From NCBI RefSeq assembly GCF_003003255.1, contig NZ_PVTD01000002.1, forward strand, positions 1 to 64,000: 64,000 nucleotides of DNA, written 5' to 3'. Both the position numbers and the translations under genes were made by a program. Shown in pieces: positions 1 through 64,000 of this stretch (the stretch's first letter is position 1; each line of letters opens with the position of its first letter). The stretch is from Aliiruegeria haliotis (GTDB lineage: Bacteria > Pseudomonadota > Alphaproteobacteria > Rhodobacterales > Rhodobacteraceae). A model generated the notes under the pieces. That model was not told where the DNA came from and searched no databases. It saw nothing but the letters and a program-made list of their open reading frames with translations.

Positions 1-99
1 ACCCCGCAGCTTCGTTCAATCCGGCTTCAATGAGGTCCGCGACACCACTTGGCGTCGATCTCACGCACGCGGACCTCACGGAACCCTCCAGATTCCTGA

Positions 100-163
100 C
101 CGGAATCCACCCGGAATCCACTTTGGTCAAATCCACCACCCGGAATCCTCCCGGGGAATCCAC
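100..163. repeat. Degenerate short repeats (CCGGAATCC units)
   Basis: The nonamer CCGGAATCC occurs three times (100-108, 111-119, 140-148), and partial copies such as GGGGAATCCACCC lie at 153-163. The array stops about 30 bases before the ParB-domain start codon at 193. It could be a protein-binding array or only low-complexity DNA; nothing in the sequence decides. No gene is visible in 1-192. Confidence 0.4.
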
Positions 164-192
164 CCTGACAACGACCCAGAACGGACATCCGC

Positions 193-421
193 ATGGACCT
201 GGTATTCTCCCCCGACCGGATCGAGACCTGGCCGGTCGAAAGGCTGCGCCCCTATGCCGGCAACGCGAAGATGCATGGGTCAGACCAGGTCGCGAAGATC
301 GCGGCCAGCATGGCGAAGTTCGGCTGGACCGTTCCCTGCATGGTCGCTGACGACGGCGAGCTGATTGCCGGGCATGGCCGGGTGCTGGCAGCCTCAATGC
401 TCGGCCTGAAGGAGGTGCCGG
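193..421 (+). pseudogene. ParB/Srx N-terminal domain gene, cut off by IS6 element
   Basis: About 76 codons of a ParB-like nuclease N-terminal domain are present. The sequence shows the family pattern: an L-x-P-Y-x-x-N-A-(R/K) segment near residue 20, then I-A-x-S-M-x-x-F-G-W around residues 35-45, and the G-E-L-I-A-G-H-G-R motif near residues 56-64. Reading is lost at the left end of an IS6 element (422), after L-K-E-V-P. In phage and island genomes this domain often precedes a DNA methyltransferase or stands alone, so a role in plasmid partition should not be assumed. The rest of the gene is not found beyond the element, which suggests an IS-mediated deletion. Confidence 0.75.
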
Positions 422-1238
422 GGTGCTGTCAGACTAGTTCGAACTCGTCTCTACAAGGGCAGGATGGCTGGTCCTTATGCCGTGCCGAGTTGGCGCCACT
501 CGGCGAGAGTGCGGCACGGTTCTTCTTGAAGTTGGCTCGTGAGTAGAAGCTGCGCTCCGAGTTGAAATGGTTAAAGACAGAGGCGTGGACGGCGGCGAAC
601 ATCTGCAGACTTCGCATTCGCCGGAAGCGTTGCATTGCCCGTTCTCGTCGTCGGAACGGTAGGTGCGAATTCTCAGCCCCGTTGTTCAGCCAACGGCCGG
701 TTTCTTGCAGCGCCGAAGCGCCAATCGCCTTCAAGGCCGCCCGGTAAGAGCGAAGCAAATCAGTGACGATGGTCTCCGGCCGACAGTAGCGGCGCATTGT
801 TTTCTTGAGGAATTTCAATGCCGCCTTCTTGTTCCGCCGCTTCGTCACGAAACTTTCCAGGACCTCGCCTTCGTGGTCGACGGCCCGCCAAAGGTAGTGG
901 CGCTCGCCATTGATCTTCACGAATATCTCGTCCAGATGCCATTGCCACTGCGGCCAAGAACACAGTCGCTCGGACCGTTTCTTACGGATCTCGGCAGCGA
1001 AAATCGGACCGAAGCGACGCAACCAAAACCGGACCGTTTCGTGGCTGATTTCGACACCGCGCTCGTGCAACAAGTCTTCGACGTTCCGAAGCGAAAGTGG
1101 GAAACGGATGTACAGCATCACCGCCAGGCGGATCATTTCCGGGCTGCTTTGAAAGCCCTTGAACGGGTCAAGTTTGGTCATGTTCCGACGCTACGAGACC
1201 GCCCTGCCCGTCTCAACCGTAATCCTTCTGACAAGACC
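422..1238 (-). mobile_element. IS6-family insertion sequence, copy A
   Basis: This is an element of about 817 bp with one transposase gene on the minus strand. The ends form an imperfect inverted repeat: GGTGCTGTCAGA at the left and GGTCTTGTCAGA, read from the complementary strand, at the right. The flanking octamers (414-421 and 1239-1246) do not match, so there is no target duplication. The right flank is directly the remnant of another IS6 element. Both facts fit deletion or recombination between IS copies rather than a simple insertion. Confidence 0.85.
429..1181 (-). CDS. IS6-family transposase (copy A)
   Basis: This is a 250-residue DDE transposase of the IS6/IS26 family. It begins with the usual short N-terminal helix region (D-P-F-K-x-F near residue 5, then R-F-P-L-S-L-R-N-V-E-D-L). 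Catalytic acids lie in H-L-D-E-I-F-V-K, I-V-T-D-L-L-R-S-Y and N-N-G-A-E-N-S-H. Compared with copy B at 4400-5107 the last residues diverge: one base is missing near 512-518, the C-terminus is read in another frame, and the protein runs into the terminal repeat. The enzyme may therefore be impaired, though all DDE residues are present. Confidence 0.9.
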   Translation of the reverse strand: MTKLDPFKGFQSSPEMIRLAVMLYIRFPLSLRNVEDLLHERGVEISHETVRFWLRRFGPIFAAEIRKKRSERLCSWPQWQWHLDEIFVKINGERHYLWRAVDHEGEVLESFVTKRRNKKAALKFLKKTMRRYCRPETIVTDLLRSYRAALKAIGASALQETGRWLNNGAENSHLPFRRRERAMQRFRRMRSLQMFAAVHASVFNHFNSERSFYSRANFKKNRAALSPSGANSARHKDQPSCPCRDEFELV

Positions 1239-1359
1239 TCACCGCCAGGCGGATGATCTCCTCGCTCGTGTTGAAGTATTTGAACGGGTCACATTTCTTC
1301 ATTCCGGGACGCTACTCAGCCCCCTGCCCCGCCGCAAGCCAGGTTGCTCTGACATCACC
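1239..1359 (-). mobile_element. 5' remnant of a third IS6-family element
   Basis: Reading the minus strand from 1310 gives a start followed by M-K-K-C-D-P-F-K-Y-F-N-T-S-E-E-I-I-R-L-A-V, the first 22 or so codons of an IS6 transposase. It stops abruptly at the right end of copy A (1238). The outer end at about 1359 carries GGTGATGTCAGAGC on the minus strand, matching the IS6 terminal repeat of copies A and B. The remainder of this element is absent. It was probably the original left partner of copy B around the decarboxylase cargo. Confidence 0.75.
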
Positions 1360-1421
1360 CACCAGCCCGCCTCTATCGCGCGGACCGGCCGCCGATTGCG
1401 ACTCAGGGTCTCTTGTCCTGA

Positions 1422-2978
1422 TCAGTCGCTATCAAATCCCCAACGCTCCAGGTTTTTGAGCACTTTTTCCTGAAGGATTGGCGGGTAATTATCCTCAAAC
1501 CGCATGATTAACGGTCGGTTGAAGCCCATACGTTCCTTCGACGCCAGGCAACTGTAGATGCAAAGGCCACTTGACGTATGGGACAGGTGCTCATTGACAT
1601 TCGTATAGGCTTCGAGGCCCGTTCCGTAGAAGCCCTTATAGTCGAAGAAATAGGTGCCGTCCCTGGCATGATTGCGGGTCGCGAACGCCCATGAGATGAG
1701 ATCGGGGCGGGACGGATCGATATCCTCTCCGACGACGATTATTTTCGCGACAGTGTGGCCAACATGTTTGTTCTTCTCCCAGAACACTTCGGCGATCTTC
1801 TTTATGAAATCATCGGTGTTCAACCCGGTCCGTTTGTGCCAATCGCTGTGGACGCGGACGACGGTCCAGTGCAGCGCGGACTCGAAGGTCATCAGGGCGT
1901 CGATGACCGGGAGCCCGGCATCCTGCAAAGTGTCGGTGATATCGGCGCCGCCGAAGAAGCCCATGCAGATATGGGTGGTGTCCGTCGGCACGCCAGGCAG
2001 GGCGAGCGGTAGGATCGGGTTGTTTCGAAACGTCACTGCCGTGATTTTCATTACAGGAGCGGGCCCTTTGGCATCCTCAAAAAGGTAGCCAGGAAACTCG
2101 CCAAACGGACCATCGATCTTCTTGTCGGTAATCGAGACCGTGCCCTCGATCACGATTTCGCTGTCCGCTGGAACGAGCAGTTCATTTGTTTCGCATTTGA
2201 CCATATCTAGGGGAGCGTCCATCAGGGCGCTTGCAACGTCGTACTCGTCAACCCAATCGGGAATGCGCGACGCGGCCTGCGTCGCGACGGCCGGGCTGAC
2301 GCCCAGCGCGATCGCGAAAGGCATGTCTTTGCCCTCCTTGTCCCACATTTCGTGGATGATGCCGTTATGCTGGGTCTTGCGCAACCAAAGCCCCGTCATG
2401 GTGTCTTTGTCGACGATGCACCCGCGATTGGTGGACCAGTTGGTCCATTTCCCATCCGGAGTTTGGCAAATATTGATCCCCGCCTGGTTGATATACCGCG
2501 CGCTGTCGCCGAGGCGGCCGAGCGGCGTCGGGAACTTGTTAAGATCGATGTCGTCGCCGAACCACTTGTTTTCCTTACACGGCGCGTCGGCCTCGCTCAC
2601 AATATTCGGATCGTGCCGCTTGCCTGTCTTGACCGCGTCCCTGTAGGCTTCCAGCATATCCATCAGACCGCTGTCCGGCGGCATCCCGAGCATAACGGCA
2701 AGCCTGCCCTAAGTCTGGCCCGGCGTACCACTTTTGGCCATTCCGAAGCACGCTGCACGGAACCCGTCCGGGCTATCCTTGATCTTGTTGAAGATAGGTC
2801 CGGGCAAGCACTGCTCGGTGCAGCGGCGCAGGATGGCTCCTTCTTCGTAGTTCCAGTCAACCTCATCGTCGATCTCGCGCATTTCGCCCATGCTTTTGAG
2901 CTGGTCGAGATAGTCGCGGTACGTCCGTGGGATAGCGGTGCGATCAATAGTGAGTGACACTACGGCCTCCAATGTCAT
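1422..2978 (-). pseudogene. ubiD: UbiD-family prFMN-dependent decarboxylase with in-frame amber codon
   Basis: The full reading frame is 519 codons including the stop, a usual UbiD length, but codon 90 is TAG (2709-2711). Residues 1-89 are uninterrupted, and the same frame resumes at once with G-R-L-A-V-M-L-G-M, so this is a nonsense change, not a frameshift. The expected residue in this Y-G-R-L-A context is tyrosine. Family marks include W-T-N-W-S-T-N-R-G and the G-P-F-G-E-F-P-G-Y segment holding an active-site glutamate. UbiD enzymes reversibly decarboxylate aromatic or alpha,beta-unsaturated acids using prenylated FMN. It lies 11 bases downstream of ubiX. The substrate cannot be told from sequence. 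A split product starting at 2693 would lack the N-terminal domain. Confidence 0.8.
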
Positions 2979-2989
2979 TTCATCTTACC

Positions 2990-3661
2990 TTAAGTATCTG
3001 TGGTTGCTTTTGGATGTTGTGGGCTGCTTTGGTCCTCTGACACAGGCTTGCCCGTGGCAGCTTCTGGTTGTGAAAGTTTCGAGCCCTCAAAATGTGGATA
3101 TGGCCCCTCCCAGCGTTTAAGGAGGCCCGCATCAATATCGAAGAGATCCAGCACCCGTCCGACCCCGTGATTGACGATATCGTCAATGGTCTTTGGGCGG
3201 TTGTAGAAGGCCGGCATCGGCGGGGCGATGATCGCACCGAGTTGAGCTGCTTCAAATAACAGCTTGCAATGACCGACATGCAGCGGCGCCTCTCGGGGCA
3301 TCAGGACTAGCCGGCGCTTTTCCTTGAGCACCACATCGGCCGCGCGCGTGACGAGATTGTCGGTCATTGAATGTGTTATCGCCGACAAGGTACGCATAGA
3401 GCAGGCGGTAACGATCATACCTTCCGTCTGGAATGAGCCGCTTGAAATCGCCGCAGCCTGATTGCCACTGTTGTGTACGACATCCGCAAGATCCTCGACG
3501 TACTTCGCGGTGAAATCGGTCTCGATCTCGATGTTCATACGAGCGTACCGGCTCATCACGAGATGGACTTCGTAACCACCGATCGCCTTCAGGACTTCGA
3601 GAAGGCGAATGCCGTAGATGACGCCGCTCGCGCCAGCGATACCGACAATTATCCGTTTCAT
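2990..3661 (-). CDS. ubiX: Flavin prenyltransferase UbiX
   Basis: A 223-residue flavoprotein-fold enzyme that attaches a dimethylallyl group to FMN to make prFMN, the cofactor of UbiD enzymes. The N-terminal I-V-G-I-A-G-A-S-G-V-I-Y-G segment is the FMN-binding signature; later T-A-C-S-M-R-T-L-S-A-I, M-P-R-E-A-P-L-H and I-I-A-P-P-M-P-A-F-Y match the family. The start codon overlaps the stop of the upstream VOC-DUF120 gene by four bases (ATGA), and ubiD follows after 11 bases, so the three form one translationally coupled unit. A polar tail of about 25 residues extends beyond the usual C-terminus. Confidence 0.93.
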   Translation of the reverse strand: MKRIIVGIAGASGVIYGIRLLEVLKAIGGYEVHLVMSRYARMNIEIETDFTAKYVEDLADVVHNSGNQAAAISSGSFQTEGMIVTACSMRTLSAITHSMTDNLVTRAADVVLKEKRRLVLMPREAPLHVGHCKLLFEAAQLGAIIAPPMPAFYNRPKTIDDIVNHGVGRVLDLFDIDAGLLKRWEGPYPHFEGSKLSQPEAATGKPVSEDQSSPQHPKATTDT

Positions 3662-4346
3662 GCGTCCGTACGCTCCTCTTTGGAAAACTTGTTCTCGGAC
3701 GGATCGAGGACCTCGATGTCCACAAAGTCTCCGTCGCTCTTCTTCAGCAGGTCACGCAGCCTGGCCGGCGCAATGAGTTCGATCTGCAGGCGTGGATATT
3801 GCGGGACTTCGGGAAGAACGATGGCGCCTGACACCCTCCCGTCGATCAAAACCGGGTAGCAGCGCGCATCGCAGTCACGCGGTCCGTCATGTGGGTTTTC
3901 AATCCGGATTCCCGGCGTGCCGCGTAGGTTCAGCCAATTCGAGGTCGAGTCCAAATCGTCTTCAACCATCAGGTTCAGCGTCCCAGGAAACGGGTCCATC
4001 CCCAGCTTTTCGACGAACTGGGCACGCGCCCAGTCAAGCTGGGTGAAATATTGTCCCCGCCCATGACCACTTTGTATGCCGCCGCGCATGTGTCTCCATT
4101 GCGAAGAGGACGGCCGCAGCCATTCAAGATAGGTCACGGCCACACCGTCGGGATCACGCAATTGAAAAAGTCGCGCACCCCAAGACACGGTGACAATTCC
4201 CGGTGCTTCAATTGAAACTGCGTCGCGCGCACTTTCAATATCCGCGACCTCGACCACAATGTGGATCCGGTCTGCTGGTGAGCCGAGGTTCAGCGACCTG
4301 CGCTCGCGCCGATTGTCGAGGATCTCCAGACGCATGCCATCAAGGT
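3658..4346 (-). pseudogene. Truncated VOC-DUF120 (riboflavin kinase-like) fusion
   Basis: The 5' end is lost in IS6 copy B. The first native ATG is at 4335, giving 225 residues. Residues 1-75 are the C-terminal half of a vicinal-oxygen-chelate domain (I-H-I-V-V-E-V-A-D, then F-Q-L-R-D-P-D-G-V-A). Residues about 86-212 match DUF120, the archaeal CTP-dependent riboflavin kinase fold: G-H-G-R-G-Q-Y-F, Q-F-V-E-K-L-G, P-F-P-G-T-L-N-L, C-Y-P-V-L-I-D-G and L-I-A-P-A-R-L-R. It sits directly upstream of ubiX, which consumes FMN, so a role as FMN supplier or flavin-binding protein is a reasonable inference. The frame stays open into the IS, so a chimeric product is possible. Confidence 0.65.
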
Positions 4347-5164
4347 GGTGCTGGCAGACAAATTCTAACCAGTCTCCGAATGGCCAGTGAGCATGTCCCT
4401 TATGCAGCGCAGAGTTGGCGCCACTCGTCGAGAGCAGCGGCACGGTTCTGCTTGAAGTTTGCTCTGGAAGAGAGGCTACGCTCCGAATTGAATTGGTTGA
4501 AGACAGAGGCGTGGACGGCGGCGAACATCTGCAAACTTCGCATCCGCCGAAAGCGTTGCATTGCTCGCTCACTTCGTCGAAACGGCAGGTGCGAATTCTC
4601 CGCCCTGTTGTTAAGCCAGCGGCCTGTTTTCTGCCGATCGGCCGCACCGATCTCCCTCAGCGCAGCACCATAGGATCGGAGCCGGTCAGTGACGATGACT
4701 TCTGGACGGCCGTAGCGTTTCATTGATTTTCTCATGAATTTTAATGCCGCTTTCCGGTCCCGCGTTTTTGTCACGAAGCTTTCGAGCACCTCACCCTCGT
4801 GATCGACCGCCCGCCAAAGGTAGTGGCGTTCGCCGTTGATCTTCACGAAAATCTCGTCCAGATGCCATCGCCATTGCGGCCAGGAGCGCATCCGCTCGGC
4901 GCGTTTCTGGCGGATCTCAGACGCGAACATCGGTCCAAACCGATGCCACCAGAAGCGGACAGCTTCATGACTGACATCGATGCCGCGTTCGTGCAGAAGA
5001 TCCTCGACATTTCGCAGCGATAGCGGGAACCGCACGTACATCATCACCGCGAGGCGAATGATTTCAGGGCTCGTCTTGAAGTACTTGAACGGGTCGCGTT
5101 TCGTCATCCGGAGACGCTACCCAGCCCCCTGCCCGGCTTCAAGCCAACTTCCTTTGACAACACC
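4347..5164 (-). mobile_element. IS6-family insertion sequence, copy B
   Basis: This element of about 818 bp lies in the same orientation as copy A. Its ends are GGTGCTGGCAGACA at 4347 and GGTGTTGTCAAAGG on the minus strand from 5164. It has cut the 5' part of the VOC-DUF120 gene on its left and the 3' part of a phage-island gene on its right. The flanking octamers differ, so no target duplication is seen, as expected after IS6-mediated recombination. Confidence 0.87.
4400..5107 (-). CDS. IS6-family transposase (copy B)
   Basis: A 235-residue transposase with the normal family length and intact DDE residues in H-L-D-E-I-F, I-V-T-D-R-L-R-S-Y and N-N-R-A-E-N-S-H. Along most of its length it is very similar to copy A, but its C-terminus (ending R-A-A-A-L-D-E-W-R-Q) is in the expected frame. 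This copy is therefore the more likely active one. IS6 enzymes make cointegrates, which explains how direct copies can pick up and rearrange the DNA between them. Confidence 0.93.
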   Translation of the reverse strand: MTKRDPFKYFKTSPEIIRLAVMMYVRFPLSLRNVEDLLHERGIDVSHEAVRFWWHRFGPMFASEIRQKRAERMRSWPQWRWHLDEIFVKINGERHYLWRAVDHEGEVLESFVTKTRDRKAALKFMRKSMKRYGRPEVIVTDRLRSYGAALREIGAADRQKTGRWLNNRAENSHLPFRRSERAMQRFRRMRSLQMFAAVHASVFNQFNSERSLSSRANFKQNRAAALDEWRQLCAA

Positions 5165-5591
5165 GGTGTTGCCCGATCCAGTCGGGTGTCAGGGTGTCAC
5201 TGTTTCCGACGATGAAGTCCTCGGGCGGATGGTAGCCGCGTACAGAGAGATCACTCGCAAATCCGGGGTCGATGACAACCTCGTCGGGTGTCTCTAGCCA
5301 GACATGGAAATCTTCGGGCCTTGTAAGTCCGACAGGGACGTTCGGGGCGATATCCGCTACATCTCCGCATGCGAGCACAAGGGCCTCGTCCGGCGCGTGA
5401 AGGTACAGCACCACCGCGTCACCAACGACGGGAGTGGATATCTTCCCAAGGCAGGACAGCGCGAGCGAACTGACCCCTGCCAGATAGATGCAGTTCCCTT
5501 CATGTCCGACCCTGTCAGGGTGCTGCTGGGCCAATGACATGCGCGCCACCTCTACCGCGCGTCGAATATCGATCAATGCATTCTCGCTCAT
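5139..5591 (-). pseudogene. Unknown island gene, 3' end replaced by IS6 sequence
   Basis: About 142 native codons run from the ATG at 5591 to the right end of IS6 copy B (5164); the last eight or nine codons are IS sequence. The start overlaps the stop of the next upstream gene by four bases (ATGA), so it was the last visible member of the minus-strand island operon. Residues 1-30 are helical (I-D-I-R-R-A-V-E-V-A-R), the rest is mixed, with several acidic turns. I recognise no domain. Confidence 0.6.
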
Positions 5592-5962
5592 GCCGCCACC
5601 TCGCTTTCCGAGGCCATGGCCTGCAGGTTCGCAAGATGCGTCCTCGCGTCAGCGAGGTGCTGCTCGTGGGCCTCTCCTATAGAGCCAGCGGCTGCACGCG
5701 CTGCGGCGATGACGAGGTCCCGCTCACCGGCGAGATCGTCGTGCTCTTCCGGCCACGGCAGGCCAAGGCCTCCCATGTGGGTGGGGGCCAGTTGATAGAG
5801 CAAGGTACTCAGGGTCTGCCGGACGTCTACGCCGCAGGCAGGATAGTCCGCGACGAGGTCACGGAGTGCGGAGGTACGGAGGGCGACCCCTTCGATACGG
5901 TGGTCGGATCGAGGGGGTCTCGATGCGGACGGCGTGCTGTCCGTGGTCTTGGTACTTTTCAT
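5588..5962 (-). CDS. Small hypothetical island protein, 124 aa
   Basis: A 124-residue acidic protein of unknown function. The N-terminal 25 residues are Ser/Thr/Arg-rich and probably flexible; the remainder is predicted helical, with A-A-A-R-A-A-A-G-S-I-G-E-A-H near residue 85. Its stop overlaps the next start by four bases. The proposed start overlaps the upstream frame by about 100 bases; a later start would reduce this, but no clearly better one is seen. Confidence 0.5.
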   Translation of the reverse strand: MKSTKTTDSTPSASRPPRSDHRIEGVALRTSALRDLVADYPACGVDVRQTLSTLLYQLAPTHMGGLGLPWPEEHDDLAGERDLVIAAARAAAGSIGEAHEQHLADARTHLANLQAMASESEVAA

Positions 5963-6209
5963 GGATCATCACCCAGTTCATCGGGGATCGACGGCCAGCA
6001 CCGCGTTCGGCCTCCTCCCGGATGTTGAAGGTTGCGGTGCTTTGGGTGGTGATCGGGTCGGCCCAGAGCGGCTGCTGCCGGGGCGAGATGTTGTGTTGTC
6101 TTTGCATTGTCACACTATGTCCTGTATTTCTTGGATGTCTGGCTTCATCACCCGGATTTTGGCCCGGCTCCCGCTTCATTGCGGGGCCGGGCTTTTCTGT
6201 TTCGTTCAT
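5859..6209 (-). CDS. Small hypothetical island protein, 116 aa
   Basis: The frame starts with ATG at 6209, which overlaps the stop of the preceding gene by four bases (ATGA), the main reason to believe it. The N-terminal half is Pro/Arg/Asn-rich and disordered in character; the second half (F-N-I-R-E-E-A-E-R near residue 70, M-N-W-V-M-I-H-E-K-Y near residue 84) looks structured. An internal ATG about 34 codons in is an alternative start. It overlaps the following gene by about 100 bases, which is long, so one of the two boundaries may be wrong. Confidence 0.4.
   Translation of the reverse strand: MNETEKPGPAMKREPGQNPGDEARHPRNTGHSVTMQRQHNISPRQQPLWADPITTQSTATFNIREEAERGAGRRSPMNWVMIHEKYQDHGQHAVRIETPSIRPPYRRGRPPYLRTP
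6161..6196 (+). terminator. GC-rich hairpin followed by a short T run (plus strand)
   Basis: GCCCGGC-x-CCCGC and GCGGG-x-GCCGGGC arms flank a six-base loop, followed by TTTTCTGTTTC. On the plus strand this resembles an intrinsic terminator. It lies within a proposed minus-strand gene and no plus-strand gene is visible upstream, so it may be chance, or it may mean that the 116-residue frame is not coding. Confidence 0.3.
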
Positions 6210-6592
6210 TGGGCGGTCTCTGGCCCCGGTGTCGTCACGACCTTCGCATCGGTCAGGTCGATATCGAGCGTCTTGGCGACGAGGCCGAGGATGGCCTTCC
6301 TGCCGCGTCCTTGGGTGCATTTGGAGCAGACCGATGCGTAGAGCGCTCCGTTCGCCCCGCTGATGGGCACACGCACGCCAACGGTTGGGAAGCGCGACCC
6401 TTCGTAGGGTGCCTTGCAGCAGCAGCAGCAGGCGGCGGCTCCGTCCGTCTGGCCGGAGGCGATGGCTCTGGAGATTTGCTGGATCAGGAGGGCGTTCTGC
6501 ATTGATCCTGCGCCGGTCAGGATGGCTGTTGGGTCGAGGTTGAATAGTTCCATTCCGGAGGCGGTCGGTGGGTCGATCTGTTCGTGGCGCAT
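6206..6592 (-). CDS. Cys-cluster hypothetical island protein, 128 aa
   Basis: A 128-residue protein of unknown function with five consecutive cysteines (about residues 55-59) and a later C-S-K-C pair (about residues 89-92). The arrangement suggests metal binding, but it is not a standard zinc-ribbon spacing. The five cysteines are encoded by a perfect (TGC)5 run, a site prone to slippage. Its stop overlaps the next start in an ATGA junction. It is followed by about 40 residues ending in Thr/Pro-rich sequence. Confidence 0.55.
   Translation of the reverse strand: MRHEQIDPPTASGMELFNLDPTAILTGAGSMQNALLIQQISRAIASGQTDGAAACCCCCKAPYEGSRFPTVGVRVPISGANGALYASVCSKCTQGRGRKAILGLVAKTLDIDLTDAKVVTTPGPETAQ
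6416..6430. repeat. (GCA)5 trinucleotide run inside the Cys-cluster gene
   Basis: Five tandem GCA units on the plus strand (TGC on the coding strand) encode the pentacysteine. Copy-number change would add or remove cysteines without shifting the frame. Confidence 0.8.
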
Positions 6593-6808
6593 TCGCCTGT
6601 CTCCATCGTTGTGGTCGAGCCTGTGCGACCGGTTCTGACGGATCGGCTGGTGGTGACTGGCCTGCGCGAACTGGCCCGTGCGATCCTGCGCTTTTGTGGA
6701 GATTTGCCAGATCGGGTTTCTCGTGAGACCCTGTGCTCATCTCCGCTTCAGGGGTCGGGACCGGCGGCAAACGGTCTCAACAACACCGCCGGTCCCTGCC
6801 GCTGGGTA

Positions 6809-7045
6809 TCAAGCGGCGTTCTGTTGTGCCCTGAGGAGGTCTGCCCCGAGCACGAAATCCTTCGACTTGATCTTGGTGATGGTCAGCCCCCGGTCGAGCG
6901 CCCATGCGTTGAAGAGGGGCTGTGGCAGGCGCAGGAGGGCGGCACATTCCTTGCGGGAATAGTAGCTGTCCAAATTAATCCGGCCTGAGGTCGGCAGCAG
7001 GTCGTCGGGCGGGAGGATTTCGACTTTGCCGGTCATCTGGTTCAT
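6809..7045 (-). CDS. Small putative DNA-binding island protein, 78 aa
   Basis: A 78-residue protein. Residues 28-70 have the look of a short helix-turn-helix of the excisionase/MerR-like kind (Y-Y-S-R-K-E-C-A-A-L-L-R-L-P, then a turn and F-V-L-G-A-D-L-L-R). AGGAG lies about 6 bases upstream of the ATG on the coding strand. It belongs to the minus-strand island operon. The DNA-binding call is inference from the pattern only. Confidence 0.5.
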   Translation of the reverse strand: MNQMTGKVEILPPDDLLPTSGRINLDSYYSRKECAALLRLPQPLFNAWALDRGLTITKIKSKDFVLGADLLRAQQNAA

Positions 7046-7116
7046 GCTGCTTCTCCTTGTCTGTCTTGTTGGTCAGTCTGCGACGGATCAGTCTTAAGGT
7101 TCGACCCCACCGAACC

Positions 7117-7680
7117 TTAGTTTTTCTCGCCGTAGTCCCTGATGCGCCGACGCAGCAGGTCTGTGGCCCGCTCGGCGGCGGGCGTCATCTGGTCTCTACC
7201 GGGCGGAACCCAGTTCGCCATGGTCCGGGCTGCGGCCTGAACGCGCGCCTCACCTTCGCCGCCCTTGGTGGGCAGCCAGACGTGGGTCCACTGCTCGATA
7301 TCGGATATCCCCGCTGGCCAACCCTCGCTGGTCAGGACATCGGCGACCGCCTGACGCGCGGGTGTCGCCCTCTCACCATTGGCCCTGAGGACGACGACGG
7401 CGGCGAGTGCGTAAACCCTGACGGCAATCTCCGCGATCTTGAGGGTGCTCCCTCTGTCCGATGGCATCTGCAGTTCGGCCTGCAGTAAGATCAGCGGTTG
7501 CATCAGGTCGCTCAGTGCGAGGGCTGGGCTGGTCGAGTTCACGTAGTGGAGCATGTAGGCCAGTGCCAGCGAGCGGCGCTGACGCTCACTCATGTCCTGC
7601 CGCTTCAACCACTGCAGGCTGAGGACCAGTTCCATCATATCCAGATCGTGCCGGATGATCTCGGTCGGTTCGTTGCCCAT
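7117..7680 (-). CDS. Hypothetical island protein, 187 aa
   Basis: The chosen ATG at 7680 is preceded by GGAGGAGAG and overlaps the stop of the 50-residue upstream gene (TGATG), so the two are translationally coupled; the frame also stays open about 20 codons further. The product is mostly helical, with a segment from about residue 27 to 75 rich in Leu and Ala (S-L-A-L-A-Y-M-L-H-Y, L-M-Q-P-L-I-L-L-Q). No domain is recognised. Confidence 0.6.
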   Translation of the reverse strand: MGNEPTEIIRHDLDMMELVLSLQWLKRQDMSERQRRSLALAYMLHYVNSTSPALALSDLMQPLILLQAELQMPSDRGSTLKIAEIAVRVYALAAVVVLRANGERATPARQAVADVLTSEGWPAGISDIEQWTHVWLPTKGGEGEARVQAAARTMANWVPPGRDQMTPAAERATDLLRRRIRDYGEKN

Positions 7681-7832
7681 CACTCTCCTCCCACCAGCGC
7701 TCTCAACCGGGCGATGCTCGGTTCGACATGGCCGAACCACTCGCGGGTCAGGCGTTCGTTGTCGCCGATGAACTCGTCAATCTCGGACAGCCGGTCGAGC
7801 AAGAACCGGGCCTCTTTGGTGATCGCATCCAT
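7680..7832 (-). CDS. 50-residue small island protein
   Basis: An ATG at 7832 opens a 50-codon frame, rich in acidic and helical residues (A-R-F-L-L-D-R-L-S-E-I-D-E-F), that ends in a TGA sharing its A with the next ATG. Codon choice resembles its neighbours. The junction with the 187-residue gene and the lack of any competing frame support it as a real gene. Function unknown. Confidence 0.6.
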   Translation of the reverse strand: MDAITKEARFLLDRLSEIDEFIGDNERLTREWFGHVEPSIARLRALVGGE

Positions 7833-8046
7833 GTTGTTGGTCTCCGTTTTCAGTTCATCCTCGTGTGCGAGGAAATCCAGCGGCCATCAGGTCGACCTCC
7901 TGACCCGACCCTGCCGGGTATTTTCTCTTTCCGGGCAGGTCTGATCCCGCTAGTGAGGCTGTGCCCGGCTGCTTCTTCTGTGACGGTCGGGTGTGGTAGC
8001 TGGGTGTGGTAACCCGGCAAACACGCTGGGGGTGGTTCCCCGGCGG

Positions 8047-8074
8047 ACACCCGGCCCCTTCGGGGGTCGGGTGT
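8047..8074. terminator. Strong hairpin just downstream of the AlpA-like gene
   Basis: ACACCCG-x-CCCC, a TTCG tetraloop and GGGG-x-CGGGTGT form a near-perfect stem of about 12 pairs. It begins 3 bases after the AlpA-like stop codon. The T-rich side (TTTCT) is on the plus strand, so on the minus strand it is more likely an attenuator or 3' stabiliser than a complete terminator. Confidence 0.55.
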
Positions 8075-8076
8075 TT

Positions 8077-8277
8077 CTAAACAGCAGCCCGATCCCGACT
8101 TTCCAACCACGCATCGACCTCGTCCTCGAACCAAGCGTTCAGGCTGGAGGTCACCTTGATCGGCTTGGGGAAGTCGCGATCCTTGATCGCCTCGTAGATC
8201 GCACTGCGGGAAAGGGTCGTCTTCGCGCTGACCTGCGGCAGGCGAAGCATCTGGCGTGGTTCATTGGCCTCGGACAT
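8077..8277 (-). CDS. AlpA-family phage regulatory protein
   Basis: A 66-residue protein with the AlpA/excisionase winged helix: L-R-L-P-Q-V-S-A-K-T-T-L-S-R-S-A-I-Y around residues 11-28, then F-P-K-P-I-K-V-T near residue 36, N-A-W-F-E-D-E-V-D-A-W-L near residues 46-57. AlpA proteins in P4-type islands activate integrase or excision functions. The start at 8277 is chosen for the AGGAGG seven bases upstream; the frame remains open for 31 more codons. It heads the minus-strand island operon and lies about 2.2 kb downstream of the integrase pair. Confidence 0.85.
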   Translation of the reverse strand: MSEANEPRQMLRLPQVSAKTTLSRSAIYEAIKDRDFPKPIKVTSSLNAWFEDEVDAWLESRDRAAV

Positions 8278-8587
8278 TTCGGGTTCCTCCTGTCGGTAGT
8301 AGTGTCCATGTGGACACTCAACTGGACCCGGAGGCGGGTGCATTTCGATAGGGCCGTCAGGTTGATGCACCCACTATTTGCTCTCAGGGCAACAAAAGAC
8401 CCAACCGAAACGCCAGTCCCTACGATTGATGTTGAAAGCGCGCGTCCGGTGACCCGTCGCGCGTTTCGGCTTTGCCGACTTCGCGGTCATCAGCGGAGTG
8501 CGTCAGATGATTGGCGCTGAGCCCATCGCGGCCGTTGAAACATGACAACGCTTGCGCAATCCTGCTTAGTTCGGCCGATCACTTGAT
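8278..8587. other. Intergenic region upstream of AlpA-like gene
   Basis: No gene is visible in these 310 bases. The part near 8278-8400 should hold the promoter of the island operon, but I cannot pick convincing -35/-10 boxes. A GCGCGCG...CGCGCG inverted repeat sits near 8438-8464. Confidence 0.4.
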
Positions 8588-9466
8588 CTAGCGCACTCCC
8601 AAAGCAGCCTTGCTGACAGGATATCTCGCAGAAATTTTTGAGAAACTCTTGGAGGCCACAATATCGTCAAACCAAGCAGTGGACGCTGTCGTGGTTCTAC
8701 CAACGCCTTCGTATCGGTAGATAAATAGATTTGTGATGATCTTTGAACCCGCGTCTGCCGCAAGCGTTGCCCCGGAAAAACTGTAGACGAGCTTTCCATT
8801 GTGGAGGACCCTATAAACTCCGTCGCTTCCTCTTGACCACTTCGCATAGATTACGAACTCATGCCAACGATCAAATGTTGGTCCCGGAACATAGGTATTC
8901 TTGGGGCTGCCGTGATCATACCTTCCGTTAACGCAACGGTGTTGTATGTGAAGGGCTTTCCTCGGAATACTGTATTGGATATTGAAGCACGCGCCACTCC
9001 CATACTGGTAGTTCTGATACAGATTGACCTCCGGATGGTAGTTTTGAAGGGCTGAAAAGTCCCGGCTCAGCAAAACTGAAAAGGCATAGAATGACGATTT
9101 TGCCGTGGACCCTTGCGTAGTGACTTCAATACGTTCGTTCCTCAACTTGCAGTCGTCCCAAGAACCGGGCCCGGCGCTGCGGCCGCAGTCACCCGGTTGG
9201 ATTTGAAAACGAATAGATGACTTGCCTGACCGCACCCGAGCGGGGTCCGTCTCGACGACGATCCTGCCTGGTCGGAAGTTCGCTGCTTTGCCGTGTTTCG
9301 GTTTCAGTCCTGAGAAGTTCTCTTTGGCCAACTGATGACTGAACTTCAATCCACCATTGGAAGAAACTGTCCCCGGAGGCGGAGCGGTCTCTGCTACTCC
9401 GACCGCTGTGCCGAAAACCGACCCTAGTACAACTATCAAACACGCAATCAAAATGATCCTTCGCAT
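8588..9466 (-). CDS. Secreted polysaccharide lyase, heparin-lyase-like fold
   Basis: A 292-residue exported protein. Residues 1-26 form a signal peptide (R-R-I-I-L-I-A-C-L-I-V-V-L then A-x-A-type cleavage region). The mature part looks like the polysaccharide lyase (PL20 / heparin lyase I-like) jelly roll: S-S-I-R-F-Q-I near residue 83, R-N-E-R-I-E near 108, a histidine- and tyrosine-bearing strand near 142-155, and F-V-I-Y-A-K-W-S with H-N-G-K-L-V-Y near 205-230. Such enzymes cleave uronic-acid-containing polysaccharides by beta-elimination. Base composition is clearly more AT-rich than the neighbours, fitting later acquisition. Substrate cannot be told. Confidence 0.65.
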   Translation of the reverse strand: MRRIILIACLIVVLGSVFGTAVGVAETAPPPGTVSSNGGLKFSHQLAKENFSGLKPKHGKAANFRPGRIVVETDPARVRSGKSSIRFQIQPGDCGRSAGPGSWDDCKLRNERIEVTTQGSTAKSSFYAFSVLLSRDFSALQNYHPEVNLYQNYQYGSGACFNIQYSIPRKALHIQHRCVNGRYDHGSPKNTYVPGPTFDRWHEFVIYAKWSRGSDGVYRVLHNGKLVYSFSGATLAADAGSKIITNLFIYRYEGVGRTTTASTAWFDDIVASKSFSKISARYPVSKAALGVR

Positions 9467-9905
9467 ATTCGCCTCCGCTGGTAACTAAGGAGAAACCAAA
9501 TTCGCACTCTAATACCTAATGCCCCCAATGCTGGGGATACACGCAGCATAGTCGAAACCTTTTGAAAACCAAAAGGTTATTCGCCCCAAATTTCTGTAGG
9601 TCATTTCGAATAGAGCACATATCGGAGCGGAACTTGGGAAAAAAAAATGGGGCACCGACCAGCGGCGCACGTGCAGGATGTTCCGGATCGTTCGTTGAAC
9701 CGCCATTGCCGGAAGTCTTTCCAATGTCGGCTTTTCAGTCAGCGGACTTCCGGAAGAAACCGTCGAGAGAGATGTCAGCCAAGGCGGATCTGGAGTGCGA
9801 CCAAGCGCCAAGTTCACAGTGAAGTGGGCCCGCCAAACCAATGGCGGGCCGGTTGTTTTCAGCTTGTACCGCGAGCGTTGGCACCGAAGCGGGGTCTCTC
9901 GTTAC
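9467..9905. other. Region without a convincing gene
   Basis: This stretch is AT-richer and contains only short overlapping frames with no recognisable domain. It holds the promoter side of the lyase gene and, at 9827-9850, a strong hairpin. Confidence 0.4.
9827..9850. terminator. Hairpin downstream of the integrase-coupled gene
   Basis: GGCCCGCCA and TGGCGGGCC pair perfectly around a six-base loop, followed on the plus strand by GGTTGTTTTC. It is about 55 bases past the stop of the 182-residue minus-strand gene and probably ends that transcript. Confidence 0.55.
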
Positions 9906-10454
9906 CTATGTTGACTTACCTCGTTGAAGCGCGGATTTGATAGCTGATCGGCCAGTGCTGTCGAACCGTTCTGCAAGTGTTGGGTCGCGCTTCAGGACAC
10001 ACCTAGCCGCCTGCATCAGGCTTCCGCCTTTCTCCTGCTGGAACCTTTCTGCGGCATCACGAAACTGGGCATCCCGATTTGATCCGGGGTGGCCCGACTT
10101 GCCGGGTCGCTTGCGTGCGACTTTTTCGTTCCTGACCGTACTGAAGGCCTTGCGGCCATGAGCAATGTGAAGGGCGGCCCCAACGGCATCTCCAGCGGCG
10201 AGGAGCCTCCGGGCGATGCTTGCGCCCCTGCGTGCGGAGAGCCACGCAGAGCGGCTCTCCACGGCCTTGGGCGTGCGGATCGTAGCCTCTGGCCCGATCA
10301 GATCCGCGAAGAACCATTCAGCCTCGCCGATATCGGCATCCAGCAGATCGATCTCCCGCTTGATGTCGTCGGACCAGTCGATTGGCTCATTGTAGATCGC
10401 CTCTGTCTCGGCGATGGCTTGCCGGGTCTCGTGGTCGAGTTCATTCAGCAGCAT
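9906..10454 (-). CDS. Hypothetical protein coupled to the integrase, 182 aa
   Basis: The ATG at 10454 lies 14 bases inside the 3' end of the integrase gene, so the two are probably translated together. The product is hydrophilic. Residues 1-60 are acidic and helical (I-K-R-E-I-D-L-L-D-A-D-I-G-E-A-E-W), a basic linker near residues 110-125 contains A-R-K-R-P-G-K-S-G-H-P-G, and the tail is helical again. I recognise no domain. Coupling to the recombinase suggests a role in integration or excision, immunity or island stability, but this is inference. Confidence 0.6.
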   Translation of the reverse strand: MLLNELDHETRQAIAETEAIYNEPIDWSDDIKREIDLLDADIGEAEWFFADLIGPEATIRTPKAVESRSAWLSARRGASIARRLLAAGDAVGAALHIAHGRKAFSTVRNEKVARKRPGKSGHPGSNRDAQFRDAAERFQQEKGGSLMQAARCVLKRDPTLAERFDSTGRSAIKSALQRGKST

Positions 10455-11658
10455 GGAGCAGCCCTCCCTCGTTGACCTGAGCGGCGACGAAGCCCTCCCA
10501 CGCCTCCATGAGAGGACGGCGCTGATCGAGGAAGTCCGACCGGCGGTATGCCCGCTCCACGGCATTGCCGATGGTGTGGGCAAGCTGGTCCTCGACATGG
10601 TCTCGCGAGTAGCCTGAGCCGTTGGCCCAGTCGCTGAACGTCGAGCGCCATCCGTGGGGCGTGTAGTTGCCCAGTCCCGACCGACGCATGGCCTGCGCCA
10701 TGGTCATGTCGGAGATTGGGCGGCCCGAGGTGCCGGGATGAACCAAATCGGTGCCAGCGAAACGGTGCTGCGCGAAGAGGTGCGCCTCCAGCAGTGGCGT
10801 CAGCGGGATGCGATGGTCGCGCCGCGCCTTCATCCGGTCCGCCGGGATCAGGATGTGGTCGTCACGGATGTCCGACCAGCGCAGGTTGCGCGCCTCGCCA
10901 GAGCGGAGGCCGGTCAGGATAGCGGTGACCATGGCCGCGTAGCCCATGCCGTTGTCACGCTTCACCCAGAGCCTCAGAAAGGCGTCAGGGGCGTCGGTGA
11001 CCGGCACGGCGGCATGGTGCTTCACAACCCGGACCTTGGCCTGCTTGGGCAGCAGGAAGCCCAGCTTGCCATCCATGTCGGCGGGGTTCCGACGATCCCG
11101 ATCCTCTTTCGCGTCGGCGAAGGCGAGGATTTTCTCGATCCGCTGACGGACGCGAGAGGCGGTCTCCATCTTGGCCATCCAGATCGGATCGAGGCAGGTG
11201 TGGATGTCCGACGCGGTGATGTCGGCGCAGGTCATCGGCAGTAGGCTGGCAGCGTGCATGCGCAGGCTGTTCTCCCACTGGGTCTTGGCCTTCCGGTTGG
11301 TGAGGGTCTTCAGGTGCCCGGTCAGGAACTCCTGCATGGCGGTCTCGAAGGTCATGGCCTTCACCTCGACCGGCGCGACAGCGGCGGCCTTGGCTGCTTC
11401 CTTGGCGACCTTGGGGTCACCGCCGGTGGCGATGATCTCGCGGTTGCCTGCAGCCTTCTGGCGAGCGGTGGAGAGGGTGACGGACTGGATCGAGCCGAGG
11501 CCGATCTCCTTCTTCTTGCCGCCGAAGGTGTAGCGGAAAATCCAAGAGCGGCTGTTTCCCTTGGCGCGGAGGTAGAGGCCGCCGCCATCGCTGTGCATGC
11601 CATTGGGCAGCGACTTGATGGAACGGGCGGACAGTTGATTGAGTGCGGTTACACGCAT
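10441..11658 (-). CDS. int: P4-type tyrosine integrase
   Basis: A 405-residue site-specific recombinase. It has an N-terminal DUF4102-like arm-binding domain (D-G-G-G-L-Y-L-R, W-I-F-R-Y near residues 20-35), a core-binding domain around residues 100-185, and a catalytic domain with Arg in T-G-L-R-S-G-E-A, H-G-W-R-S-T-F and the nucleophile in E-R-A-Y-R-R-S-D. The ATG at 11658 is preceded by AGGAGA at good distance; an open frame upstream has no such support. It lies about 250 bases from the 3' end of tRNA-Ser, the usual position for an island integrase, and probably uses that tRNA as attachment site. Confidence 0.93.
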   Translation of the reverse strand: MRVTALNQLSARSIKSLPNGMHSDGGGLYLRAKGNSRSWIFRYTFGGKKKEIGLGSIQSVTLSTARQKAAGNREIIATGGDPKVAKEAAKAAAVAPVEVKAMTFETAMQEFLTGHLKTLTNRKAKTQWENSLRMHAASLLPMTCADITASDIHTCLDPIWMAKMETASRVRQRIEKILAFADAKEDRDRRNPADMDGKLGFLLPKQAKVRVVKHHAAVPVTDAPDAFLRLWVKRDNGMGYAAMVTAILTGLRSGEARNLRWSDIRDDHILIPADRMKARRDHRIPLTPLLEAHLFAQHRFAGTDLVHPGTSGRPISDMTMAQAMRRSGLGNYTPHGWRSTFSDWANGSGYSRDHVEDQLAHTIGNAVERAYRRSDFLDQRRPLMEAWEGFVAAQVNEGGLLHAAE

Positions 11659-11829
11659 TGTGTTTCTCCTGTGATGAGGCCGCTGGTGAGGCGGCGTGGT
11701 CTGGTGCCGATGATCGGCGTTCTTTGTTTTCTTCCCTACGGGGTCACTAAACCGGTCGAGAGAGGCTCGTTGGTTGGACGAGCCTGTCCTTACCGAAACC
11801 TTACCGAGGGTTCGCGTCTGGACGGTAGG

Positions 11830-11900
11830 GTACGGACATCCACGGACATACGGAAGGCCCAAAAGCCTTATTTTACTGGATGTCTGGATATGCTTGGATG
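11830..11900. repeat. Short direct and inverted repeats between integrase and tRNA-Ser
   Basis: CGGACAT is repeated twice (about 11833 and 11844), and an inverted relative, GGATGTCTGGATATG, follows at about 11878. Such clustered repeats next to an attachment site are often integrase arm-binding sites. No second copy of the tRNA 3' end was found elsewhere in the window, so the far attachment site is not defined. Confidence 0.35.
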
Positions 11901-11906
11901 GGTATC

Positions 11907-11996
11907 TGGCGGAGAGACAGGGATTCGAACCCTGGAGACGGTTTCCCGCCTACACACTTTCCAGGCGTGCGCCTTCGACCACTCGGCCACCTCTCC
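11907..11996 (-). tRNA. tRNA-Ser (GGA anticodon)
   Basis: A 90-nt class II tRNA. The acceptor arm pairs GGAGAGG with CCTCTCC-type ends, the anticodon loop CTGGAAA gives GGA (reads UCC and UCU), there is a long variable arm typical of serine tRNAs, the T loop is GGTTCGAATCC, and CCA is encoded after discriminator G. The gene is intact although an integrase lies beside its 3' end. Confidence 0.95.
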
Positions 11997-12077
11997 GGTG
12001 CCGCACGGTCTATCCAAGAGTCGGGGAGACATGCAAGGGGGCAACGGCGTTTTTCGCGCCCCGGAGTGCAAGTTTTT

Positions 12078-12797
12078 TCAGCTTTGCAAGAGCATGTTCA
12101 CACGGCGGTTCCTGGCCCCCTTTTTCTCCACTTTTCCAAGGGCAATGCGCCCGATCTCCCCGGTGCGGGCAACATGGGTGCCGCCACAGGGTTGCAGGTC
12201 GACCTGGGCGGCCCCTTCGCCGATGCGGATCAGGCGCACGCGCCCCTGCCCCTTCGGCGGCTTGACCGACATGGTCTTGACCAGACCTGGGTTTGCGGCG
12301 AGTTCCTCATCCGTAATCCAGTCCTCGGTGACTGGCAGATCGCGATCGATCAGATCCTGCAACGCGGCCTGAACGGCCTCCTTGTCCTCAAGTGCCTCCG
12401 GCATGTCAAAATCCAGCCGACCCTTCTCGGGAGAGATCGACCCGCCGGACACCGGCAGCGGGATCACGACGGATAACAGGTGCAGACCGGTGTGCACCCG
12501 CATGTGTCGGTATCGGCGATCCCAGTTCAGAACCTGGCGCACCTCTGCGCCGACCGGCGGAAGCGCGGCCGCCTCGGAAGGAACCAGCACGATGCTGTCC
12601 CCGTCTCCCTTGACAGCCGTGGCGATCTCCAGTGTCCCGCCGTTCCAGTGAACCGCACCGCTGTCACCGGGCTGACCGCCCCCCTTGGGGTAGAAAACAC
12701 TAGCATCGAGCACGATTCCGCCTTCCGGGGTGTGCTCCAACACCGTCCCCGCGGCCTCGCGCGAATAGGCATCTTTCCGAAAAAGGGGCTCGGTCAT
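12078..12797 (-). CDS. Alanyl-tRNA trans-editing protein (AlaX type)
   Basis: A 239-residue stand-alone homologue of the AlaRS editing domain, which hydrolyses Ser- or Gly-tRNA(Ala) in the cytoplasm. Zinc-binding pairs are visible in H-T-G-L-H near residue 102 and C-G-G-T-H near residue 203, and the entry segment F-Y-P-K-G-G-G-Q-P-G-D-S-G lies near residue 35, as in AlaX-M proteins. Its start overlaps the stop of the mechanosensitive channel gene by four bases, so it closes a cysK-mscS-alaX operon. Confidence 0.9.
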   Translation of the reverse strand: MTEPLFRKDAYSREAAGTVLEHTPEGGIVLDASVFYPKGGGQPGDSGAVHWNGGTLEIATAVKGDGDSIVLVPSEAAALPPVGAEVRQVLNWDRRYRHMRVHTGLHLLSVVIPLPVSGGSISPEKGRLDFDMPEALEDKEAVQAALQDLIDRDLPVTEDWITDEELAANPGLVKTMSVKPPKGQGRVRLIRIGEGAAQVDLQPCGGTHVARTGEIGRIALGKVEKKGARNRRVNMLLQS

Positions 12798-15268
12798 TCG
12801 TCGTCCTCGCTGGGTATCTCCGGGTTTGCATCTGGCTCGATGGGCGCGGTGGACGCGATCTCCGCCGCGGGGACCGGCACGGACCCGCCCCCCAGCGCCT
12901 CGGGATTGCGCAGCCAGATGTCGCGCTGCGCAAACGGAATCTCTATCCCGGCCTCGGCCAGCCGTTCGGCGATCCGGTGATTCAGCTCCGTCCGCGCGCC
13001 AAGGCCGAAGTTGATGTCACGCAGGATCACACGGATCTCGAAATCCAGCGAATCCGCACCGAACCCCTGGAACACGACCGTCGGCGGTGGATTGACGATG
13101 ACCAGCGGGTGTTCCTCGGCCACTTCCTGCAGAATCTCCGCAACCTTGCGGGTATCTGTGCCATAGGCAACGCCCACCGTCAGGATCAGGCGACCTGTCA
13201 GGCTGCCACGGGTCCAGTTGGTGACCTGTCCGGTGACAAGGTCGGAGTTGGGCACCACAACATTCGTGCGGTCGAAGGTCTCCACCGTTGTCGCCCGGAC
13301 CGAGATCTTTCGGACCGTGCCCATGACACTTCCGACCTCGATCCAGTCGCCCTCTGTCACCGGGCGCTCGATCAGCAGGATCAGACCCGAGACAAAGTTC
13401 TGCACGATGTTCTGGAGGCCGAAGCCGATCCCCACCGACAGCGCCCCGGCGACAATCGCGAGGTTTGAAAGGTCGAGACCGGCGACGGAGATGGCCACCA
13501 TGGCCGAGGCGAAGATGCCGACATAGCCGAGGCCGGAATCCACGGCGTTCCGCGCGCCCGGGTCCAGCGATGTGCGGGGCAGGACCGAACTGCGCATTGC
13601 GCCCTGAATGATCCGGGTCAGGAGGTAGCCGCCAAGGAACACGATCACGAAGATCATGAACACAGAGGGCGAGATACTTGTGTCGCCGACCTTGAACCCT
13701 TCGCGGACCGTCGCCCAGATCTCCGTCAGATCGGCCCAGCGCGCACCCCAGATCAACGCAAAAAACGGGAGCGACGCGATCATGATCGCGAAGTTGACAA
13801 GGACCGCCGCAAGCCCCGTGCCCGTGCGCCCTGCCGGGGCAAACATCTGGAACAGCCCCATCGAAAGCCGCTGAAGGAACGTCACAAGCGCGAGCAGCGC
13901 AATCGACAGACCCGGCGCGAGCGTCAGGGAGACCGCCGCGCGCGTATATCCGAGAACCGCCGCAATCGGACCCAGAAACGCGAGCACCAGGCAGATCCTG
14001 CCGACGATGTAGATCATGCTCTGCAGGAAGCCCCTTTCGTCCACCTCGTCCCGATCATCTTGTGTTTCGAACGCGTGCTGCTCGCCGCCGCTTGCGATCA
14101 GCAGGCGGGCGATCCCGGCGAGGCACAGCGCGGTCATGACAATGACCGGGAAAGCGAAGACAGCGCCCGTTGCTGTCCCCAGCGCAAACAGATCCGTCAA
14201 GTTGGAGATCAGGATCGCCAATGCGACCATGACGCCCAGAGAGTTGAAGTAGAACCGACCCCGGACGCGTTCACGCGGCGGGAGATCCAGCGTCCGCGGC
14301 CAGTTGTCCATCTTCGGGAAGGTCTGCCCGCCAAGCCAACGCGCACCGAAAAACGCCGCCCCCATGAATGGCAGGGTCAGCAGAATCTCTTCGCCGCTGG
14401 ACCCGAACATGGATGTCAGTTGGAGCGCGGCAACCAGAAAGGCGATCCCGATCATTGGCAAGAGCACCTGCCCCACCGAGATGATCATCGCCACGACAAA
14501 GAGCCGCTCGCTGCCGGGGCGGTTGGCCACCAGCCAGTCCACCAGCTTCTGAAACCAGCCCCGGCCACGGACCAGCAGCAGCCCGGCAAGCGCGACGAGG
14601 ATGGCAATACTGGGCAGGTTGTCCAGAAACAGGACCCTGTCACTGCGCAGGTTCAACGAGGACGACACCTCGCCGATCAGGATGCGTACGATCATCCGGG
14701 CATCTTCGAGCGCCTTGACGACATGTGTCGGGTTCACCGGGGAAGGGCCGCGTTCCAGCATACGCTGTTGCTGGCGCTCCCGGAGCAGGTGATCGACCTG
14801 CGAAATCAGGCCGCTGGCGCGGGCATGCGCCTCGATCGCGAGGAGTACGGGCTTTCGAAGCGTCTGGTATTGCGCGTTCAGTTCGGCACGGCGGTCGGAC
14901 AGATCCACGCTTTCGGCTTGGCCTTCCGCCGGCGTACCGAGTGAGGCTATCTGCGCCTCAAGCGTTTCGATACGGTCGGAGTTTCGTCCCTGCTCCGCCT
15001 GGAACAGGCTGCGCCAGTCTACCAGTTCGGTGCGTAACTCCTCGAAGGCTTGATTGGAGGCCTTCGCGTCGTCCAGCGCCCGCTCGGCTCGGCGCGCGGT
15101 GCGTTCCCAGGCCTCGAAATCCTCTTCCGTCAGTGGCGCCTGCGCGTCCTGCGCGTGGGCTGCTGCCGGGCCTAGGTGCAACGGCGCGGTACCCGGCCCC
15201 GCAGGCAAGCTCCCCAGGACAGAGAGCGCCAGGGCAAGCACCAGCAGCCGGGACAGGAGCCAATGCAT
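12794..15268 (-). CDS. Large MscS-family mechanosensitive channel with DUF3772 region
   Basis: An 824-residue inner-membrane protein. It has a signal peptide (residues 1-38), a periplasmic, partly coiled-coil region to about 170 (DUF3772-like), some ten or eleven membrane helices from about 205 to 640, and a C-terminal MscS domain. The pore-lining helix region G-A-L-S-V-G-I-G-F-G-L-Q-N-I is seen, followed by G-D-W-I-E-V-G and T-N-V-V-V-P-N-S. Such channels release solutes on hypo-osmotic shock. It starts 3 bases after the cysK stop and ends in an ATGA overlap with alaX. Large MscS relatives are common in proteobacteria, so the exact role is open. Confidence 0.9.
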   Translation of the reverse strand: MHWLLSRLLVLALALSVLGSLPAGPGTAPLHLGPAAAHAQDAQAPLTEEDFEAWERTARRAERALDDAKASNQAFEELRTELVDWRSLFQAEQGRNSDRIETLEAQIASLGTPAEGQAESVDLSDRRAELNAQYQTLRKPVLLAIEAHARASGLISQVDHLLRERQQQRMLERGPSPVNPTHVVKALEDARMIVRILIGEVSSSLNLRSDRVLFLDNLPSIAILVALAGLLLVRGRGWFQKLVDWLVANRPGSERLFVVAMIISVGQVLLPMIGIAFLVAALQLTSMFGSSGEEILLTLPFMGAAFFGARWLGGQTFPKMDNWPRTLDLPPRERVRGRFYFNSLGVMVALAILISNLTDLFALGTATGAVFAFPVIVMTALCLAGIARLLIASGGEQHAFETQDDRDEVDERGFLQSMIYIVGRICLVLAFLGPIAAVLGYTRAAVSLTLAPGLSIALLALVTFLQRLSMGLFQMFAPAGRTGTGLAAVLVNFAIMIASLPFFALIWGARWADLTEIWATVREGFKVGDTSISPSVFMIFVIVFLGGYLLTRIIQGAMRSSVLPRTSLDPGARNAVDSGLGYVGIFASAMVAISVAGLDLSNLAIVAGALSVGIGFGLQNIVQNFVSGLILLIERPVTEGDWIEVGSVMGTVRKISVRATTVETFDRTNVVVPNSDLVTGQVTNWTRGSLTGRLILTVGVAYGTDTRKVAEILQEVAEEHPLVIVNPPPTVVFQGFGADSLDFEIRVILRDINFGLGARTELNHRIAERLAEAGIEIPFAQRDIWLRNPEALGGGSVPVPAAEIASTAPIEPDANPEIPSEDDE

Positions 15269-15271
15269 CGC

Positions 15272-16306
15272 TCAGACGTCCTCGAAGACCGACGGCAGCT
15301 CCGCCGACGGTTTGGCGAGCCAATGCGGCACCGGAAGTCCCTTTTCTCTCAGGAAGTCCGGATTGAAGAGCTTCGACTGGTAGCGCGTACCGAAATCACA
15401 CAACACGGTCACGATCGTATGGCCCGGTCCCATTTCCTTCGCCATGCGGATGGCGCCCCCGACATTGATCCCGGACGATCCACCGAGGCAAAGACCCTCG
15501 TGTTCCACCAGGTCGAAGACGATTTGCAGCGCGTCGGAATCGGGAATCTGGAACGCCATGTCCTGCATGAACCCTTCAAGGTTCGCGGTGATCCGCCCCT
15601 GACCGATCCCCTCGGTGATGGAACTGCCCGTGGCCGCAGCGGTTCCGGTGGTCAGCAGCGAGAACATGCCCGAGCCCATCGGATCGGCTAGGCCGATCTT
15701 CACGCCCCTCGGCTGCAACGCCTCTGCCACCCCGGCGATTGTGCCACCGGAGCCGACGGCACAGATGAACCCGTCAACCTTGCCGCCGGTCTGTTCCCAG
15801 ATCTCTGGCCCGGTTCCTTCCACATGGGCCTGCCGATTGGCCACGTTGTCGAATTGGTTGGCCCAGATCGCCCCGTTGGGATCGGTCTCGTTCAATGCCG
15901 CCGCAAGGCGACCGGAGTATTTCACGTAGTTGTTCGGATTCTTGTAGGGAACCGCCGGAACCTCCACCAGTTCGGCACCAGCGAGCCGGATCATGTCCTT
16001 CTTTTCCTGGCTCTGCGTCTCCGGGATCACGATCACCGTCTTGAACCCCATCGACGCCCCGACCAGCCCGAGGCCGATACCGGTATTGCCCGCAGTTCCC
16101 TCCACGATCGTGCCACCGGGGCGCAACGTGCCCTTCGCAATGGCATCGCGGATGATGAAAAGCGCCGCGCGGTCCTTCACCGAGGACCCGGGGTTGAGGA
16201 ACTCCGCCTTGCCAAGGATCTCGCAGCCCGTGGCCTCGCTGGCCGCGCGAAGACGGATCAGCGGTGTGTTGCCAATCGCATCCGCGAGATCTTTCCTGAT
16301 GGTCAT
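15272..16306 (-). CDS. cysK: Cysteine synthase (O-acetylserine sulfhydrylase)
   Basis: A 344-residue PLP enzyme that makes cysteine from O-acetylserine and sulfide. The PLP lysine is K44 in N-P-G-S-S-V-K-D-R-A, the substrate loop T-A-G-N-T-G-I-G follows near residue 70, and G-S-G-G-T-I-A-G binds the cofactor phosphate. The ATG at 16306 is used because GAAGGG lies nine bases upstream; six more codons are open. Located beside trgB and trgA, it matches the tellurite-resistance trgAB-cysK locus known from Rhodobacter sphaeroides. It leads the cysK-mscS-alaX operon. Confidence 0.93.
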   Translation of the reverse strand: MTIRKDLADAIGNTPLIRLRAASEATGCEILGKAEFLNPGSSVKDRAALFIIRDAIAKGTLRPGGTIVEGTAGNTGIGLGLVGASMGFKTVIVIPETQSQEKKDMIRLAGAELVEVPAVPYKNPNNYVKYSGRLAAALNETDPNGAIWANQFDNVANRQAHVEGTGPEIWEQTGGKVDGFICAVGSGGTIAGVAEALQPRGVKIGLADPMGSGMFSLLTTGTAAATGSSITEGIGQGRITANLEGFMQDMAFQIPDSDALQIVFDLVEHEGLCLGGSSGINVGGAIRMAKEMGPGHTIVTVLCDFGTRYQSKLFNPDFLREKGLPVPHWLAKPSAELPSVFEDV

Positions 16307-17127
16307 GACCGGTATCCCTTCCACAAATGAGCCTGTCCCTTGCTAGCGGAGGGCCGTGTCGTGTCAACCGCCGCAGGCCCCTCACATGCAGGATCAACAA
16401 TTTGTCAGCGCAAACCGTCCCGCACGCTGCGGGCCTTGCTGTCATGCGCGTCCGTGGCAGTTGAAGCGCAACGTTCGACATCGGGAACAGAGAGGCGCTG
16501 GCATCCGTACCTGTAGCGGTCCGTTGGTGGCGACGCTCTCGTGGAAAAGCAGGCTCCAACCGGCGCATCTGGTGGCCAAGACCGATCTGGCCGACAGCCA
16601 CCGCTGCCACTGCTCTCACACACCCAAAGGTGTTGGTGCGTTCCTGTGCACCGGCGCACGCCTTAGGCCCTGTCGGACCTGAGTTCGACACCGATCGTCC
16701 GCGGCGATACTCGCACCCATACATCAAGCGCTATGTGCCCTTCGTCCCGTCCCCTGGCAACGGTCCGGGTCCAACCGAATCCAGCCTTGCCGCAGCGACA
16801 CCTCTCGGCGACAAGGCAGACCGCTTGGGCGACTTGCACGCCAACACCTCCTGCCGCCCCGAGCCTCTTCAATGCGGTGCCAAAGCCCGAGCACGGCCCG
16901 ATCCAACGTCAGTGTTCTCCCGGCCCTAGCAAGGCATGTCGGCCCACCGTAGGTGCCACCCCCAACCCGAGTAGCGGCGCCAGCCGCGTCGAGGGGCGGG
17001 AGCCTTCCGCCACGGCTCGGATACTTTTCGGTAGCGGGACAGGATGAAGGTTTCGGCACCTCCAACGGGGTGACCGGCAGCCGTTCCCGAGCGCACGGCG
17101 CGACCCGCACTGCATGGGTCAGTGCAA
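16307..17127. other. 821-base gap between trgB and cysK with no gene seen
   Basis: Only short, overlapping, low-complexity frames rich in Arg, Pro and Cys occur on both strands, and none carries a recognisable motif or a good ribosome-binding site. It should contain the cysK promoter. It could include decayed coding sequence, but I cannot identify any. Confidence 0.5.
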
Positions 17128-18246
17128 TCACCCGGCCCGCAGGGCGTCCCGCTTTCTTTCAAGGTGAAGGATCAGCAGAATGAGCGGGCCGACGTTGATC
17201 TCCCCGCTTTCGACCAGTTCCAGTGCCCGGTCAAAGGAGATCACGTGACTGCGGATGTCCTCATCTTCCGACGGCAATCCTCCAAGCCGCGCAGACCCAT
17301 CGGGCAGGTCCGCCACGCCGATATACCCAAACAGATACTCGGTCTTGGCCCCCGGGGTCGGATAATACTGCGACACCAGATGCAGCGCGCCGAGTTCCAA
17401 TCCAGCCTCCTCCAGGGATTCCCGCCGCGCCGCTTCCTGCGGCGTCTCGCCTCCGTCGATGCGGCCGGCGATCGCCTCCAGCATCCAGGGTTGGGTGTCG
17501 CCACGCGCAAACGGACCGGCGCGGAACTGCTCCACCAGCAAAACGCGGTCCCGCACGGGGTCGTAGGGCAGCACCGTCACCGCGTCGGCGGATATGAAGG
17601 CGGTCCGGTTCATCTCCCGGCTGCGCCCGCCGGCAAAGGTCGCATGGCTGAAATCGTATTCCTCGACCGAGAAGAAATTCGAATAGACGAGTGAACGGCG
17701 CCGCAGGTCCACGTCCTCGGGGCGCGCGGTGCGCCGCAGGGTCGAGGGGGCCACCTGACGTGCATTTAGCCGCGCCTGACCGCGCGCGCGCATCGGGCCG
17801 AAACGGCGGGCCACCTCGGAGGCCGGTCGAACCTCCATGTCGTCCATGATCTCCTGCACCGTGACGAGGGTCAGCTCCCCCCAACGCGCGACCCACTCGG
17901 CAAGGTCCCACCGGTCCCCGGCAAGCTCCTCCCCGCCCCGGCCACGATAGAGCCGCGCCCGTGCCGGGCCGGCGTCGGTTTCCACGTCGACCTCCGCCGG
18001 CAGGGCGTCGAAACTGTTCTGGTAGTATTCCAACCGCGACATCGCCTCGTCCGACGGCATCTCGAGCAGCAGCCCGTCTGTCACCTCTCCCGGCGCCTCG
18101 ATGAGCAGCGGAATGTTGTCGCCCCGCGTCCAGTGCACTGCGTGATCGGGCAGCCGCGCCGGGGTCAGCCGCAGCGGCTCCCCGCCGGTCACCACAGTCA
18201 GCAGTGGTGAATGGCACAGCATTCCATAGAGAAAGATCCCGTCCAT
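17128..18246 (-). CDS. trgB: TrgB-like GGCT-NUDIX fusion protein
   Basis: A 372-residue two-domain protein. Residues 1-150 resemble the gamma-glutamylcyclotransferase/AIG2 fold (start F-L-Y-G-M-L-C-H, then E-Y-Y-Q-N-S near 80). Residues about 170-365 are an ADP-ribose-pyrophosphatase-type NUDIX hydrolase with the complete box G-G-E-T-P-Q-E-A-A-R-R-E-S-L-E-E-A-G. This fusion next to trgA and cysK corresponds to TrgB of Rhodobacter, linked to tellurite resistance. The biochemical substrate of such fusions is not settled; ADP-ribose is the family default. The ATG at 18246 begins the conserved domain; the longer open frame looks non-coding. Confidence 0.85.
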   Translation of the reverse strand: MDGIFLYGMLCHSPLLTVVTGGEPLRLTPARLPDHAVHWTRGDNIPLLIEAPGEVTDGLLLEMPSDEAMSRLEYYQNSFDALPAEVDVETDAGPARARLYRGRGGEELAGDRWDLAEWVARWGELTLVTVQEIMDDMEVRPASEVARRFGPMRARGQARLNARQVAPSTLRRTARPEDVDLRRRSLVYSNFFSVEEYDFSHATFAGGRSREMNRTAFISADAVTVLPYDPVRDRVLLVEQFRAGPFARGDTQPWMLEAIAGRIDGGETPQEAARRESLEEAGLELGALHLVSQYYPTPGAKTEYLFGYIGVADLPDGSARLGGLPSEDEDIRSHVISFDRALELVESGEINVGPLILLILHLERKRDALRAG

Positions 18247-18313
18247 CTGGTCAGCCCCCGATTGCCGTGCCGGACCTTTCGTGTTCAGGCCCCGCGGTTC
18301 GGACCCGGTCGCC

Positions 18314-18757
18314 TCAGGCCCAACGTTCGTCGGCCCATTCCGCCAGGAACGCGGCGAGAACGCCGCCCGCGAGCAGCACAATGGGCACCTGAGGATCGCT
18401 TATCATCAGGCGGAAATACTCTGCAACGAGATCCATCATCCCGACAAGCGCGGCGGTCGGCCCCTCGTAGTGCATTTGCGTCGAACGTTCGACCATCTCG
18501 ATCCCTGCCCAGATCACGAGCACGTAGAAAAGGATCACCGCAACCGTCCGCACACCGGATCCCGCGGCCGCGTAGTACCCCTTGCCGGCCAGCCGCCCCA
18601 TGACCATCCAGCCACAGAGCAACCCGACGAAGGTGTTGACCGGGGTCAGCATGCCCGCATTCGTGCCTTCCGGCAGCAAGGGCTTGAACACCTCGGAGGC
18701 AAAGAAGGCCACGAGGGCAAATGCGATGGATGCAAAGAGCTTGGCGGCTGTGGGCAT
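18314..18757 (-). CDS. trgA: TrgA-family membrane protein
   Basis: A 147-residue integral membrane protein with about four hydrophobic helices (near residues 5-25, 38-56, 70-88 and 118-138). The N-terminal M-P-T-A-A-K-L-F-A-S-I motif and the glycine-rich loop G-K-G-Y-Y-A-A-A-G-S-G match TrgA proteins of the Rhodobacteraceae. It is encoded 67 bases upstream of trgB on the same strand, as expected for trgAB. Its molecular role in tellurite resistance is unknown. Confidence 0.85.
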   Translation of the reverse strand: MPTAAKLFASIAFALVAFFASEVFKPLLPEGTNAGMLTPVNTFVGLLCGWMVMGRLAGKGYYAAAGSGVRTVAVILFYVLVIWAGIEMVERSTQMHYEGPTAALVGMMDLVAEYFRLMISDPQVPIVLLAGGVLAAFLAEWADERWA

Positions 18758-19056
18758 GGGAGCGTCTCTTCCGGGTCTGTCGTTCGGGTCGGCGGGTTAA
18801 CCGTGTCCGAGTGACATCACAGCTTCCGGACGAAAATATGGCAACGCAGAAGCAGGGAAGCCCCCTTCATGCAGCGGTTGTGACCTTCCGGCCACGGTCC
18901 CGGCACCTGCGTCGCTCCACGCGCCTCGCGCCGCCATTCCTGCCTACCCGACCCGTTCTGCTAGCCCAAAGGCCACGGGCTGCCGGTCACGGCGTCGCAT
19001 AACGTCGCGGTCCGTGCGGACTGCCCATCCAGCGATGGATTTTCGGGACGGCACCG

Positions 19057-20502
19057 CTAGCCGGCGGCACTGTCGCTCCCGGATCTGTCCCGGAAGCTTT
19101 CGTAGGCCGCAAGGGCCCGCGCACGCCCCTCTGGCAACCCTACCACCGGATCGGGATAGGCATCCTCGGGGGACATGTTCCAACTGCGTGGCAGCGCCTC
19201 GAAGACCTCCAGCGCCAAAGGCGACGGGTCCGGCGACATCTCGGCGATCCATGCAGTCGTGTACTGGCCTTGCGGGTCGAATTTCTGCTTCTGGGTCTCG
19301 GGATTGAAGATGCGGAAATAGGGCGAGGCATCCGGCCCGCAGCCTGCCACCCATTGCCAGCCCATCGCGTTCGAGGCCGCGTCAAAATCCACCAGATGCT
19401 CGGCAAACCAGCGTTCGCCGATGCGCCAGTCGGTCAGCAGGTGCTTTGTCAGGTAGCTCGCCGCGATCATGCGCGCCCGGTTGTGCATGGTCCCCGTCAC
19501 CTGCATCTCCCGCATCGCCGCATCCACGAACGGCACGCCGGTGCGACCCTGTTTCCAGGCCAGAACCTCCGGCGTATCGCCGGACCTGTTCCACGGGAAA
19601 TCCTCCCATTCCGGGCGCCAGCACCGGTCGGGCAGCGCCCCGTCATGAAACAGGAGGTGACCGGCAAAATCGCGCCAGGCCAGTTGGCGCAGGAAGGCAC
19701 TGGCACCGGAATTGCCCGCCGCCTCCTCGGCCATGATCGCGTGCCAGCACTGGCGCGGGCTGATCTCACCCAGCGACAGCGCCGCACTGAGGCGCGACGT
19801 GCCGGGCGCGCCGGGAATATCCCGGCGGTCAGGATAGGCCGCCAGCCCGTCGTGGCGGAACTCCGACAGACGGTCAAGTGCCGCGGCCTCGCCCACGCGG
19901 ACATGCCGCTCCAGAACCGCAGCGCCACGCTGCATCGCCCGCCCCAGCGCCCAGGCCTCCAGCGCCTCGCTCTCCGGCCAGACCTCGGGCGCCGGCAGGC
20001 GTGTCGGGGCCGACAGGGGCGCGGGGATCTCCTGCTGCTGAAGCGCGCGCCAGAACGGTGTGAAAACCCGGAACGGTGTTCCGGCGCCGGTCGCGATCTG
20101 CCAGGGGTCGACAAGATACTGACCGGAGAAGCTGCGCGCCTCGATCCCGAGCGCCTTGAGCGACTGCTTCACAACCTCGTCGCGTGCCCGTGCCGCAGGG
20201 TCATGAAGCCGGTTCCACATCACAGAAGTCGCCCCGGTCTCCGCGATCAGCGCCTTGAGGACCGTCATCACCGGACCGGATCGCAACACCAACCGCCCAC
20301 CGACATCGCCCAGACGCCCCGACAGGGCATCCAGCCCCTGCCCGAGCCGCCACGACGGTGCGGCGCCTAGATTCTCGATCAGACCATCACGGATAAAGAT
20401 CGGGATCAGCGGACGTCCCGTCTGAAGCGCGGCCTGAAGCGCGGCGTTGTCGTGAAGCCGCAGATCGCGGCGAAACCAGAGTAGGATCGGTGCGTGTGTC
20501 AT
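19057..20502 (-). CDS. phrB: Deoxyribodipyrimidine photolyase
   Basis: A 481-residue cryptochrome/photolyase-family flavoprotein that repairs cyclobutane pyrimidine dimers with light. The N-terminal antenna domain starts I-L-L-W-F-R-R-D-L-R-L-H-D-N. The C-terminal FAD domain shows L-A-W-R-D-F-A-G-H-L-L, T-G-T-M-H-N-R-A-R-M and N-A-M-G-W-Q-W-V-A-G-C-G, the class I CPD photolyase pattern with the electron-transfer tryptophans. It precedes trgA on the same strand with a 299-base gap (18758-19056) in which no gene is seen. Confidence 0.95.
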   Translation of the reverse strand: MTHAPILLWFRRDLRLHDNAALQAALQTGRPLIPIFIRDGLIENLGAAPSWRLGQGLDALSGRLGDVGGRLVLRSGPVMTVLKALIAETGATSVMWNRLHDPAARARDEVVKQSLKALGIEARSFSGQYLVDPWQIATGAGTPFRVFTPFWRALQQQEIPAPLSAPTRLPAPEVWPESEALEAWALGRAMQRGAAVLERHVRVGEAAALDRLSEFRHDGLAAYPDRRDIPGAPGTSRLSAALSLGEISPRQCWHAIMAEEAAGNSGASAFLRQLAWRDFAGHLLFHDGALPDRCWRPEWEDFPWNRSGDTPEVLAWKQGRTGVPFVDAAMREMQVTGTMHNRARMIAASYLTKHLLTDWRIGERWFAEHLVDFDAASNAMGWQWVAGCGPDASPYFRIFNPETQKQKFDPQGQYTTAWIAEMSPDPSPLALEVFEALPRSWNMSPEDAYPDPVVGLPEGRARALAAYESFRDRSGSDSAAG

Positions 20503-20620
20503 GTCCCGGATCTAGCGCAGGAATTGCCGCGGGAAACCACCCTTCCCCGGAAGGTGCGGCGCCCGAAGCCGGAACTTCGCCGGACCGCAAATCTCCCCGG
20601 GGCGCGGCCACCCGCGCCGG

Positions 20621-21847
20621 TCAGAGCACCTTGTCGAGCGCGGCGAGAAGTTGCTCGATCTCCGCCTCGCTGGTGTAGTGCACGAAGGACAGCCGCAGCA
20701 CTCCCCGCTCGGGCTCGATGCCAAGTGCTTCAAGCGGGCGCACACTGTAGAAGCTGCCTGCCCCGGCCATGATGCCATGCTGCGCCAGTTCCCGCGCCAC
20801 CGGGGCGGGATCCCGGCCGAGGTCCACGGCGACAGTCGGCGCCCGCCGGGATGCATCCCGGGGACCGATCAACCGCACATCATGGCGGGCCGACAGATAG
20901 TCGAGAAGCGGTTGCCCGATGCGCGCCTCGTGGGCGCGCATCAGGTCATGCAGGACAGTCGCAGTCTCGGCCGGATCTGCCGCGGCGATTCCGTGATGTG
21001 CGGCCAGTGCGTCGTAGTAATCCGCGATACCGGCGCTGGCAGCGACCTGGGCATGGTCAGGGCCCGCCGGCGTGAAGCGCTTGTAAAGCGTATCCGCGTT
21101 GAAGAAATGCCCCTGGTTGGGCAGTTCGAAACCGAACTGGCGGCGGATCGTCATGATCCCCTGGTGGGGCCCGTAGGTCTTGTAGGCGGAAAACAGGTAG
21201 ACGTCCGGACCCAGCGCCCCGATATCTGGCATTCCGTGCGGCGCGTAGGAGACCCCATCCACCACCGTGAAGGCCCCCGCTGCGTGGCACAGCGCGGTGA
21301 TCGCCGTGACGTCGTTGATCTCGGCCACGACATTGGAGCAATGCGGGAAACAGACCAGCCGGACGTTCCCGTCCTCCAGCAACACGTCGAGATCGGTCGG
21401 ATCGAGCGATCCCGTCTCGCTGTCCACCCGCCACTCACGCACTTCGATCCCCTCGTCGGCGAGCCGGCGCCAGGGGCCCGAGTTGGCCTCGTGGTCCTGA
21501 TTGGTGACGACTATGGCCTCCCCCGGCGTAAGCCAGCAGCGCACCGCATTGGCCAGGACGTAGGTGTTCTGCGTGGTCGAGGGGCCGAAAGAGAGTTCGT
21601 CCGTCTCCACCCCCAGAAGCGCGGCAAGCCGGTCCCTCGCCTCGTCCATCTCCGCGCCCGCCGCCTCGGCCGCCGGGAAGGGGTGATAAGGTTGCACCTT
21701 CCGGGCGTGGTAAAATCGCGTCAGCCGGTCGATCACCTGCCGGCAGGTGAAGGAGCCGCCGGCATTCTCGAAGAAGGCCTGTCCCTTCAGCGAGGGTTCG
21801 GAAAAGGCGGGAAACTGTGCCCGCACGAAATCGATATCGAGTGTCAT
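20621..21847 (-). CDS. Class-V aminotransferase, cysteine-desulfurase-like
   Basis: A 408-residue PLP-dependent enzyme of the CsdA/NifS-like group. The PLP lysine is K223 in F-S-A-Y-K-T-Y-G-P-H-Q-G, the cofactor aspartate is in V-V-D-G-V-S-Y-A-P-H, and an S-T-T-Q-N-T segment near residue 90 binds the phosphate. The catalytic cysteine loop typical of true desulfurases is not evident, so a cysteine-lyase or selenocysteine-lyase activity is unproven. It stands alone between phrB and the BCCT gene. Confidence 0.8.
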   Translation of the reverse strand: MTLDIDFVRAQFPAFSEPSLKGQAFFENAGGSFTCRQVIDRLTRFYHARKVQPYHPFPAAEAAGAEMDEARDRLAALLGVETDELSFGPSTTQNTYVLANAVRCWLTPGEAIVVTNQDHEANSGPWRRLADEGIEVREWRVDSETGSLDPTDLDVLLEDGNVRLVCFPHCSNVVAEINDVTAITALCHAAGAFTVVDGVSYAPHGMPDIGALGPDVYLFSAYKTYGPHQGIMTIRRQFGFELPNQGHFFNADTLYKRFTPAGPDHAQVAASAGIADYYDALAAHHGIAAADPAETATVLHDLMRAHEARIGQPLLDYLSARHDVRLIGPRDASRRAPTVAVDLGRDPAPVARELAQHGIMAGAGSFYSVRPLEALGIEPERGVLRLSFVHYTSEAEIEQLLAALDKVL

Positions 21848-21926
21848 GGCGACAGTTGTCGCAAAAAGGCCCCGCCGCGCAAGCGCCGGGGCCGGATTTC
21901 TTTCGTGGGTTTCCCCAACGACAGGG

Positions 21927-23567
21927 CTACTTCGGCTCGCTCATCAACCCACGCAGAATTGCAACACACATCAGCAGAAGCACGAAGGCAAAGGGCAGCC
22001 CGGTGGAGATCACCATGGCCTGCAAGGCGCCCAGCCCACCGCCGAGCAGCAGCGCGATGGCAACCGCGCCTTCAAAGGTGCACCAGAACACCCGCTGCGG
22101 CACCGGGGCGTCGATCTTGCCACCGGCGGTGATCGTGTCGATCACGAGGCTGCCACTGTCCGAAGAGGTGACGAAGAACACGATCACCAGCACGATGCCA
22201 AGCGTCGAGGTGATCGCCGACATCGGCAGGCCCTCCAGCATCGCAAACAGGGAGATCGGCGGGTTGTAGCTGTCGATCACCTGCGCCTTCACGGCGCTGT
22301 TCTCGGGGTCGGACAGCACCTGCTCGATCGCGGCACCGCCAAAGACGGCCATCCAGAGGACACAGACGATCGAGGGGATGATCAGCACGCAGATGATGAA
22401 TTCCCGCACGGTGCGACCACGGCTGACGCGGGCGATGAACATGCCGACAAAGGGCGACCAGCTGACCCACCAGGCCCAGTAGAAGGACGTCCAGCCTTCT
22501 ACGTAGCCCGAATCCTCGCGCCCGACCGGGTTCGACAGGGGCACCAGCTCCGTAAGGTAGGTGCCGAAACCCGCGACGAAGTCGGAGAGGATCACCCCCG
22601 TCGGCCCGACGAACAACACGAACAGAAGCAGCACCGCGGCCAGCACCATGTTGATCTCGCTGAGGACCTTCACGCCGCCATCCAGCCCGCGCAGCACCGA
22701 GATCAGCGCCACGATCGTGATCAGCGTGATCAGGATCACCTGCACGTTCACGGAGTTCGTCACGCCAAAGACATGCTCAAGCCCCGCGTTGGCCTGCTGC
22801 GCACCGAACCCCAGAGATGTGGCGAGTCCGAAGAGCGTGGCAAAGACCGCCAGCGTGTCGATGATGTGCCCGGTCCAGCCCCAGACGCGCTCGCCGAAGA
22901 TCGGGTAGAAAGCGGAGCGGATGGTCAGCGGAAGGCCCTTGTTGAAGGTAAAGAGTGCCAGTGCCAGCGCAACGACGGCATAGATCGCCCAGGGGTGCAG
23001 GCCCCAGTGGAAAATCGTTGCCGCCAGCCCCATGCGCCGCGCGGCATCCACGTTTTCCTCGATCAGGCTGCCGTCCTCTGCAAAGGGCGATGGCACGCCA
23101 AGCGGTTGCGATACCGCCATGTGGTACACAGGCTCCAGCACGCCGAAGAACATCAGGCCGATGCCCATCCCCGCAGCGAAGAGCATCGCGAACCAGCCAG
23201 CATAGCTGTAATCGGGCGTTGCATCCTTGCCGCCGAGGCGAATGCCGCCCCATGGGCTGACGACAAGGAACAGGCAGAACAGCACGAAGATGTTGGCCGC
23301 AGTGAGGAAGAACCAGTCGAACGTGCCGGTCAGCCACGGGCGCAAGGCCCCGAATGCCGCCGCGGCCTGATCATGAAACACGAGCGCGTAGAACACGAAG
23401 AGCACGATGGTGACGCCGGAAATCGCGAAGACCGGGTTGTGGATATCGAAACCGAACGGACCGACCGCGCCTTCGACGTTGTCCTGCCCGATCTCGTATT
23501 CGGTGTCGATGATCTCGACCGGCCCTTCCGGCTCCGGAATGCCCTGGGTCGTGGTTTCGTCCGTCAT
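21927..23567 (-). CDS. BCCT-family betaine/choline/carnitine-type transporter
   Basis: A 546-residue secondary carrier with twelve membrane helices between about residues 45 and 535. The family hallmark is the tryptophan-rich F-Y-W-A-W-W-V-S-W-S-P-F-V-G-M-F segment followed by A-R-V-S-R-G-R-T-V-R-E-F. Such carriers import quaternary ammonium or sulfonium osmolytes (betaine, choline, carnitine, DMSP) with Na+ or H+. It is downstream of the AcuI-like gene on the same strand, 186 bases away, which makes DMSP or a betaine an attractive but unproven substrate. Confidence 0.93.
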   Translation of the reverse strand: MTDETTTQGIPEPEGPVEIIDTEYEIGQDNVEGAVGPFGFDIHNPVFAISGVTIVLFVFYALVFHDQAAAAFGALRPWLTGTFDWFFLTAANIFVLFCLFLVVSPWGGIRLGGKDATPDYSYAGWFAMLFAAGMGIGLMFFGVLEPVYHMAVSQPLGVPSPFAEDGSLIEENVDAARRMGLAATIFHWGLHPWAIYAVVALALALFTFNKGLPLTIRSAFYPIFGERVWGWTGHIIDTLAVFATLFGLATSLGFGAQQANAGLEHVFGVTNSVNVQVILITLITIVALISVLRGLDGGVKVLSEINMVLAAVLLLFVLFVGPTGVILSDFVAGFGTYLTELVPLSNPVGREDSGYVEGWTSFYWAWWVSWSPFVGMFIARVSRGRTVREFIICVLIIPSIVCVLWMAVFGGAAIEQVLSDPENSAVKAQVIDSYNPPISLFAMLEGLPMSAITSTLGIVLVIVFFVTSSDSGSLVIDTITAGGKIDAPVPQRVFWCTFEGAVAIALLLGGGLGALQAMVISTGLPFAFVLLLMCVAILRGLMSEPK

Positions 23568-23753
23568 GGCTTGGCCTCCACTCGTTGCCGCAATTCAATC
23601 GCTGCCGGTCCGTGCTCTGGCGCAGGAACCGGCGTGTCGCAAGATCACTGTGGGAGCCAGCCTAGTAGAAACGAGCGAAAAAAACGACCGTGCCACGGAT
23701 ATTTGCGGCACGGTCGCGTTGAATGGCCACTGGCGGGCGGAAATCCAGACCGG

Positions 23754-24740
23754 TCAGGCGTTGACGTCGACGACCACGCGGCCACGCACCTGGCCCTTGA
23801 GTATATCCGCGCCCAGCTTCGGCAGGTCCGCGAGCGTGGCCTCGACCATCATCCCCTCCAGCTTGTCCATCGGCAGATCGCTGGCGATCCGCTGCCAGGC
23901 CTGCAGCCGGTTCTCGTAGGGTTGCATCACCGAATCGATGCCCAGCAGGTTCACCCCGCGCAGCAGGAACGGGATCACCGTCGCCGGGAGTTTCGCCCCT
24001 CCCGCGAGGCCGACAGCCGCCACCGAGGCGCCGTAGTTCATCTGCCCCAGAACGCGAGCGAGCATGGCGCCGCCGACCGCGTCGACACACCCCGCCCAGG
24101 TCTCCCGCTCCAGCGGGCGCTTCACGGTTTCGGCCAGCTCGTCGCGGGTAACGATCTTGGATGCGCCAAGATTGGCAAGGTATTGTGCCTGTTCGGGGCG
24201 CCCGGTAACGCCGGCCACCTCGTATCCGAGATTTCCGAGGATCGCCGTCGCGACCGAGCCGACACCGCCGGCAGCACCGGTGACAAGCACCTCGCCCTGC
24301 CCCGGTTTCAGCCCGTGCGCCTCCAGCGCCATCACCGCGAGCATGGCCGTGAAGCCTGCGGTGCCGACCGCCATGGCCTGCTTCGTGCTCAGCCCTTCGG
24401 GCAGCGGCACCAGCCAGTCGGCATCGACCCGGGCTTTCTCGGCATAGCCGCCCCAGTGCACCTCTCCGACGCGCCAGCCCGTCAAGACGACCTTGTCGCC
24501 GGGCGCATAGCGGTCATCCCCGCTGCTTTCCACGGTGCCGGCGAAATCGATTCCCGGAACATGGGGGTATTCGCGGACCAGACCGCCCCCGGGGCCCACG
24601 CACAGCCCGTCCTTGTAATTGACGGTCGAATAGTCGACCGCGACGGTGACATTTCCCGCCGGCAAGCGGCCCTCGTCGATTTCCTGGATGGCGGCGCTGG
24701 TGCTGCCATCCTCGGCCTTTTCCACGATCAATGCCCGCAT
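23754..24740 (-). CDS. acuI: AcuI/YhdH-type zinc-less MDR reductase
   Basis: A 328-residue medium-chain reductase of the acrylyl-CoA reductase (AcuI/YhdH) type. Typical segments are V-D-Y-S-T-V-N-Y-K-D-G-L near residue 35, P-G-I-D-F-A-G-T-V near 62, T-G-A-A-G-G-V-G-S-V-A near 156 (NADPH-binding) and G-T-A-G-F-T-A-M near 127. AcuI turns toxic acryloyl-CoA into propionyl-CoA in DMSP-degrading roseobacters; the YhdH subgroup without DMSP genes nearby may serve general detoxification. No dddL or acuR is in the window. Confidence 0.85.
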   Translation of the reverse strand: MRALIVEKAEDGSTSAAIQEIDEGRLPAGNVTVAVDYSTVNYKDGLCVGPGGGLVREYPHVPGIDFAGTVESSGDDRYAPGDKVVLTGWRVGEVHWGGYAEKARVDADWLVPLPEGLSTKQAMAVGTAGFTAMLAVMALEAHGLKPGQGEVLVTGAAGGVGSVATAILGNLGYEVAGVTGRPEQAQYLANLGASKIVTRDELAETVKRPLERETWAGCVDAVGGAMLARVLGQMNYGASVAAVGLAGGAKLPATVIPFLLRGVNLLGIDSVMQPYENRLQAWQRIASDLPMDKLEGMMVEATLADLPKLGADILKGQVRGRVVVDVNA

Positions 24741-24787
24741 CGGGTGCTCCCTGGTTGATGGCCCGCAACGCGGGGCCGGTCACGTCG

Positions 24788-25291
24788 TCATTCCTCCGGC
24801 ATGAACACGAGATCCGTGGCTGCCGTCTCCGCCCCCGCCGCTGTCAGCATCGCATGGACCTGACCGCGGTGGTGTGTCTGGTGATTGAACATATGGGTCA
24901 CGCAGGTTGCAATGGGCTTCACGATGTCTTTCCCCTGCAATCCCGAATACCAGACCAGATCCCCACGCAAGTTGGCCGGCCTCAAGCGCTGCGCCCACAG
25001 CCGTATCCGGCCATCCGCACGGGCGCGGTCGCCCGCCCAGCAGGCCAGCGTGGGACACAACGACAGGTTCTCGGTCATCGAGCCTGCGGGGGCCTCCCAC
25101 CCCGCCAGTCGGGACATCCAGAGCCGGTCGGCCCAGAGCAGGTGATTGAGCGTGGCGAGGATCGAGCCGAAAAAAGCGCCGCGGTCCCGCGTGAGCGCAT
25201 CGCTGTCCAACGCCGCCGCCGCCGCGCCCAGCGCCGTGTTCTGCCACTCGTTGTAGCGGGCCATTTCCCTGACAAACTCGACCGAGACCAT
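24788..25291 (-). CDS. DinB/YfiT-family metal-binding protein
   Basis: A 167-residue four-helix-bundle protein. The metal-binding histidines of the DinB fold are in L-N-H-L-L-W-A-D near residue 49 and in H-M-F-N-H-Q-T-H-H-R-G-Q-V-H near residues 132-146. Members include mycothiol- or bacillithiol-dependent enzymes, but many have no known function. The start at 25291 is chosen for the GAGGGAG upstream and for the length of the fold; an upstream open frame is judged non-coding. Confidence 0.85.
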   Translation of the reverse strand: MVSVEFVREMARYNEWQNTALGAAAAALDSDALTRDRGAFFGSILATLNHLLWADRLWMSRLAGWEAPAGSMTENLSLCPTLACWAGDRARADGRIRLWAQRLRPANLRGDLVWYSGLQGKDIVKPIATCVTHMFNHQTHHRGQVHAMLTAAGAETAATDLVFMPEE

Positions 25292-25496
25292 CGCGCAGGC
25301 TCCCTCAAGACTGGTATTCGCGCGGATATTTCGAGCGGGCGCAGCGCCGATGTCAACGGTTTTGCCGCAGGGCAGCATGGGCAGGCCGGGAACAGCGCGG
25401 CATCGGGTGGCAGGCACCGACCGGCCAAGCTCACGCTCTCCGCAGAGGAACCGCAGCATCGTGGACGCCGGACGGCCCGACAAGCGCGCTCCTGCT

Positions 25497-26474
25497 CTAC
25501 CCGCTGCCGATCAGGATCCCCGCCGCCAGGACAAGACCGCCGCCGAGAACGACCTGCAACGCGGCTCTCCAGAAAGGTGTCTGCATGAACCGGTTCTGGA
25601 TCCAGGCGATAGCCCACAGCTCGATGAACACGACGACCACCGCGATCGTGGTCGCGGTCCAGAAATCCGGGATCAGGTAGGGCAAGGCATGGCCCAACCC
25701 GCCAAGCGTCGTCATCACGCCGGACGCAATCCCCCGTTTGACCGGGCTGCCCCGGCCCGACAATTCACCGTCGTCGGAGGCAGCCTCCGTGAAGCCCATG
25801 GAGATCCCGGCGCCGACCGAGGCCGCAAGTCCGACCAGGAATGTGCTCCATGTGTCGCCAGTAGCAAAGGCCGCCGCGAAGATCGGCGCAAGGGTCGACA
25901 CCGAGCCATCCATCAACCCGGCAAGCCCCGGCTGCACCCAGGTCAGGATGAACTGGCGCCGCTCGTGGTGGTCTTCCTCTGCGAGGGCCTCGTCGGTCAG
26001 GTGAAGCTGTGCCAACTCACCTGCCCTTTTCTCATGTCCGGCTTCCGCCGCGGCCAGATCCCCCAGCAGGCGCCGCGTTTCCGCGTCCGTCACACGGGTT
26101 GCGGCCTTTTCGTAGAAACTGCGGGATTCGTACTCCATCTCCGACAGGATCTCCCGAACCCGCGACAATGACAGTTGATCGAGCAGCCATTCCGGCTTCC
26201 GGTCGTAGAATCCGGCAACGTGGGCGCGGCGTATGAGTGGAATGGACTGGCCGAAACGGATTCGGTAGAGCGCAATCAGGCTCTGGCGATGCCGGTCTTC
26301 CTCCGCCGCCATGTCCATGAACATCGCCGCCGTAGACGGATAGTCCTTTTGCAGGCGCGCCGCGAAATTGCGGTAGATCCGCCCGTCGTCTTCCTCCGAA
26401 GAAATTGCAAGCGCGAGGATTTCCGCCTCCGAAAGATCACGGAAATGCATCTTGTTCGACAGGAATGCGGGCAT
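25497..26474 (-). CDS. mbfA: Membrane-bound ferritin-like iron exporter MbfA
   Basis: A 325-residue fusion. Residues 1-150 form a ferritin-like four-helix domain with iron ligands in S-S-E-E-D-D, M-A-A-E-E-D-R-H, M-E-Y-E-S-R-S-F and E-A-G-H-E-K. Residues 165-325 are a VIT1/CCC1-type membrane domain starting G-L-A-G-L-M-D-G-S-V-S-T-L-A-P. In rhizobia MbfA exports iron and protects against iron and peroxide stress, and is controlled by Irr. The start at 26474 follows GAGG at six bases. I could not see a certain Irr box upstream. Confidence 0.93.
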   Translation of the reverse strand: MPAFLSNKMHFRDLSEAEILALAISSEEDDGRIYRNFAARLQKDYPSTAAMFMDMAAEEDRHRQSLIALYRIRFGQSIPLIRRAHVAGFYDRKPEWLLDQLSLSRVREILSEMEYESRSFYEKAATRVTDAETRRLLGDLAAAEAGHEKRAGELAQLHLTDEALAEEDHHERRQFILTWVQPGLAGLMDGSVSTLAPIFAAAFATGDTWSTFLVGLAASVGAGISMGFTEAASDDGELSGRGSPVKRGIASGVMTTLGGLGHALPYLIPDFWTATTIAVVVVFIELWAIAWIQNRFMQTPFWRAALQVVLGGGLVLAAGILIGSG

Positions 26475-26988
26475 GGAGACCTCACCCAAAGCTGTGTTTG
26501 AAATACACCTACAAAATGGATGCGCAGAAGAAAACGCTACCTGTTGCCGCTTGAACCGCGCCGACAATGCGCCTAGATTTGATATGTTCCCTCGGGAACT
26601 ATGGCGATAAACGCGCTCGTAATAAGCGGCTCGGACCCGGGGGCGGTACCCGGCGGCTCCACCAAACATCCCTTGTTGGGGGATCATGGGGCCGAAATAG
26701 GATCGACGGACGTCTAAAGGGGTTAGCTTTCGCTCGGTGAGGTACCACCGTTACCGGTCCGTTATGCATAATTGCCAACAACAATCATGCTCCGGTGGCC
26801 GTCGCTGCTTAATGCAGTTGACCAAAACCGAAATTTAAGCCCAGTCCTCTAGCAAGGGCTGGCGGGGTTCGCAGGCACCTGGCAACAGAAGCCTGCACTA
26901 CTCCCCACAAGCGATAGTTTTCATTGACTTAGTAAACTAGATAGCTGGTGCAATCGGACCATTTGCAGACCCGGACCCCAGCTAGTCG
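26475..26988. other. Gap upstream of mbfA with no gene seen
   Basis: AT-richer intergenic DNA that holds the mbfA promoter. Only short frames without recognisable features occur. It borders the IS-scarred region to the right. Confidence 0.5.
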
Positions 26989-27227
26989 CTAGCGGCGATC
27001 CTTCTTCCTGGGGATGTTCGGGAGCGGCTCTTCGGCGTCGATCTGCGCGCTTTCCCGTTCGCCCGCCTCCGCCGATGTCGTGTAGTACTCCAGCCGGATT
27101 CGCCACGCCCGCATCCGATCGCGGACGAGCTCCTTGATCTCGTCATCCAACTGGCGGTTCAGGGCCATCTGGCGATACACAGTCAGGGCCACAGTCGCGA
27201 GCAGAGTCCGCGAGTGCAGGTCCAGCA
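26989..27227 (-). pseudogene. 3' fragment of an unknown gene cut by an IS5-type end
   Basis: About 78 codons of an open frame ending in a charged tail (P-N-I-P-R-K-K-D-R-R) lie directly left of an IS terminal sequence at 27228. Before that come helical, amphipathic segments (A-L-N-R-Q-L-D-D-E-I-K-E-L-V-R-D). The apparent upstream extension of this frame is IS sequence. The parent gene is unknown. Confidence 0.4.
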
Positions 27228-27625
27228 GGCTCTGTTGCACAAATCCGATGACGGTCGGACTTCCCCTTTCCCAAACAGACTTATCCCTTGGCCTCAGCGA
27301 CAGGTGTGCCGAGGGCGGTATAGCCGTTGAGCACGGCAATTCGGACCTGTAGTTCGGGAACCTGGCGGTCAAAGTCCCGCGCCATGAGGCGTTGTCCCAG
27401 ATATTTCACGCAATGCATCCACGGACCGGCAGTGGTTTGCTTGCAAACGATGAGAGCGACCCACGCTGCTGCTGGTGACCTCGACAACCCTGACCTCCAG
27501 CGTTTCTTCGTTGATCCGGAGGTGAATCTTGCGCCAGATCCGCCGTTTCCGGCCACCCGCTGCCCGGCAGTCGAAACGCAGTTTCGATGAGAGGGAGGTT
27601 TGCGGGCGTTCCATTCGCCTTCACC
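27228..27625 (-). pseudogene. IS5-family transposase remnant, C-terminal part
   Basis: The left end carries GGCTCTGTTGCAC, a typical IS5-group terminus. The minus strand then encodes, in more than one frame, pieces of an IS5-type DDE transposase: R-I-W-R-K-I-H-L-R-I-N-E-E-T-L in one frame, and the C-terminal L-G-Q-R-L-M-A-R-D-F-D-R-Q-V and L-N-G-Y-T-A-L-G-T-P-V in another. The middle is deleted and the frames are broken, so the element is dead. Confidence 0.75.
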
Positions 27626-28495
27626 CTCAACCTCTAACCCGGTGCTGTCCGCAACCCGGCTGGGTATTGTACAGCAATGCCCGAGAGGAGATCAGCAGGG
27701 GCCCCTTCGAAACGCGATATGGGATGTTCACCGCCAGTGTTCGAGTGAGCTTTCGCGGCCCCACAGGGGCCACGGTCCCTGCCTAACCGATGTTTGAGGT
27801 TATATTTTTTGCCTCTCGCGGTTGCGGATTTGAGCGCGGAACTCCTGTGTTCGACCTCGCGGTCGCGAGCCTTTCGCAACTGTAATTTGCTAGGAGTGGC
27901 AGTCCGTAGGGGAATCTGAGCAGGCGTTCAAAGGCCATTAAATATGGCTCCAGGTGTCCCACGGACCATCGAATGCGGTGTAATGAGATCAATGGCTTGG
28001 AATGGCCGTGCCCCACGGCTGCCTGACGACGTTGCGAAGAGGAAGGTCGCCATTGTCGTGGAGTAGCATCGCGATCGGAGCAGATGCCTCCGTCTTGCGA
28101 TTGCTATGACCGGAATAGACGAAGCCCCGAAGCCTGCGTGGCATTCTGGTCTTCTCGTCAGATCGGCCCTAGAAGCGGACGGTGTCAACTTTTTGTTTCG
28201 ATGACGGGCGATAGGAGCTCTATCGGAGCTCCCTGAGAAGTCAGGGTCACGGCAATTTCCCTCGGGACCTTGTTCTCACTGTGTCTGTTCAGCCCACCGC
28301 ATCGTGCTCACCCCGGATGAAACGGCCCAGCACGGCTTCGCCGCCCGGATTGAAACCGACTTTGCGTCGCTCCTCGCCTCGGAACTGTCCGCAGAACTCG
28401 GAACGACTTCCGCCCATCTCGATTGCCGACGGTCGCGCCGGTTATACCGCACGGAAAAGGCTTGCGTTTTTGCGTGCAGGCGCTTTCCTGGCGAC
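27626..28495. other. 870-base region without a confident gene
   Basis: Several short frames exist but none shows a family motif. The frame of the downstream HNH gene stays open from 28304, yet the sequence there does not look like part of that protein. This stretch separates the two halves of IS5-type sequence and may hold further decayed mobile DNA. Confidence 0.45.
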
Positions 28496-29419
28496 ATGGC
28501 GAAACTGGTTCTCTTACACAAGGCAGACTCGATTTACGAGGATGAGCCGGACCGCGTCTACGATTTCCCCAAGAACTACCTGAAAGCCATTGAGGCCGCC
28601 GTAGGAGACTGGGTCGTCTACTACGAACCGGTTAAGGCGGGGCCTCGAGGGTATTTTGCCGTTGCGAAGATCTCGCAGGTCATCCCGAAGCCGGGAACGG
28701 AGGGGCGCTTTCTTGCCCTGATCGCGCCAGGCACCTTTCTGCAATTCGACAGTGAGGTTCCACGTTTGCTTAACGGCCGACCGCTCGAAGCCGCGCTCAC
28801 CGAACCCGATGGAACACCCAAGCGCGGAGGCCTCGTCCAAAGCGCAGTGCGGGTCCTGCCCGAGCAGGAGTTCGCCAGGATCGTCAGCCTCGGCCTTCCG
28901 GAGAACCTCATCGATATGGAGGCCACCCGTTACGACCCACCCGGAGACCACATCCTGGAACCGGCGGCGACATTCGAGCGACCTGTTCTGGAACGCCTGA
29001 CGCGCCGCCCCTATCGCGATGTCGCCTTCCGTCGGAAAGTCCGCGCAGCCTATGACTACCGCTGCGCCATGTCCGGGCTCCGATTGCGCAATGGCGGTGG
29101 CCGGCCTGAAGTTCAGGCCGCCCACATCCGGCCAGTGGAGCATCAGGGCAGCGATTCCGTCCGAAATGGACTTGCCCTCTCCGGAACCCTGCACTGGATG
29201 TTCGACCGTGGTCTCATGTCGGTGGCAGATGATTGCCAGACGATCCTGGTCTCCCGCAACAAGGTCCCCGGAGAGGTCGTGGATCGTCTCCTGTCCCCGA
29301 CCGGCAAGCTGCTCACACCGGAGGACCCGCGAAACATGCCGCACCCGGAGAACCTCCGCTGGCACCGCGAGAACGTGTTCGGCAATGTGCAATCTGACGA
29401 ACCCGCCCCCTGGGAGTAG
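28496..29419 (+). CDS. HNH endonuclease with N-terminal PUA/EVE-like region
   Basis: A 307-residue protein. Residues 1-140 look like a small beta-barrel reader domain (V-Y-D-F-P-K-N-Y-L-K-A-I near 20, G-D-W-V-V-Y-Y-E-P-V near 38, Y-F-A-V-A-K-I near 54). Residues about 185-290 are an HNH_2-type nuclease: Y-R-D-V-A-F-R-R-K-V, C-A-M-S-G-L-R-L, Q-A-A-H-I-R-P-V and N-G-L-A-L-S-G-T-L-H-W-M-F-D-R-G. Reader-HNH fusions include modification-dependent (type IV-like) restriction enzymes, so defence is plausible but unproven. The ATG at 28496 fits the domain start; its ribosome-binding site is weak. It lies between IS5-type fragments. Confidence 0.7.
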   Translation: MAKLVLLHKADSIYEDEPDRVYDFPKNYLKAIEAAVGDWVVYYEPVKAGPRGYFAVAKISQVIPKPGTEGRFLALIAPGTFLQFDSEVPRLLNGRPLEAALTEPDGTPKRGGLVQSAVRVLPEQEFARIVSLGLPENLIDMEATRYDPPGDHILEPAATFERPVLERLTRRPYRDVAFRRKVRAAYDYRCAMSGLRLRNGGGRPEVQAAHIRPVEHQGSDSVRNGLALSGTLHWMFDRGLMSVADDCQTILVSRNKVPGEVVDRLLSPTGKLLTPEDPRNMPHPENLRWHRENVFGNVQSDEPAPWE

Positions 29420-29469
29420 GTGCGATCGGGGCACCTGACCGGAAGCGCCATTCACCTGCAATCTCGAAA

Positions 29470-29830
29470 AAAATCTCGTTGCTGGAAGTGCAAACAACGC
29501 TCGAGCGTTGGTCCCGTCTCACTCCGACGCCTGCACAGGGCGCTGTAGTTCGGCACCGGCCAGTCGAGGCCGATCAATCTCAACAGGTTGCCGACGAACA
29601 CGCCTCGCCAATGATTCTCGGACCAGTGGCGCTCCCATGGCTCAATCTGGCGCAAGGCCATCCCGTACAAGACCTTCATCGTTGGACAAGTCTGAACCGC
29701 GGCGTCGGCGTATGTCTTCTGTCGACCGAGGTTGCCAGTCGGCAAGGCACCCCACGACATCTCGAGGTCGAACAAGGTTGTTGGAGATCCGCGCTCAACA
29801 AGTTCGCTCGCCATTGTGCTCGAACCAAGC
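29470..29830 (-). pseudogene. IS5-family transposase remnant, N-terminal part
   Basis: The minus strand encodes the first part of an IS5-type transposase: L-F-D-L-E-M-S-W-G, G-R-Q-K-T-Y-A-D-A-A-V-Q-T-C, M-K-V-L-Y-G-M-A-L-R-Q, then L-L-R-L-I-G-L-D-W-P-V-P-N-Y-S-A-L. An insertion of about a dozen residues after L-R-Q and an early stop make it inactive. It complements the C-terminal fragment at 27228-27625 in orientation, so both could come from one split element. Confidence 0.75.
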
Positions 29831-30138
29831 GTTCTCTGAGGGCAGGTACGAACCCGGAACGCCAGTGCTGGTCGCATCCGATCGTCTGGCCCGATCCGAT
29901 CGAGTTCGAGAACTGCACCACGGAGCCCATCATGCTTTCGTCCAGTTGCGCGGACGTGTTGTACACGATCAGTTCCCTGACCTCGATCCCCGGATCATAG
30001 ACCGCCTTCAAGGCGTCGCCCGGGCGGAAACAGCCTTGGCGCGAGAGACGGATTGTCTGGCTCCGATCCGAGTTGTACGCTCACCTTGGAAACCCGGCGT
30101 GCTGATTGTTGCCCGCCTGGCTGGCGGAGTTTTGAGTT
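29831..30138. other. Region upstream of the HMGR operon, no gene seen
   Basis: About 308 bases between the IS5-type remnant and the HMGR start. It should contain the operon promoter; no convincing -35/-10 pair or operator palindrome was found. A minus-strand frame crossing it has no recognisable motif. Confidence 0.4.
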
Positions 30139-31410
30139 TTGATTGTCCCGAACCATGTACTCGAAATGCTCAAACGGGTGCGTGCGTTGTATTATCAGGA
30201 TGGCCGCGAAACCCGCATGCTGCCCGACGATGCGGCGCATTCCCCGTTCCGCGGCGCGCAATCGGCTTCGGCGGCATCGATCACCGGGTTGTGGGAAGCG
30301 CTGCGCAACCAGGGCAAGGCCCGGGGGCGAAGCCAGTCCATTCTGGCGGATCCCGAGACGCTGGCGAATGCCGAGACCTACTCCGGCAATATCGAGAACA
30401 TGATCGGCACCGTGAAGGTGCCCGTCGGTGTGGTGGGGCCGCTGCGCGTGCGGGGTCTGCATGCCGATGGCGACTTTCATCTGCCGCTGGCCACGACCGA
30501 GGCTGCACTTGTCGCGTCCTACGGGCGCGGGGCCCTCGCCGCCACACGGTCCGGCGGCATCAGCACCGCGGTTCTCTATGAAGGCGTGCTCCGGTCCCCG
30601 GCTTTCGTCTTCGACAGCCTGTTGAACGCGGGGCGTTTCGTCGACTGGGTGGTCACACAGGTCGACGACCTGCGCGCCGCGGCCGAGGCAACAACCGCCC
30701 ACGGTCGGCTCGTCTCGCTGGAGCCGATCATCGACAACAATGTCGTGTTCCTGCTCTGCCGCTTTACGACCGGCGAGGCGGCCGGACAGAACATGGTGAC
30801 CATCGCAACCGATGCCCTTTGCAGGAAGGCCGTTGACGATTGCCCTGCCAAACCGCTGCGATGGTATGTCGAGGGCAATTTCTCCGGCGACAAGAAGGCG
30901 ACATCGCTCGGGACGCTGACCGGGCGCGGGCGCAAGGTCAGCGCCTCGGTGACACTGCCCGAGCAGGTTGTGCAAAAGGTGCTGCGGACGGACATCGACG
31001 CGATGCTGGACTATGGTCGGGTCGCGGGGCTTGGTGCGCTGCTCTCAGGCCAGTTCGGAGCTCAGGCCCACTATGCCAACGCGCTGGCAGCCTTCTATAT
31101 CGCCACCGGCCAGGACGCCGCCTGCGTGGCCGAGAGCGCGGTGGGGTTTACGCGGATCGAACGCCGCGAGGACGGCCTGTTCTGCTCTGTCACCTTGCCG
31201 AATATCCTCGTAGGAACGGTCGGCGGGGGGACCGCATTGCCAAGCCAACGCGCCGCACGAAGTCTTCTCGGCCTCGAGGGGCCGGGCAGCGCGGCGGCGC
31301 TGGCAGAGGTCACCGCGGCGCTCTGCCTGTGTGGAGAGATATCCATCGTGGCCGCCATGTCCGCTGGCCATTTCACCTCTGCCCACCGCAAGCTGGCCCG
31401 CACGCGATGA
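30139..31410 (+). CDS. Divergent class I HMG-CoA reductase
   Basis: A 423-residue homologue of 3-hydroxy-3-methylglutaryl-CoA reductase, which makes mevalonate. The class I features are N-M-I-G-T-V-K-V-P-V-G near residue 87, G-R-G-R-K-V near 262 and G-T-V-G-G-G-T-A-L-P-S-Q. All four catalytic residues are present: E121 (A-T-T-E-A-A-L-V), K252 (G-D-K-K-A-T), D326 (T-G-Q-D-A-A) and H416 (S-A-H-R-K-L). The dinucleotide-site motif, D-A-M-G-M-N in classical enzymes, reads E-A-A-G-Q-N (213-218), a marked change. The start is TTG at 30139 with GGCGGAG upstream, or ATG at 30166. Its stop overlaps the next start (ATGA). No other mevalonate-pathway gene is nearby. Confidence 0.88.
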   Translation: MIVPNHVLEMLKRVRALYYQDGRETRMLPDDAAHSPFRGAQSASAASITGLWEALRNQGKARGRSQSILADPETLANAETYSGNIENMIGTVKVPVGVVGPLRVRGLHADGDFHLPLATTEAALVASYGRGALAATRSGGISTAVLYEGVLRSPAFVFDSLLNAGRFVDWVVTQVDDLRAAAEATTAHGRLVSLEPIIDNNVVFLLCRFTTGEAAGQNMVTIATDALCRKAVDDCPAKPLRWYVEGNFSGDKKATSLGTLTGRGRKVSASVTLPEQVVQKVLRTDIDAMLDYGRVAGLGALLSGQFGAQAHYANALAAFYIATGQDAACVAESAVGFTRIERREDGLFCSVTLPNILVGTVGGGTALPSQRAARSLLGLEGPGSAAALAEVTAALCLCGEISIVAAMSAGHFTSAHRKLARTR

Positions 31411-32321
31411 GCACGGGGCTGGCACGGCGTCTCTGGATCTATCAGGCGGAACGGTTCCCACTCGCCCGAACGGTGCCCCTGCTTGCGGTCTTCTCCGCCG
31501 CAAGCATCAATGTCTCGGCGATGCTCTCAGGACGTCCGCTGCCCGGTCCCCTCGCCTACCTGGTCGCGGCACTGCTGGCGCTCGGCATCTTCTTCCAGAT
31601 GCGGGCCTGCGACGAGGCCAAGGATCTGGAGGACGACCGCCGCTATCGCCCGGAACGCCCCATCCCGCGCGGATTGGTGAGCCTTCGCACCGTGCTCGCG
31701 CTCGCGGCGGGCGTGGGAATCGGGATGCTGGCACTCGCATGGTCGTGGAACATGGCGACGCTGGGCTTGCTGTGCCTGAGTTGGGGCTGGCTGGCCCTGA
31801 TGACGGTCGAGTTCGGCGTGCCGGACTGGCTCAAGGCACGCCCGATGACCTACCTCCTGAGCCACATGCTGATCATGCCGCTGATCGACCTGCTGCTGAC
31901 CGGGATCGAGTGGACCGCAGCCGGGGCAACGCCCTCCCCGGCGCTCGGACTGTTCCTTGCGTTGAGTTTCGTCAATGGCTGTGTGCTGGAGATCGGCCGA
32001 AAGGTCTGGGCACCGGTGAACGAGCGCGACGGCGTGGAGACCTATTCCGCGCTTTGGGGGCCCCAGCGTGCGGCGCTGATCTGGTTGGCAACCGTAGTCG
32101 TGGGCTTTCTCCTGTTGGCCGCTCTCGGGCGGGCGCTTGGCGCTGCCGTGGCCGTCACAACCGTCGGCGGGATCGGGGTTGTGATGGTCGGCATGTGCGC
32201 GATGCGGTTCCGGGCCAATCCTGATCCGGTTTGGCAAGGGCGCGTGGACATGGCCTCCGGGCTTTGGGTACTGGTGTGTTATCTTGCGGCCGGTTTCCTT
32301 CCCCTGGCATTCGGAAGGTAA
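31407..32321 (+). CDS. UbiA-family prenyltransferase-like membrane protein
   Basis: A 304-residue membrane protein with about eight or nine helices. Two acidic motifs, as in UbiA enzymes, lie at residues 66-77 (R-A-C-D-E-A-K-D-L-E-D-D) and around 200-215 (E-I-G-R-K-V-W-A-P, N-E-R-D-G-V-E-T-Y-S). These normally bind prenyl diphosphate through Mg2+. The proteins transfer prenyl chains to aromatic rings, hemes, chlorophyllides or glycerol phosphates; the acceptor here is unknown. It overlaps the HMGR gene by four bases and precedes the dikinase gene by three. Confidence 0.8.
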   Translation: MSTGLARRLWIYQAERFPLARTVPLLAVFSAASINVSAMLSGRPLPGPLAYLVAALLALGIFFQMRACDEAKDLEDDRRYRPERPIPRGLVSLRTVLALAAGVGIGMLALAWSWNMATLGLLCLSWGWLALMTVEFGVPDWLKARPMTYLLSHMLIMPLIDLLLTGIEWTAAGATPSPALGLFLALSFVNGCVLEIGRKVWAPVNERDGVETYSALWGPQRAALIWLATVVVGFLLLAALGRALGAAVAVTTVGGIGVVMVGMCAMRFRANPDPVWQGRVDMASGLWVLVCYLAAGFLPLAFGR

Positions 32322-32324
32322 AAC

Positions 32325-34781
32325 ATGAATCTTGTCTTGCAATCCACTGAAATAACGCTGGAAACCGCAGGCGGAAAAGGTGCTTCCCTGCACCGGCTTG
32401 CGGCTGCCGGTTTCGACGTTCCGGCCTTCTTCGTGGTCTCGGCAGAGGCATGCAGGCACCACGATGGTCGCGTCGTCCCGCAGCCATACCTGGCGGCGGC
32501 CCTCTCGAATGCACTCGACCAACTGGGGCCCGGCCCCTACGCGGTGCGGTCCTCCGGTCGGGCCGAGGATGGTGCGGCTCACAGCCACGCCGGGCAGTTC
32601 CAGACACGGCTCGACGTGCCTGCCTCCGGCGTCGGGGCAGCAATTGCAGATGTCTGGGCATCGGGGTTTTCCGAGGCGCTGGACAGGTACCGGGAGGCAA
32701 CGAATGCAGCCCCGGCCGAGGCGCCAGCGATCATCGTGCAACAAATGGTGCCGGCCCGTGCCGCAGGCGTCGCCTTCTCCGCCGATCCGGTCACCGGCCT
32801 TCGGGACCGCCGGGTCATCTCGGCCATTTCCGGACTGGGCGAGGCGCTGGTCTCCGGCGAGGCCGACGGCGAGGACTGGCAGGTCGCCACCACCGGCGAC
32901 ATGCTCGCAAGCCCCACCGCGCCAACGGTCCTCACGACCGAGGAAGTCGTGGAGATCGCCGCCCTCGCCGCCCGCACGGAGGCGTTTTTCGGCACGCCAC
33001 AGGACATTGAGTGGGCGATTGACGACACCGGGCTTCACCTGTTGCAATCCCGCCCGATCACGACGCCGCTGCGCCCGCAACCGACGCCGGACAATACCCT
33101 GATCGTGCTCGACAATTCCAACATCGTGGAAAGCTACCCGGGCATTGTCAGCCCGCTCACCTACAGTTTTGCCTGTTTCGTCTACGGCCGAGTCTACCGG
33201 GCCTTCGTGGCGCTACTCGGGGTCGGCCCGGCCGAGGTCAACGCCAATGCGCCTGTCTTCGACAATCTGCTCGCGCGGGTTGACGGGCGGGTCTACTACA
33301 ACCTCGGCAACTGGTACCGTGCGCTGGCGCTGCTGCCCGGGTTTTCTCGCAATCGGGACCACATGGAAACCATGATGGGCGTCGACGAGCCGCTTCCGTC
33401 CGAGTTGCGCGACACCATCGGGCCGCCACCGGCCACCGGGATGAAACGGCTCGCCGAAGCGGTTCGAACCCTGCGCGTGACGGCGGGCCTCGGTTGGGCC
33501 GCCCTTCGCCTGCCGGTCACGAAACGGCGGTTCGAAACACGGCTGCAGACGGCACTTGCCACTGGCAAGGCGCCAGACCGCGCCAACCTCACTGAACTGG
33601 CCGCGACCTGGCGCGCCATCGAGGCAGACCTGCTCGACCGTTGGGATGCCCCCCTGATCAACGATTTCCTCTGCATGATGGCCTTCGGCGCCTCTCGCAA
33701 GCTGCTGGAGGCCTGGGCCGGACCAAAGGGCGTGGCGCTGCACAATGACGTCATGATCGGTCAGGGCGATATCGTCTCTGCCGAACCGTCAAGGCGGATC
33801 GCGGAGATGGGCCGGATGGTGGCCTCGGCCGGTCTGGCGGGTAATCTCGTCCGTGATGGCCGCGCGGCCCTCGCCGGGCATCCGGATATCGAAACGGCCT
33901 TCGACGCCTATATCGCGCGGTTCGGCGATCGGTGCACACAGGAGCTGAAGCTGGAATCGATCACACTGGACGAAGATCCGACGCAACTCCTTGCGGCGAT
34001 CGCGGCTAGCGCGGCGCGTCCCGCGGCCCCGGCGGCCGACCGTGCGGAGCCCGACTGGAACGCGGTGATACCCGACCGGCCGGGCCGGCGCCGGTTGGCG
34101 CGCTGGATCACCGGCTATGCGAGGGCCCGCGTGCGCGACCGGGAGAACTTGCGGTTCGAACGGACCCGCATCTTCGGCCACGCGCGGCGTGTGTTCCTCG
34201 CCATGGGGCGCGAATTCTGGGCCTGCGGACGGCTGGACGCGCCGCGGGACATTTTCCACCTGACCGTCGACGAGGTTCTGGGAGCGATCGAGGGCAATGC
34301 CCTGTCGACCGACCTTCGCGCGATTGTCGCGTCCCGCCAGGCGGACCACCGGCGGCACGAAGACCGGCCCGACCCGCCGGAACGGCTTGTCGGGCACGGG
34401 GCGGCGACGCTGGTGAGAACGCGCCCGGGCGAGGAACCGCCAGCCGAAACCGGCGATGCACGGATCGGCACCGGCTGCTCCGCCGGTCGCGTGACCGCGC
34501 CGGCACGGGTGGTCCGCGACCCTCGGGTGGAGCACCTCGCCTCCGGCGAGATCCTCGTCGCCCGAAACACCGATCCAGGCTGGATCGCCGTCTTTTCCAA
34601 TGCCGCAGCCATCGTCGTCGAACGCGGCTCGTTGCTGTCGCATTCCGCCATCGTCGCGCGGGAACTGGGCATTCCCTGCGTGGTCGGCATCAAGGGGGCG
34701 ACAGACTGGGTGCCTGACGGGGCCCGCCTGACGGTCGACGGGGAAACCGGAGAGGTTCGGCTGGCCGATGACACGCAATGA
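32325..34781 (+). CDS. PEP-synthase/rifampin-phosphotransferase-like dikinase
   Basis: An 818-residue protein. Residues 1-245 are a PPDK/PEP-synthase-type ATP-grasp domain (G-G-K-G-A-S-L-H-R-L near 17, V-R-S-S-G-R-A-E-D near 72, G-V-A-F-S-A-D-P-V-T-G near 147, L-L-Q-S-R-P-I near 240). A middle region of about 450 residues begins N-I-V-E-S-Y-P-G-I-V-S-P-L-T-Y. The C-terminal swivelling His domain has the phospho-histidine at H773 in L-L-S-H-S-A-I-V-A-R-E-L. Domain order and length match rifampin phosphotransferase, which uses ATP to phosphorylate a small-molecule hydroxyl. No PEP/pyruvate TIM-barrel domain is apparent, so the substrate is more likely an operon intermediate. The gene overlaps the next by 14 bases. 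Confidence 0.8.
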   Translation: MNLVLQSTEITLETAGGKGASLHRLAAAGFDVPAFFVVSAEACRHHDGRVVPQPYLAAALSNALDQLGPGPYAVRSSGRAEDGAAHSHAGQFQTRLDVPASGVGAAIADVWASGFSEALDRYREATNAAPAEAPAIIVQQMVPARAAGVAFSADPVTGLRDRRVISAISGLGEALVSGEADGEDWQVATTGDMLASPTAPTVLTTEEVVEIAALAARTEAFFGTPQDIEWAIDDTGLHLLQSRPITTPLRPQPTPDNTLIVLDNSNIVESYPGIVSPLTYSFACFVYGRVYRAFVALLGVGPAEVNANAPVFDNLLARVDGRVYYNLGNWYRALALLPGFSRNRDHMETMMGVDEPLPSELRDTIGPPPATGMKRLAEAVRTLRVTAGLGWAALRLPVTKRRFETRLQTALATGKAPDRANLTELAATWRAIEADLLDRWDAPLINDFLCMMAFGASRKLLEAWAGPKGVALHNDVMIGQGDIVSAEPSRRIAEMGRMVASAGLAGNLVRDGRAALAGHPDIETAFDAYIARFGDRCTQELKLESITLDEDPTQLLAAIAASAARPAAPAADRAEPDWNAVIPDRPGRRRLARWITGYARARVRDRENLRFERTRIFGHARRVFLAMGREFWACGRLDAPRDIFHLTVDEVLGAIEGNALSTDLRAIVASRQADHRRHEDRPDPPERLVGHGAATLVRTRPGEEPPAETGDARIGTGCSAGRVTAPARVVRDPRVEHLASGEILVARNTDPGWIAVFSNAAAIVVERGSLLSHSAIVARELGIPCVVGIKGATDWVPDGARLTVDGETGEVRLADDTQ

Positions 34782-35859
34782 CATAGCCGACCGCGCCCGT
34801 TTCGATATCATCCGATACGCCCAGCTCTGGGAGGATGCGGACGTTCTCGTCGCCGCGATGCACCCCGGATCCGGACAGCGCTTCCTGTCGGTCTGCTCAG
34901 CGGGTGACAACGCACTGGCGCTATTGACGCTGGACCCAGAAAAAGTCACGGCGGTCGATCTGTCGGTGGCGCAACTCGACTGCCTGCGCCTGCGGATCGG
35001 TGCCATGCGGGCGCTGGAGCAGCCGGAATTCCTCGAACTCATGGGATCACGTCCAAGCGACCGCCGCGGGGTGCTGCTCGACCGGGCGCTTGCCGAACTG
35101 CCCGAAGAGGCACGTCTGCGGTGGGGGAATCTGCGCCCCGAGGTCGTGGCCCACGGAGCGGGTGGCGTTGGCCGGTTCGAACGGTATTTCCGGATCTTCC
35201 GGAAACGGGTTCTGCCGCTGGTGCATTCGCGCCGAACCATCGACGATGTCTTTGTCGCGCGACCACCGGCCGAACGTGCGCGGTTCCTCGACGAGCGCTT
35301 CGTCACCTGGCGCTGGACGCTCATGCTGCAACTCTTTTTCTCTCGGTTCACAATGGGACGGATGGGCAGGGACAAGGCATTTTTCGATCATGTGGAGGGA
35401 TCGGTGGCCGAGCACGTGGCGCGCCGGATCCGCCACGCAGGCGTGACCTGCGACCCCGCGGAGAACCCGTACCTGCACTGGATCCTCAAGGGCGGACACG
35501 GCGCGGCGCTGCCTATGCCGTGGCGCCCGGAGCAATACGAGATCATCCGGAACAGGCTGGAGCGAGTGGAACTCGTGCATGGACCGCTGGAGGCCTGCGG
35601 CAACACGCCGGTCGATGGTTTCAACCTGTCGGACATCTTCGAGTACATGTCCCCCGCAGCCTCCGAAGCAGCCTATACGCAGCTTCTGGCCCGTGCGACG
35701 CCGGGCGCGCGGCTTGTCTATTGGAACATGATGGCGCCGCGCCGGGTGCCGGAAGCGCTGGCAGACAGGGTCACGACCCTCTCGGATCTGGAGGATACGC
35801 TCAAGCAACAGGACAAGGCCTTCTTCTACTCCGATTTCGTGATCGAGGCGGCGCGGTGA
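34768..35859 (+). CDS. DUF3419 protein, BtaA-like aminocarboxypropyl transferase
   Basis: A 363-residue member of the family that includes BtaA, which moves the 3-amino-3-carboxypropyl group of S-adenosylmethionine to diacylglycerol in betaine-lipid synthesis. The N-terminal part has Y-A-Q-L-W-E-D near 17 and the SAM pocket L-S-V-C-S-A-G-D-N-A-L-A-L-L near 40; the C-terminal D-G-F-N-L-S-D-I-F-E-Y-M-S-P (about 289-302) is a DUF3419 signature. A BtaB-type N-methyltransferase, needed for a betaine lipid, is missing in this operon. The acceptor may be different, for example an isoprenoid alcohol. Confidence 0.8.
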   Translation: MTRNDIADRARFDIIRYAQLWEDADVLVAAMHPGSGQRFLSVCSAGDNALALLTLDPEKVTAVDLSVAQLDCLRLRIGAMRALEQPEFLELMGSRPSDRRGVLLDRALAELPEEARLRWGNLRPEVVAHGAGGVGRFERYFRIFRKRVLPLVHSRRTIDDVFVARPPAERARFLDERFVTWRWTLMLQLFFSRFTMGRMGRDKAFFDHVEGSVAEHVARRIRHAGVTCDPAENPYLHWILKGGHGAALPMPWRPEQYEIIRNRLERVELVHGPLEACGNTPVDGFNLSDIFEYMSPAASEAAYTQLLARATPGARLVYWNMMAPRRVPEALADRVTTLSDLEDTLKQQDKAFFYSDFVIEAAR

Positions 35860-37190
35860 TGGCAGTGCTGGGACCAGTGGTGATGGCCGCCCTGTCGATC
35901 GCGGTGCTGCTGTGGGTCATGGCGCAGGTGCGCCGAAATGCGGAGGTGAACGGCTGGAGTGCCGAGGTGCAGCGCAAGATCATCCACGTTGCCACCGGAC
36001 TCTACGCAATCTGCCTGCCTATCCTGTTTGCGGAGGACTGGCCTGTCTATCTTCTGCTCGGCCTGACGGTCGTGGCGATGGCCGCGATGCGGCTGCCGGC
36101 ACTGCGCTCCAGTGGCGCGAGCGCCGCGCTGCATTCGGTCGACCGCCAGTCCTACGGGGATTTCCTGCTCGCGGCAGCGGTGGCGCTGGTCTTCCTGCTC
36201 AGCCACAGGGATCCGCTGCTCTACGTCCTGCCGCTCGCGGTCCTGACGCTGGGCGATGCCGCCGCGGCGCTGGCAGGCAGCGCCTATGGCAAGCGGTTCT
36301 TCGCTGTCGAGGACGGGCATAAGAGCCTTGAGGGCAGCGCCGTGCTGTTCCTGGTGACGGTGATCCTTTCGATGACCTGCCTGCTGCTGTTGTCGGAGAT
36401 CCCGCGCGTCAATGTCGTGATCCTTGCCTTCCTGATCGCGACCTTTTCCACGTTGGTTGAGGCCGACAGCTGGCGCGGTTTCGACAACCTGTTCCTGCCG
36501 CTCGCGGTGCTGATCATCCTGCGCGAGCACGCGACGGGCAGCACGATGGACCTGGCGATTCTGTTCACCACCTACCTCTGCGCACTGGTCCTGTTTCATG
36601 CAGCCGCCCGCCAGTTCGGCATGACCAACCATGTCGCGCGGGTCTACCTGGCGGCAATCTTCCTGTTGCTGTCGGTCACCGCCACGCAAAACGTCGTGTT
36701 TTGCGTTCTGATGTTGTTGCTGCACCTCGTGGCCGAGCGAAAGGCGCCCAGCGCCAGCGCACACCCCGAACTGGATGCGGTGACGACGCTGGCGGTGCTG
36801 AGTTTTGGCTGGCTGGCCGCAGGCAACGCGACGGGGTTCAACGCGCTTGACGCGTTCGGAGCGTGCCTTGCCGGGGTCTGCATGGGGCTGGCGATGCTGG
36901 CAATGTCAGGTGAAAGCGTCCGGCTGCGCATGGCGGTCTTCCTCGGGCTTGGCCTCGCGATGCCGCCGCTCTGGATCTGGCTGATGGGCTTCAACCCGCC
37001 GGAGAAACACTGGATTCCCCGGGCCGGGTGGATCATGGCTGCCAATGTCGGGCTGGTGGGTCTTGCCACGCTTTCCCGGCCCGCCGCCTTTGGCCGCCAC
37101 CGAATGACCCGGATCGGCGCGCTGGCTGTCCTGGCGCCGGCGTTTGCCTATGCCACATACGCCGCAACTTTCGAGGGAGGATTGCCGTGA
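35859..37190 (+). CDS. Dolichol/phytol-kinase-like membrane protein
   Basis: A 443-residue integral membrane protein with some twelve or more hydrophobic helices. The N-terminal half matches CTP-dependent polyprenol kinases and cytidylyltransferase-like proteins: E-V-Q-R-K-I-I-H-V-A-T-G-L near residue 35 and L-G-D-A-A-A-A-L-A-G-S-A-Y-G-K near 130, followed by D-G-H-K-S-L-E-G-S near 153. The C-terminal half adds further helices not typical of short phytol kinases. The ATG shares one base with the stop of the DUF3419 gene. A lipid alcohol is the likely substrate; this is inference from the family. Confidence 0.75.
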   Translation: MAVLGPVVMAALSIAVLLWVMAQVRRNAEVNGWSAEVQRKIIHVATGLYAICLPILFAEDWPVYLLLGLTVVAMAAMRLPALRSSGASAALHSVDRQSYGDFLLAAAVALVFLLSHRDPLLYVLPLAVLTLGDAAAALAGSAYGKRFFAVEDGHKSLEGSAVLFLVTVILSMTCLLLLSEIPRVNVVILAFLIATFSTLVEADSWRGFDNLFLPLAVLIILREHATGSTMDLAILFTTYLCALVLFHAAARQFGMTNHVARVYLAAIFLLLSVTATQNVVFCVLMLLLHLVAERKAPSASAHPELDAVTTLAVLSFGWLAAGNATGFNALDAFGACLAGVCMGLAMLAMSGESVRLRMAVFLGLGLAMPPLWIWLMGFNPPEKHWIPRAGWIMAANVGLVGLATLSRPAAFGRHRMTRIGALAVLAPAFAYATYAATFEGGLP

Positions 37191-38035
37191 CACAGGCCTT
37201 CAACCAAGGAACTGCCAGCGTGACGTTGTTTCCCGAAGCACCGGACTGGGACGGTGCGCCGACGATGGCCTTGGGCAAGTTCACCTGCAAGTCGGCCGAG
37301 GATGGCGCGACGGTTCTGACCGAGGCAAGCGAAGCGGCCCGCCGCGCGGGCGCCCGCAGACTCCTCGGTCCTATGGACGGCACAACATGGAACAGCTACC
37401 GGCTGGTGATCGAAAGCGACGGCTCCGCGCCATTCCTGATGGAACCGACCTCCGGCCCGTCGGACATTGCGGCCTTCGAGGGGGCCGGGTTTGCCCCGAT
37501 CGCCCGGTATTTCTCCGCCGGGGTCGCGCTCGCCGACATGCGCAACCCACCTCCCGGGGAGACCGACATAGAGGTCGCGCCGTGGGACGGCACCGACCCG
37601 GAGGCGCATTTCTCGCAGGTCTACGACCTGTCCCTTTCAGCCTTTGCGGGCAATGCCTTCTACACGCCGATCTCGCGCGAGGCCTTTCTGGGCATGTACC
37701 TCCCCTACGTGCCGGTTCTCCGAAAGGAGTTCGTCCTGTTTGCCCGCAACGCCCGGGGCAGCCTCGTGGGATTTCTCTTCGGCATTCCGAACTACGCGGC
37801 CGGTCCGAGCCCGGATGCGGTCATCCTCAAGACCTACGCCAGCCTGCAACATGGCGCCGGGCAGGCACTGGCGCACGCCTTTCACCACGCGGCGCTTGAT
37901 GCCGGTTTCACAACGGCGATCCATGCGCTGATCCACGAGACGAATACCTCCGCACAGCGAAGCGCACAGCTGGGTGCCCATGTGTTCCGTCGCTATGCAC
38001 TGATGGGAAGGCGGCTCGATGACGACGCTGGTTGA
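37187..38035 (+). CDS. GNAT-like acyltransferase
   Basis: A 282-residue protein that starts with GTG at 37187, overlapping the preceding stop (GTGA) and preceded by GGGAGGA. Repeated beta-alpha patterns and A-R-N-A-R-G-S-L-V-G-F-L-F-G near residue 185 followed by a helix after L-K-T-Y-A-S-L-Q-H-G-A-G resemble the acyl-CoA-binding half of GNAT enzymes. The N-terminal A-x-x-R-R-L-L-G-P-M-D-G-T-T-W segment also occurs in GNAT-related proteins. It might acylate the amine of an aminocarboxypropyl product, but no direct evidence supports this. Confidence 0.6.
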   Translation: MTQAFNQGTASVTLFPEAPDWDGAPTMALGKFTCKSAEDGATVLTEASEAARRAGARRLLGPMDGTTWNSYRLVIESDGSAPFLMEPTSGPSDIAAFEGAGFAPIARYFSAGVALADMRNPPPGETDIEVAPWDGTDPEAHFSQVYDLSLSAFAGNAFYTPISREAFLGMYLPYVPVLRKEFVLFARNARGSLVGFLFGIPNYAAGPSPDAVILKTYASLQHGAGQALAHAFHHAALDAGFTTAIHALIHETNTSAQRSAQLGAHVFRRYALMGRRLDDDAG

Positions 38036-39461
38036 GGCCTTCGCTGCGAGGGTGGCCCACAGCCCCGACGCCCCGGCGATCCTCGATCCCTCGGGCGACG
38101 TCACGACCTATGCCGCGCTCGACCGCCGCTCCTCCGCTTTCGCAGCGCGGCTCGGGTCCCGTGGTTTGCAAAAGGGGGACCGGGTTTTGGTGGCCGCGCC
38201 CGTCACCGCAGATCTCTACGTGATCCTGGCCGGGATCTGGAAAGCAGGGCTGGTGGCGGTTTTTCCCGAACCGGCGATGGGTCTGCAGGGGTTACTGCAT
38301 GCCGTGCGCACGACCCGCCCTGCGGCGCTCGCCACTGCGGGGCCCTACTGGTTGCTACGCCTGTTGCCCGTGCTCTGGCGTGTGGCCTTGCTGAGAGTTG
38401 AACATGCCGGGCCGGAGACCTGCCGCCCTGTCGATCTCGAGCCCGGCGACCCGGCACTGATTTCCTTCACCTCCGGGTCCAGCGGCGTGCCCAAGGGCAT
38501 CCAGCGCAGTCACGGCTTCCTGATGGCACAGAACGCGGCCGTGGCGCCGCTGCTCGCCTCGGATCGGCCGGAGCGCGATCTTGTCGGGTTCCCGGTCTTC
38601 GTGCTGGTCAACCTTGCAGCCGGGCGCTGCTCCGTTCTGCCCAACTGGCCCCTGACCCATCAGGACCGTGCGGACGCAGGGGCACTCCGCGCGTGGATGA
38701 TCCGAAGCGGCGCGAACCGCCTTCTGCTCCCGCCTTCGATCTGCGAAACGCTGGCGCAAACCGGCGTGCCGCCGCAGGTCACGACGATCTTCACCGGTGG
38801 CGGGCCCGTCTTCCCCGATACCATCCAGCGCCTTTTGGCGGGACGGCCGGACCTGCGGATTGTGGCGGTCTATGGCTCGACCGAGGCCGAACCGATTGCG
38901 GAGATCGGGACGGAGGCGATTTCCGACGCCGACTGGGCCGAGATGGAGGCCGGCGGCGGGCTCCTTGCCGGTCCCCCGGTGCCCGGCATCGCGCTGCGCC
39001 TCGTGGACGGAGAGATTCAGGTCGCCGGAGAGCACGTCAACAACGGCTATATCGACCCGGCACAGGATGCGGGCCGGAAGATCCACGAAGACGGGCGCGT
39101 CTGGCACCGGACCGGCGATGCCGCTCGGCTCGACGACCGGGGGCGGCTGTGGCTTCTGGGCCGATGGCAAGAAGGGGGGCTCTCGCACCCGATGCCGCTT
39201 CAAGTGGAAACCGCGGCCCGCCACTGGCCCGGGGTGCGCCGGGCGGCGCTTGTCCGCCAGCACAGCAAGCCTGACGTGCTGGCAATCGAGGGCGACCCGC
39301 ACCAGATCGAAGACTGGCGCCGGACCGCCCGGGCGCATGGCGTGGACCGGGTCGTGTGTGTCGAGCACATCCCCATGGACCGGCGACACGCTTCCAAGGT
39401 TGACGAAAACCGACTCCGCCGTCGGCTCGCACGTCAGATCGGGACCGGCGGAGCGGCATAG
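38019..39461 (+). CDS. AMP-forming acyl/aryl-CoA ligase-like enzyme
   Basis: A 480-residue ANL-superfamily adenylating enzyme. The phosphate loop T-S-G-S-S-G-V-P-K-G is at 151-160, the Y-G-S-T-E-A-E-P motif near 287, W-H-R-T-G-D-A-A-R-L near 363, and the C-terminal catalytic lysine is K460 in H-A-S-K-V-D. It activates a carboxylic acid as acyl-AMP and may pass it to CoA or another acceptor. It overlaps the GNAT gene by 17 bases and ends the seven-gene operon. No acyl carrier protein gene is in the operon. Confidence 0.85.
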   Translation: MTTLVEAFAARVAHSPDAPAILDPSGDVTTYAALDRRSSAFAARLGSRGLQKGDRVLVAAPVTADLYVILAGIWKAGLVAVFPEPAMGLQGLLHAVRTTRPAALATAGPYWLLRLLPVLWRVALLRVEHAGPETCRPVDLEPGDPALISFTSGSSGVPKGIQRSHGFLMAQNAAVAPLLASDRPERDLVGFPVFVLVNLAAGRCSVLPNWPLTHQDRADAGALRAWMIRSGANRLLLPPSICETLAQTGVPPQVTTIFTGGGPVFPDTIQRLLAGRPDLRIVAVYGSTEAEPIAEIGTEAISDADWAEMEAGGGLLAGPPVPGIALRLVDGEIQVAGEHVNNGYIDPAQDAGRKIHEDGRVWHRTGDAARLDDRGRLWLLGRWQEGGLSHPMPLQVETAARHWPGVRRAALVRQHSKPDVLAIEGDPHQIEDWRRTARAHGVDRVVCVEHIPMDRRHASKVDENRLRRRLARQIGTGGAA

Positions 39462-39788
39462 CCGGCATCTCGCGCGCGCGACATGGCAAGAACAGCACTG
39501 ATCGAGGGGCTTTGGTGCAGCGGCGGCTTCGGCCTAAAGGGGCCTCGCCCTGCCCCGATCGTCGCGCTTCACCCCGCCTGTGGAACGGCTCGCACGACCG
39601 GCAAACGGCCCACTCGTTTCGCATGCGGTGCTGCACAGGCCCTGTGCGGCACCGCTCCGGTTGTATCCCGGCCGCTCCGGCATATTTGTTCGAAAACGCC
39701 TTGAGGTCGCCATTCGCGCGGCTGAAAACGGCACCAAAGCAACGGACCCCACAGCGTGGGCCGAGCAGCAAAGCAAAAGGATGACCCC
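39462..39788. other. Intergenic region after the HMGR operon
   Basis: No gene is seen in these 327 bases. It marks the boundary between the operon and conserved backbone genes and should contain the promoter of the YghU-like gene. Confidence 0.45.
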
Positions 39789-40658
39789 ATGCCGAAGGAT
39801 TTCTACGAGCCGCCCAAAATCTGGACCTGGGACGCGGAAAGCGGCGGCGAATGGGCCAAAACCAACCGCCCCACTGCCGGTGCCACGCACGAGAAGGTTC
39901 TGCCGCGCGGAAAACACCCGCTTCAGCTCTATTCCCTCGCCACACCCAACGGCCAGAAGGTCACCATCATGCTGGAGGAGCTGCTGGCGCGCGGCGTAAC
40001 CGGCGCGGAATATGACGCCCACCTGATCCGTATCAGCGGCGACCAGTTTTCCTCCGGTTTCGTCGAGGTGAACCCGAACTCGAAGATCCCCGCACTGTTC
40101 GACACCGACGCCGACGTGCGTGTGTTCGAATCCGGTGCGATCCTCCTCTACCTGGCCGAGAAATTCGGGCATTTCCTGCCTGAAGACCCCGCCGCCCGCA
40201 CCGAGACGCTCAACTGGCTGTTCTGGCTTCAAGGTTCCGCCCCGTATCTCGGCGGTGGCTTCGGGCATTTCTACAAATACGCTCCCGAGAAGTTCGAATA
40301 CCCGATCGACCGCTTCACGATGGAGGCCAAGCGGCAACTTGATGTTCTCGACCGGCGGCTTGCGGAGGTTCCTTATCTCGGCGGCGAAGCCTATTCCATC
40401 GCGGATATGGCCACCTGGCCCTGGTACGGCAACGTGGTGCTGGGCGATGTCTACGACGCCGCCGAGTTCCTGCAGGCCGAAAAATATACCAACGTGCTCC
40501 GCTGGGCGAAGGAGATCCGCGCCCGTCCCGCTGTCGGGCGTGGTCGCATGGTCAATCGCACCTGGGGCGATCCGTCCGAGCAACTGCACGAGCGCCACGA
40601 CGCATCCGACTTCGACCTGCGGACGCAGGACAAGCTGGAGCAAACCGAGGACGCGTAA
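39789..40658 (+). CDS. yghU: YghU-type glutathione S-transferase family protein
   Basis: A 289-residue GST-fold protein of the YghU/Nu class, which reduces disulfides with glutathione. The start M-P-K-D-F-Y-E-P-P and the long N-terminal arm are characteristic; the thioredoxin-like domain has L-Y-S-L-A-T-P-N-G-Q-K-V and N-P-N-S-K-I-P-A-L near residue 100. The helical domain ends in N-R-T-W-G. The ATG at 39789 is chosen by comparison with the family; an earlier in-frame start at 39756 is less likely. Confidence 0.9.
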   Translation: MPKDFYEPPKIWTWDAESGGEWAKTNRPTAGATHEKVLPRGKHPLQLYSLATPNGQKVTIMLEELLARGVTGAEYDAHLIRISGDQFSSGFVEVNPNSKIPALFDTDADVRVFESGAILLYLAEKFGHFLPEDPAARTETLNWLFWLQGSAPYLGGGFGHFYKYAPEKFEYPIDRFTMEAKRQLDVLDRRLAEVPYLGGEAYSIADMATWPWYGNVVLGDVYDAAEFLQAEKYTNVLRWAKEIRARPAVGRGRMVNRTWGDPSEQLHERHDASDFDLRTQDKLEQTEDA

Positions 40659-40677
40659 CCTCGGCGAACGTCACCCC

Positions 40678-40710
40678 GCGACGCCGTTCCCTCAAGGGAC
40701 ACGGCGTCGC
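40678..40710. terminator. Bidirectional terminator-like hairpin
   Basis: GCGACGCCG and CGGCGTCGC form a perfect nine-pair stem, extended inside by TCCC/GGGA around a TCAA loop. It lies between the convergent YghU-like and haloacid-dehalogenase genes and can serve both. No long T run follows. Confidence 0.65.
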
Positions 40711-40732
40711 CGATGGCAGGTTCTGTGCCCGC

Positions 40733-41419
40733 TCAGGCTGGAAAGGCGGCCATCATCTGCCTCGCCAGCCCATCGAGCGTTGAATCGACCTCATCCGGTA
40801 CCGGCACGCCTTCGGCGGGCAGCAGGGCGTTGCCCGGGCGTGTGACCAACGCCGCACGGCACCCTGCAGCTTGCGCGCCGATGGTGTCCCACAGGTGGCA
40901 GGCTACAAGGCACAGATGTGCCGGCGCGCCTTCCAACGCCTCGGCCACCTGTCCATAGGTCTGCGGTGCGGGTTTGAACTGCCGAACCCCGTCGACGCTG
41001 AAATGCCGCTCGAAATAGTCGGCGATCCCCGCCTTCTCCAACGGCGTCGGAGAGCCCGCCGGCGCAGAGTTCGTCAATGTCACCAACCGAAACCCGGCCT
41101 CCCGCAGCATGGTCAACGCCGGGGCAACATCCGCGTGGGCCGGCATAGCCCCCATGAGCGTTTTCATCTCCTCCAGGTCCGTGGAATCGACGGCCACGCC
41201 CCGGATTTCCGCCACCATCTTCAACACCCCGGCCCCAAGCGCACCGAACGGCGTGTATTTGCCGGACAGAGTCATTGTCTGTGAATAGAGGATCAGCTGC
41301 GCGAACCACTCTCGCATGACGTCGCCATCGCCGAACAGCCGCGCAAACAGCGGTTCCAGCGTGGTGATGTCCAGAAGGGTCTCGTTGACGTCGAAGACAA
41401 GGATCGTTTCGCGTGGCAT
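40733..41419 (-). CDS. Haloacid dehalogenase, type II
   Basis: A 228-residue HAD-superfamily enzyme. The nucleophile aspartate is in L-V-F-D-V-N-E-T-L-L-D at the N-terminus, a typical type II haloacid dehalogenase motif; motif II is T-L-T-N-S-A-P near residue 118, the lysine is in F-K-P-A-P-Q-T-Y, and motif III is around C-L-V-A-C-H-L-W-D-T. It hydrolyses L-2-haloacids, though many members in non-degraders have unknown natural substrates. The start at 41419 begins the fold; an open frame upstream is not supported. Confidence 0.87.
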   Translation of the reverse strand: MPRETILVFDVNETLLDITTLEPLFARLFGDGDVMREWFAQLILYSQTMTLSGKYTPFGALGAGVLKMVAEIRGVAVDSTDLEEMKTLMGAMPAHADVAPALTMLREAGFRLVTLTNSAPAGSPTPLEKAGIADYFERHFSVDGVRQFKPAPQTYGQVAEALEGAPAHLCLVACHLWDTIGAQAAGCRAALVTRPGNALLPAEGVPVPDEVDSTLDGLARQMMAAFPA

Positions 41420-41622
41420 CGGATGACCTTTCCCCATGCGGTGAGTGGCGCCCGGCCACAAGGCTGCGCCGGACGCGAGGGAAAAGCAAAGGAAAGCTGG
41501 CGGCAAACGTGGTACGAAGGCACGCCCGCTGGCGCCGCCGTTGTACACAGGAGTTGCGCCGGACACGGGACGCGATGACGCGGCGGATTGAGCCCGCCGC
41601 TTTCAGCTTCGATTGGCGGGCC

Positions 41623-42564
41623 TCAGCCCGCCAGGGTCTCTGCCGCGGCCTTCGCCTCTTCAGGCGTGCCGACGGTCCGCGTTGCAACGGCGCGATCGAT
41701 CCGCCGGATCATGCCTACGAGTGCCTTGCCGGCGCCAATCTCCCAGATCTCGGTGACTCCTTGCCCCGCCATCCAGGCTACGGATTCGCGCCAGCGCACG
41801 GAGCTTGTCACCTGTTCGACCAGCAGCTTGCGGATCACCTCGGGGTCGCTCACCGCCTCCGCGCGGACATTGGCCACAACCGGCACCTTCGGCGCGTGGA
41901 TATCCACCCCCGCCAACGCCTCTGCCATTGCATCGGCTGCCGGTTGCATCAATGCGCAGTGGAACGGGGCGCTAACCGGCAGCATGACGGCGCGCTTGGC
42001 GCCTTTGCCCTTGGCGATCTCCACCGCCCGTTCAACGGCTGCCTTGGTGCCGGACACCACCACCTGCGCGGGGTCGTTGTCATTGGCCGCCGCGCAGACA
42101 TCACCCTGCGCCGCCTCCGCTGCGACCTCCCCCACGGCATCGAAGCCGAGGCCGAGGATCGCGGCCATCGCGCCCTGACCAACCGGCACGGCCTGCTGCA
42201 TCGCCCGCCCGCGGGTCCGCAGAAGCCGCGCGGTGTCGGTCACGCTCAGCGCCTCTGCCGCGGCGAGCGCCGAGTATTCGCCGAGCGAATGGCCGGCCAC
42301 GAATGCCGCTGCGTCCAGCCCGACGCCCTCCGCCTGTAGCGCCCTGAGCGCGGCCACCGATGTCGCCATCAGCGCGGGCTGGGCATTCTCCGTCAGCGTC
42401 AGCGTCTCTATATCGCCGTCCCAGATAAGGTCGGAGAGCTTTTGGCCGAGCGCTTCGTCCACCTCGTCAAAGACTGCCTTCGACTCGGGACAGGCTTCCG
42501 CCAGCGCCTTGCCCATGCCGATCGCCTGTGCGCCCTGCCCTGGAAATACAAATGCCCGGCTCAT
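41623..42564 (-). CDS. fabD: Malonyl-CoA:ACP transacylase
   Basis: A 313-residue enzyme that loads malonyl groups on acyl carrier protein for fatty-acid synthesis. F-P-G-Q-G-A-Q-A-I-G-M-G lies at the N-terminus, the nucleophile is S93 in G-H-S-L-G-E-Y, the catalytic histidine is in S-A-P-F-H-C-A-L-M, and the malonate-binding arginine precedes in the R-T-R-G-R-A-M region. It is transcribed divergently from the PLP decarboxylase and stands near the S6-S18-L9 block. Confidence 0.95.
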   Translation of the reverse strand: MSRAFVFPGQGAQAIGMGKALAEACPESKAVFDEVDEALGQKLSDLIWDGDIETLTLTENAQPALMATSVAALRALQAEGVGLDAAAFVAGHSLGEYSALAAAEALSVTDTARLLRTRGRAMQQAVPVGQGAMAAILGLGFDAVGEVAAEAAQGDVCAAANDNDPAQVVVSGTKAAVERAVEIAKGKGAKRAVMLPVSAPFHCALMQPAADAMAEALAGVDIHAPKVPVVANVRAEAVSDPEVIRKLLVEQVTSSVRWRESVAWMAGQGVTEIWEIGAGKALVGMIRRIDRAVATRTVGTPEEAKAAAETLAG

Positions 42565-42778
42565 GCCATGTCCCTTCCGTTGCGTTTTCAGTCCTTTGCT
42601 TCAGTGCCGTTTACTCGCAAGTCGGCTGCCCGACAAGCGCGGGCCCGGCGGGCTGGCTGCGGCGCACCCGCACAAGGCAGGCACGGCGTGCCGCCCTTCC
42701 CGCAACATCGTGGGCCGTATTCTCCGGCTGGACAGGATCGGCACCCTTGGGCAGGGTGCAGCGACCAAAGGAGCGCTT

Positions 42779-44230
42779 ATGGCCGAGAACGACACCCGCC
42801 CCGACAGCCTCGATCCCGCCGACTGGCCCCGGTTCCGGGCCGAGGCCCACGCCATGCTCGATGCCGCAATCGACCGGATGGAACAGGCGACCGAAGGACC
42901 TGTCTGGCAGGCCCCGCCGCCGGAACTGCGCGCGGCGATGCAGACGCCCCTGCCTCGTGCCGGCCTCGGCGCGGAGGCCGTCCAGACCCAGCTTCGCGAC
43001 TTGCTCCCCTACGGCGTCGGCAATACGCATCCGCGTTTCTTCGGCTGGGTCCATGGCTCGGGAACGCCCTCCAACCTGATGGCGGACATCGCGGCTGCCG
43101 CACTCAACGCCAATCTTGGCGGGCGCGACCATGGCGCGATCCATGTCGAACGGCAGGTGATCCGCTGGTGCCGCGCGCTTTTCGGCTTTCCTGCCTCCGC
43201 CAGCGGCCTCATCGTCTCGGGCACCTCCATCGCGACGATCATCGCCCTGAAGGCCGCCCGAGATCGCACCATCGGAGCCGAGGCGCGCACGAAAGGTCCG
43301 CAGGCACGGCCGCTGACCGGATATACCTCCGCCCAGACCCATGCCTGCGTCGCCCGCGCCTTCGACATGCTGGGGCTGGGCAGCGATGCCCTGCGCCGTA
43401 TTCCCACGAACGGCGCGTTCGAGATCGACATTGATGCACTGCGCGCGAGCATCGCGGCCGACCGCGCGGCTGGCAGCATTCCCTTTGCCCTCATTGGCAC
43501 GGCGGGCAGCGTCAACACCGGGGCGATGGACGACCTTGACCAGCTGGCCGGGATCGCTGCCACGGAGTCCCTCTGGTTCCACGTCGATGGGGCCTTCGGG
43601 GCGCTCGGGATCCTCACCGAGACACTCCGCCCGCGCCTCGCGGGGCTGGAACGCGCCGACAGCCTGGCCTTCGATTTCCACAAGTGGATGCATGTGAACT
43701 ACGATGCCGGTTTCGTGTTGATCCGGGACGAAGCGGACCACCGCGCAGCCTTTGCGGACCGGCCCGACTACCTTCAGGGGGCCGAGCGCGGACTTGCCGG
43801 CGGCAACCCGTGGCCGGTTGACTACGGGCCGGAGCTGTCGCGCGGCTTCCGCGCCCTGAAGGTCTGGGCCCAGATCGCCGAACATGGAACAGACCGCATC
43901 GGCCGGCTGATCGAGCGCAATTGCGCGCAGGCCCGGCAGTTGGCCGCGCTCGTCGACGCGCATCCCCGGATGGAGCGCCTGGCGCCGGTCGCGCTCAATA
44001 TCTGCAACTTCCGTTTCGCGCCCGAGGGGGTCCCGGATCTCGACGATCTGAACAGAGAGATCGTCACCCGGCTGCAGCTTCACGGCCTCGCCGCGCCGTC
44101 GACCACGACGCTGAATGGCCAGACCGCCATACGGGTGAATATCACCAACCACCGCACCCGCGACAGCGACCTTCCGTTCCTCGTGGAGGCGGTCGAGCGG
44201 ACCGGGAACGACCTCCTGTCCGCGCGCTGA
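42779..44230 (+). CDS. Group II PLP-dependent decarboxylase
   Basis: A 483-residue pyridoxal-phosphate enzyme related to aromatic L-amino-acid and glutamate-type decarboxylases. The PLP lysine is in D-F-H-K-W-M-H-V-N-Y-D near residue 304, the cofactor aspartate in W-F-H-V-D-G-A-F-G, and early substrate-side segments include H-P-R-F-F-G-W-V-H-G-S-G. AAGGAG lies six bases before the ATG at 42779. Substrate is unknown; the nearest described activities are on aromatic amino acids. Confidence 0.85.
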   Translation: MAENDTRPDSLDPADWPRFRAEAHAMLDAAIDRMEQATEGPVWQAPPPELRAAMQTPLPRAGLGAEAVQTQLRDLLPYGVGNTHPRFFGWVHGSGTPSNLMADIAAAALNANLGGRDHGAIHVERQVIRWCRALFGFPASASGLIVSGTSIATIIALKAARDRTIGAEARTKGPQARPLTGYTSAQTHACVARAFDMLGLGSDALRRIPTNGAFEIDIDALRASIAADRAAGSIPFALIGTAGSVNTGAMDDLDQLAGIAATESLWFHVDGAFGALGILTETLRPRLAGLERADSLAFDFHKWMHVNYDAGFVLIRDEADHRAAFADRPDYLQGAERGLAGGNPWPVDYGPELSRGFRALKVWAQIAEHGTDRIGRLIERNCAQARQLAALVDAHPRMERLAPVALNICNFRFAPEGVPDLDDLNREIVTRLQLHGLAAPSTTTLNGQTAIRVNITNHRTRDSDLPFLVEAVERTGNDLLSAR

Positions 44231-44440
44231 TCACCTTCGCTTCCGGAACCTGTCGCCGAGGCGGTGGGCTCGCCGCTCCACGCCGGGCAGCGCGGCCCCC
44301 TTGCCCCTTGCAAACCCGCCCCATCCGGCGTAAAGCCCCCCATCTTCGCAAACACATGTGACCAGCGGCACCTCTCGTGGATGGGCTGCGAAGATTTCGC
44401 CCGCCCTATGAAGGCCGCTTTAGAAATGACAGGAGCACAC
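44231..44440. other. Leader region of the S6-S18-L9 operon
   Basis: About 210 bases with no gene, expected to hold the ribosomal operon promoter and a possible S6:S18 autoregulatory leader. I could not fold a clear S6:S18 motif by eye. Confidence 0.35.
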
Positions 44441-44797
44441 ATGCCGCTTTACGAGCATGTCTTCATTGCGCGTCAGGACCTGTCCAACGCGCAGGCCGAG
44501 GGTCTCATCGAGCACTTCTCGACCGTCCTCTCCGACAACGGCGGCCAGGTCGTCGAGCAGGAGTACTGGGGCGTCAAGACCATGGCCTACAAGATCAACA
44601 AGAACCGCAAGGGCCACTACGCCTTCCTCAAGACCGACGCTCCGGCGCCGGCCGTGCAGGAGATGGAACGCCTGATGCGCCTGCATGACGACGTGATGCG
44701 CGTGCTGACCATCAAGGTCGATGCGCACGTGGACGGTCCGTCCATCCAGATGCAGAAACGTGACGAGCGCGAAGATCGCCGTCGCGAACGCCGCTAA
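44441..44797 (+). CDS. rpsF: 30S ribosomal protein S6
   Basis: A 118-residue small-subunit protein. It begins M-P-L-Y-E-H-V-F-I-A-R-Q-D, with E-Y-W-G-V-K-T-M-A-Y-K-I-N-K near residue 42 and H-Y-A-F-L-K-T near 59, the conserved S6 core. The C-terminal 20 residues are highly charged (R-E-D-R-R-R-E-R-R). AGGAG is well placed before the ATG. First gene of an S6-S18-L9 operon. Confidence 0.97.
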   Translation: MPLYEHVFIARQDLSNAQAEGLIEHFSTVLSDNGGQVVEQEYWGVKTMAYKINKNRKGHYAFLKTDAPAPAVQEMERLMRLHDDVMRVLTIKVDAHVDGPSIQMQKRDEREDRRRERR

Positions 44798-44826
44798 TTC
44801 GAAACCTGAGAAAAGGAGCATAAACC

Positions 44827-45054
44827 ATGGCTGCAAAACCATTTTTCCGCCGCCGCAAGGTCTGCCCGTTCTCTGGTGAGAACGCGCCCAAGATCGACTA
44901 CAAGGACACCCGCCTCCTGCAGCGCTACATCTCTGAGCGTGGCAAGATCGTGCCGTCCCGCATCACCGCCGTTTCGGCAAAGAAGCAGCGTGAACTGGCC
45001 CGTGCGATCAAGCGCGCCCGCTTCCTCGCCCTGCTGCCTTACGCCGTGAAATAA
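44827..45054 (+). CDS. rpsR: 30S ribosomal protein S18
   Basis: A 75-residue basic protein that binds with S6 on the platform of the small subunit. Conserved features are [11 protein letters not shown] near the start, [13 protein letters not shown], and [22 protein letters not shown] precedes the ATG. It follows rpsF by 29 bases. Confidence 0.98.
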
Positions 45055-45066
45055 GGAGACCGATCA

Positions 45067-45690
45067 ATGGACGTCATCCTTCTGGAACGTGTGGCCAAGC
45101 TTGGCCAGATGGGCGAAGTCGTTTCCGTCAAGGACGGCTATGCCCGCAACTTCCTGCTGCCCCAGGGCAAGGCCCTGCGCGCCTCGGACGCCAACAAGGC
45201 CCGTTTCGAGGCCGAGAAGGCCCAGCTGGAAGCCCGCAACCTCGAGTCCAAGGCCGAAGCCGAAAAACTCGCCGCGACGCTCGATGGACAGCAGTTCATC
45301 GTGATTCGCTCGGCCTCCGACGCTGGCGCGCTCTATGGCTCCGTCACCCCGCGTGACGCCGCCGAATCCGCCACCGCCAATGGATTCTCTGTCGACAAGA
45401 AGCAGGTCACCACGGCCAAGCCGATCAAGGAACTCGGCCTGCACGAAATGACCGTGACCCTGCACCCCGAGGTCATGGTGACGATCGTCATGAACGTCGC
45501 TCGCTCCGAGGAAGAAGCTGAGCTTCAGGCCTCCGGCAAGTCCATCCAGGAACTGGCCGCCGAGGAAGAGGCGCAGAACGAGTTCGAGATTGCCGAGCTG
45601 TTCGACGACATCGGCTCCGCAGCCGAAGACGACGAGGACCTCCGCGGCGCAACCGCCGAGGAAGCTCCGCAGGATCCGATCGAAGACTGA
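45067..45690 (+). CDS. rplI: 50S ribosomal protein L9
   Basis: A 207-residue large-subunit protein. The N-terminal domain has [14 protein letters not shown] and [12 protein letters not shown]; a long connecting helix rich in Ala, Glu and Lys follows. The C-terminal domain is followed by an acidic extension of about 50 residues beyond the usual 150-residue length, ending D-P-I-E-D, which is often seen in alphaproteobacteria. Last gene of the operon. Confidence 0.97.
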
Positions 45691-45708
45691 TCGGGCCAAA
45701 CGCCTTTC

Positions 45709-45740
45709 AAGGGGCCGTTCCGAAAGGAGCGGCCTTTTTT
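45709..45740 (+). terminator. Intrinsic terminator of the rpsF-rpsR-rplI operon
   Basis: GGCCG and TCC pair with GGA and CGGCC around a GAAA tetraloop, followed directly by six T residues (45735-45740). It lies about 20 bases after the rplI stop codon. Confidence 0.92.
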
Positions 45741-45870
45741 CGTGGGCAGTTGACGCCCCATTGGCTGCGGGCTGCGGAACCGCGGATGCAGAAGTGGCGC
45801 GCCAAACGCTTGACCTCCCCGCCCGCCGCCATCACTCGTAGGGCAACCGTGACCGAAGCAGGCGGGCCCC

Positions 45871-46554
45871 ATGACCGATTACGAACTTGTTATCTTTGAC
45901 TGCGACGGCGTGTTGATCGACAGCGAGTTGATCTCTGCGCGCATGTTGGTGGCGGAACTTGCCAATTGGCAGGTGGACGTCGACCTCGCTTATGTCGTGC
46001 ATCACTTCCTTGGTCGCAGCTACCCGGTCGTCATTTCCCAGATCCGCAAGGAGTTCGGCCTGGAGTTGCCGCCCGAGTTCGAGGCCGACTACCGCGCCCG
46101 GCTGCTTGCCGCCTTCGACGAGGAGCTGGAGGAGATGCCCGGCGTCCGGGAGGTCATCGCGGCATTGGCCGTTCCCTGTTGCGTGGCGACCAGTTCCAGC
46201 CCGCCCCGGGTGGAGCGGGCCCTTGAGATCGTTGGGATGTCAGGTCTGTTCGGCGACCGTGTCTATACTGCGTCGGAAGTATCGCGTGGCAAACCCGCGC
46301 CGGACCTCTTCCTGCACGCCGCCGCGAAGATGGGGGCCGCGCCAAAGCGGTGCCTGGTGATCGAGGACAGCCTGAATGGCGTCCGTGCCGGGCTTTCCGC
46401 GGGTATGACAGTTTGGCAATTCACCGGCGGCAGCCACATGTCCGGCGTCGCGCTTGATGCGCCTGACCTGCCGCAGGCACACCGCCGGTTTGCATCCTTC
46501 GGCGATTTCTTTCACCCTGCACCAAGCCTCGAAAGGACCCGCCCCATACCATGA
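45871..46554 (+). CDS. HAD-family phosphatase, beta-phosphoglucomutase-like
   Basis: A 227-residue HAD subfamily IA hydrolase. Motif I is I-F-D-C-D-G-V-L-I-D-S-E at the N-terminus, motif II A-T-S-S-S-P-P near residue 108, motif III lysine in S-R-G-K-P-A-P-D-L-F and motif IV V-I-E-D-S-L-N-G-V-R-A-G. Members dephosphorylate small sugar or polyol phosphates. Its stop overlaps the start of the SorC-type regulator by four bases, so it belongs to the polyol locus and may act on a phosphorylated polyol. Confidence 0.9.
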   Translation: MTDYELVIFDCDGVLIDSELISARMLVAELANWQVDVDLAYVVHHFLGRSYPVVISQIRKEFGLELPPEFEADYRARLLAAFDEELEEMPGVREVIAALAVPCCVATSSSPPRVERALEIVGMSGLFGDRVYTASEVSRGKPAPDLFLHAAAKMGAAPKRCLVIEDSLNGVRAGLSAGMTVWQFTGGSHMSGVALDAPDLPQAHRRFASFGDFFHPAPSLERTRPIP

Positions 46555-47513
46555 ACCTGGCCAAACCAAGCGAATCCGACACAACTCCGCTCGATGAAGC
46601 CGCCCGGGCTGCCTGGCTCTACTATGTGGGCGGCAAGACACAGGATCAGATCGCGCGCGAACTCGGGATTTCCCGGCAGCGGGCCCAAAGGCTGGTGTCG
46701 AAGGCAGTCGCCGAAGGGTTGATCAGCTTCCGGCTGGAACACGGGCTCTCCTCCTGTCTTGAGCTGGAAGCCGCATTGACGCGGCGCTTCGGGCTGGAGC
46801 TGTGTCGCGTGGCCCCAAGCCTCGGCGCCGGTGTAGATCCGACACGGAGCATTGCCTCCGTGACCGCAGTCGCACTGGAGCGGTTTCTGTCGGCAAGCGA
46901 GCCGATCGTCGTGGCGCTTGGCACCGGGCGTACGCTTCGGGCAGCGGTGGAGAGCCTGCCAGCCATGGATTGTGCCCACCACAAGCTCGTGTCGCTCAAC
47001 GGGAACATCTCGCCGGACGGAACAGCCTCGCACTATGACGTCATCATGCGGATCGCCGACAAGGTGCACGCCCCGCACTATCCGATGCCGCTACCGGTGA
47101 TCGCCGCGTCCGCTCGGGAGCGGGACATGTTCCACGCGCTGGAGCCGATACAGCGCACGATGGAGCTCGCCCGGAATGCGGATGTCACTTTCGTGGGGAT
47201 CGGCCAGATGGACGAAGGTGCGCCATTGCTCAAGGACGGGTTCCTCTCGGAGGCGGAAATTGCCTCCATGCAGGAGGCCGGCGCGGCCGGTGAAATCGTC
47301 GGATGGATCTTTGACGAATCGGGTCGGTATCTCGATTTTGGCCCGAATCTGCGTGCAGCGGGTGTCCGGGTCGACGTTCCGACCGCCAACATCGTGATCT
47401 CCACAGCCGCCGGAGCATCGAAGGTCACGCCGCTACATGCCGCATTGAAGGGCAGATTAATCAACGGCTTGATCACGGATGAGCCGACGGCTCGCGACTT
47501 GCTGGACAGATAG
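46551..47513 (+). CDS. SorC/DeoR-type sugar-binding transcription regulator
   Basis: A 320-residue regulator. A helix-turn-helix lies at about residues 30-58 (K-T-Q-D-Q-I-A-R-E-L-G-I-S-R-Q-R-A-Q-R-L), and the remainder is the SorC-type sugar-phosphate-binding domain (L-G-T-G-R-T-L-R-A-A-V-E, G-I-G-Q-M-D-E-G-A-P-L). It is encoded just before the polyol transporter, and palindromic sites stand in front of smoE, so local control is likely. The inducer is probably a polyol or sugar phosphate. Confidence 0.9.
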   Translation: MNLAKPSESDTTPLDEAARAAWLYYVGGKTQDQIARELGISRQRAQRLVSKAVAEGLISFRLEHGLSSCLELEAALTRRFGLELCRVAPSLGAGVDPTRSIASVTAVALERFLSASEPIVVALGTGRTLRAAVESLPAMDCAHHKLVSLNGNISPDGTASHYDVIMRIADKVHAPHYPMPLPVIAASARERDMFHALEPIQRTMELARNADVTFVGIGQMDEGAPLLKDGFLSEAEIASMQEAGAAGEIVGWIFDESGRYLDFGPNLRAAGVRVDVPTANIVISTAAGASKVTPLHAALKGRLINGLITDEPTARDLLDR

Positions 47514-47549
47514 AAACCCGAAATTCGTGACCTGCAGGCAACAGCACTG

Positions 47550-47612
47550 TTGACAGAACCGCGCCTATGAGTGAGCATTACTTCACTAGATGAGCATATG
47601 CTCGTAAATGCT
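47550..47612 (+). promoter_or_regulatory. Promoter and SorC-type operator before the polyol transporter
   Basis: TTGACA at 47550-47555 is a perfect -35 box; the -10 box is weak. Downstream is a perfect 12-base palindrome GAGCATATGCTC (47592-47603), flanked by GAGCATTAC (from 47573) and its inverted relative GTAAATGCTT (from about 47604). These nested repeats look like a two-site operator overlapping the transcript start. SorC-type binding is inference from gene position. Confidence 0.65.
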
Positions 47613-47625
47613 TAGGAGGAGAAGC

Positions 47626-48927
47626 ATGTCCCTCAAGGTTTCCACCTTGCTCAGCGCCTGCGCTGTTACCGCCCTGACAACTGCTGCCACCGCAGAGACG
47701 ATCACGATTGCGACCGTGAACAACGGCGACATGATCCGGATGCAGGGTTATACCGACGATTTCACGGCCAAGACCGGCCATGAGGTCGAATGGGTGACAC
47801 TGGAAGAGAATGTTCTTCGCCAACGTGTGACCACCGACATCAGCACCAAGGGCGGTGCTTTCGACATCATGACCATCGGCATGTACGAGACTCCGATCTG
47901 GGGCGCCAATGGCTGGCTGGTTCCGCTCGACAACCTGAGCGAGGCGTATGACGCGGCCGACATCCTGCCCGCGATGGCGGGTGGCCTGTCGCACGACGGC
48001 ACCCTCTACGCCGCACCCTTCTACGGCGAAAGCTCGATGATCATGTACCGCACCGACCTGATGGAAGCTGCGGGCATGGAAATGCCGGATGCCCCTACAT
48101 GGGAGTTCATCCGCGAAGCCGCTGCCGCGATGACCGATCGCGACAACGAGATCAACGGCATCTGCCTGCGCGGCAAGGCCGGTTGGGGTGAGGGCGGCGC
48201 CTTCATCACCGCGATGTCCAACTCCTTCGGCGCCCGCTGGTTCGACGAAGACTGGAAGCCCCAGTTCGACACCCAGCCGTGGAAGGACACGCTGGAATTC
48301 TACGTCGGCATGATGAACGAATCCGGCCCTCCGGGCTACGCCACCAATGGCTTCAACGAGAACCTCTCGCTGTTCCAGCAGGGCAAGTGCGGTATGTGGA
48401 TCGACGCAACGGTCGCGGCGTCCTTCGTGACCAACCCCGACGATTCCACGGTCGCCGACAAGGTCGGCTTTGCGCTGGCACCGGACAACGGGCTCGGCAA
48501 GCGGTCCAACTGGCTCTGGGCCTGGGCGTTGGCGATCCCCGCCGGCACCCAGAAGGCTGACGCCGCGCTTCAGTTCATCGAGTGGGCCACGTCAAAGGAC
48601 TACATCGAACTGGTGGCCGCGAAAGAGGGCTGGGCCAACGTTCCTCCGGGCGCGCGCACATCGCTCTACGAGAACCCGGAATACCAGAAGGTTCCGTTCG
48701 CGAAAACGACACTGGACTCGATCCTGTCGGCTGATCCTGGCAGCCCGACCGTGGACCCGGTTCCCTATGTCGGCATCCAGTTCGCGGCTATTCCGGAGTT
48801 TGCCGGCATCGCCACCGAGGTCAGTCAGGAATTCTCGGCTGTCTATGCCGGTCAGCAATCCATCGACGAGGCCCTTGAAAAGGCGCAGGCGTTGACCGCC
48901 GACGCAATGGAAGCCGCAGGCTACTGA
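47626..48927 (+). CDS. smoE: Polyol ABC transporter substrate-binding protein
   Basis: A 433-residue periplasmic binding protein of the CUT1 class with a signal peptide (residues 1-23, cleavage near T-A-A-T-A-E). The segments M-Y-E-T-P-I-W-G-A-N-G-W-L, Y-G-E-S-S-M-I-M-Y-R and W-L-W-A-W-A-L-A-I-P resemble SmoE, the sorbitol/mannitol binding protein of Rhodobacter. The ATG at 47626 follows GGAGGAGAAGC. A 12-pair hairpin separates it from the permease genes, which would give more binding protein than membrane protein. Confidence 0.88.
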   Translation: MSLKVSTLLSACAVTALTTAATAETITIATVNNGDMIRMQGYTDDFTAKTGHEVEWVTLEENVLRQRVTTDISTKGGAFDIMTIGMYETPIWGANGWLVPLDNLSEAYDAADILPAMAGGLSHDGTLYAAPFYGESSMIMYRTDLMEAAGMEMPDAPTWEFIREAAAAMTDRDNEINGICLRGKAGWGEGGAFITAMSNSFGARWFDEDWKPQFDTQPWKDTLEFYVGMMNESGPPGYATNGFNENLSLFQQGKCGMWIDATVAASFVTNPDDSTVADKVGFALAPDNGLGKRSNWLWAWALAIPAGTQKADAALQFIEWATSKDYIELVAAKEGWANVPPGARTSLYENPEYQKVPFAKTTLDSILSADPGSPTVDPVPYVGIQFAAIPEFAGIATEVSQEFSAVYAGQQSIDEALEKAQALTADAMEAAGY

Positions 48928-48937
48928 TACGGCCCAA

Positions 48938-48972
48938 GGTTCCGGGGCGGCCAACAGGCGCGCCCCGGAACC
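48938..48972 (+). other. Intercistronic stem-loop after smoE
   Basis: GGTTCCGGGGCG and CGCCCCGGAACC pair perfectly around an 11-base loop. There is no T run, so it probably protects the upstream mRNA or partly attenuates transcription, as commonly seen after binding-protein genes. Confidence 0.7.
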
Positions 48973-49083
48973 ACCTCCCCGTCCGGAAGGCTGTCTCCAT
49001 GTGGCGCCCGGACACCCATTTGCCAACGTCCACTGCCAACCGTCCCGGGCTGATCGATTCTCGCCCTCAGAGGAGGTGATTCC

Positions 49084-49950
49084 ATGGCAACCCAGCATTC
49101 CCGCGCAGCGGCGCGCATCATGATGGCACCGGCGGTATTCCTGCTCCTGGTCTGGATGCTCGTACCGCTGACAATGACACTCTACTTCTCGTTCAAGAAA
49201 TACCTGCCACTGCGTGGCGGCGATCTCGGCTGGACGGGGTTCGACAACTACGTGCGTTTCGTGACCTCCAGCTCGTTCTGGCCAAGCGTCCAGACGACGC
49301 TCGTGATCGTGGGCGGCGTCCTCTTCATCACCGTGATCCTCGGGATCATGCTGGCGGTGTTGCTCAACCAGCCGATGTGGGGTCAGGGAATCGTTCGGAT
49401 CCTCGTGATTGCGCCTTTCTTCGTCATGCCGACGGTCTCGGCGCTGGTGTGGAAGAACATGTTCATGGATCCCGTCAACGGGCTGTTCGCGCATCTGTGG
49501 AAGTTCTTTGGTGCCGAACCCGTTCAGTGGCTCAGCCAGGCCTCTCTGCAATCGATCGTCATGATCGTATCGTGGCAGTGGTTGCCCTTCGCGACGCTGA
49601 TCCTGCTCACTGCGATCCAGTCGCTCGACCGCGAGCAGTTGGAAGCCGCCGAGATGGACGGCGCCCAGCCGGTGCAGCGCTTCGCCTTCATCACCCTTCC
49701 CCACCTCGGCCGTGCCATCACCATCGTAATCCTGATCCAGACGATCTTCCTGCTGGCGATCTTCGCCGAGATCTTCGTCACCACCGGCGGCGCCTTCGGC
49801 ACCCGGACGCTCACCTACCTGATTTTCCAGCGCGTTCTGGAAAGCCAGAATGTCGGGCTCGGCTCGGCGGGCGGTGTCTATGCAATCATTCTCGCCAACA
49901 TCGTTGCGATCTTCCTGATGCGCATCGTCGGCAAGAACCTGGACGCGTGA
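49084..49950 (+). CDS. smoF: Polyol ABC transporter permease 1
   Basis: A 288-residue inner-membrane permease with six helices. The EAA loop, E-A-A-E-M-D-G-A-Q near residue 193, is the contact for the ATPase. An AGGAGGTGAT ribosome-binding site is upstream. Sequence type and place match SmoF of the sorbitol/mannitol transporter. Confidence 0.9.
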   Translation: MATQHSRAAARIMMAPAVFLLLVWMLVPLTMTLYFSFKKYLPLRGGDLGWTGFDNYVRFVTSSSFWPSVQTTLVIVGGVLFITVILGIMLAVLLNQPMWGQGIVRILVIAPFFVMPTVSALVWKNMFMDPVNGLFAHLWKFFGAEPVQWLSQASLQSIVMIVSWQWLPFATLILLTAIQSLDREQLEAAEMDGAQPVQRFAFITLPHLGRAITIVILIQTIFLLAIFAEIFVTTGGAFGTRTLTYLIFQRVLESQNVGLGSAGGVYAIILANIVAIFLMRIVGKNLDA

Positions 49951-49960
49951 GGAGGATATC

Positions 49961-50791
49961 ATGGCCCGCGCAGTTACAACCAACCGCAAGATCATCAACA
50001 CCACCGCCGCATGGGCGATCGGTCTGCTGATCTTCTTCCCGATCCTCTGGACCATCCTGACCAGCTTCAAGACCGAGGCACAGGCAATCGCCGACCCGCC
50101 GATCTTCCTTGGCTTCGACTGGACGCTGGAGAACTACGGCGTGGTCATGGAGCGCTCCAACTACATGCGCTTCCTGACGAACTCGATCATCATCGCCGGT
50201 GGCTCGACGATCCTCGGCATTATAATCGCTGTGCCGGCCGCCTGGTCCATGGCCTTCGTGCCCTCGAAGCGGACCAAGGACATCCTTCTGTGGATGCTCT
50301 CCACCAAGATGCTTCCGGCGGTCGGCGTCCTCTACCCGATCTACCTTCTGTTCATCAAGATGGGGCTGCTGGACACCCGCTTTGGCCTGACCATCGTGCT
50401 GATGCTGATCAACCTGCCGATCATCGTCTGGATGCTCTACACCTACTTCAAGGAGATCCCCGGCGAGATCCTCGAAGCGGCAAGGATGGATGGGGCAAGC
50501 CTGCGCGAAGAGGTGCTCTACGTGCTGACCCCGATGGCCATCCCCGGCATCGCTTCCACACTATTGCTGAACGTGATCCTGGCCTGGAACGAAGCCTTCT
50601 GGACGCTCAACCTGACTGCCTCCAAGGCCGCTCCCCTGACCGCTTTCATCGCCAGCTATTCGAGCCCGGAAGGCCTGTTTTTCGCCAAGCTCAGCGCTGC
50701 CTCCACCATGGCCATCGCGCCGATCCTGATCCTCGGCTGGTTCAGCCAGAAGCAACTCGTCAGCGGCCTGACCTTCGGCGCCGTCAAGTAA
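49961..50791 (+). CDS. smoG: Polyol ABC transporter permease 2
   Basis: A 276-residue second permease with six helices. The EAA loop reads E-A-A-R-M-D-G-A-S near residue 175. It starts ten bases after smoF, with GAGGA upstream, and pairs with it to form the channel. Confidence 0.9.
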   Translation: MARAVTTNRKIINTTAAWAIGLLIFFPILWTILTSFKTEAQAIADPPIFLGFDWTLENYGVVMERSNYMRFLTNSIIIAGGSTILGIIIAVPAAWSMAFVPSKRTKDILLWMLSTKMLPAVGVLYPIYLLFIKMGLLDTRFGLTIVLMLINLPIIVWMLYTYFKEIPGEILEAARMDGASLREEVLYVLTPMAIPGIASTLLLNVILAWNEAFWTLNLTASKAAPLTAFIASYSSPEGLFFAKLSAASTMAIAPILILGWFSQKQLVSGLTFGAVK

Positions 50792-50802
50792 GGAACTGAA
50801 AA

Positions 50803-51807
<1,005 letters not shown>

Positions 51808-51818
51808 GCCTGCGTGCC

Positions 51819-51852
51819 GGGCGCCCCCTCGTCCTCCCGCGGCGGGGCGCCC
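51819..51852 (+). other. Stem-loop between smoK and the dehydrogenase
   Basis: GGGCGCCCC and GGGGCGCCC form a nine-pair stem with a 16-base loop, lacking a T run. Likely an mRNA-stabilising or attenuating element within the operon. Confidence 0.5.
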
Positions 51853-51928
51853 ATCCGGACCACGTCCCGGCCAAATCCATCGTCGCGCGGCGCGACCTGC
51901 ACCGGCGGCACAACGATGAGCTTTCACC

Positions 51929-53407
51929 ATGAAACTTTCCACCGAAACACTGTCAGACCTTCCCGAGCAGATCGCGCGCCCGAGCTACGACCGCAGCCGG
52001 GTGACCGCAGGTATCCTGCATGTGGGCCTGGGGAATTTCCACCGGGCGCACCAGGCGGTCTATCTGGATGATCTGTTGAACCGCGGTGGGTCCACGGAAT
52101 GGGGCATCCTCGGTGCCGGTGTCATGCCGGCGGATGCGACGATGCGTGAAGGGCTGAAAGCCCAGGACTGCCTCTACACGGTACTGGAGCAGGATGCCGC
52201 CGGCGATCGCTGTCGCGTCATCGGGGGTATGACTGACTTCGCGCCGGTCGCCGCCGGACATGCGGGCATTCTGCGCGCAATCCGCGGCGCCGAGATCCGC
52301 ATCGTGTCACTCACCGTCACCGAGGGCGGGTATTTCATCGATCCCGCAACCGGTCTCTTTGATGCAGGCCATGCTGCGATCGCGGCCGACATCGCAAGTC
52401 CGGAGACACCGACCACGGTTTTCGGGGCCATCGTCGCCGGTTTGCGGTGGCGGCGAGATACGGGAATGGCGCCCTTTACCGTGATGTCTTGCGACAACGT
52501 TCCCCACAACGGCGATGTGGCCCGTGCCGCCGTCATTGGCATTGCCGAGGGTCAGGACCCGGCACTGGCCAACTGGATCGCCGCGAACGTCGCATTTCCC
52601 AATGGCATGGTGGACAGGATCACCCCGGCCACGACAGACGCCCGCCGCGCCCATCTGCGCGACGCGTTCGGGATCGAGGATACGCAGCCGGTCTTCTGCG
52701 AACCCTTCCGCCAGTGGGTCCTGGAGGACAGGTTCAGTGATGGCCGCCCTGCTCTCGAAGAGGTGGGGGTCCAGTTCGTCTCCGACGTCACCCCCTACGA
52801 GCATATGAAAATCCGCATCCTGAACGGTGGGCACGCAATGATCGCATATGCCAGCGCGCTCATGGGGTTGCACTATGCGCATGATGCGATGGCCAACCCG
52901 CAGGTGCGCGGCTTCCTCGAGAAGGTGGAACGAACCGAAGTCATCCCCATCGTTCCGCCAGTCCCTGGAACCTCGTTGACCGATTACTTCTCGCAGATCG
53001 AGGAGCGGTTCGCGAACCCAAGGGTCGAGGACACGATACACCGGCTCTGCTACGACGGCTCGAACCGGCAACCGAAGTTCATTGTTCCTTCCGCCGCCGA
53101 TTGCCTGGCTGCGGGCCGGGGCGTGCAGGGGCTTGCGCTGGCCAGCGCGCTTTGGTGCCGATACTGCTACGGCGAAGGGGAACGGCACGAGACGTTCGAG
53201 GCCAATGACCCCGCATGGGCGCGGCTGAAGGAGCGGTCGCGGGTCGCGCGGGATCGGCCAGCTGCGTGGTTGGAGATGTCGGACATCTACGGCCCGGTCG
53301 GCCAGTCCAAAGTGTTCCAGGATGCCTTTTCCGAGGCGCTCGGCGCATTGTGGGCAACCGGCACCGAAGCGACACTGCGGCGCTACATCGACACCGGGCT
53401 GTCCTAG
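51929..53407 (+). CDS. mtlK: Mannitol 2-dehydrogenase
   Basis: A 492-residue polyol-specific long-chain dehydrogenase that oxidises mannitol (or arabitol, sorbitol) with NAD+. The Rossmann segment I-L-H-V-G-L-G-N-F-H-R-A-H-Q lies near residue 30. The active-site K-I-R-I-L-N-G-G-H-A near residue 293 holds the lysine, asparagine and histidine of the family. It follows the transporter genes as in the smo/mtl operon of Rhodobacter. A sorbitol dehydrogenase (smoS) usually found there is absent in this window. Confidence 0.93.
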   Translation: MKLSTETLSDLPEQIARPSYDRSRVTAGILHVGLGNFHRAHQAVYLDDLLNRGGSTEWGILGAGVMPADATMREGLKAQDCLYTVLEQDAAGDRCRVIGGMTDFAPVAAGHAGILRAIRGAEIRIVSLTVTEGGYFIDPATGLFDAGHAAIAADIASPETPTTVFGAIVAGLRWRRDTGMAPFTVMSCDNVPHNGDVARAAVIGIAEGQDPALANWIAANVAFPNGMVDRITPATTDARRAHLRDAFGIEDTQPVFCEPFRQWVLEDRFSDGRPALEEVGVQFVSDVTPYEHMKIRILNGGHAMIAYASALMGLHYAHDAMANPQVRGFLEKVERTEVIPIVPPVPGTSLTDYFSQIEERFANPRVEDTIHRLCYDGSNRQPKFIVPSAADCLAAGRGVQGLALASALWCRYCYGEGERHETFEANDPAWARLKERSRVARDRPAAWLEMSDIYGPVGQSKVFQDAFSEALGALWATGTEATLRRYIDTGLS

Positions 53408-53714
53408 CCGGCGAGGCACCGGATGGCTTCCGGCGCCGCAAATACCACCAAACCGGCCTCGCTGACGGCCAGCCACCTACCCTTCGTGTCCCTGCGGCGG
53501 AACCCGTTTCCGGTCGAACGGGCAATGGGGCAGTCCACACTGATCCGATCAAAACCCGACACCTGAGGCCCCTTCACGGCGTGACGCATAGACCGAGCTC
53601 TGGCTCTGTCCTGGCTCCGCATCCTGACCGTCGCACATCGTGGCGCCGAACCTGTGGCCCCCGGCAGCCTTCGGGTTGGGAAGGGCCAGCGGACCGCCCA
53701 AACGCAGTAAGGGA
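53408..53714. other. Convergent intergenic region, no gene seen
   Basis: These 307 bases lie between the ends of mtlK and the LacI gene. Short frames on both strands show no motif. No clear terminator hairpin with a T run was found. Confidence 0.5.
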
Positions 53715-54716
53715 TCAGACGAATTGGTAGTCCGGCTCCTGCAACGTCTGCGGGACGCCGTCCCCCGGCGCCGCAAGCACCGCGAGCATATGGCGCGCGA
53801 GCAATCGGCCGGCCTCTTCCACGTCCTCGTGGACGGCATCCGCAGTAGGATCGATCAGGGACAGGATCCCGGAGATCGACTTTGAAACCGCGTGTACATC
53901 CTCCCCGATTCGCAGGCCGGCCTGCTGAAAGCCGTTGCGAACCGCGAGGTAGGAGGCTTCCCCGGGACAGATGAAACCGTCCGGCCGGTCCGCTTCGCGT
54001 GCCACCCCTGACGCCCAGTCACTGATCTGTTCCGGCTTGCTGTCAAGCGTCACACTCTCGGGAATAAAGTACCCTACCCCGGTTTCGCGGACCGCGCGCA
54101 TCAGCCCGTATCGCAGATGCTGGCGGAAGGTCAGCTTCTCCGGCGGCAGGATGGCGCAGACCCTGCGGCACCCTTTCTCCACGAGACGCAGCGCCGCGCG
54201 GTAGGCAAAATCCTCGTTGTCGAAATCCACCCAAGGATGCGGCTCGGTGAACTCTGTGCGCCCGTGGGAAACGAAGGGAAACCCACGTTCCAGCAAGAAC
54301 CTCGCCCGGTCGTCGAAGGGCGCCGTCCGGGTGAAGATCACCCCGTCGGCCTGGCGATTGGTCACGATCTGCCGGATTGGCACGAGCGATTCCCTGTCCG
54401 TGAAATGCGGCGTGACAACGAGATTGTAGCCGCTGCCTTCTAGGGTCGTGGTCAACCCCACCAGCAAGGCGTTGCCGAATCCCAGGATCTCGAAGTGAGG
54501 GTCCAGCATCAGGTTGATGACCATCGTCTTTCCGGTGCGCAGCCGCCGCGCCGCCCGGTCGGGCTCATAGCCCACCGATCGCGCCACTTCCGACACCCGC
54601 TTGCGGGTCGCCTCCGCGATCTTGGGGTCATTGGACAGGGCGCGGGACACCGTTGCCACGGCGAGGCCGGAAAGCTCGGCGACGGTCTTCAGGGTAGGTC
54701 GGTCTTCAGTGCTCAT
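53715..54716 (-). CDS. LacI/GalR-family repressor
   Basis: A 333-residue regulator. The helix-turn-helix and hinge are L-K-T-V-A-E-L-S-G-L-A-V-A-T-V-S-R-A-L-S (about 9-28) and A-R-R-L-R-T-G-K-T near 55. The remainder is a periplasmic-binding-protein-like effector domain. It is divergent from the sugar transporter genes, with a perfect palindrome in the shared region, so it most likely represses that operon. The ATG at 54716 fits the family start; the longer open frame is not supported. Confidence 0.92.
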   Translation of the reverse strand: MSTEDRPTLKTVAELSGLAVATVSRALSNDPKIAEATRKRVSEVARSVGYEPDRAARRLRTGKTMVINLMLDPHFEILGFGNALLVGLTTTLEGSGYNLVVTPHFTDRESLVPIRQIVTNRQADGVIFTRTAPFDDRARFLLERGFPFVSHGRTEFTEPHPWVDFDNEDFAYRAALRLVEKGCRRVCAILPPEKLTFRQHLRYGLMRAVRETGVGYFIPESVTLDSKPEQISDWASGVAREADRPDGFICPGEASYLAVRNGFQQAGLRIGEDVHAVSKSISGILSLIDPTADAVHEDVEEAGRLLARHMLAVLAAPGDGVPQTLQEPDYQFV

Positions 54717-54857
54717 GGTCGCGGGCCGGCCCGGACTTCGGGTCCTCAGGAAGGGCGCCCGGCATGTTAAAACGTTTGAAATACCGGAGCACACGGGAAT
54801 GTCCGGTCAACTCTAGCGGCAAAATATCAAAAAGGAAGGGTGTTCGCGCCAACAGTG

Positions 54858-54889
54858 TTGACAAGCCAATTTGATTATAACGTTATAAA
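54858..54889 (+). promoter_or_regulatory. Promoter with LacI-type operator
   Basis: TTGACA (54858-54863) is a perfect -35 box. The perfect 14-base palindrome TTATAACGTTATAA (54875-54888) covers the -10 region, with TTATAA 19 bases downstream of the -35. The central CG and symmetry are typical of LacI/GalR operators, so repressor binding would block RNA polymerase directly. Confidence 0.75.
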
Positions 54890-54927
54890 TGCACGAGATC
54901 GCTCGCACGTTTCATCGGGAGGAAAAA

Positions 54928-56175
54928 ATGAAACTCAAGCTTGCTCTGAAATCCACCGCATCTGTTGCCGTGCTTTGCGCCGCATCGATGGCGACGGCCG
55001 CCGAAGTGGAAGTGCTCCACTGGTGGACCTCCGGCGGCGAAGCCGCAGCGCTGAACGTGCTCAAGGAAGACCTTGAGGGCAAAGGCGTCACCTGGAAGGA
55101 CATGCCCGTGGCTGGCGGATCCGGCGTCGAGGCCATGACGGTTCTGCGCGCCCGCGTGACCTCCGGCAACCCGCCGACCGCCGTGCAGATGTTGGGCTTC
55201 GACATCAAGGACTGGGCGGCGGAAGGCTTCCTGGGTGACCTCTCCGACGTTGCCGCCGCAGAAGACTGGGACGCAGTCGTGCCGCCGGCGCTTCAGGAGT
55301 TCTCCAAGTGGGATGGCAAGTGGATCGCCGCTCCGGTGAACGTGCACTCCACCAACTGGATGTGGATCAACAAGGACGCGCTGGACGCCGCTGGCGGCAA
55401 GGCGCCGGAAACCTGGGAAGAACTGATCACCGTGCTTGATGCGATGAAGGCCAACGGCATCGTGCCGCTGGCACATGGCGGCCAGGCCTGGCAGGACGGC
55501 ACCGTGTTCGACTCGGTTGTGCTCGGCCTCGGCGACGACTTCTACAAGAAGGCGATCATCGAGCAGGATCCCGAGGCGCTGAGCGGCGAGATGATGGTCG
55601 AAGCGTTCAAGCGCATGGAAGTGCTCCGCGGCTATTTCGACGACAACTTCTCGGGCCGCGACTGGAACCTGGCCTCCGCCATGGTCATCAACGGCGAGGC
55701 CGGCATGCAGGCCATGGGCGACTGGGCCAAAGGCGAGTTCGTGAAGGCCGAACAGGTGCCGGGCGAGGACTTCGTTTGCATCCGCTTCCCGGGCACGCAG
55801 GGCTCCGTGCTGTTCAACTCCGATCAATTCGCCATGTTCGACGTGGCCGAAGAGCAGGTCGAAGCGCAGAAGATGATGGCCTCCGCCGTCATGAACCCGG
55901 ACTTCCAGGTTGCCTTCAACCTTGTGAAGGGATCGGTTCCGGCGCGCACCGACATCGACGACACAGAGTTCGACGCTTGTGGCAAGAAGGGCATGGCCGA
56001 CCTGGCCGAGGCCGCCGCGAACGGCACGCTGCAAGGCTCGATGGCGCATGGCCACGGTGCCAGCTCCAACATCAAGAGCGCCATCTTCGACGTCGTCACC
56101 GCGCATCTGAACGGTGAATACAGCGCCGAAGAGGCCGCCGAAGAGCTCGCGAACGCCGTCGAAGCGGCAATGTAA
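54928..56175 (+). CDS. CUT1 sugar ABC transporter substrate-binding protein
   Basis: A 415-residue periplasmic protein with a signal peptide (residues 1-24, A-T-A-A-E). The start [14 protein letters not shown] and [17 protein letters not shown] are typical for glucose/mannose-type (GtsA-like) binding proteins. GGGAGGAAAAA precedes the ATG at 54928. The C-terminal tail is acidic and alanine-rich. Together with the isomerase downstream, mannose or a related sugar is the favoured cargo. Confidence 0.88.
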
Positions 56176-56223
56176 GCGCCTTCCCCGGGCGCGCGCATCC
56201 TCGCATGTCGCGCACCCACCAGC

Positions 56224-56250
56224 GACCGGCGGGCGCAATGCCTGCCGGTC
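56224..56250 (+). other. Stem-loop between binding-protein and permease genes
   Basis: GACCGGC-x-GGC pairs with GCC-x-GCCGGTC, leaving a small loop. There is no T run. As for smoE, it probably gives higher expression of the upstream binding protein. Confidence 0.6.
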
Positions 56251-56272
56251 CCTCCCACATATCGGTGGTTTC

Positions 56273-57151
56273 ATGAGAGATCGACTACAGGAATGGGTGC
56301 CGCGCATCGTGCTCGCGCCCAGCTTCGTCGCCGTCCTGATCGTGGTCTACGGGTTCATCCTCTACACCGGATGGCTGTCGATGACCGACTCGCGGATGCT
56401 CCCCAACAACGAGTTCATCGGGCTTGAAAACTATTCCAAGCTCTTCGCACTCAAACACTGGAACATCGCCCTCACCAACCTGGCGATATTCGGCATCCTC
56501 TATATCGTCATTTCCTCCGTGCTCGGGCTCTTCCTCGCCATCCTGCTTGACCAGCAGATCCGCGCAGAAGGCTTTATCCGCACGGTCTATCTCTACCCGA
56601 TGGCGATCTCCTTCATCGTGACCGGCGTCGCCTGGAAATGGTTCCTCGACCCTGGCATCGGACTTGAGAACACCATGCACCAATGGGGCTGGGAGAGTTT
56701 CGAGTTCAACTGGATCAAGGACCGCAACTACGCGATCTACACCATCGTCATTGCCGCGATCTGGCAAAGCTCCGGCTATGTGATGGCGATGTTCCTCGCC
56801 GGTCTGCGCGGCGTCGACAACGAAATCATCAAGGCGGCACAGGTCGATGGTGCCAGCGGGTTCCTGATCTATCGCAAGATCATCATCCCGTTGATGCGCC
56901 CGGTCTTCCTGTCGGCCTTCGTCGTGCTCACCCACCTGGCCATCAAGTCCTACGACCTCGTCGTGGCGATGACCGGAGGCGGCCCGGGCCGGGCGACCGA
57001 GATGCCGGCGACCTTCATGTATTCCTACACGTTCACCCGCAACCAGATGGGGGTCGGTGCATCCTCGGCGATCATCATGCTGATCATGATCTTCTCGATC
57101 ATCATCCCCTATCTCTACAGTGAAATCCGGGCGGGAGGAGACAAGCGATGA
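56273..57151 (+). CDS. Sugar ABC transporter permease 1
   Basis: A 292-residue permease with six helices, starting R-D-R-L-Q-E-W-V-P-R-I-V-L-A-P. The EAA-loop equivalent I-K-A-A-Q-V-D-G-A-S lies near residue 185. The ATG at 56273 is the start consistent with other GtsB-type permeases. It overlaps the next gene in an ATGA junction. Confidence 0.9.
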   Translation: MRDRLQEWVPRIVLAPSFVAVLIVVYGFILYTGWLSMTDSRMLPNNEFIGLENYSKLFALKHWNIALTNLAIFGILYIVISSVLGLFLAILLDQQIRAEGFIRTVYLYPMAISFIVTGVAWKWFLDPGIGLENTMHQWGWESFEFNWIKDRNYAIYTIVIAAIWQSSGYVMAMFLAGLRGVDNEIIKAAQVDGASGFLIYRKIIIPLMRPVFLSAFVVLTHLAIKSYDLVVAMTGGGPGRATEMPATFMYSYTFTRNQMGVGASSAIIMLIMIFSIIIPYLYSEIRAGGDKR

Positions 57152-58029
57152 GCATTCCCAGTCAGGACAATGCCATCCAGTCCGGCCGCCTGATGCGCGT
57201 GGCGATCTACGTGCTGCTGATCTTCTTCGTGATCTACTACCTGTTGCCGCTCTGGGTCATGGTTTCGAACTCGCTCAAGACCCTGGACGAGATCCGCGGC
57301 GGCGACATGCTCGCGCCGCCAAAGGACATCACCTTCGAACCCTGGCGGCAGGCCTGGTCGCAGACCCAGATCGGCGTCGAGGCAACCGGGCTCAAGCCCT
57401 ATTTCCTCAACTCGATCATCATGGTCGTGCCGGCCGTGACCCTGTCGACATTCCTCGGCGCGCTGAACGGCTACGTGCTGACGAAATGGGCCTTTCGCGG
57501 GTCGAACCTCGTCTTCGGACTGATGCTGCTGGCCTGCTTCATCCCGTTCCAGATCGTGCTGATCCCGATGGCGCGCATCCTCGGCATGCTGGGGCTGGCG
57601 GGCACGCTCGGCGGGCTGATCCTGGTGCACACGGTCTACGGGCTCGGCTTCACCACGCTGTTCTTCCGCAACTACTACGCGGCCTTCCCGACGGAACTGG
57701 TGCGCGCGGCGCAGATCGACGGGGCGAGCTTTTTCCAGGTGTTCTGGCGAATCCTCGTGCCCTCCTCCGGGCCGATCTTCGTCGTCACCATCATCTGGCA
57801 GTTCACCAATGTCTGGAACGACTTCCTCTTCGGGGCGTCATTCTCGGGCTACGAGTCGACGCCCATCACGGTGGCGCTCAACAACCTTGTGAACTCCTCG
57901 ACAGGGGTGAAGGAATACAACGTGCACTTCGCCGGCGCGATCCTCGCCGCCCTGCCGACCCTCATCGTCTACATCGTCTCCGGACGCTACTTCGTGCGTG
58001 GCCTGATGGCCGGCGCCGTGAAGGGATAA
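57148..58029 (+). CDS. Sugar ABC transporter permease 2
   Basis: A 293-residue permease with six helices. The EAA loop is R-A-A-Q-I-D-G-A-S-F-F near residue 188. Translationally coupled to the first permease by a four-base overlap. Confidence 0.9.
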   Translation: MSIPSQDNAIQSGRLMRVAIYVLLIFFVIYYLLPLWVMVSNSLKTLDEIRGGDMLAPPKDITFEPWRQAWSQTQIGVEATGLKPYFLNSIIMVVPAVTLSTFLGALNGYVLTKWAFRGSNLVFGLMLLACFIPFQIVLIPMARILGMLGLAGTLGGLILVHTVYGLGFTTLFFRNYYAAFPTELVRAAQIDGASFFQVFWRILVPSSGPIFVVTIIWQFTNVWNDFLFGASFSGYESTPITVALNNLVNSSTGVKEYNVHFAGAILAALPTLIVYIVSGRYFVRGLMAGAVKG

Positions 58030-58033
58030 GCCC

Positions 58034-59146
<1,113 letters not shown>

Positions 59147-59159
59147 AAAGCCTGCCCCG

Positions 59160-59846
59160 ATGAAACGCTCCACGATCAACGAGATCATGGCCGCCGCCGA
59201 CGATATGATCCGGCACTACGGCTTTGTGCTTCCCCCTTTCGCTTACTGGACGCCGGAAGAGTTCCGGCAAAAGGCCCAATCCGCCAGCCGCGTGATCGAC
59301 GCCCGCATGGGCTGGGACATCACCGACTATGGCCAGGGGGATTTCGACAAGCTCGGGCTGTTCCTGTTTACCCTTCGCAACGGCGATCTGGGCGACCTGC
59401 GACGCGGCGGCGGCATGTGCTACGCCGAGAAGCTGCTGATTTCCCGACAGGACCAGATCAGCCCCTGTCACACGCACGTCATCAAGGCCGAAGACATCAT
59501 CAACCGCGGCGGCGCGACCATGGCCATCGAGCTTTATGGTTCCGACGCGGACGGCAATTTCGACGAAACCGCCGGCGGTACAGTGATGTGTGACGGATTG
59601 CCCCGCAGCTTCACGCCCGGCGAGGTCCTGTTGTTCCAGCCGGGCGAAAGCGTGACCCTGATGCCGGGCGACTGGCACGCATTCTGGGGCGAAGGCGGCG
59701 ACGTGCTGATCGGAGAGGTCTCCACGGTCAACGACGACCTCACCGACAACATATTCCGCGAACCTCTCGGGCGCTTTGCGGAGATCGAAGAAGATGTCGA
59801 CCCGACCCACCTGCTCGTCAGCGACTACGACCGCTGGCTCAGGTGA
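59160..59846 (+). CDS. D-lyxose ketol-isomerase family protein
   Basis: A 228-residue cupin-fold sugar isomerase. Metal-binding residues are seen in C-H-T-H-V-I-K-A-E-D (two His and a Glu, near residues 103-112) and H-A-F-W-G-E-G near 180. The family interconverts D-lyxose with D-xylulose and D-mannose with D-fructose. It is the last gene of the LacI-controlled operon, 13 bases after the ATPase, and gives the best clue that the transporter brings in mannose or lyxose. Confidence 0.88.
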   Translation: MKRSTINEIMAAADDMIRHYGFVLPPFAYWTPEEFRQKAQSASRVIDARMGWDITDYGQGDFDKLGLFLFTLRNGDLGDLRRGGGMCYAEKLLISRQDQISPCHTHVIKAEDIINRGGATMAIELYGSDADGNFDETAGGTVMCDGLPRSFTPGEVLLFQPGESVTLMPGDWHAFWGEGGDVLIGEVSTVNDDLTDNIFREPLGRFAEIEEDVDPTHLLVSDYDRWLR

Positions 59847-60487
59847 CCGACGCCGACTCGGTGCGGGCGGCCGTTTTCCGGCGCGCCCGGGCCAGTCGAC
59901 ACGGTTTCCGCATGGCCTTTTTCAACCCGACCGGGCTGCGGCGTTTCGTCCGCTAAAGCCTTGCTTTCAGGTGAAAACCGCCATGCGCCCGTCGAAACTC
60001 TGACCCGGAAATCCTGCGCCCACCCGTGGCTCCGGCCACTATGGCTGGCGACCCAATCGGCCGCCACGACCGTCGTGCTACCTCTTGCCCGAAGCATGGT
60101 TTTTTACATTGTTTGGGAGACGATTTACAAATAATATCAAATTATTCCCTGTCCCTAGGACCAACCGGACCATTGCTGAATCCCGGCCTGCCCCGTCATC
60201 CGCCACTCGTTGCGCCGCAAGCGGCGCCTCTGACGTTGCCGCAAGTATACCGACCCCTGGTGCCGCCGCGTCGCATTCAGGTCGTGCAAATGCGGGCTTG
60301 CCGATTCCCGCAGAGCCCGGTAGCGCCGCCGTTGACAAGCGCGCGCCCGCGCGAGTCTGGCACTTCCCCGGGACACGGACGTCGACTTCTCCATCCGGGC
60401 AAGTCGATGTAGCCGACGACCCGATCTCATCCCACGTCGCCCTTCGGGACCCCCCGTCCGGGCATTCCGCGTTTTCAAGGAGAGCCC
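59847..60487. other. 641-base gap before the symporter gene
   Basis: No gene is seen. A short AT-rich island lies at about 60105-60150 within otherwise GC-rich DNA and is the likely promoter or regulator site of the symporter gene, leaving a leader of about 330 bases. Confidence 0.5.
60105..60150 (+). promoter_or_regulatory. AT-rich inverted repeat upstream of the symporter
   Basis: AATAAT (60130-60135) and ATTATT (60141-60146) form an inverted repeat around ATCAA. TTTACA (60124-60129) resembles a -35 box directly before it. It is the only AT-rich block in the gap, so an operator and promoter are likely, though the regulator is unknown. Confidence 0.45.
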
Positions 60488-62275
60488 ATGGAAAACGAGC
60501 TGTTGGTATCCCTGCTTGAGCGAAGGGTCGATTTTGCCCTCGTCGTTCTCTACCTCGTGTTCATCGTCGCCATCGGATTGCTGTTCAGCGGCAAGTCCAA
60601 CACCCCCAGCAACTACTTCCGCGGCGGCGGAAAGCTCCTGTGGTGGATGACGGGCGCCTCGGCTTTCATGGTGCAGTTCAGCGCCTGGACCTTCACCGGG
60701 GCCGCCGGCAAAGCCTACAACGACGGCCTCGCGGTCGCGGTCATCTTCATCGGCAACTCGATCGGGTATTTCGTATCGTTCCTGCTGGTGGCAGAGATGT
60801 TCCGCCAGACCCGGTGCATCACCCCCGTGGACGCCATCCGGAGACGCTATGGCCCTGTAAACGAACAGTTCTTTACCTGGGCCCAAGTGCCGCTCGGCGT
60901 TATCCAGGCCGGGATCTGGCTCAATGGTCTTGCGATCTTCACCTCTGCCGTGTTCGGTATCTCCATTGAATGGACCATCGTGATCACCGGCATGATCGTG
61001 ATGTTCGTGTCGCTGACAGGGGGCGCCTGGGCGGTTGTCGCCTCCGACTACGTGCAGATGCTCGTGATCATGGCAATCTCGATCACCGCGACGGTGTTCG
61101 TCGCCGCCGAGTTTGGTGTCGGCACGGTGATCGCCGAGTTCCCCAACGACCTGCTCACCAATGACATCAACTACTTCGGCCTCTTCGTCGTGTGGGCGCT
61201 GATGTCGATCTCCAAACAGATCTTCTCCACCAACAACATGTACGACGCCTCTCGCTACCTGGTGGCGAAGGACAGCAGCCACGCCAAGAAGGCAGCGCTG
61301 CTGGCCTCGGTTCTGATGTTCGCGGGCACGTTCATCTGGTTCCTGCCACCGATGGCCACGGCCGTCATGGGCGTGGACCTGGCCGCGCAATACCCGACGC
61401 TGGGGAACAAGGCCCCCGACGCCGCCTACCTTGCCTTCGTCGATTTCGCGATGCCGGTCGGGATGGTGGGCATCATGATGGCCGCGCTTTTCTCGGCCAC
61501 GATGTCGTCGATGGACTCCGGGCTGAACCGCTCCGCCGGGATCATGTGCATGAACTTCTACCAGCCGGTCATCAAGCGCGGCCGGGCCACCGATGCCGAG
61601 CTTATGGTCGTGGGAAAGGTGATCACCTTCTGCTTCGGCGTGGTCATCGTGCTGGTCGGGCTGTTCATCTCCTCTCTCAAGGAGATCAGCCTCTTCGACA
61701 TCATGTTGCAGATGGGCAGCCTGATCCAGATGCCGATCCTGATCCCGCTGTTCCTGGCCGTGTTCGTCAAAAAGGTACCGGACTGGGCGCCCTGGGCAAC
61801 TGTCCTGGTCGGTGTGGGCGTCTCGCTGCTGTCGAAATATGTGCTCACCTCGGACGTGCTCGGCGGCATCTTCGGCGTCGAATTCACCAGCCGCGAAGGC
61901 AGCGACCTGGTGTTCATCGTCTCGATGGCCCTGCACCTGACCGTCACCACCGGCTTCTTCTTCTTCACCCGCTTCTTCTACAACGGGTTGACGGATCGGC
62001 GTCATGACGAGGTCGATGCGTTCTTCGAAGATATCGCCACCCCGGTGGTCTCCGAAGAAGGTGTCAGCCAGACCGATCTGGAGCAGCGCAACAAGCTGGG
62101 CACGCTGGCGATGATCTACGGCGGCACGATCTTCCTTCTGCCGCTGATCCCGCAGCCGGATGGTCGCACGGCCGCGGTTCTGGGCTTCGCGCTCGTGGGC
62201 GGGATCGTTCTCGGGATCGGAGCGCTGCTGAAGCTCTCGGCCAGACCGAAGGCGGGCCAGCGCGTCATTCCCTGA
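60488..62275 (+). CDS. Sodium:solute symporter family protein
   Basis: A 595-residue SSS-family carrier with about thirteen to fourteen membrane helices. F-R-G-G-G-K-L-L-W-W-M-T-G-A-S-A-F near residue 40 and F-S-A-T-M-S-S-M-D-S-G-L-N-R near 340 (Na+ site region) are typical. The long loop near 510-545 is acidic. Substrates in the family range from sugars and polyols to amino acids and carboxylates. GGAGAGCCC precedes the ATG. Substrate cannot be assigned; the neighbouring minus-strand hydrolase pair is a possible metabolic partner. Confidence 0.9.
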   Translation: MENELLVSLLERRVDFALVVLYLVFIVAIGLLFSGKSNTPSNYFRGGGKLLWWMTGASAFMVQFSAWTFTGAAGKAYNDGLAVAVIFIGNSIGYFVSFLLVAEMFRQTRCITPVDAIRRRYGPVNEQFFTWAQVPLGVIQAGIWLNGLAIFTSAVFGISIEWTIVITGMIVMFVSLTGGAWAVVASDYVQMLVIMAISITATVFVAAEFGVGTVIAEFPNDLLTNDINYFGLFVVWALMSISKQIFSTNNMYDASRYLVAKDSSHAKKAALLASVLMFAGTFIWFLPPMATAVMGVDLAAQYPTLGNKAPDAAYLAFVDFAMPVGMVGIMMAALFSATMSSMDSGLNRSAGIMCMNFYQPVIKRGRATDAELMVVGKVITFCFGVVIVLVGLFISSLKEISLFDIMLQMGSLIQMPILIPLFLAVFVKKVPDWAPWATVLVGVGVSLLSKYVLTSDVLGGIFGVEFTSREGSDLVFIVSMALHLTVTTGFFFFTRFFYNGLTDRRHDEVDAFFEDIATPVVSEEGVSQTDLEQRNKLGTLAMIYGGTIFLLPLIPQPDGRTAAVLGFALVGGIVLGIGALLKLSARPKAGQRVIP

Positions 62276-62299
62276 CGCCCGGGACGCCAGCCAGACAAC

Positions 62300-62327
62300 G
62301 CGGCCCGCTCCGAACGGAGCGGGCCGC
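62300..62327. terminator. Bidirectional terminator hairpin
   Basis: GCGGCCCGCTCC and GGAGCGGGCCGC form a perfect 12-pair stem around GAAC. It lies between the convergent symporter and racemase-family genes. It lacks a long T run. Confidence 0.7.
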
Positions 62328-62353
62328 TATCACATCGCCGCGCGGCCCGGGTC

Positions 62354-63100
62354 TCAGGCAGACGCGAACAACCGCCCGGCCGTCGGGAACGACCCCTTGA
62401 GCCCGGACAGTTTCAGCATATGCCAGCCAAGCGCCAGGTTGCTGGACAGCACGGGCATGCCGATCCGCGCCTCGATCTCCGGGATCACGGCAAGACAACG
62501 AAGGTTGGTGCAGGCGATCACCAGCCCGTCGCAGGACGCCTGCGACGCAACCTGCTCCGCCGCAGCCACGATTGACGGCTCAGTGATGCGGCCGACGATC
62601 CGGTCATCGGCCTCCTCGAACGAGCCGAAACCGGCGATCGCGAACCCCGCCTCTTCCAGTTTCGCACGCATCCGAACAGACACGTCGGGCACATAGGGTG
62701 TCACGAAGCCCAACCGCCGCAGCCCGAGCTGCCGCCCTGCCGCGATCAGCGCGGCGAGAGGATCCGTTACCTGCGCCCCGGGGAAGACAGATCGAATGGC
62801 CAAAGCCACCCGATCCGAACCGATCACCGTGGCAGCCGATGTGCAGGCGTAGCCGATCACAGCGAAGTCGGGCGCGCCGGGCAGGAGCCGGGCCGCATCC
62901 GGCAGCGCGGCTTCCATGCGCGCAAGCGTGTCGGTGGCAATCTCCGCGACCATGGGAATGCGGCTGTGATAGAGCGCCACCCCGTCCAGCGCCATCATGC
63001 GCGCAAACTCGGGCTCCACGGTTTCATCCGCCTGAAGGACGATCAGCCCCAATGTCGCGCGGGCACCAATCCCGGCATCGGTTTCGAATTGCAGTTTCAT
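62354..63100 (-). CDS. Maleate isomerase / Asp-Glu racemase-family protein
   Basis: A 248-residue protein of the maleate cis-trans isomerase / arylmalonate decarboxylase-like group. The two catalytic cysteines lie in G-Y-A-C-T-S-A near residue 85 and I-A-C-T-N-L-R near residue 195. G-L-I-V-L-Q-A-D-E-T near the start is typical. EutA of ectoine catabolism belongs to this group. It lies nine bases downstream of the M24-type hydrolase gene, so the two act in one pathway. Confidence 0.8.
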   Translation of the reverse strand: MKLQFETDAGIGARATLGLIVLQADETVEPEFARMMALDGVALYHSRIPMVAEIATDTLARMEAALPDAARLLPGAPDFAVIGYACTSAATVIGSDRVALAIRSVFPGAQVTDPLAALIAAGRQLGLRRLGFVTPYVPDVSVRMRAKLEEAGFAIAGFGSFEEADDRIVGRITEPSIVAAAEQVASQASCDGLVIACTNLRCLAVIPEIEARIGMPVLSSNLALGWHMLKLSGLKGSFPTAGRLFASA

Positions 63101-63109
63101 TTCGCCTCC

Positions 63110-64000
63110 TCAGATCACCGGCAACTCCGGCGCAGCGCGCTCGGTCAACAGCTCCGCCCCGCCCGCGCGAACGACGATGTTCTCTTCGTGAACCATGACA
63201 TGCCCCGCACCATGGACAAGCGACGGCTCAAGGGTCAGCACCATGTTCTCCTGCAGCACCGTCTCGTCAAAACCGGCAATTGAGGGCCATTCCGTCAACT
63301 GCATCCCCAGCCCGTGGCCAAACCGCCCGACGGTACTGCCCTGCGGGCCAAGCTCCGCCTGCATGACCTCCTGCAATTCCCGGCAGGGGACGCCAGGGCG
63401 GACGGCAGCGATCGCCGCCTCCGTCGCGCGCCAGAGCGCGGCATAGGCACGACGCGCGGCGGCATCGGGAGTGCCAACGGCGTAGTTCCGGTTGAAATCG
63501 CAGAAATATCCGTCCCAGGTCGCGCCGGTGTCGAGCATCAGGATATCGCCCTTTCGCAAGGGTTTCCGGGTGGGCGGAGAGATCACGTCGCCATAGCCGC
63601 CCTGCCCGGCCCCACCGACAAGGTAGGGCACATCGTCGGCCCCCTGCGCCAGCGCCTCCTGCCGAAACTCCCGGAACAACGCCTCCAGCGGCTGGCCATC
63701 CCGGGCCAGTGCGGGAACGCGGGCAAAGGCGCGGGACCCGATGGCGCAGATATGGGCGATCTTCGCAATCTCGGTGTCGGACTTCACCATCCGCAATGAC
63801 CGAAGAATTCCGGTGGCATCGACGATGTCGAGACCGGACAGACGGGCAAGCAGGGTTTCAAAGTCCCCAAGCGGCATGCGCAGATGGGTCTCCGGCCCCT
63901 TCGGAAGACCGACCCGCGCACCTTGCGCGGCCAGCGGGGCAAGGATGTCGGTCAACAGGCCAAGCCCGTCGTCCTGCGGTCGCGGAGCGGGCCATGTCCG
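63110..64000 (-). CDS. M24-family (creatinase/ectoine hydrolase-like) protein, partial
   Basis: The 5' part is outside the window; about 296 codons are visible and the frame is open to the edge. The pita-bread fold shows D-T-G-A-T-W-D-G-Y-F-C-D-F-N-R (metal aspartates), F-G-H-G-L-G-M-Q, a glutamate in T-L-E-P-S-L and a final one in H-E-E-N-I-V. Relatives include Xaa-Pro peptidases, creatinase and ectoine hydrolase DoeA/EutD. The EutA-like partner makes ectoine-type catabolism a candidate, but no other ectoine genes are in view. Confidence 0.85.
   Translation of the reverse strand, partial: RTWPAPRPQDDGLGLLTDILAPLAAQGARVGLPKGPETHLRMPLGDFETLLARLSGLDIVDATGILRSLRMVKSDTEIAKIAHICAIGSRAFARVPALARDGQPLEALFREFRQEALAQGADDVPYLVGGAGQGGYGDVISPPTRKPLRKGDILMLDTGATWDGYFCDFNRNYAVGTPDAAARRAYAALWRATEAAIAAVRPGVPCRELQEVMQAELGPQGSTVGRFGHGLGMQLTEWPSIAGFDETVLQENMVLTLEPSLVHGAGHVMVHEENIVVRAGGAELLTERAAPELPVI

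Follow-up and report, generated by a model that had tools for sequence, protein, structure and literature searches.

The synthesis of the betaine lipid DGTS by btaA/btaB makes use of a DUF3419 SAM:aminocarboxypropyl transferase, and the operon described here likewise contains one; however, it has no conserved BtaB and carries six further conserved genes, and 5 of 34 genomes that contain its transferase (gene B) hold a BtaA-like gene as well. With the class I HMG-CoA reductase of the mevalonate pathway the operon shares, in its gene H, a fold and catalytic residues, but the pocket residues 684 and 735 are replaced in H. In the salvage of phytol to tocopherol (VTE5/VTE6 plus HPT) a VTE5-like kinase stands beside a UbiA prenyltransferase, as is probably so in the operon, whereas genes H, P, B, G and L have no counterpart there; most hosts of the operon are not known as phytol makers. 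The dikinase-type P shares an ATP-binding and a swivelling His domain with the 5fbs/5hv2 group and with PigC/RedH, also without the PEP/pyruvate domain, but scores far below the curated cut-offs of these families. Archaeal-type ether lipid synthesis has bacterial forms (PMC7852524). The prenyltransferase U of the operon is weakly similar to DGGGP synthase (4.7e-4), and one locus, L088, encodes a fusion of CarS with an archaetidylserine-synthase-like protein; yet CarS was seen in L088 only (search with the L088 protein), and the operon adds a reductase, a dikinase, B, G and L. No published pathway using these seven genes, or their enzymes together, was among the matches listed in PMC full text, a scope that leaves subscription papers and preprints outside, in line with the original prediction that no such pathway is known; within that scope DUF3419 is named in four papers only.

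The window, a stretch of 64,000 nucleotides from Aliiruegeria haliotis, carries at positions 30139-39461 seven tightly packed open frames on the + strand, named H, U, P, B, K, G and L. Calculated from the coordinates, the junctions from H to L are an overlap of 4 bases, a gap of 3 and overlaps of 14, 1, 4 and 17, which confirms all those given when seven same-strand genes were predicted here. H starts with TTG at 30139, the next in-frame ATG lying at 30166, and conservation of the peptide encoded before that ATG in the three relatives compared, L009, L010 and L011, supports the TTG start. A single truncated DDE transposase (29452..29877, - strand) lies at the left border of the operon and corresponds to the IS remnants noted before.

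Other loci were gathered using the U protein as sole seed, and 80 were kept from 91 relatives. U (31407..32321, +) is a UbiA-family integral membrane prenyltransferase, with a match to UbiA (PF01040) of 37.6 bits over a cut-off of 34.2, conserved motifs DExKDxxxD, RPxRPxPRG and EIGRK, and invariant D69, D73 and D77 (25 sequences). P (32325..34781, +), which accompanies U in 80 of 81 loci, is a phosphohistidine dikinase-type phosphotransferase composed of an ATP-binding domain and a swivelling His domain: PPDK_N and PEP-utilizers were the only domains found at 1e-3, and at this threshold Pfam detected no PEP/pyruvate-binding C-terminal domain of the PEP synthase/PPDK kind. Its motif ErGSlLSHsAIVaRE is conserved in 72 sequences including that of the window, with the His present in at least 95 percent. 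The closest solved relatives of P are the PDB 5fbs/5hv2 group, titled phosphoenolpyruvate synthase, which we take to be rifampin phosphotransferases.

K (35859..37190, +) is a polytopic membrane protein and probably a member of the dolichol/phytol-kinase-like CTP superfamily. The protein of the window had no Pfam match at 1e-3 and no Pfam or NCBIfam family above cut-off, with only DUF1206 below it (17.7 bits, cut-off 26.2), and PDB profile searches with B and K returned nothing at 0.1. DUF92 matched one of 24 K members (6.3e-5), the fold gave a weak match to CdsA, and the K profile matched short kinase-like proteins of cyanobacteria. K carries an extra C-terminal membrane domain. G (37187..38035, +, GTG start) is assigned as a tandem-GNAT acyltransferase. 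The G of the window had no Pfam match at 1e-3 and no NCBIfam family above cut-off; Acetyltransf_1 matched 14 of 23 G members, a PDB profile search with G gave weak GNAT matches only, and the fold is that of GNAT, in two halves. L (38019..39461, +) is an AMP-forming acyl/aminoacyl ligase, PRK09274/OleC-like, which matches AMP-binding with 129 bits and, as a single sequence, had no PDB match at 1e-20. In L055, L063 and L077 both G and L precede H, and beside L056 neither is present; the two would act as a pair.

We consider it somewhat better than evenly probable that the seven genes encode a complete pathway, spread by horizontal transfer, to a membrane lipid not yet described, with H and K on an alcohol branch; the product we propose, predicted from the gene families, is an exported, prenylated, aminocarboxypropyl-bearing, acylated and phosphorylated lipid. 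U would prenylate a polar acceptor, P would phosphorylate an intermediate and B would transfer the 3-amino-3-carboxypropyl group from SAM, a link between P and B being drawn because the two are joined in locus L075 in a single ORF of 1185 residues. Through the G/L pair an acid would be activated and then used in an acylation, probably of the new amine. The presence of both groups, aminocarboxypropyl and acyl, in one product is predicted only from the families to which B, G and L belong, and the genome sequence searched for the divergent locus L088 has no B match. H has probably been repurposed as a reductase of acyl-CoA to alcohol that supplies a kinase: it would reduce an acyl-CoA other than HMG-CoA to an alcohol, in a four-electron reduction, and this alcohol would be phosphorylated by K or, in L088, by the kinase domain fused to H. 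The connection between H and a kinase is drawn from L088, where H and an APH/EcKL kinase form one fusion and the genome sequence has no K match. Strict coupling of H to K itself was rejected, since locus L083 contains K without H. The finished lipid would be exported, in some hosts by the MMPL transporter of the cluster, and in some hosts it may be further oxidised and sulfated. Export and a head group enter the proposal because an MMPL gene occurs in 5 of 81 loci and because, in L088, the fusion of PssA/archaetidylserine synthase with CarS directly follows L; queried with the L088 protein, the other loci yielded no further copy.

Alternatively, H and K could make the donor of U. In tocopherol synthesis, phytol kinase and HPT act in sequence, and on this model H would form an allylic alcohol by reducing an acyl-CoA of the isoprenoid or 2-enoyl kind, K would phosphorylate the alcohol and U would transfer the chain. 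This would agree with the cyanobacterial loci L052, L085 and L086, where H and K are missing together, while short VTE5-like kinases are encoded elsewhere in all six cyanobacterial genomes searched (the three sequences inspected have no Pfam or NCBIfam family above cut-off). Loss of H and K in the Calothrix clade is likely because the clade is nested beside a locus bearing both, and the nearest solved relatives of U include chlorophyll synthase, a weak match (3.6e-4). However, ordinary prenyl diphosphates should be available in the hosts anyway (DXR was found in 31 of the 34 operon-bearing genomes), the near-constant partner of U is P and not a second K-like kinase, L083 has K but no H, and the CarS/PssA-like fusion of L088 suggests a phosphate in the head group. 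We regard this role of H and K as possible but unlikely.

H (30139..31410, +) is an enzyme of the class I HMG-CoA reductase fold, and thus resembles the target of statins, and matches Pfam HMG-CoA_red (PF00368) with 348 bits. We aligned the window copy with those of 66 of the 70 H-matching loci, excluding ORFs of 330 aa or fewer or of 1000 aa or more. The catalytic E559, K691, D767 and H866 (human numbering) are invariant in all 67 copies; in the same 67, Ser at position 684 is replaced by Glu and Lys at position 735 is lost (A38 S23 G4 T1 F1), the window having E and A, respectively. Nineteen further copies, from 19 of 20 family stretches (the fetched L135 stretch had no H within it), all have E at 684 and A at 735, although one copy is gapped at E559; L123 and L010 seem to be one genome, and the overlap of the other family genomes with the U-seeded loci was left in. 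Residues 684 and 735 belong to the HMG-binding site, according to PMC7503714. Thus H keeps the catalytic set while its acyl pocket has changed. In one reading, which we hold to be rather unlikely, the operon would make a new class of phospholipid with a polar amino-alcohol derived from methionine: B would aminocarboxypropylate a prenylated carrier, and the carboxylate would be activated and reduced by H, whose invariant Glu684 would recognise an ammonium in place of the carboxylate bound by HMG-CoA reductase. G would then N-acylate and K would phosphorylate. If true, a ceramide-phosphate-like, prenyl-chained membrane lipid would have spread among bacteria as a mobile cassette.

H could also be a true HMG-CoA reductase that makes mevalonate, with HMG-CoA derived from leucine breakdown, and so raises the isoprenoid supply for U. 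The Pfam score, the complete catalytic set, the prenyltransferase next to H and the HMG-site residues Lys692, Asp690 and Asn755, kept in H apart from one X, are compatible with this. But the changes at 684 and 735 are found in every aligned copy, the score against the NCBIfam equivalog TIGR00533 is 305.2 bits, under its cut-off of 441.8, and the conserved unit contains no mevalonate-kinase gene. Moreover, genome searches spanning 34 operon-bearing genomes (L055 left out) matched HMG-CoA synthase in none of them and DXR in the 31 mentioned. An HMGR-family gene was found in 31 of the 34, in more than one copy in two only, where the additional copy is in each case of the TIGR00532 type, above cut-off. 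In a Coxiellaceae genome, itself among those without a synthase match and the sole bearing genome seen with mevalonate genes, the second copy sits amid these genes, away from the operon. We therefore find a mevalonate-forming H improbable. The earlier description of H as an isoprenoid precursor enzyme is thus doubtful.

B (34768..35859, +), a DUF3419 (BtaA-related) SAM aminocarboxypropyl transferase, matches DUF3419 with 171.7 bits (cut-off 28.2). Its match to DUF3419/BtaA would allow a variant of DGTS synthesis, in which diacylglyceryl homoserine is the product of B and is then modified by the remaining genes. However, no methyltransferase (BtaB) is found among the seven conserved genes, and diacylglycerol would require neither U nor H. 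Operon B proteins score 166-249 bits (two broken pieces in G416 excluded), whereas the second, BtaA-like copies found elsewhere in the five genomes mentioned reach 357-379 bits; the conserved motifs differ, and B forms a subfamily distinct from BtaA. A betaine-lipid variant is thus quite improbable. In L070 a methyltransferase that falls below every family cut-off follows L.

For the conservation of the whole set, a gene was counted as carried when it matched with at least 35 bits, intactness aside. All seven genes were matched in 59 of the 80 loci, in eight named phyla, and in 45 of the 50 loci flanked by 1.5 kb or more of sequence on each side; in 8 of these 45, the matches of at least one gene are split over more than one ORF piece. 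A 46th well-flanked locus is L075, with P and B joined in one ORF. Locus L082 is clearly broken. Gene order is HUPBKGL in 55 of the 59 full loci and GLHUPBK in three; the order LHUPBKG read in L015 arises from a second AMP-binding ORF upstream. In L058, L068 and L072 an AMP-binding/ACP/reductase gene lies between P and B; it was dropped as evidence for a replacement of H because it runs opposite to the operon and was seen in one clade only. Pairwise gene-tree distances, over the 39 loci with all seven genes usable, correlate with r of 0.87-0.96, and when two halves are taken separately the median is 0.90 in one (lowest pair 0.69) and 0.76 in the other (lowest pair 0.59), whereas label shuffles gave a mean of about 0 and a maximum of 0.38. 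The flanks are non-recurrent, their commonest family being present at only 8 of 81 loci. Most of the seven families are common on their own, but with this completeness, this order and these correlations, neighbours brought together by chance or hitch-hiking with no common product are hardly credible. To judge from their sequences, the seven genes are inherited as a unit; the co-occurrence in distant genomes, proposed beforehand as a test of the original prediction, was observed, and the genes form one unit, as predicted.

The distribution of the operon is patchy; Paracoccus amoyensis (L012) and Thioclava indica (L015) are among its carriers. It is present in 21 of 394 genomes of its family, its insertion sites differ within the genus and in one case it is on a plasmid. 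Together with the gene tree, drawn from 67 loci, the patchiness and the differing sites uphold the proposed lateral acquisition, and a horizontally mobile, self-contained pathway cassette is part of our best explanation. No clean empty site could be shown within the genus because, in the relatives, matches to the right-flank genes FabD and GST are on separate contigs or widely spaced, and two GST regions from relatives have nothing else of at least 80 bases in common with the window.

That all seven genes occur in eight named phyla and move as one cassette implies that their lipid, so far undescribed, is useful, and provides concrete genes for lipidomics. Among class I HMG-CoA reductases, the operon points to a branch acting on another substrate; this would alter how annotations of HMG-CoA reductase are read in bacteria that use the MEP pathway.

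The seven genes lie on the + strand of the window as open frames from 30139 to 39461, in the order H (HMGR-like), U (UbiA), P (dikinase), B (DUF3419), K (kinase-like membrane protein), G (GNAT) and L (AMP-binding ligase). Their coordinates bear out the original prediction of seven same-strand genes, joined successively by an overlap of 4 bases, a gap of 3 and overlaps of 14, 1, 4 and 17 bases. That H begins with the TTG at 30139 is backed by conservation of its N-terminus among the three relatives compared. The predicted families agree with the domain matches (HMG-CoA_red, UbiA, PPDK_N plus PEP-utilizers, DUF3419 and AMP-binding), while K, which is polytopic, and G, which is soluble, matched no family model in the window. 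The insertion sequence remnant noted on the left is a truncated DDE transposase at the operon border (29452-29877). Since operon GC (0.654-0.680 in 2-kb steps) falls inside the upper range of the window, composition gives no mark of foreign origin. Elsewhere in the window (25497-26687, - strand) a rubrerythrin domain is fused to a VIT1 membrane domain.

The UbiA protein served as the sole query against 84,980 species genomes, in a pattern search whose yield is a lower bound. UbiA relatives were encoded in 91 stretches, 80 of which were retained as loci (L009-L088), and the window proteins, then profiles, were run on the ORFs of 81 loci (these 80 and L008). Relatives were found for HMGR in 70, UbiA in 81, the dikinase in 80, DUF3419 in 73, the kinase in 65, GNAT in 69 and the ligase in 66; the commonest flanking family, unlike the seven operon genes, was seen in only 8 of the 81. 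Of the 80 loci, 50 extend at least 1.5 kb beyond the block on both sides (hereafter well-flanked), and 45 of these matched all seven genes. In 8 of the 45 the matches to some gene are spread over two or more ORF pieces, and L082 is clearly broken. Among all 80, many of them clipped by contig ends, 59 had the full set: 44 from Pseudomonadota, 7 from Verrucomicrobiota, 2 from Thermodesulfobacteriota, one each from Deinococcota, Acidobacteriota, Vulcanimicrobiota, Planctomycetota and Gemmatimonadota, and one without a phylum name. Gene order is H-U-P-B-K-G-L in 55 of these and G-L-H-U-P-B-K in 3. Tree distances among the seven genes correlate at 0.87-0.96 (39 loci), with medians of 0.90 and 0.76 inside two halves of the loci, against a label-shuffled control with a mean near zero and a maximum of 0.38. 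The original observation of seven genes in one unit is right, and stronger than first made.

Some loci are incomplete or rearranged. Among the well-flanked ones, P and B are merged into a single ORF of 1185 residues in L075, where K is split into several pieces; H and K are missing from L052, H, K and L from L085 and L086, and G and L from L056. G and L stand together ahead of H in L055, L063 and L077. None of the six cyanobacterial loci, nor the single Bacillota locus, has all seven genes; of the cyanobacterial loci, the three that allow a judgement lack both H and K. Three loci of Calothrix-type genomes that have no H, L058 (14467-17565), L068 and L072, encode on the reverse strand, between P and B, a protein with AMP-binding, ACP and thioester reductase domains. 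Upstream of U, six cyanobacterial loci (L052, 7350-9538, and five others) share a radical SAM/SPASM protein and a membrane protein without a family match.

H can be aligned to solved class I HMGR enzymes (human numbering). Glu559, Lys691, Asp767 and His866, named as catalytic in the review PMC7503714, are invariant in the window and 66 loci, as are Asp690 and Asn755. Ser684 and Lys735, which the same review places among the residues forming the HMG site, are replaced in 67/67 copies, the former by Glu and the latter by Ala (38), Ser (23), Gly (4), Thr (1) or Phe (1). Further H copies from the host's own family have Glu at 684 and Ala at 735 in 19/19 (one apparently from the same genome as L010), and archaeal and Arabidopsis reference HMGRs have Ser and Lys. 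H has therefore probably kept its chemistry, thioester to alcohol, on an acyl group other than HMG.

The gene content of the hosts agrees in the main with such a non-HMG role, and the original reading of H as an isoprenoid precursor enzyme is probably wrong. HMG-CoA synthase gave no match in 34/34 operon-bearing genomes searched. DXR was found in 31/34, the exceptions being one Taklimakanibacter, one Devosia and one MAG; DXR also exists in an alternative form, type II (PMC3847144). An HMGR-family gene was present in 31/34; just two of these genomes have a second copy, in each case of TIGR00532 type and above cut-off. The second copy of a Coxiellaceae genome (L122) lies among genes for an IPP isomerase and a diphosphomevalonate decarboxylase (both above cut-offs), an FPP synthase (above a subfamily cut-off) and two mevalonate-kinase-like proteins that score below the cut-offs of their families. 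This genome contains DXR and yielded no match to HMG-CoA synthase, so either the search for the synthase can overlook it or the mevalonate pathway of this genome is incomplete.

Connections between steps come from the shared P-B ORF of L075, the G-L pairing in L055, L063 and L077, the joint absence of H and K in cyanobacterial loci, and L088, an Oleispira (gammaproteobacterial) MAG in whose available genome sequence K and B gave no match. In L088 domain matches show H (5091-7910) with an N-terminal extension of ~155 residues and fused at its C-terminus to an APH/EcKL-type kinase. Directly after L lies a fusion of PssA/archaetidylserine-synthase-like and CDP-archaeol-synthase (CarS)-like domains (13517-14725), each below its family cut-off, followed by a GGDEF gene and, by reading of peptides, an Rnf operon. 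The two fusions suggest phosphorylation of the alcohol from H, with the phosphate then able to anchor a head group. An MMPL transporter gene lies upstream in L088, and an MMPL gene lies between P and B in L051, L078, L079 and L081. In 7/81 loci, from alpha- and gammaproteobacteria (L012, 6228-8668; L013, L015, L029, L031, L073 and L076), H is directly preceded by a divergent sulfotransferase and cytochrome P450 pair, which likely tailors the operon product.

The lateral acquisition suggested in the original prediction is supported. U is patchily placed: it occurs in 21/394 genomes of the host's family and 1/398 of a phylum sample (own genome included in the former, the only one in the latter). 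It was matched in 6/385 of a class sample; only two of these look like members, the host itself and G184 (at 31% identity, neighboured by P, B and G). The window and L009, a relative at 81%, are homologous from 30140 to 39430 and no further, and homology to the genus mate G783 is likewise limited to the operon. One copy is carried by a Roseinatronobacter plasmid of 137 kb, classed as non-mobilizable, in which H spans the start of the record. A quick U+P+B tree needs at least five changes for Pseudomonadota, counting starred branches. In it Calothrix and a Muproteobacteria MAG come out as sisters (100, starred), as do the MAGs of a Deinococcota and an Ectothiorhodospiraceae member (90, not starred); MAG labels may be wrong.

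The original prediction knew of no described pathway with this gene set, and a literature search aimed at it likewise gave none. The sequence speaks directly for the family chemistry of U, B, P, G and L and for the kept catalysis and changed pocket of H; we infer the substrates, the order of steps, the link from H to K and the lipid nature of the product. The main alternative concerns H and K, which might make the prenyl donor, consistent with their joint loss in cyanobacteria having their own phytol-type kinases, or the polar end of the lipid, to which the H-kinase fusion and the CarS-like domain of L088 point. In the proposed mechanism U would prenylate, P would transfer phosphate, B would add an aminocarboxypropyl group, L and G would activate and attach an acyl group, and H would reduce an acyl-CoA to an alcohol that K would phosphorylate. 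The operon enzymes would in this way assemble a membrane-bound lipid, which would be exported once finished.
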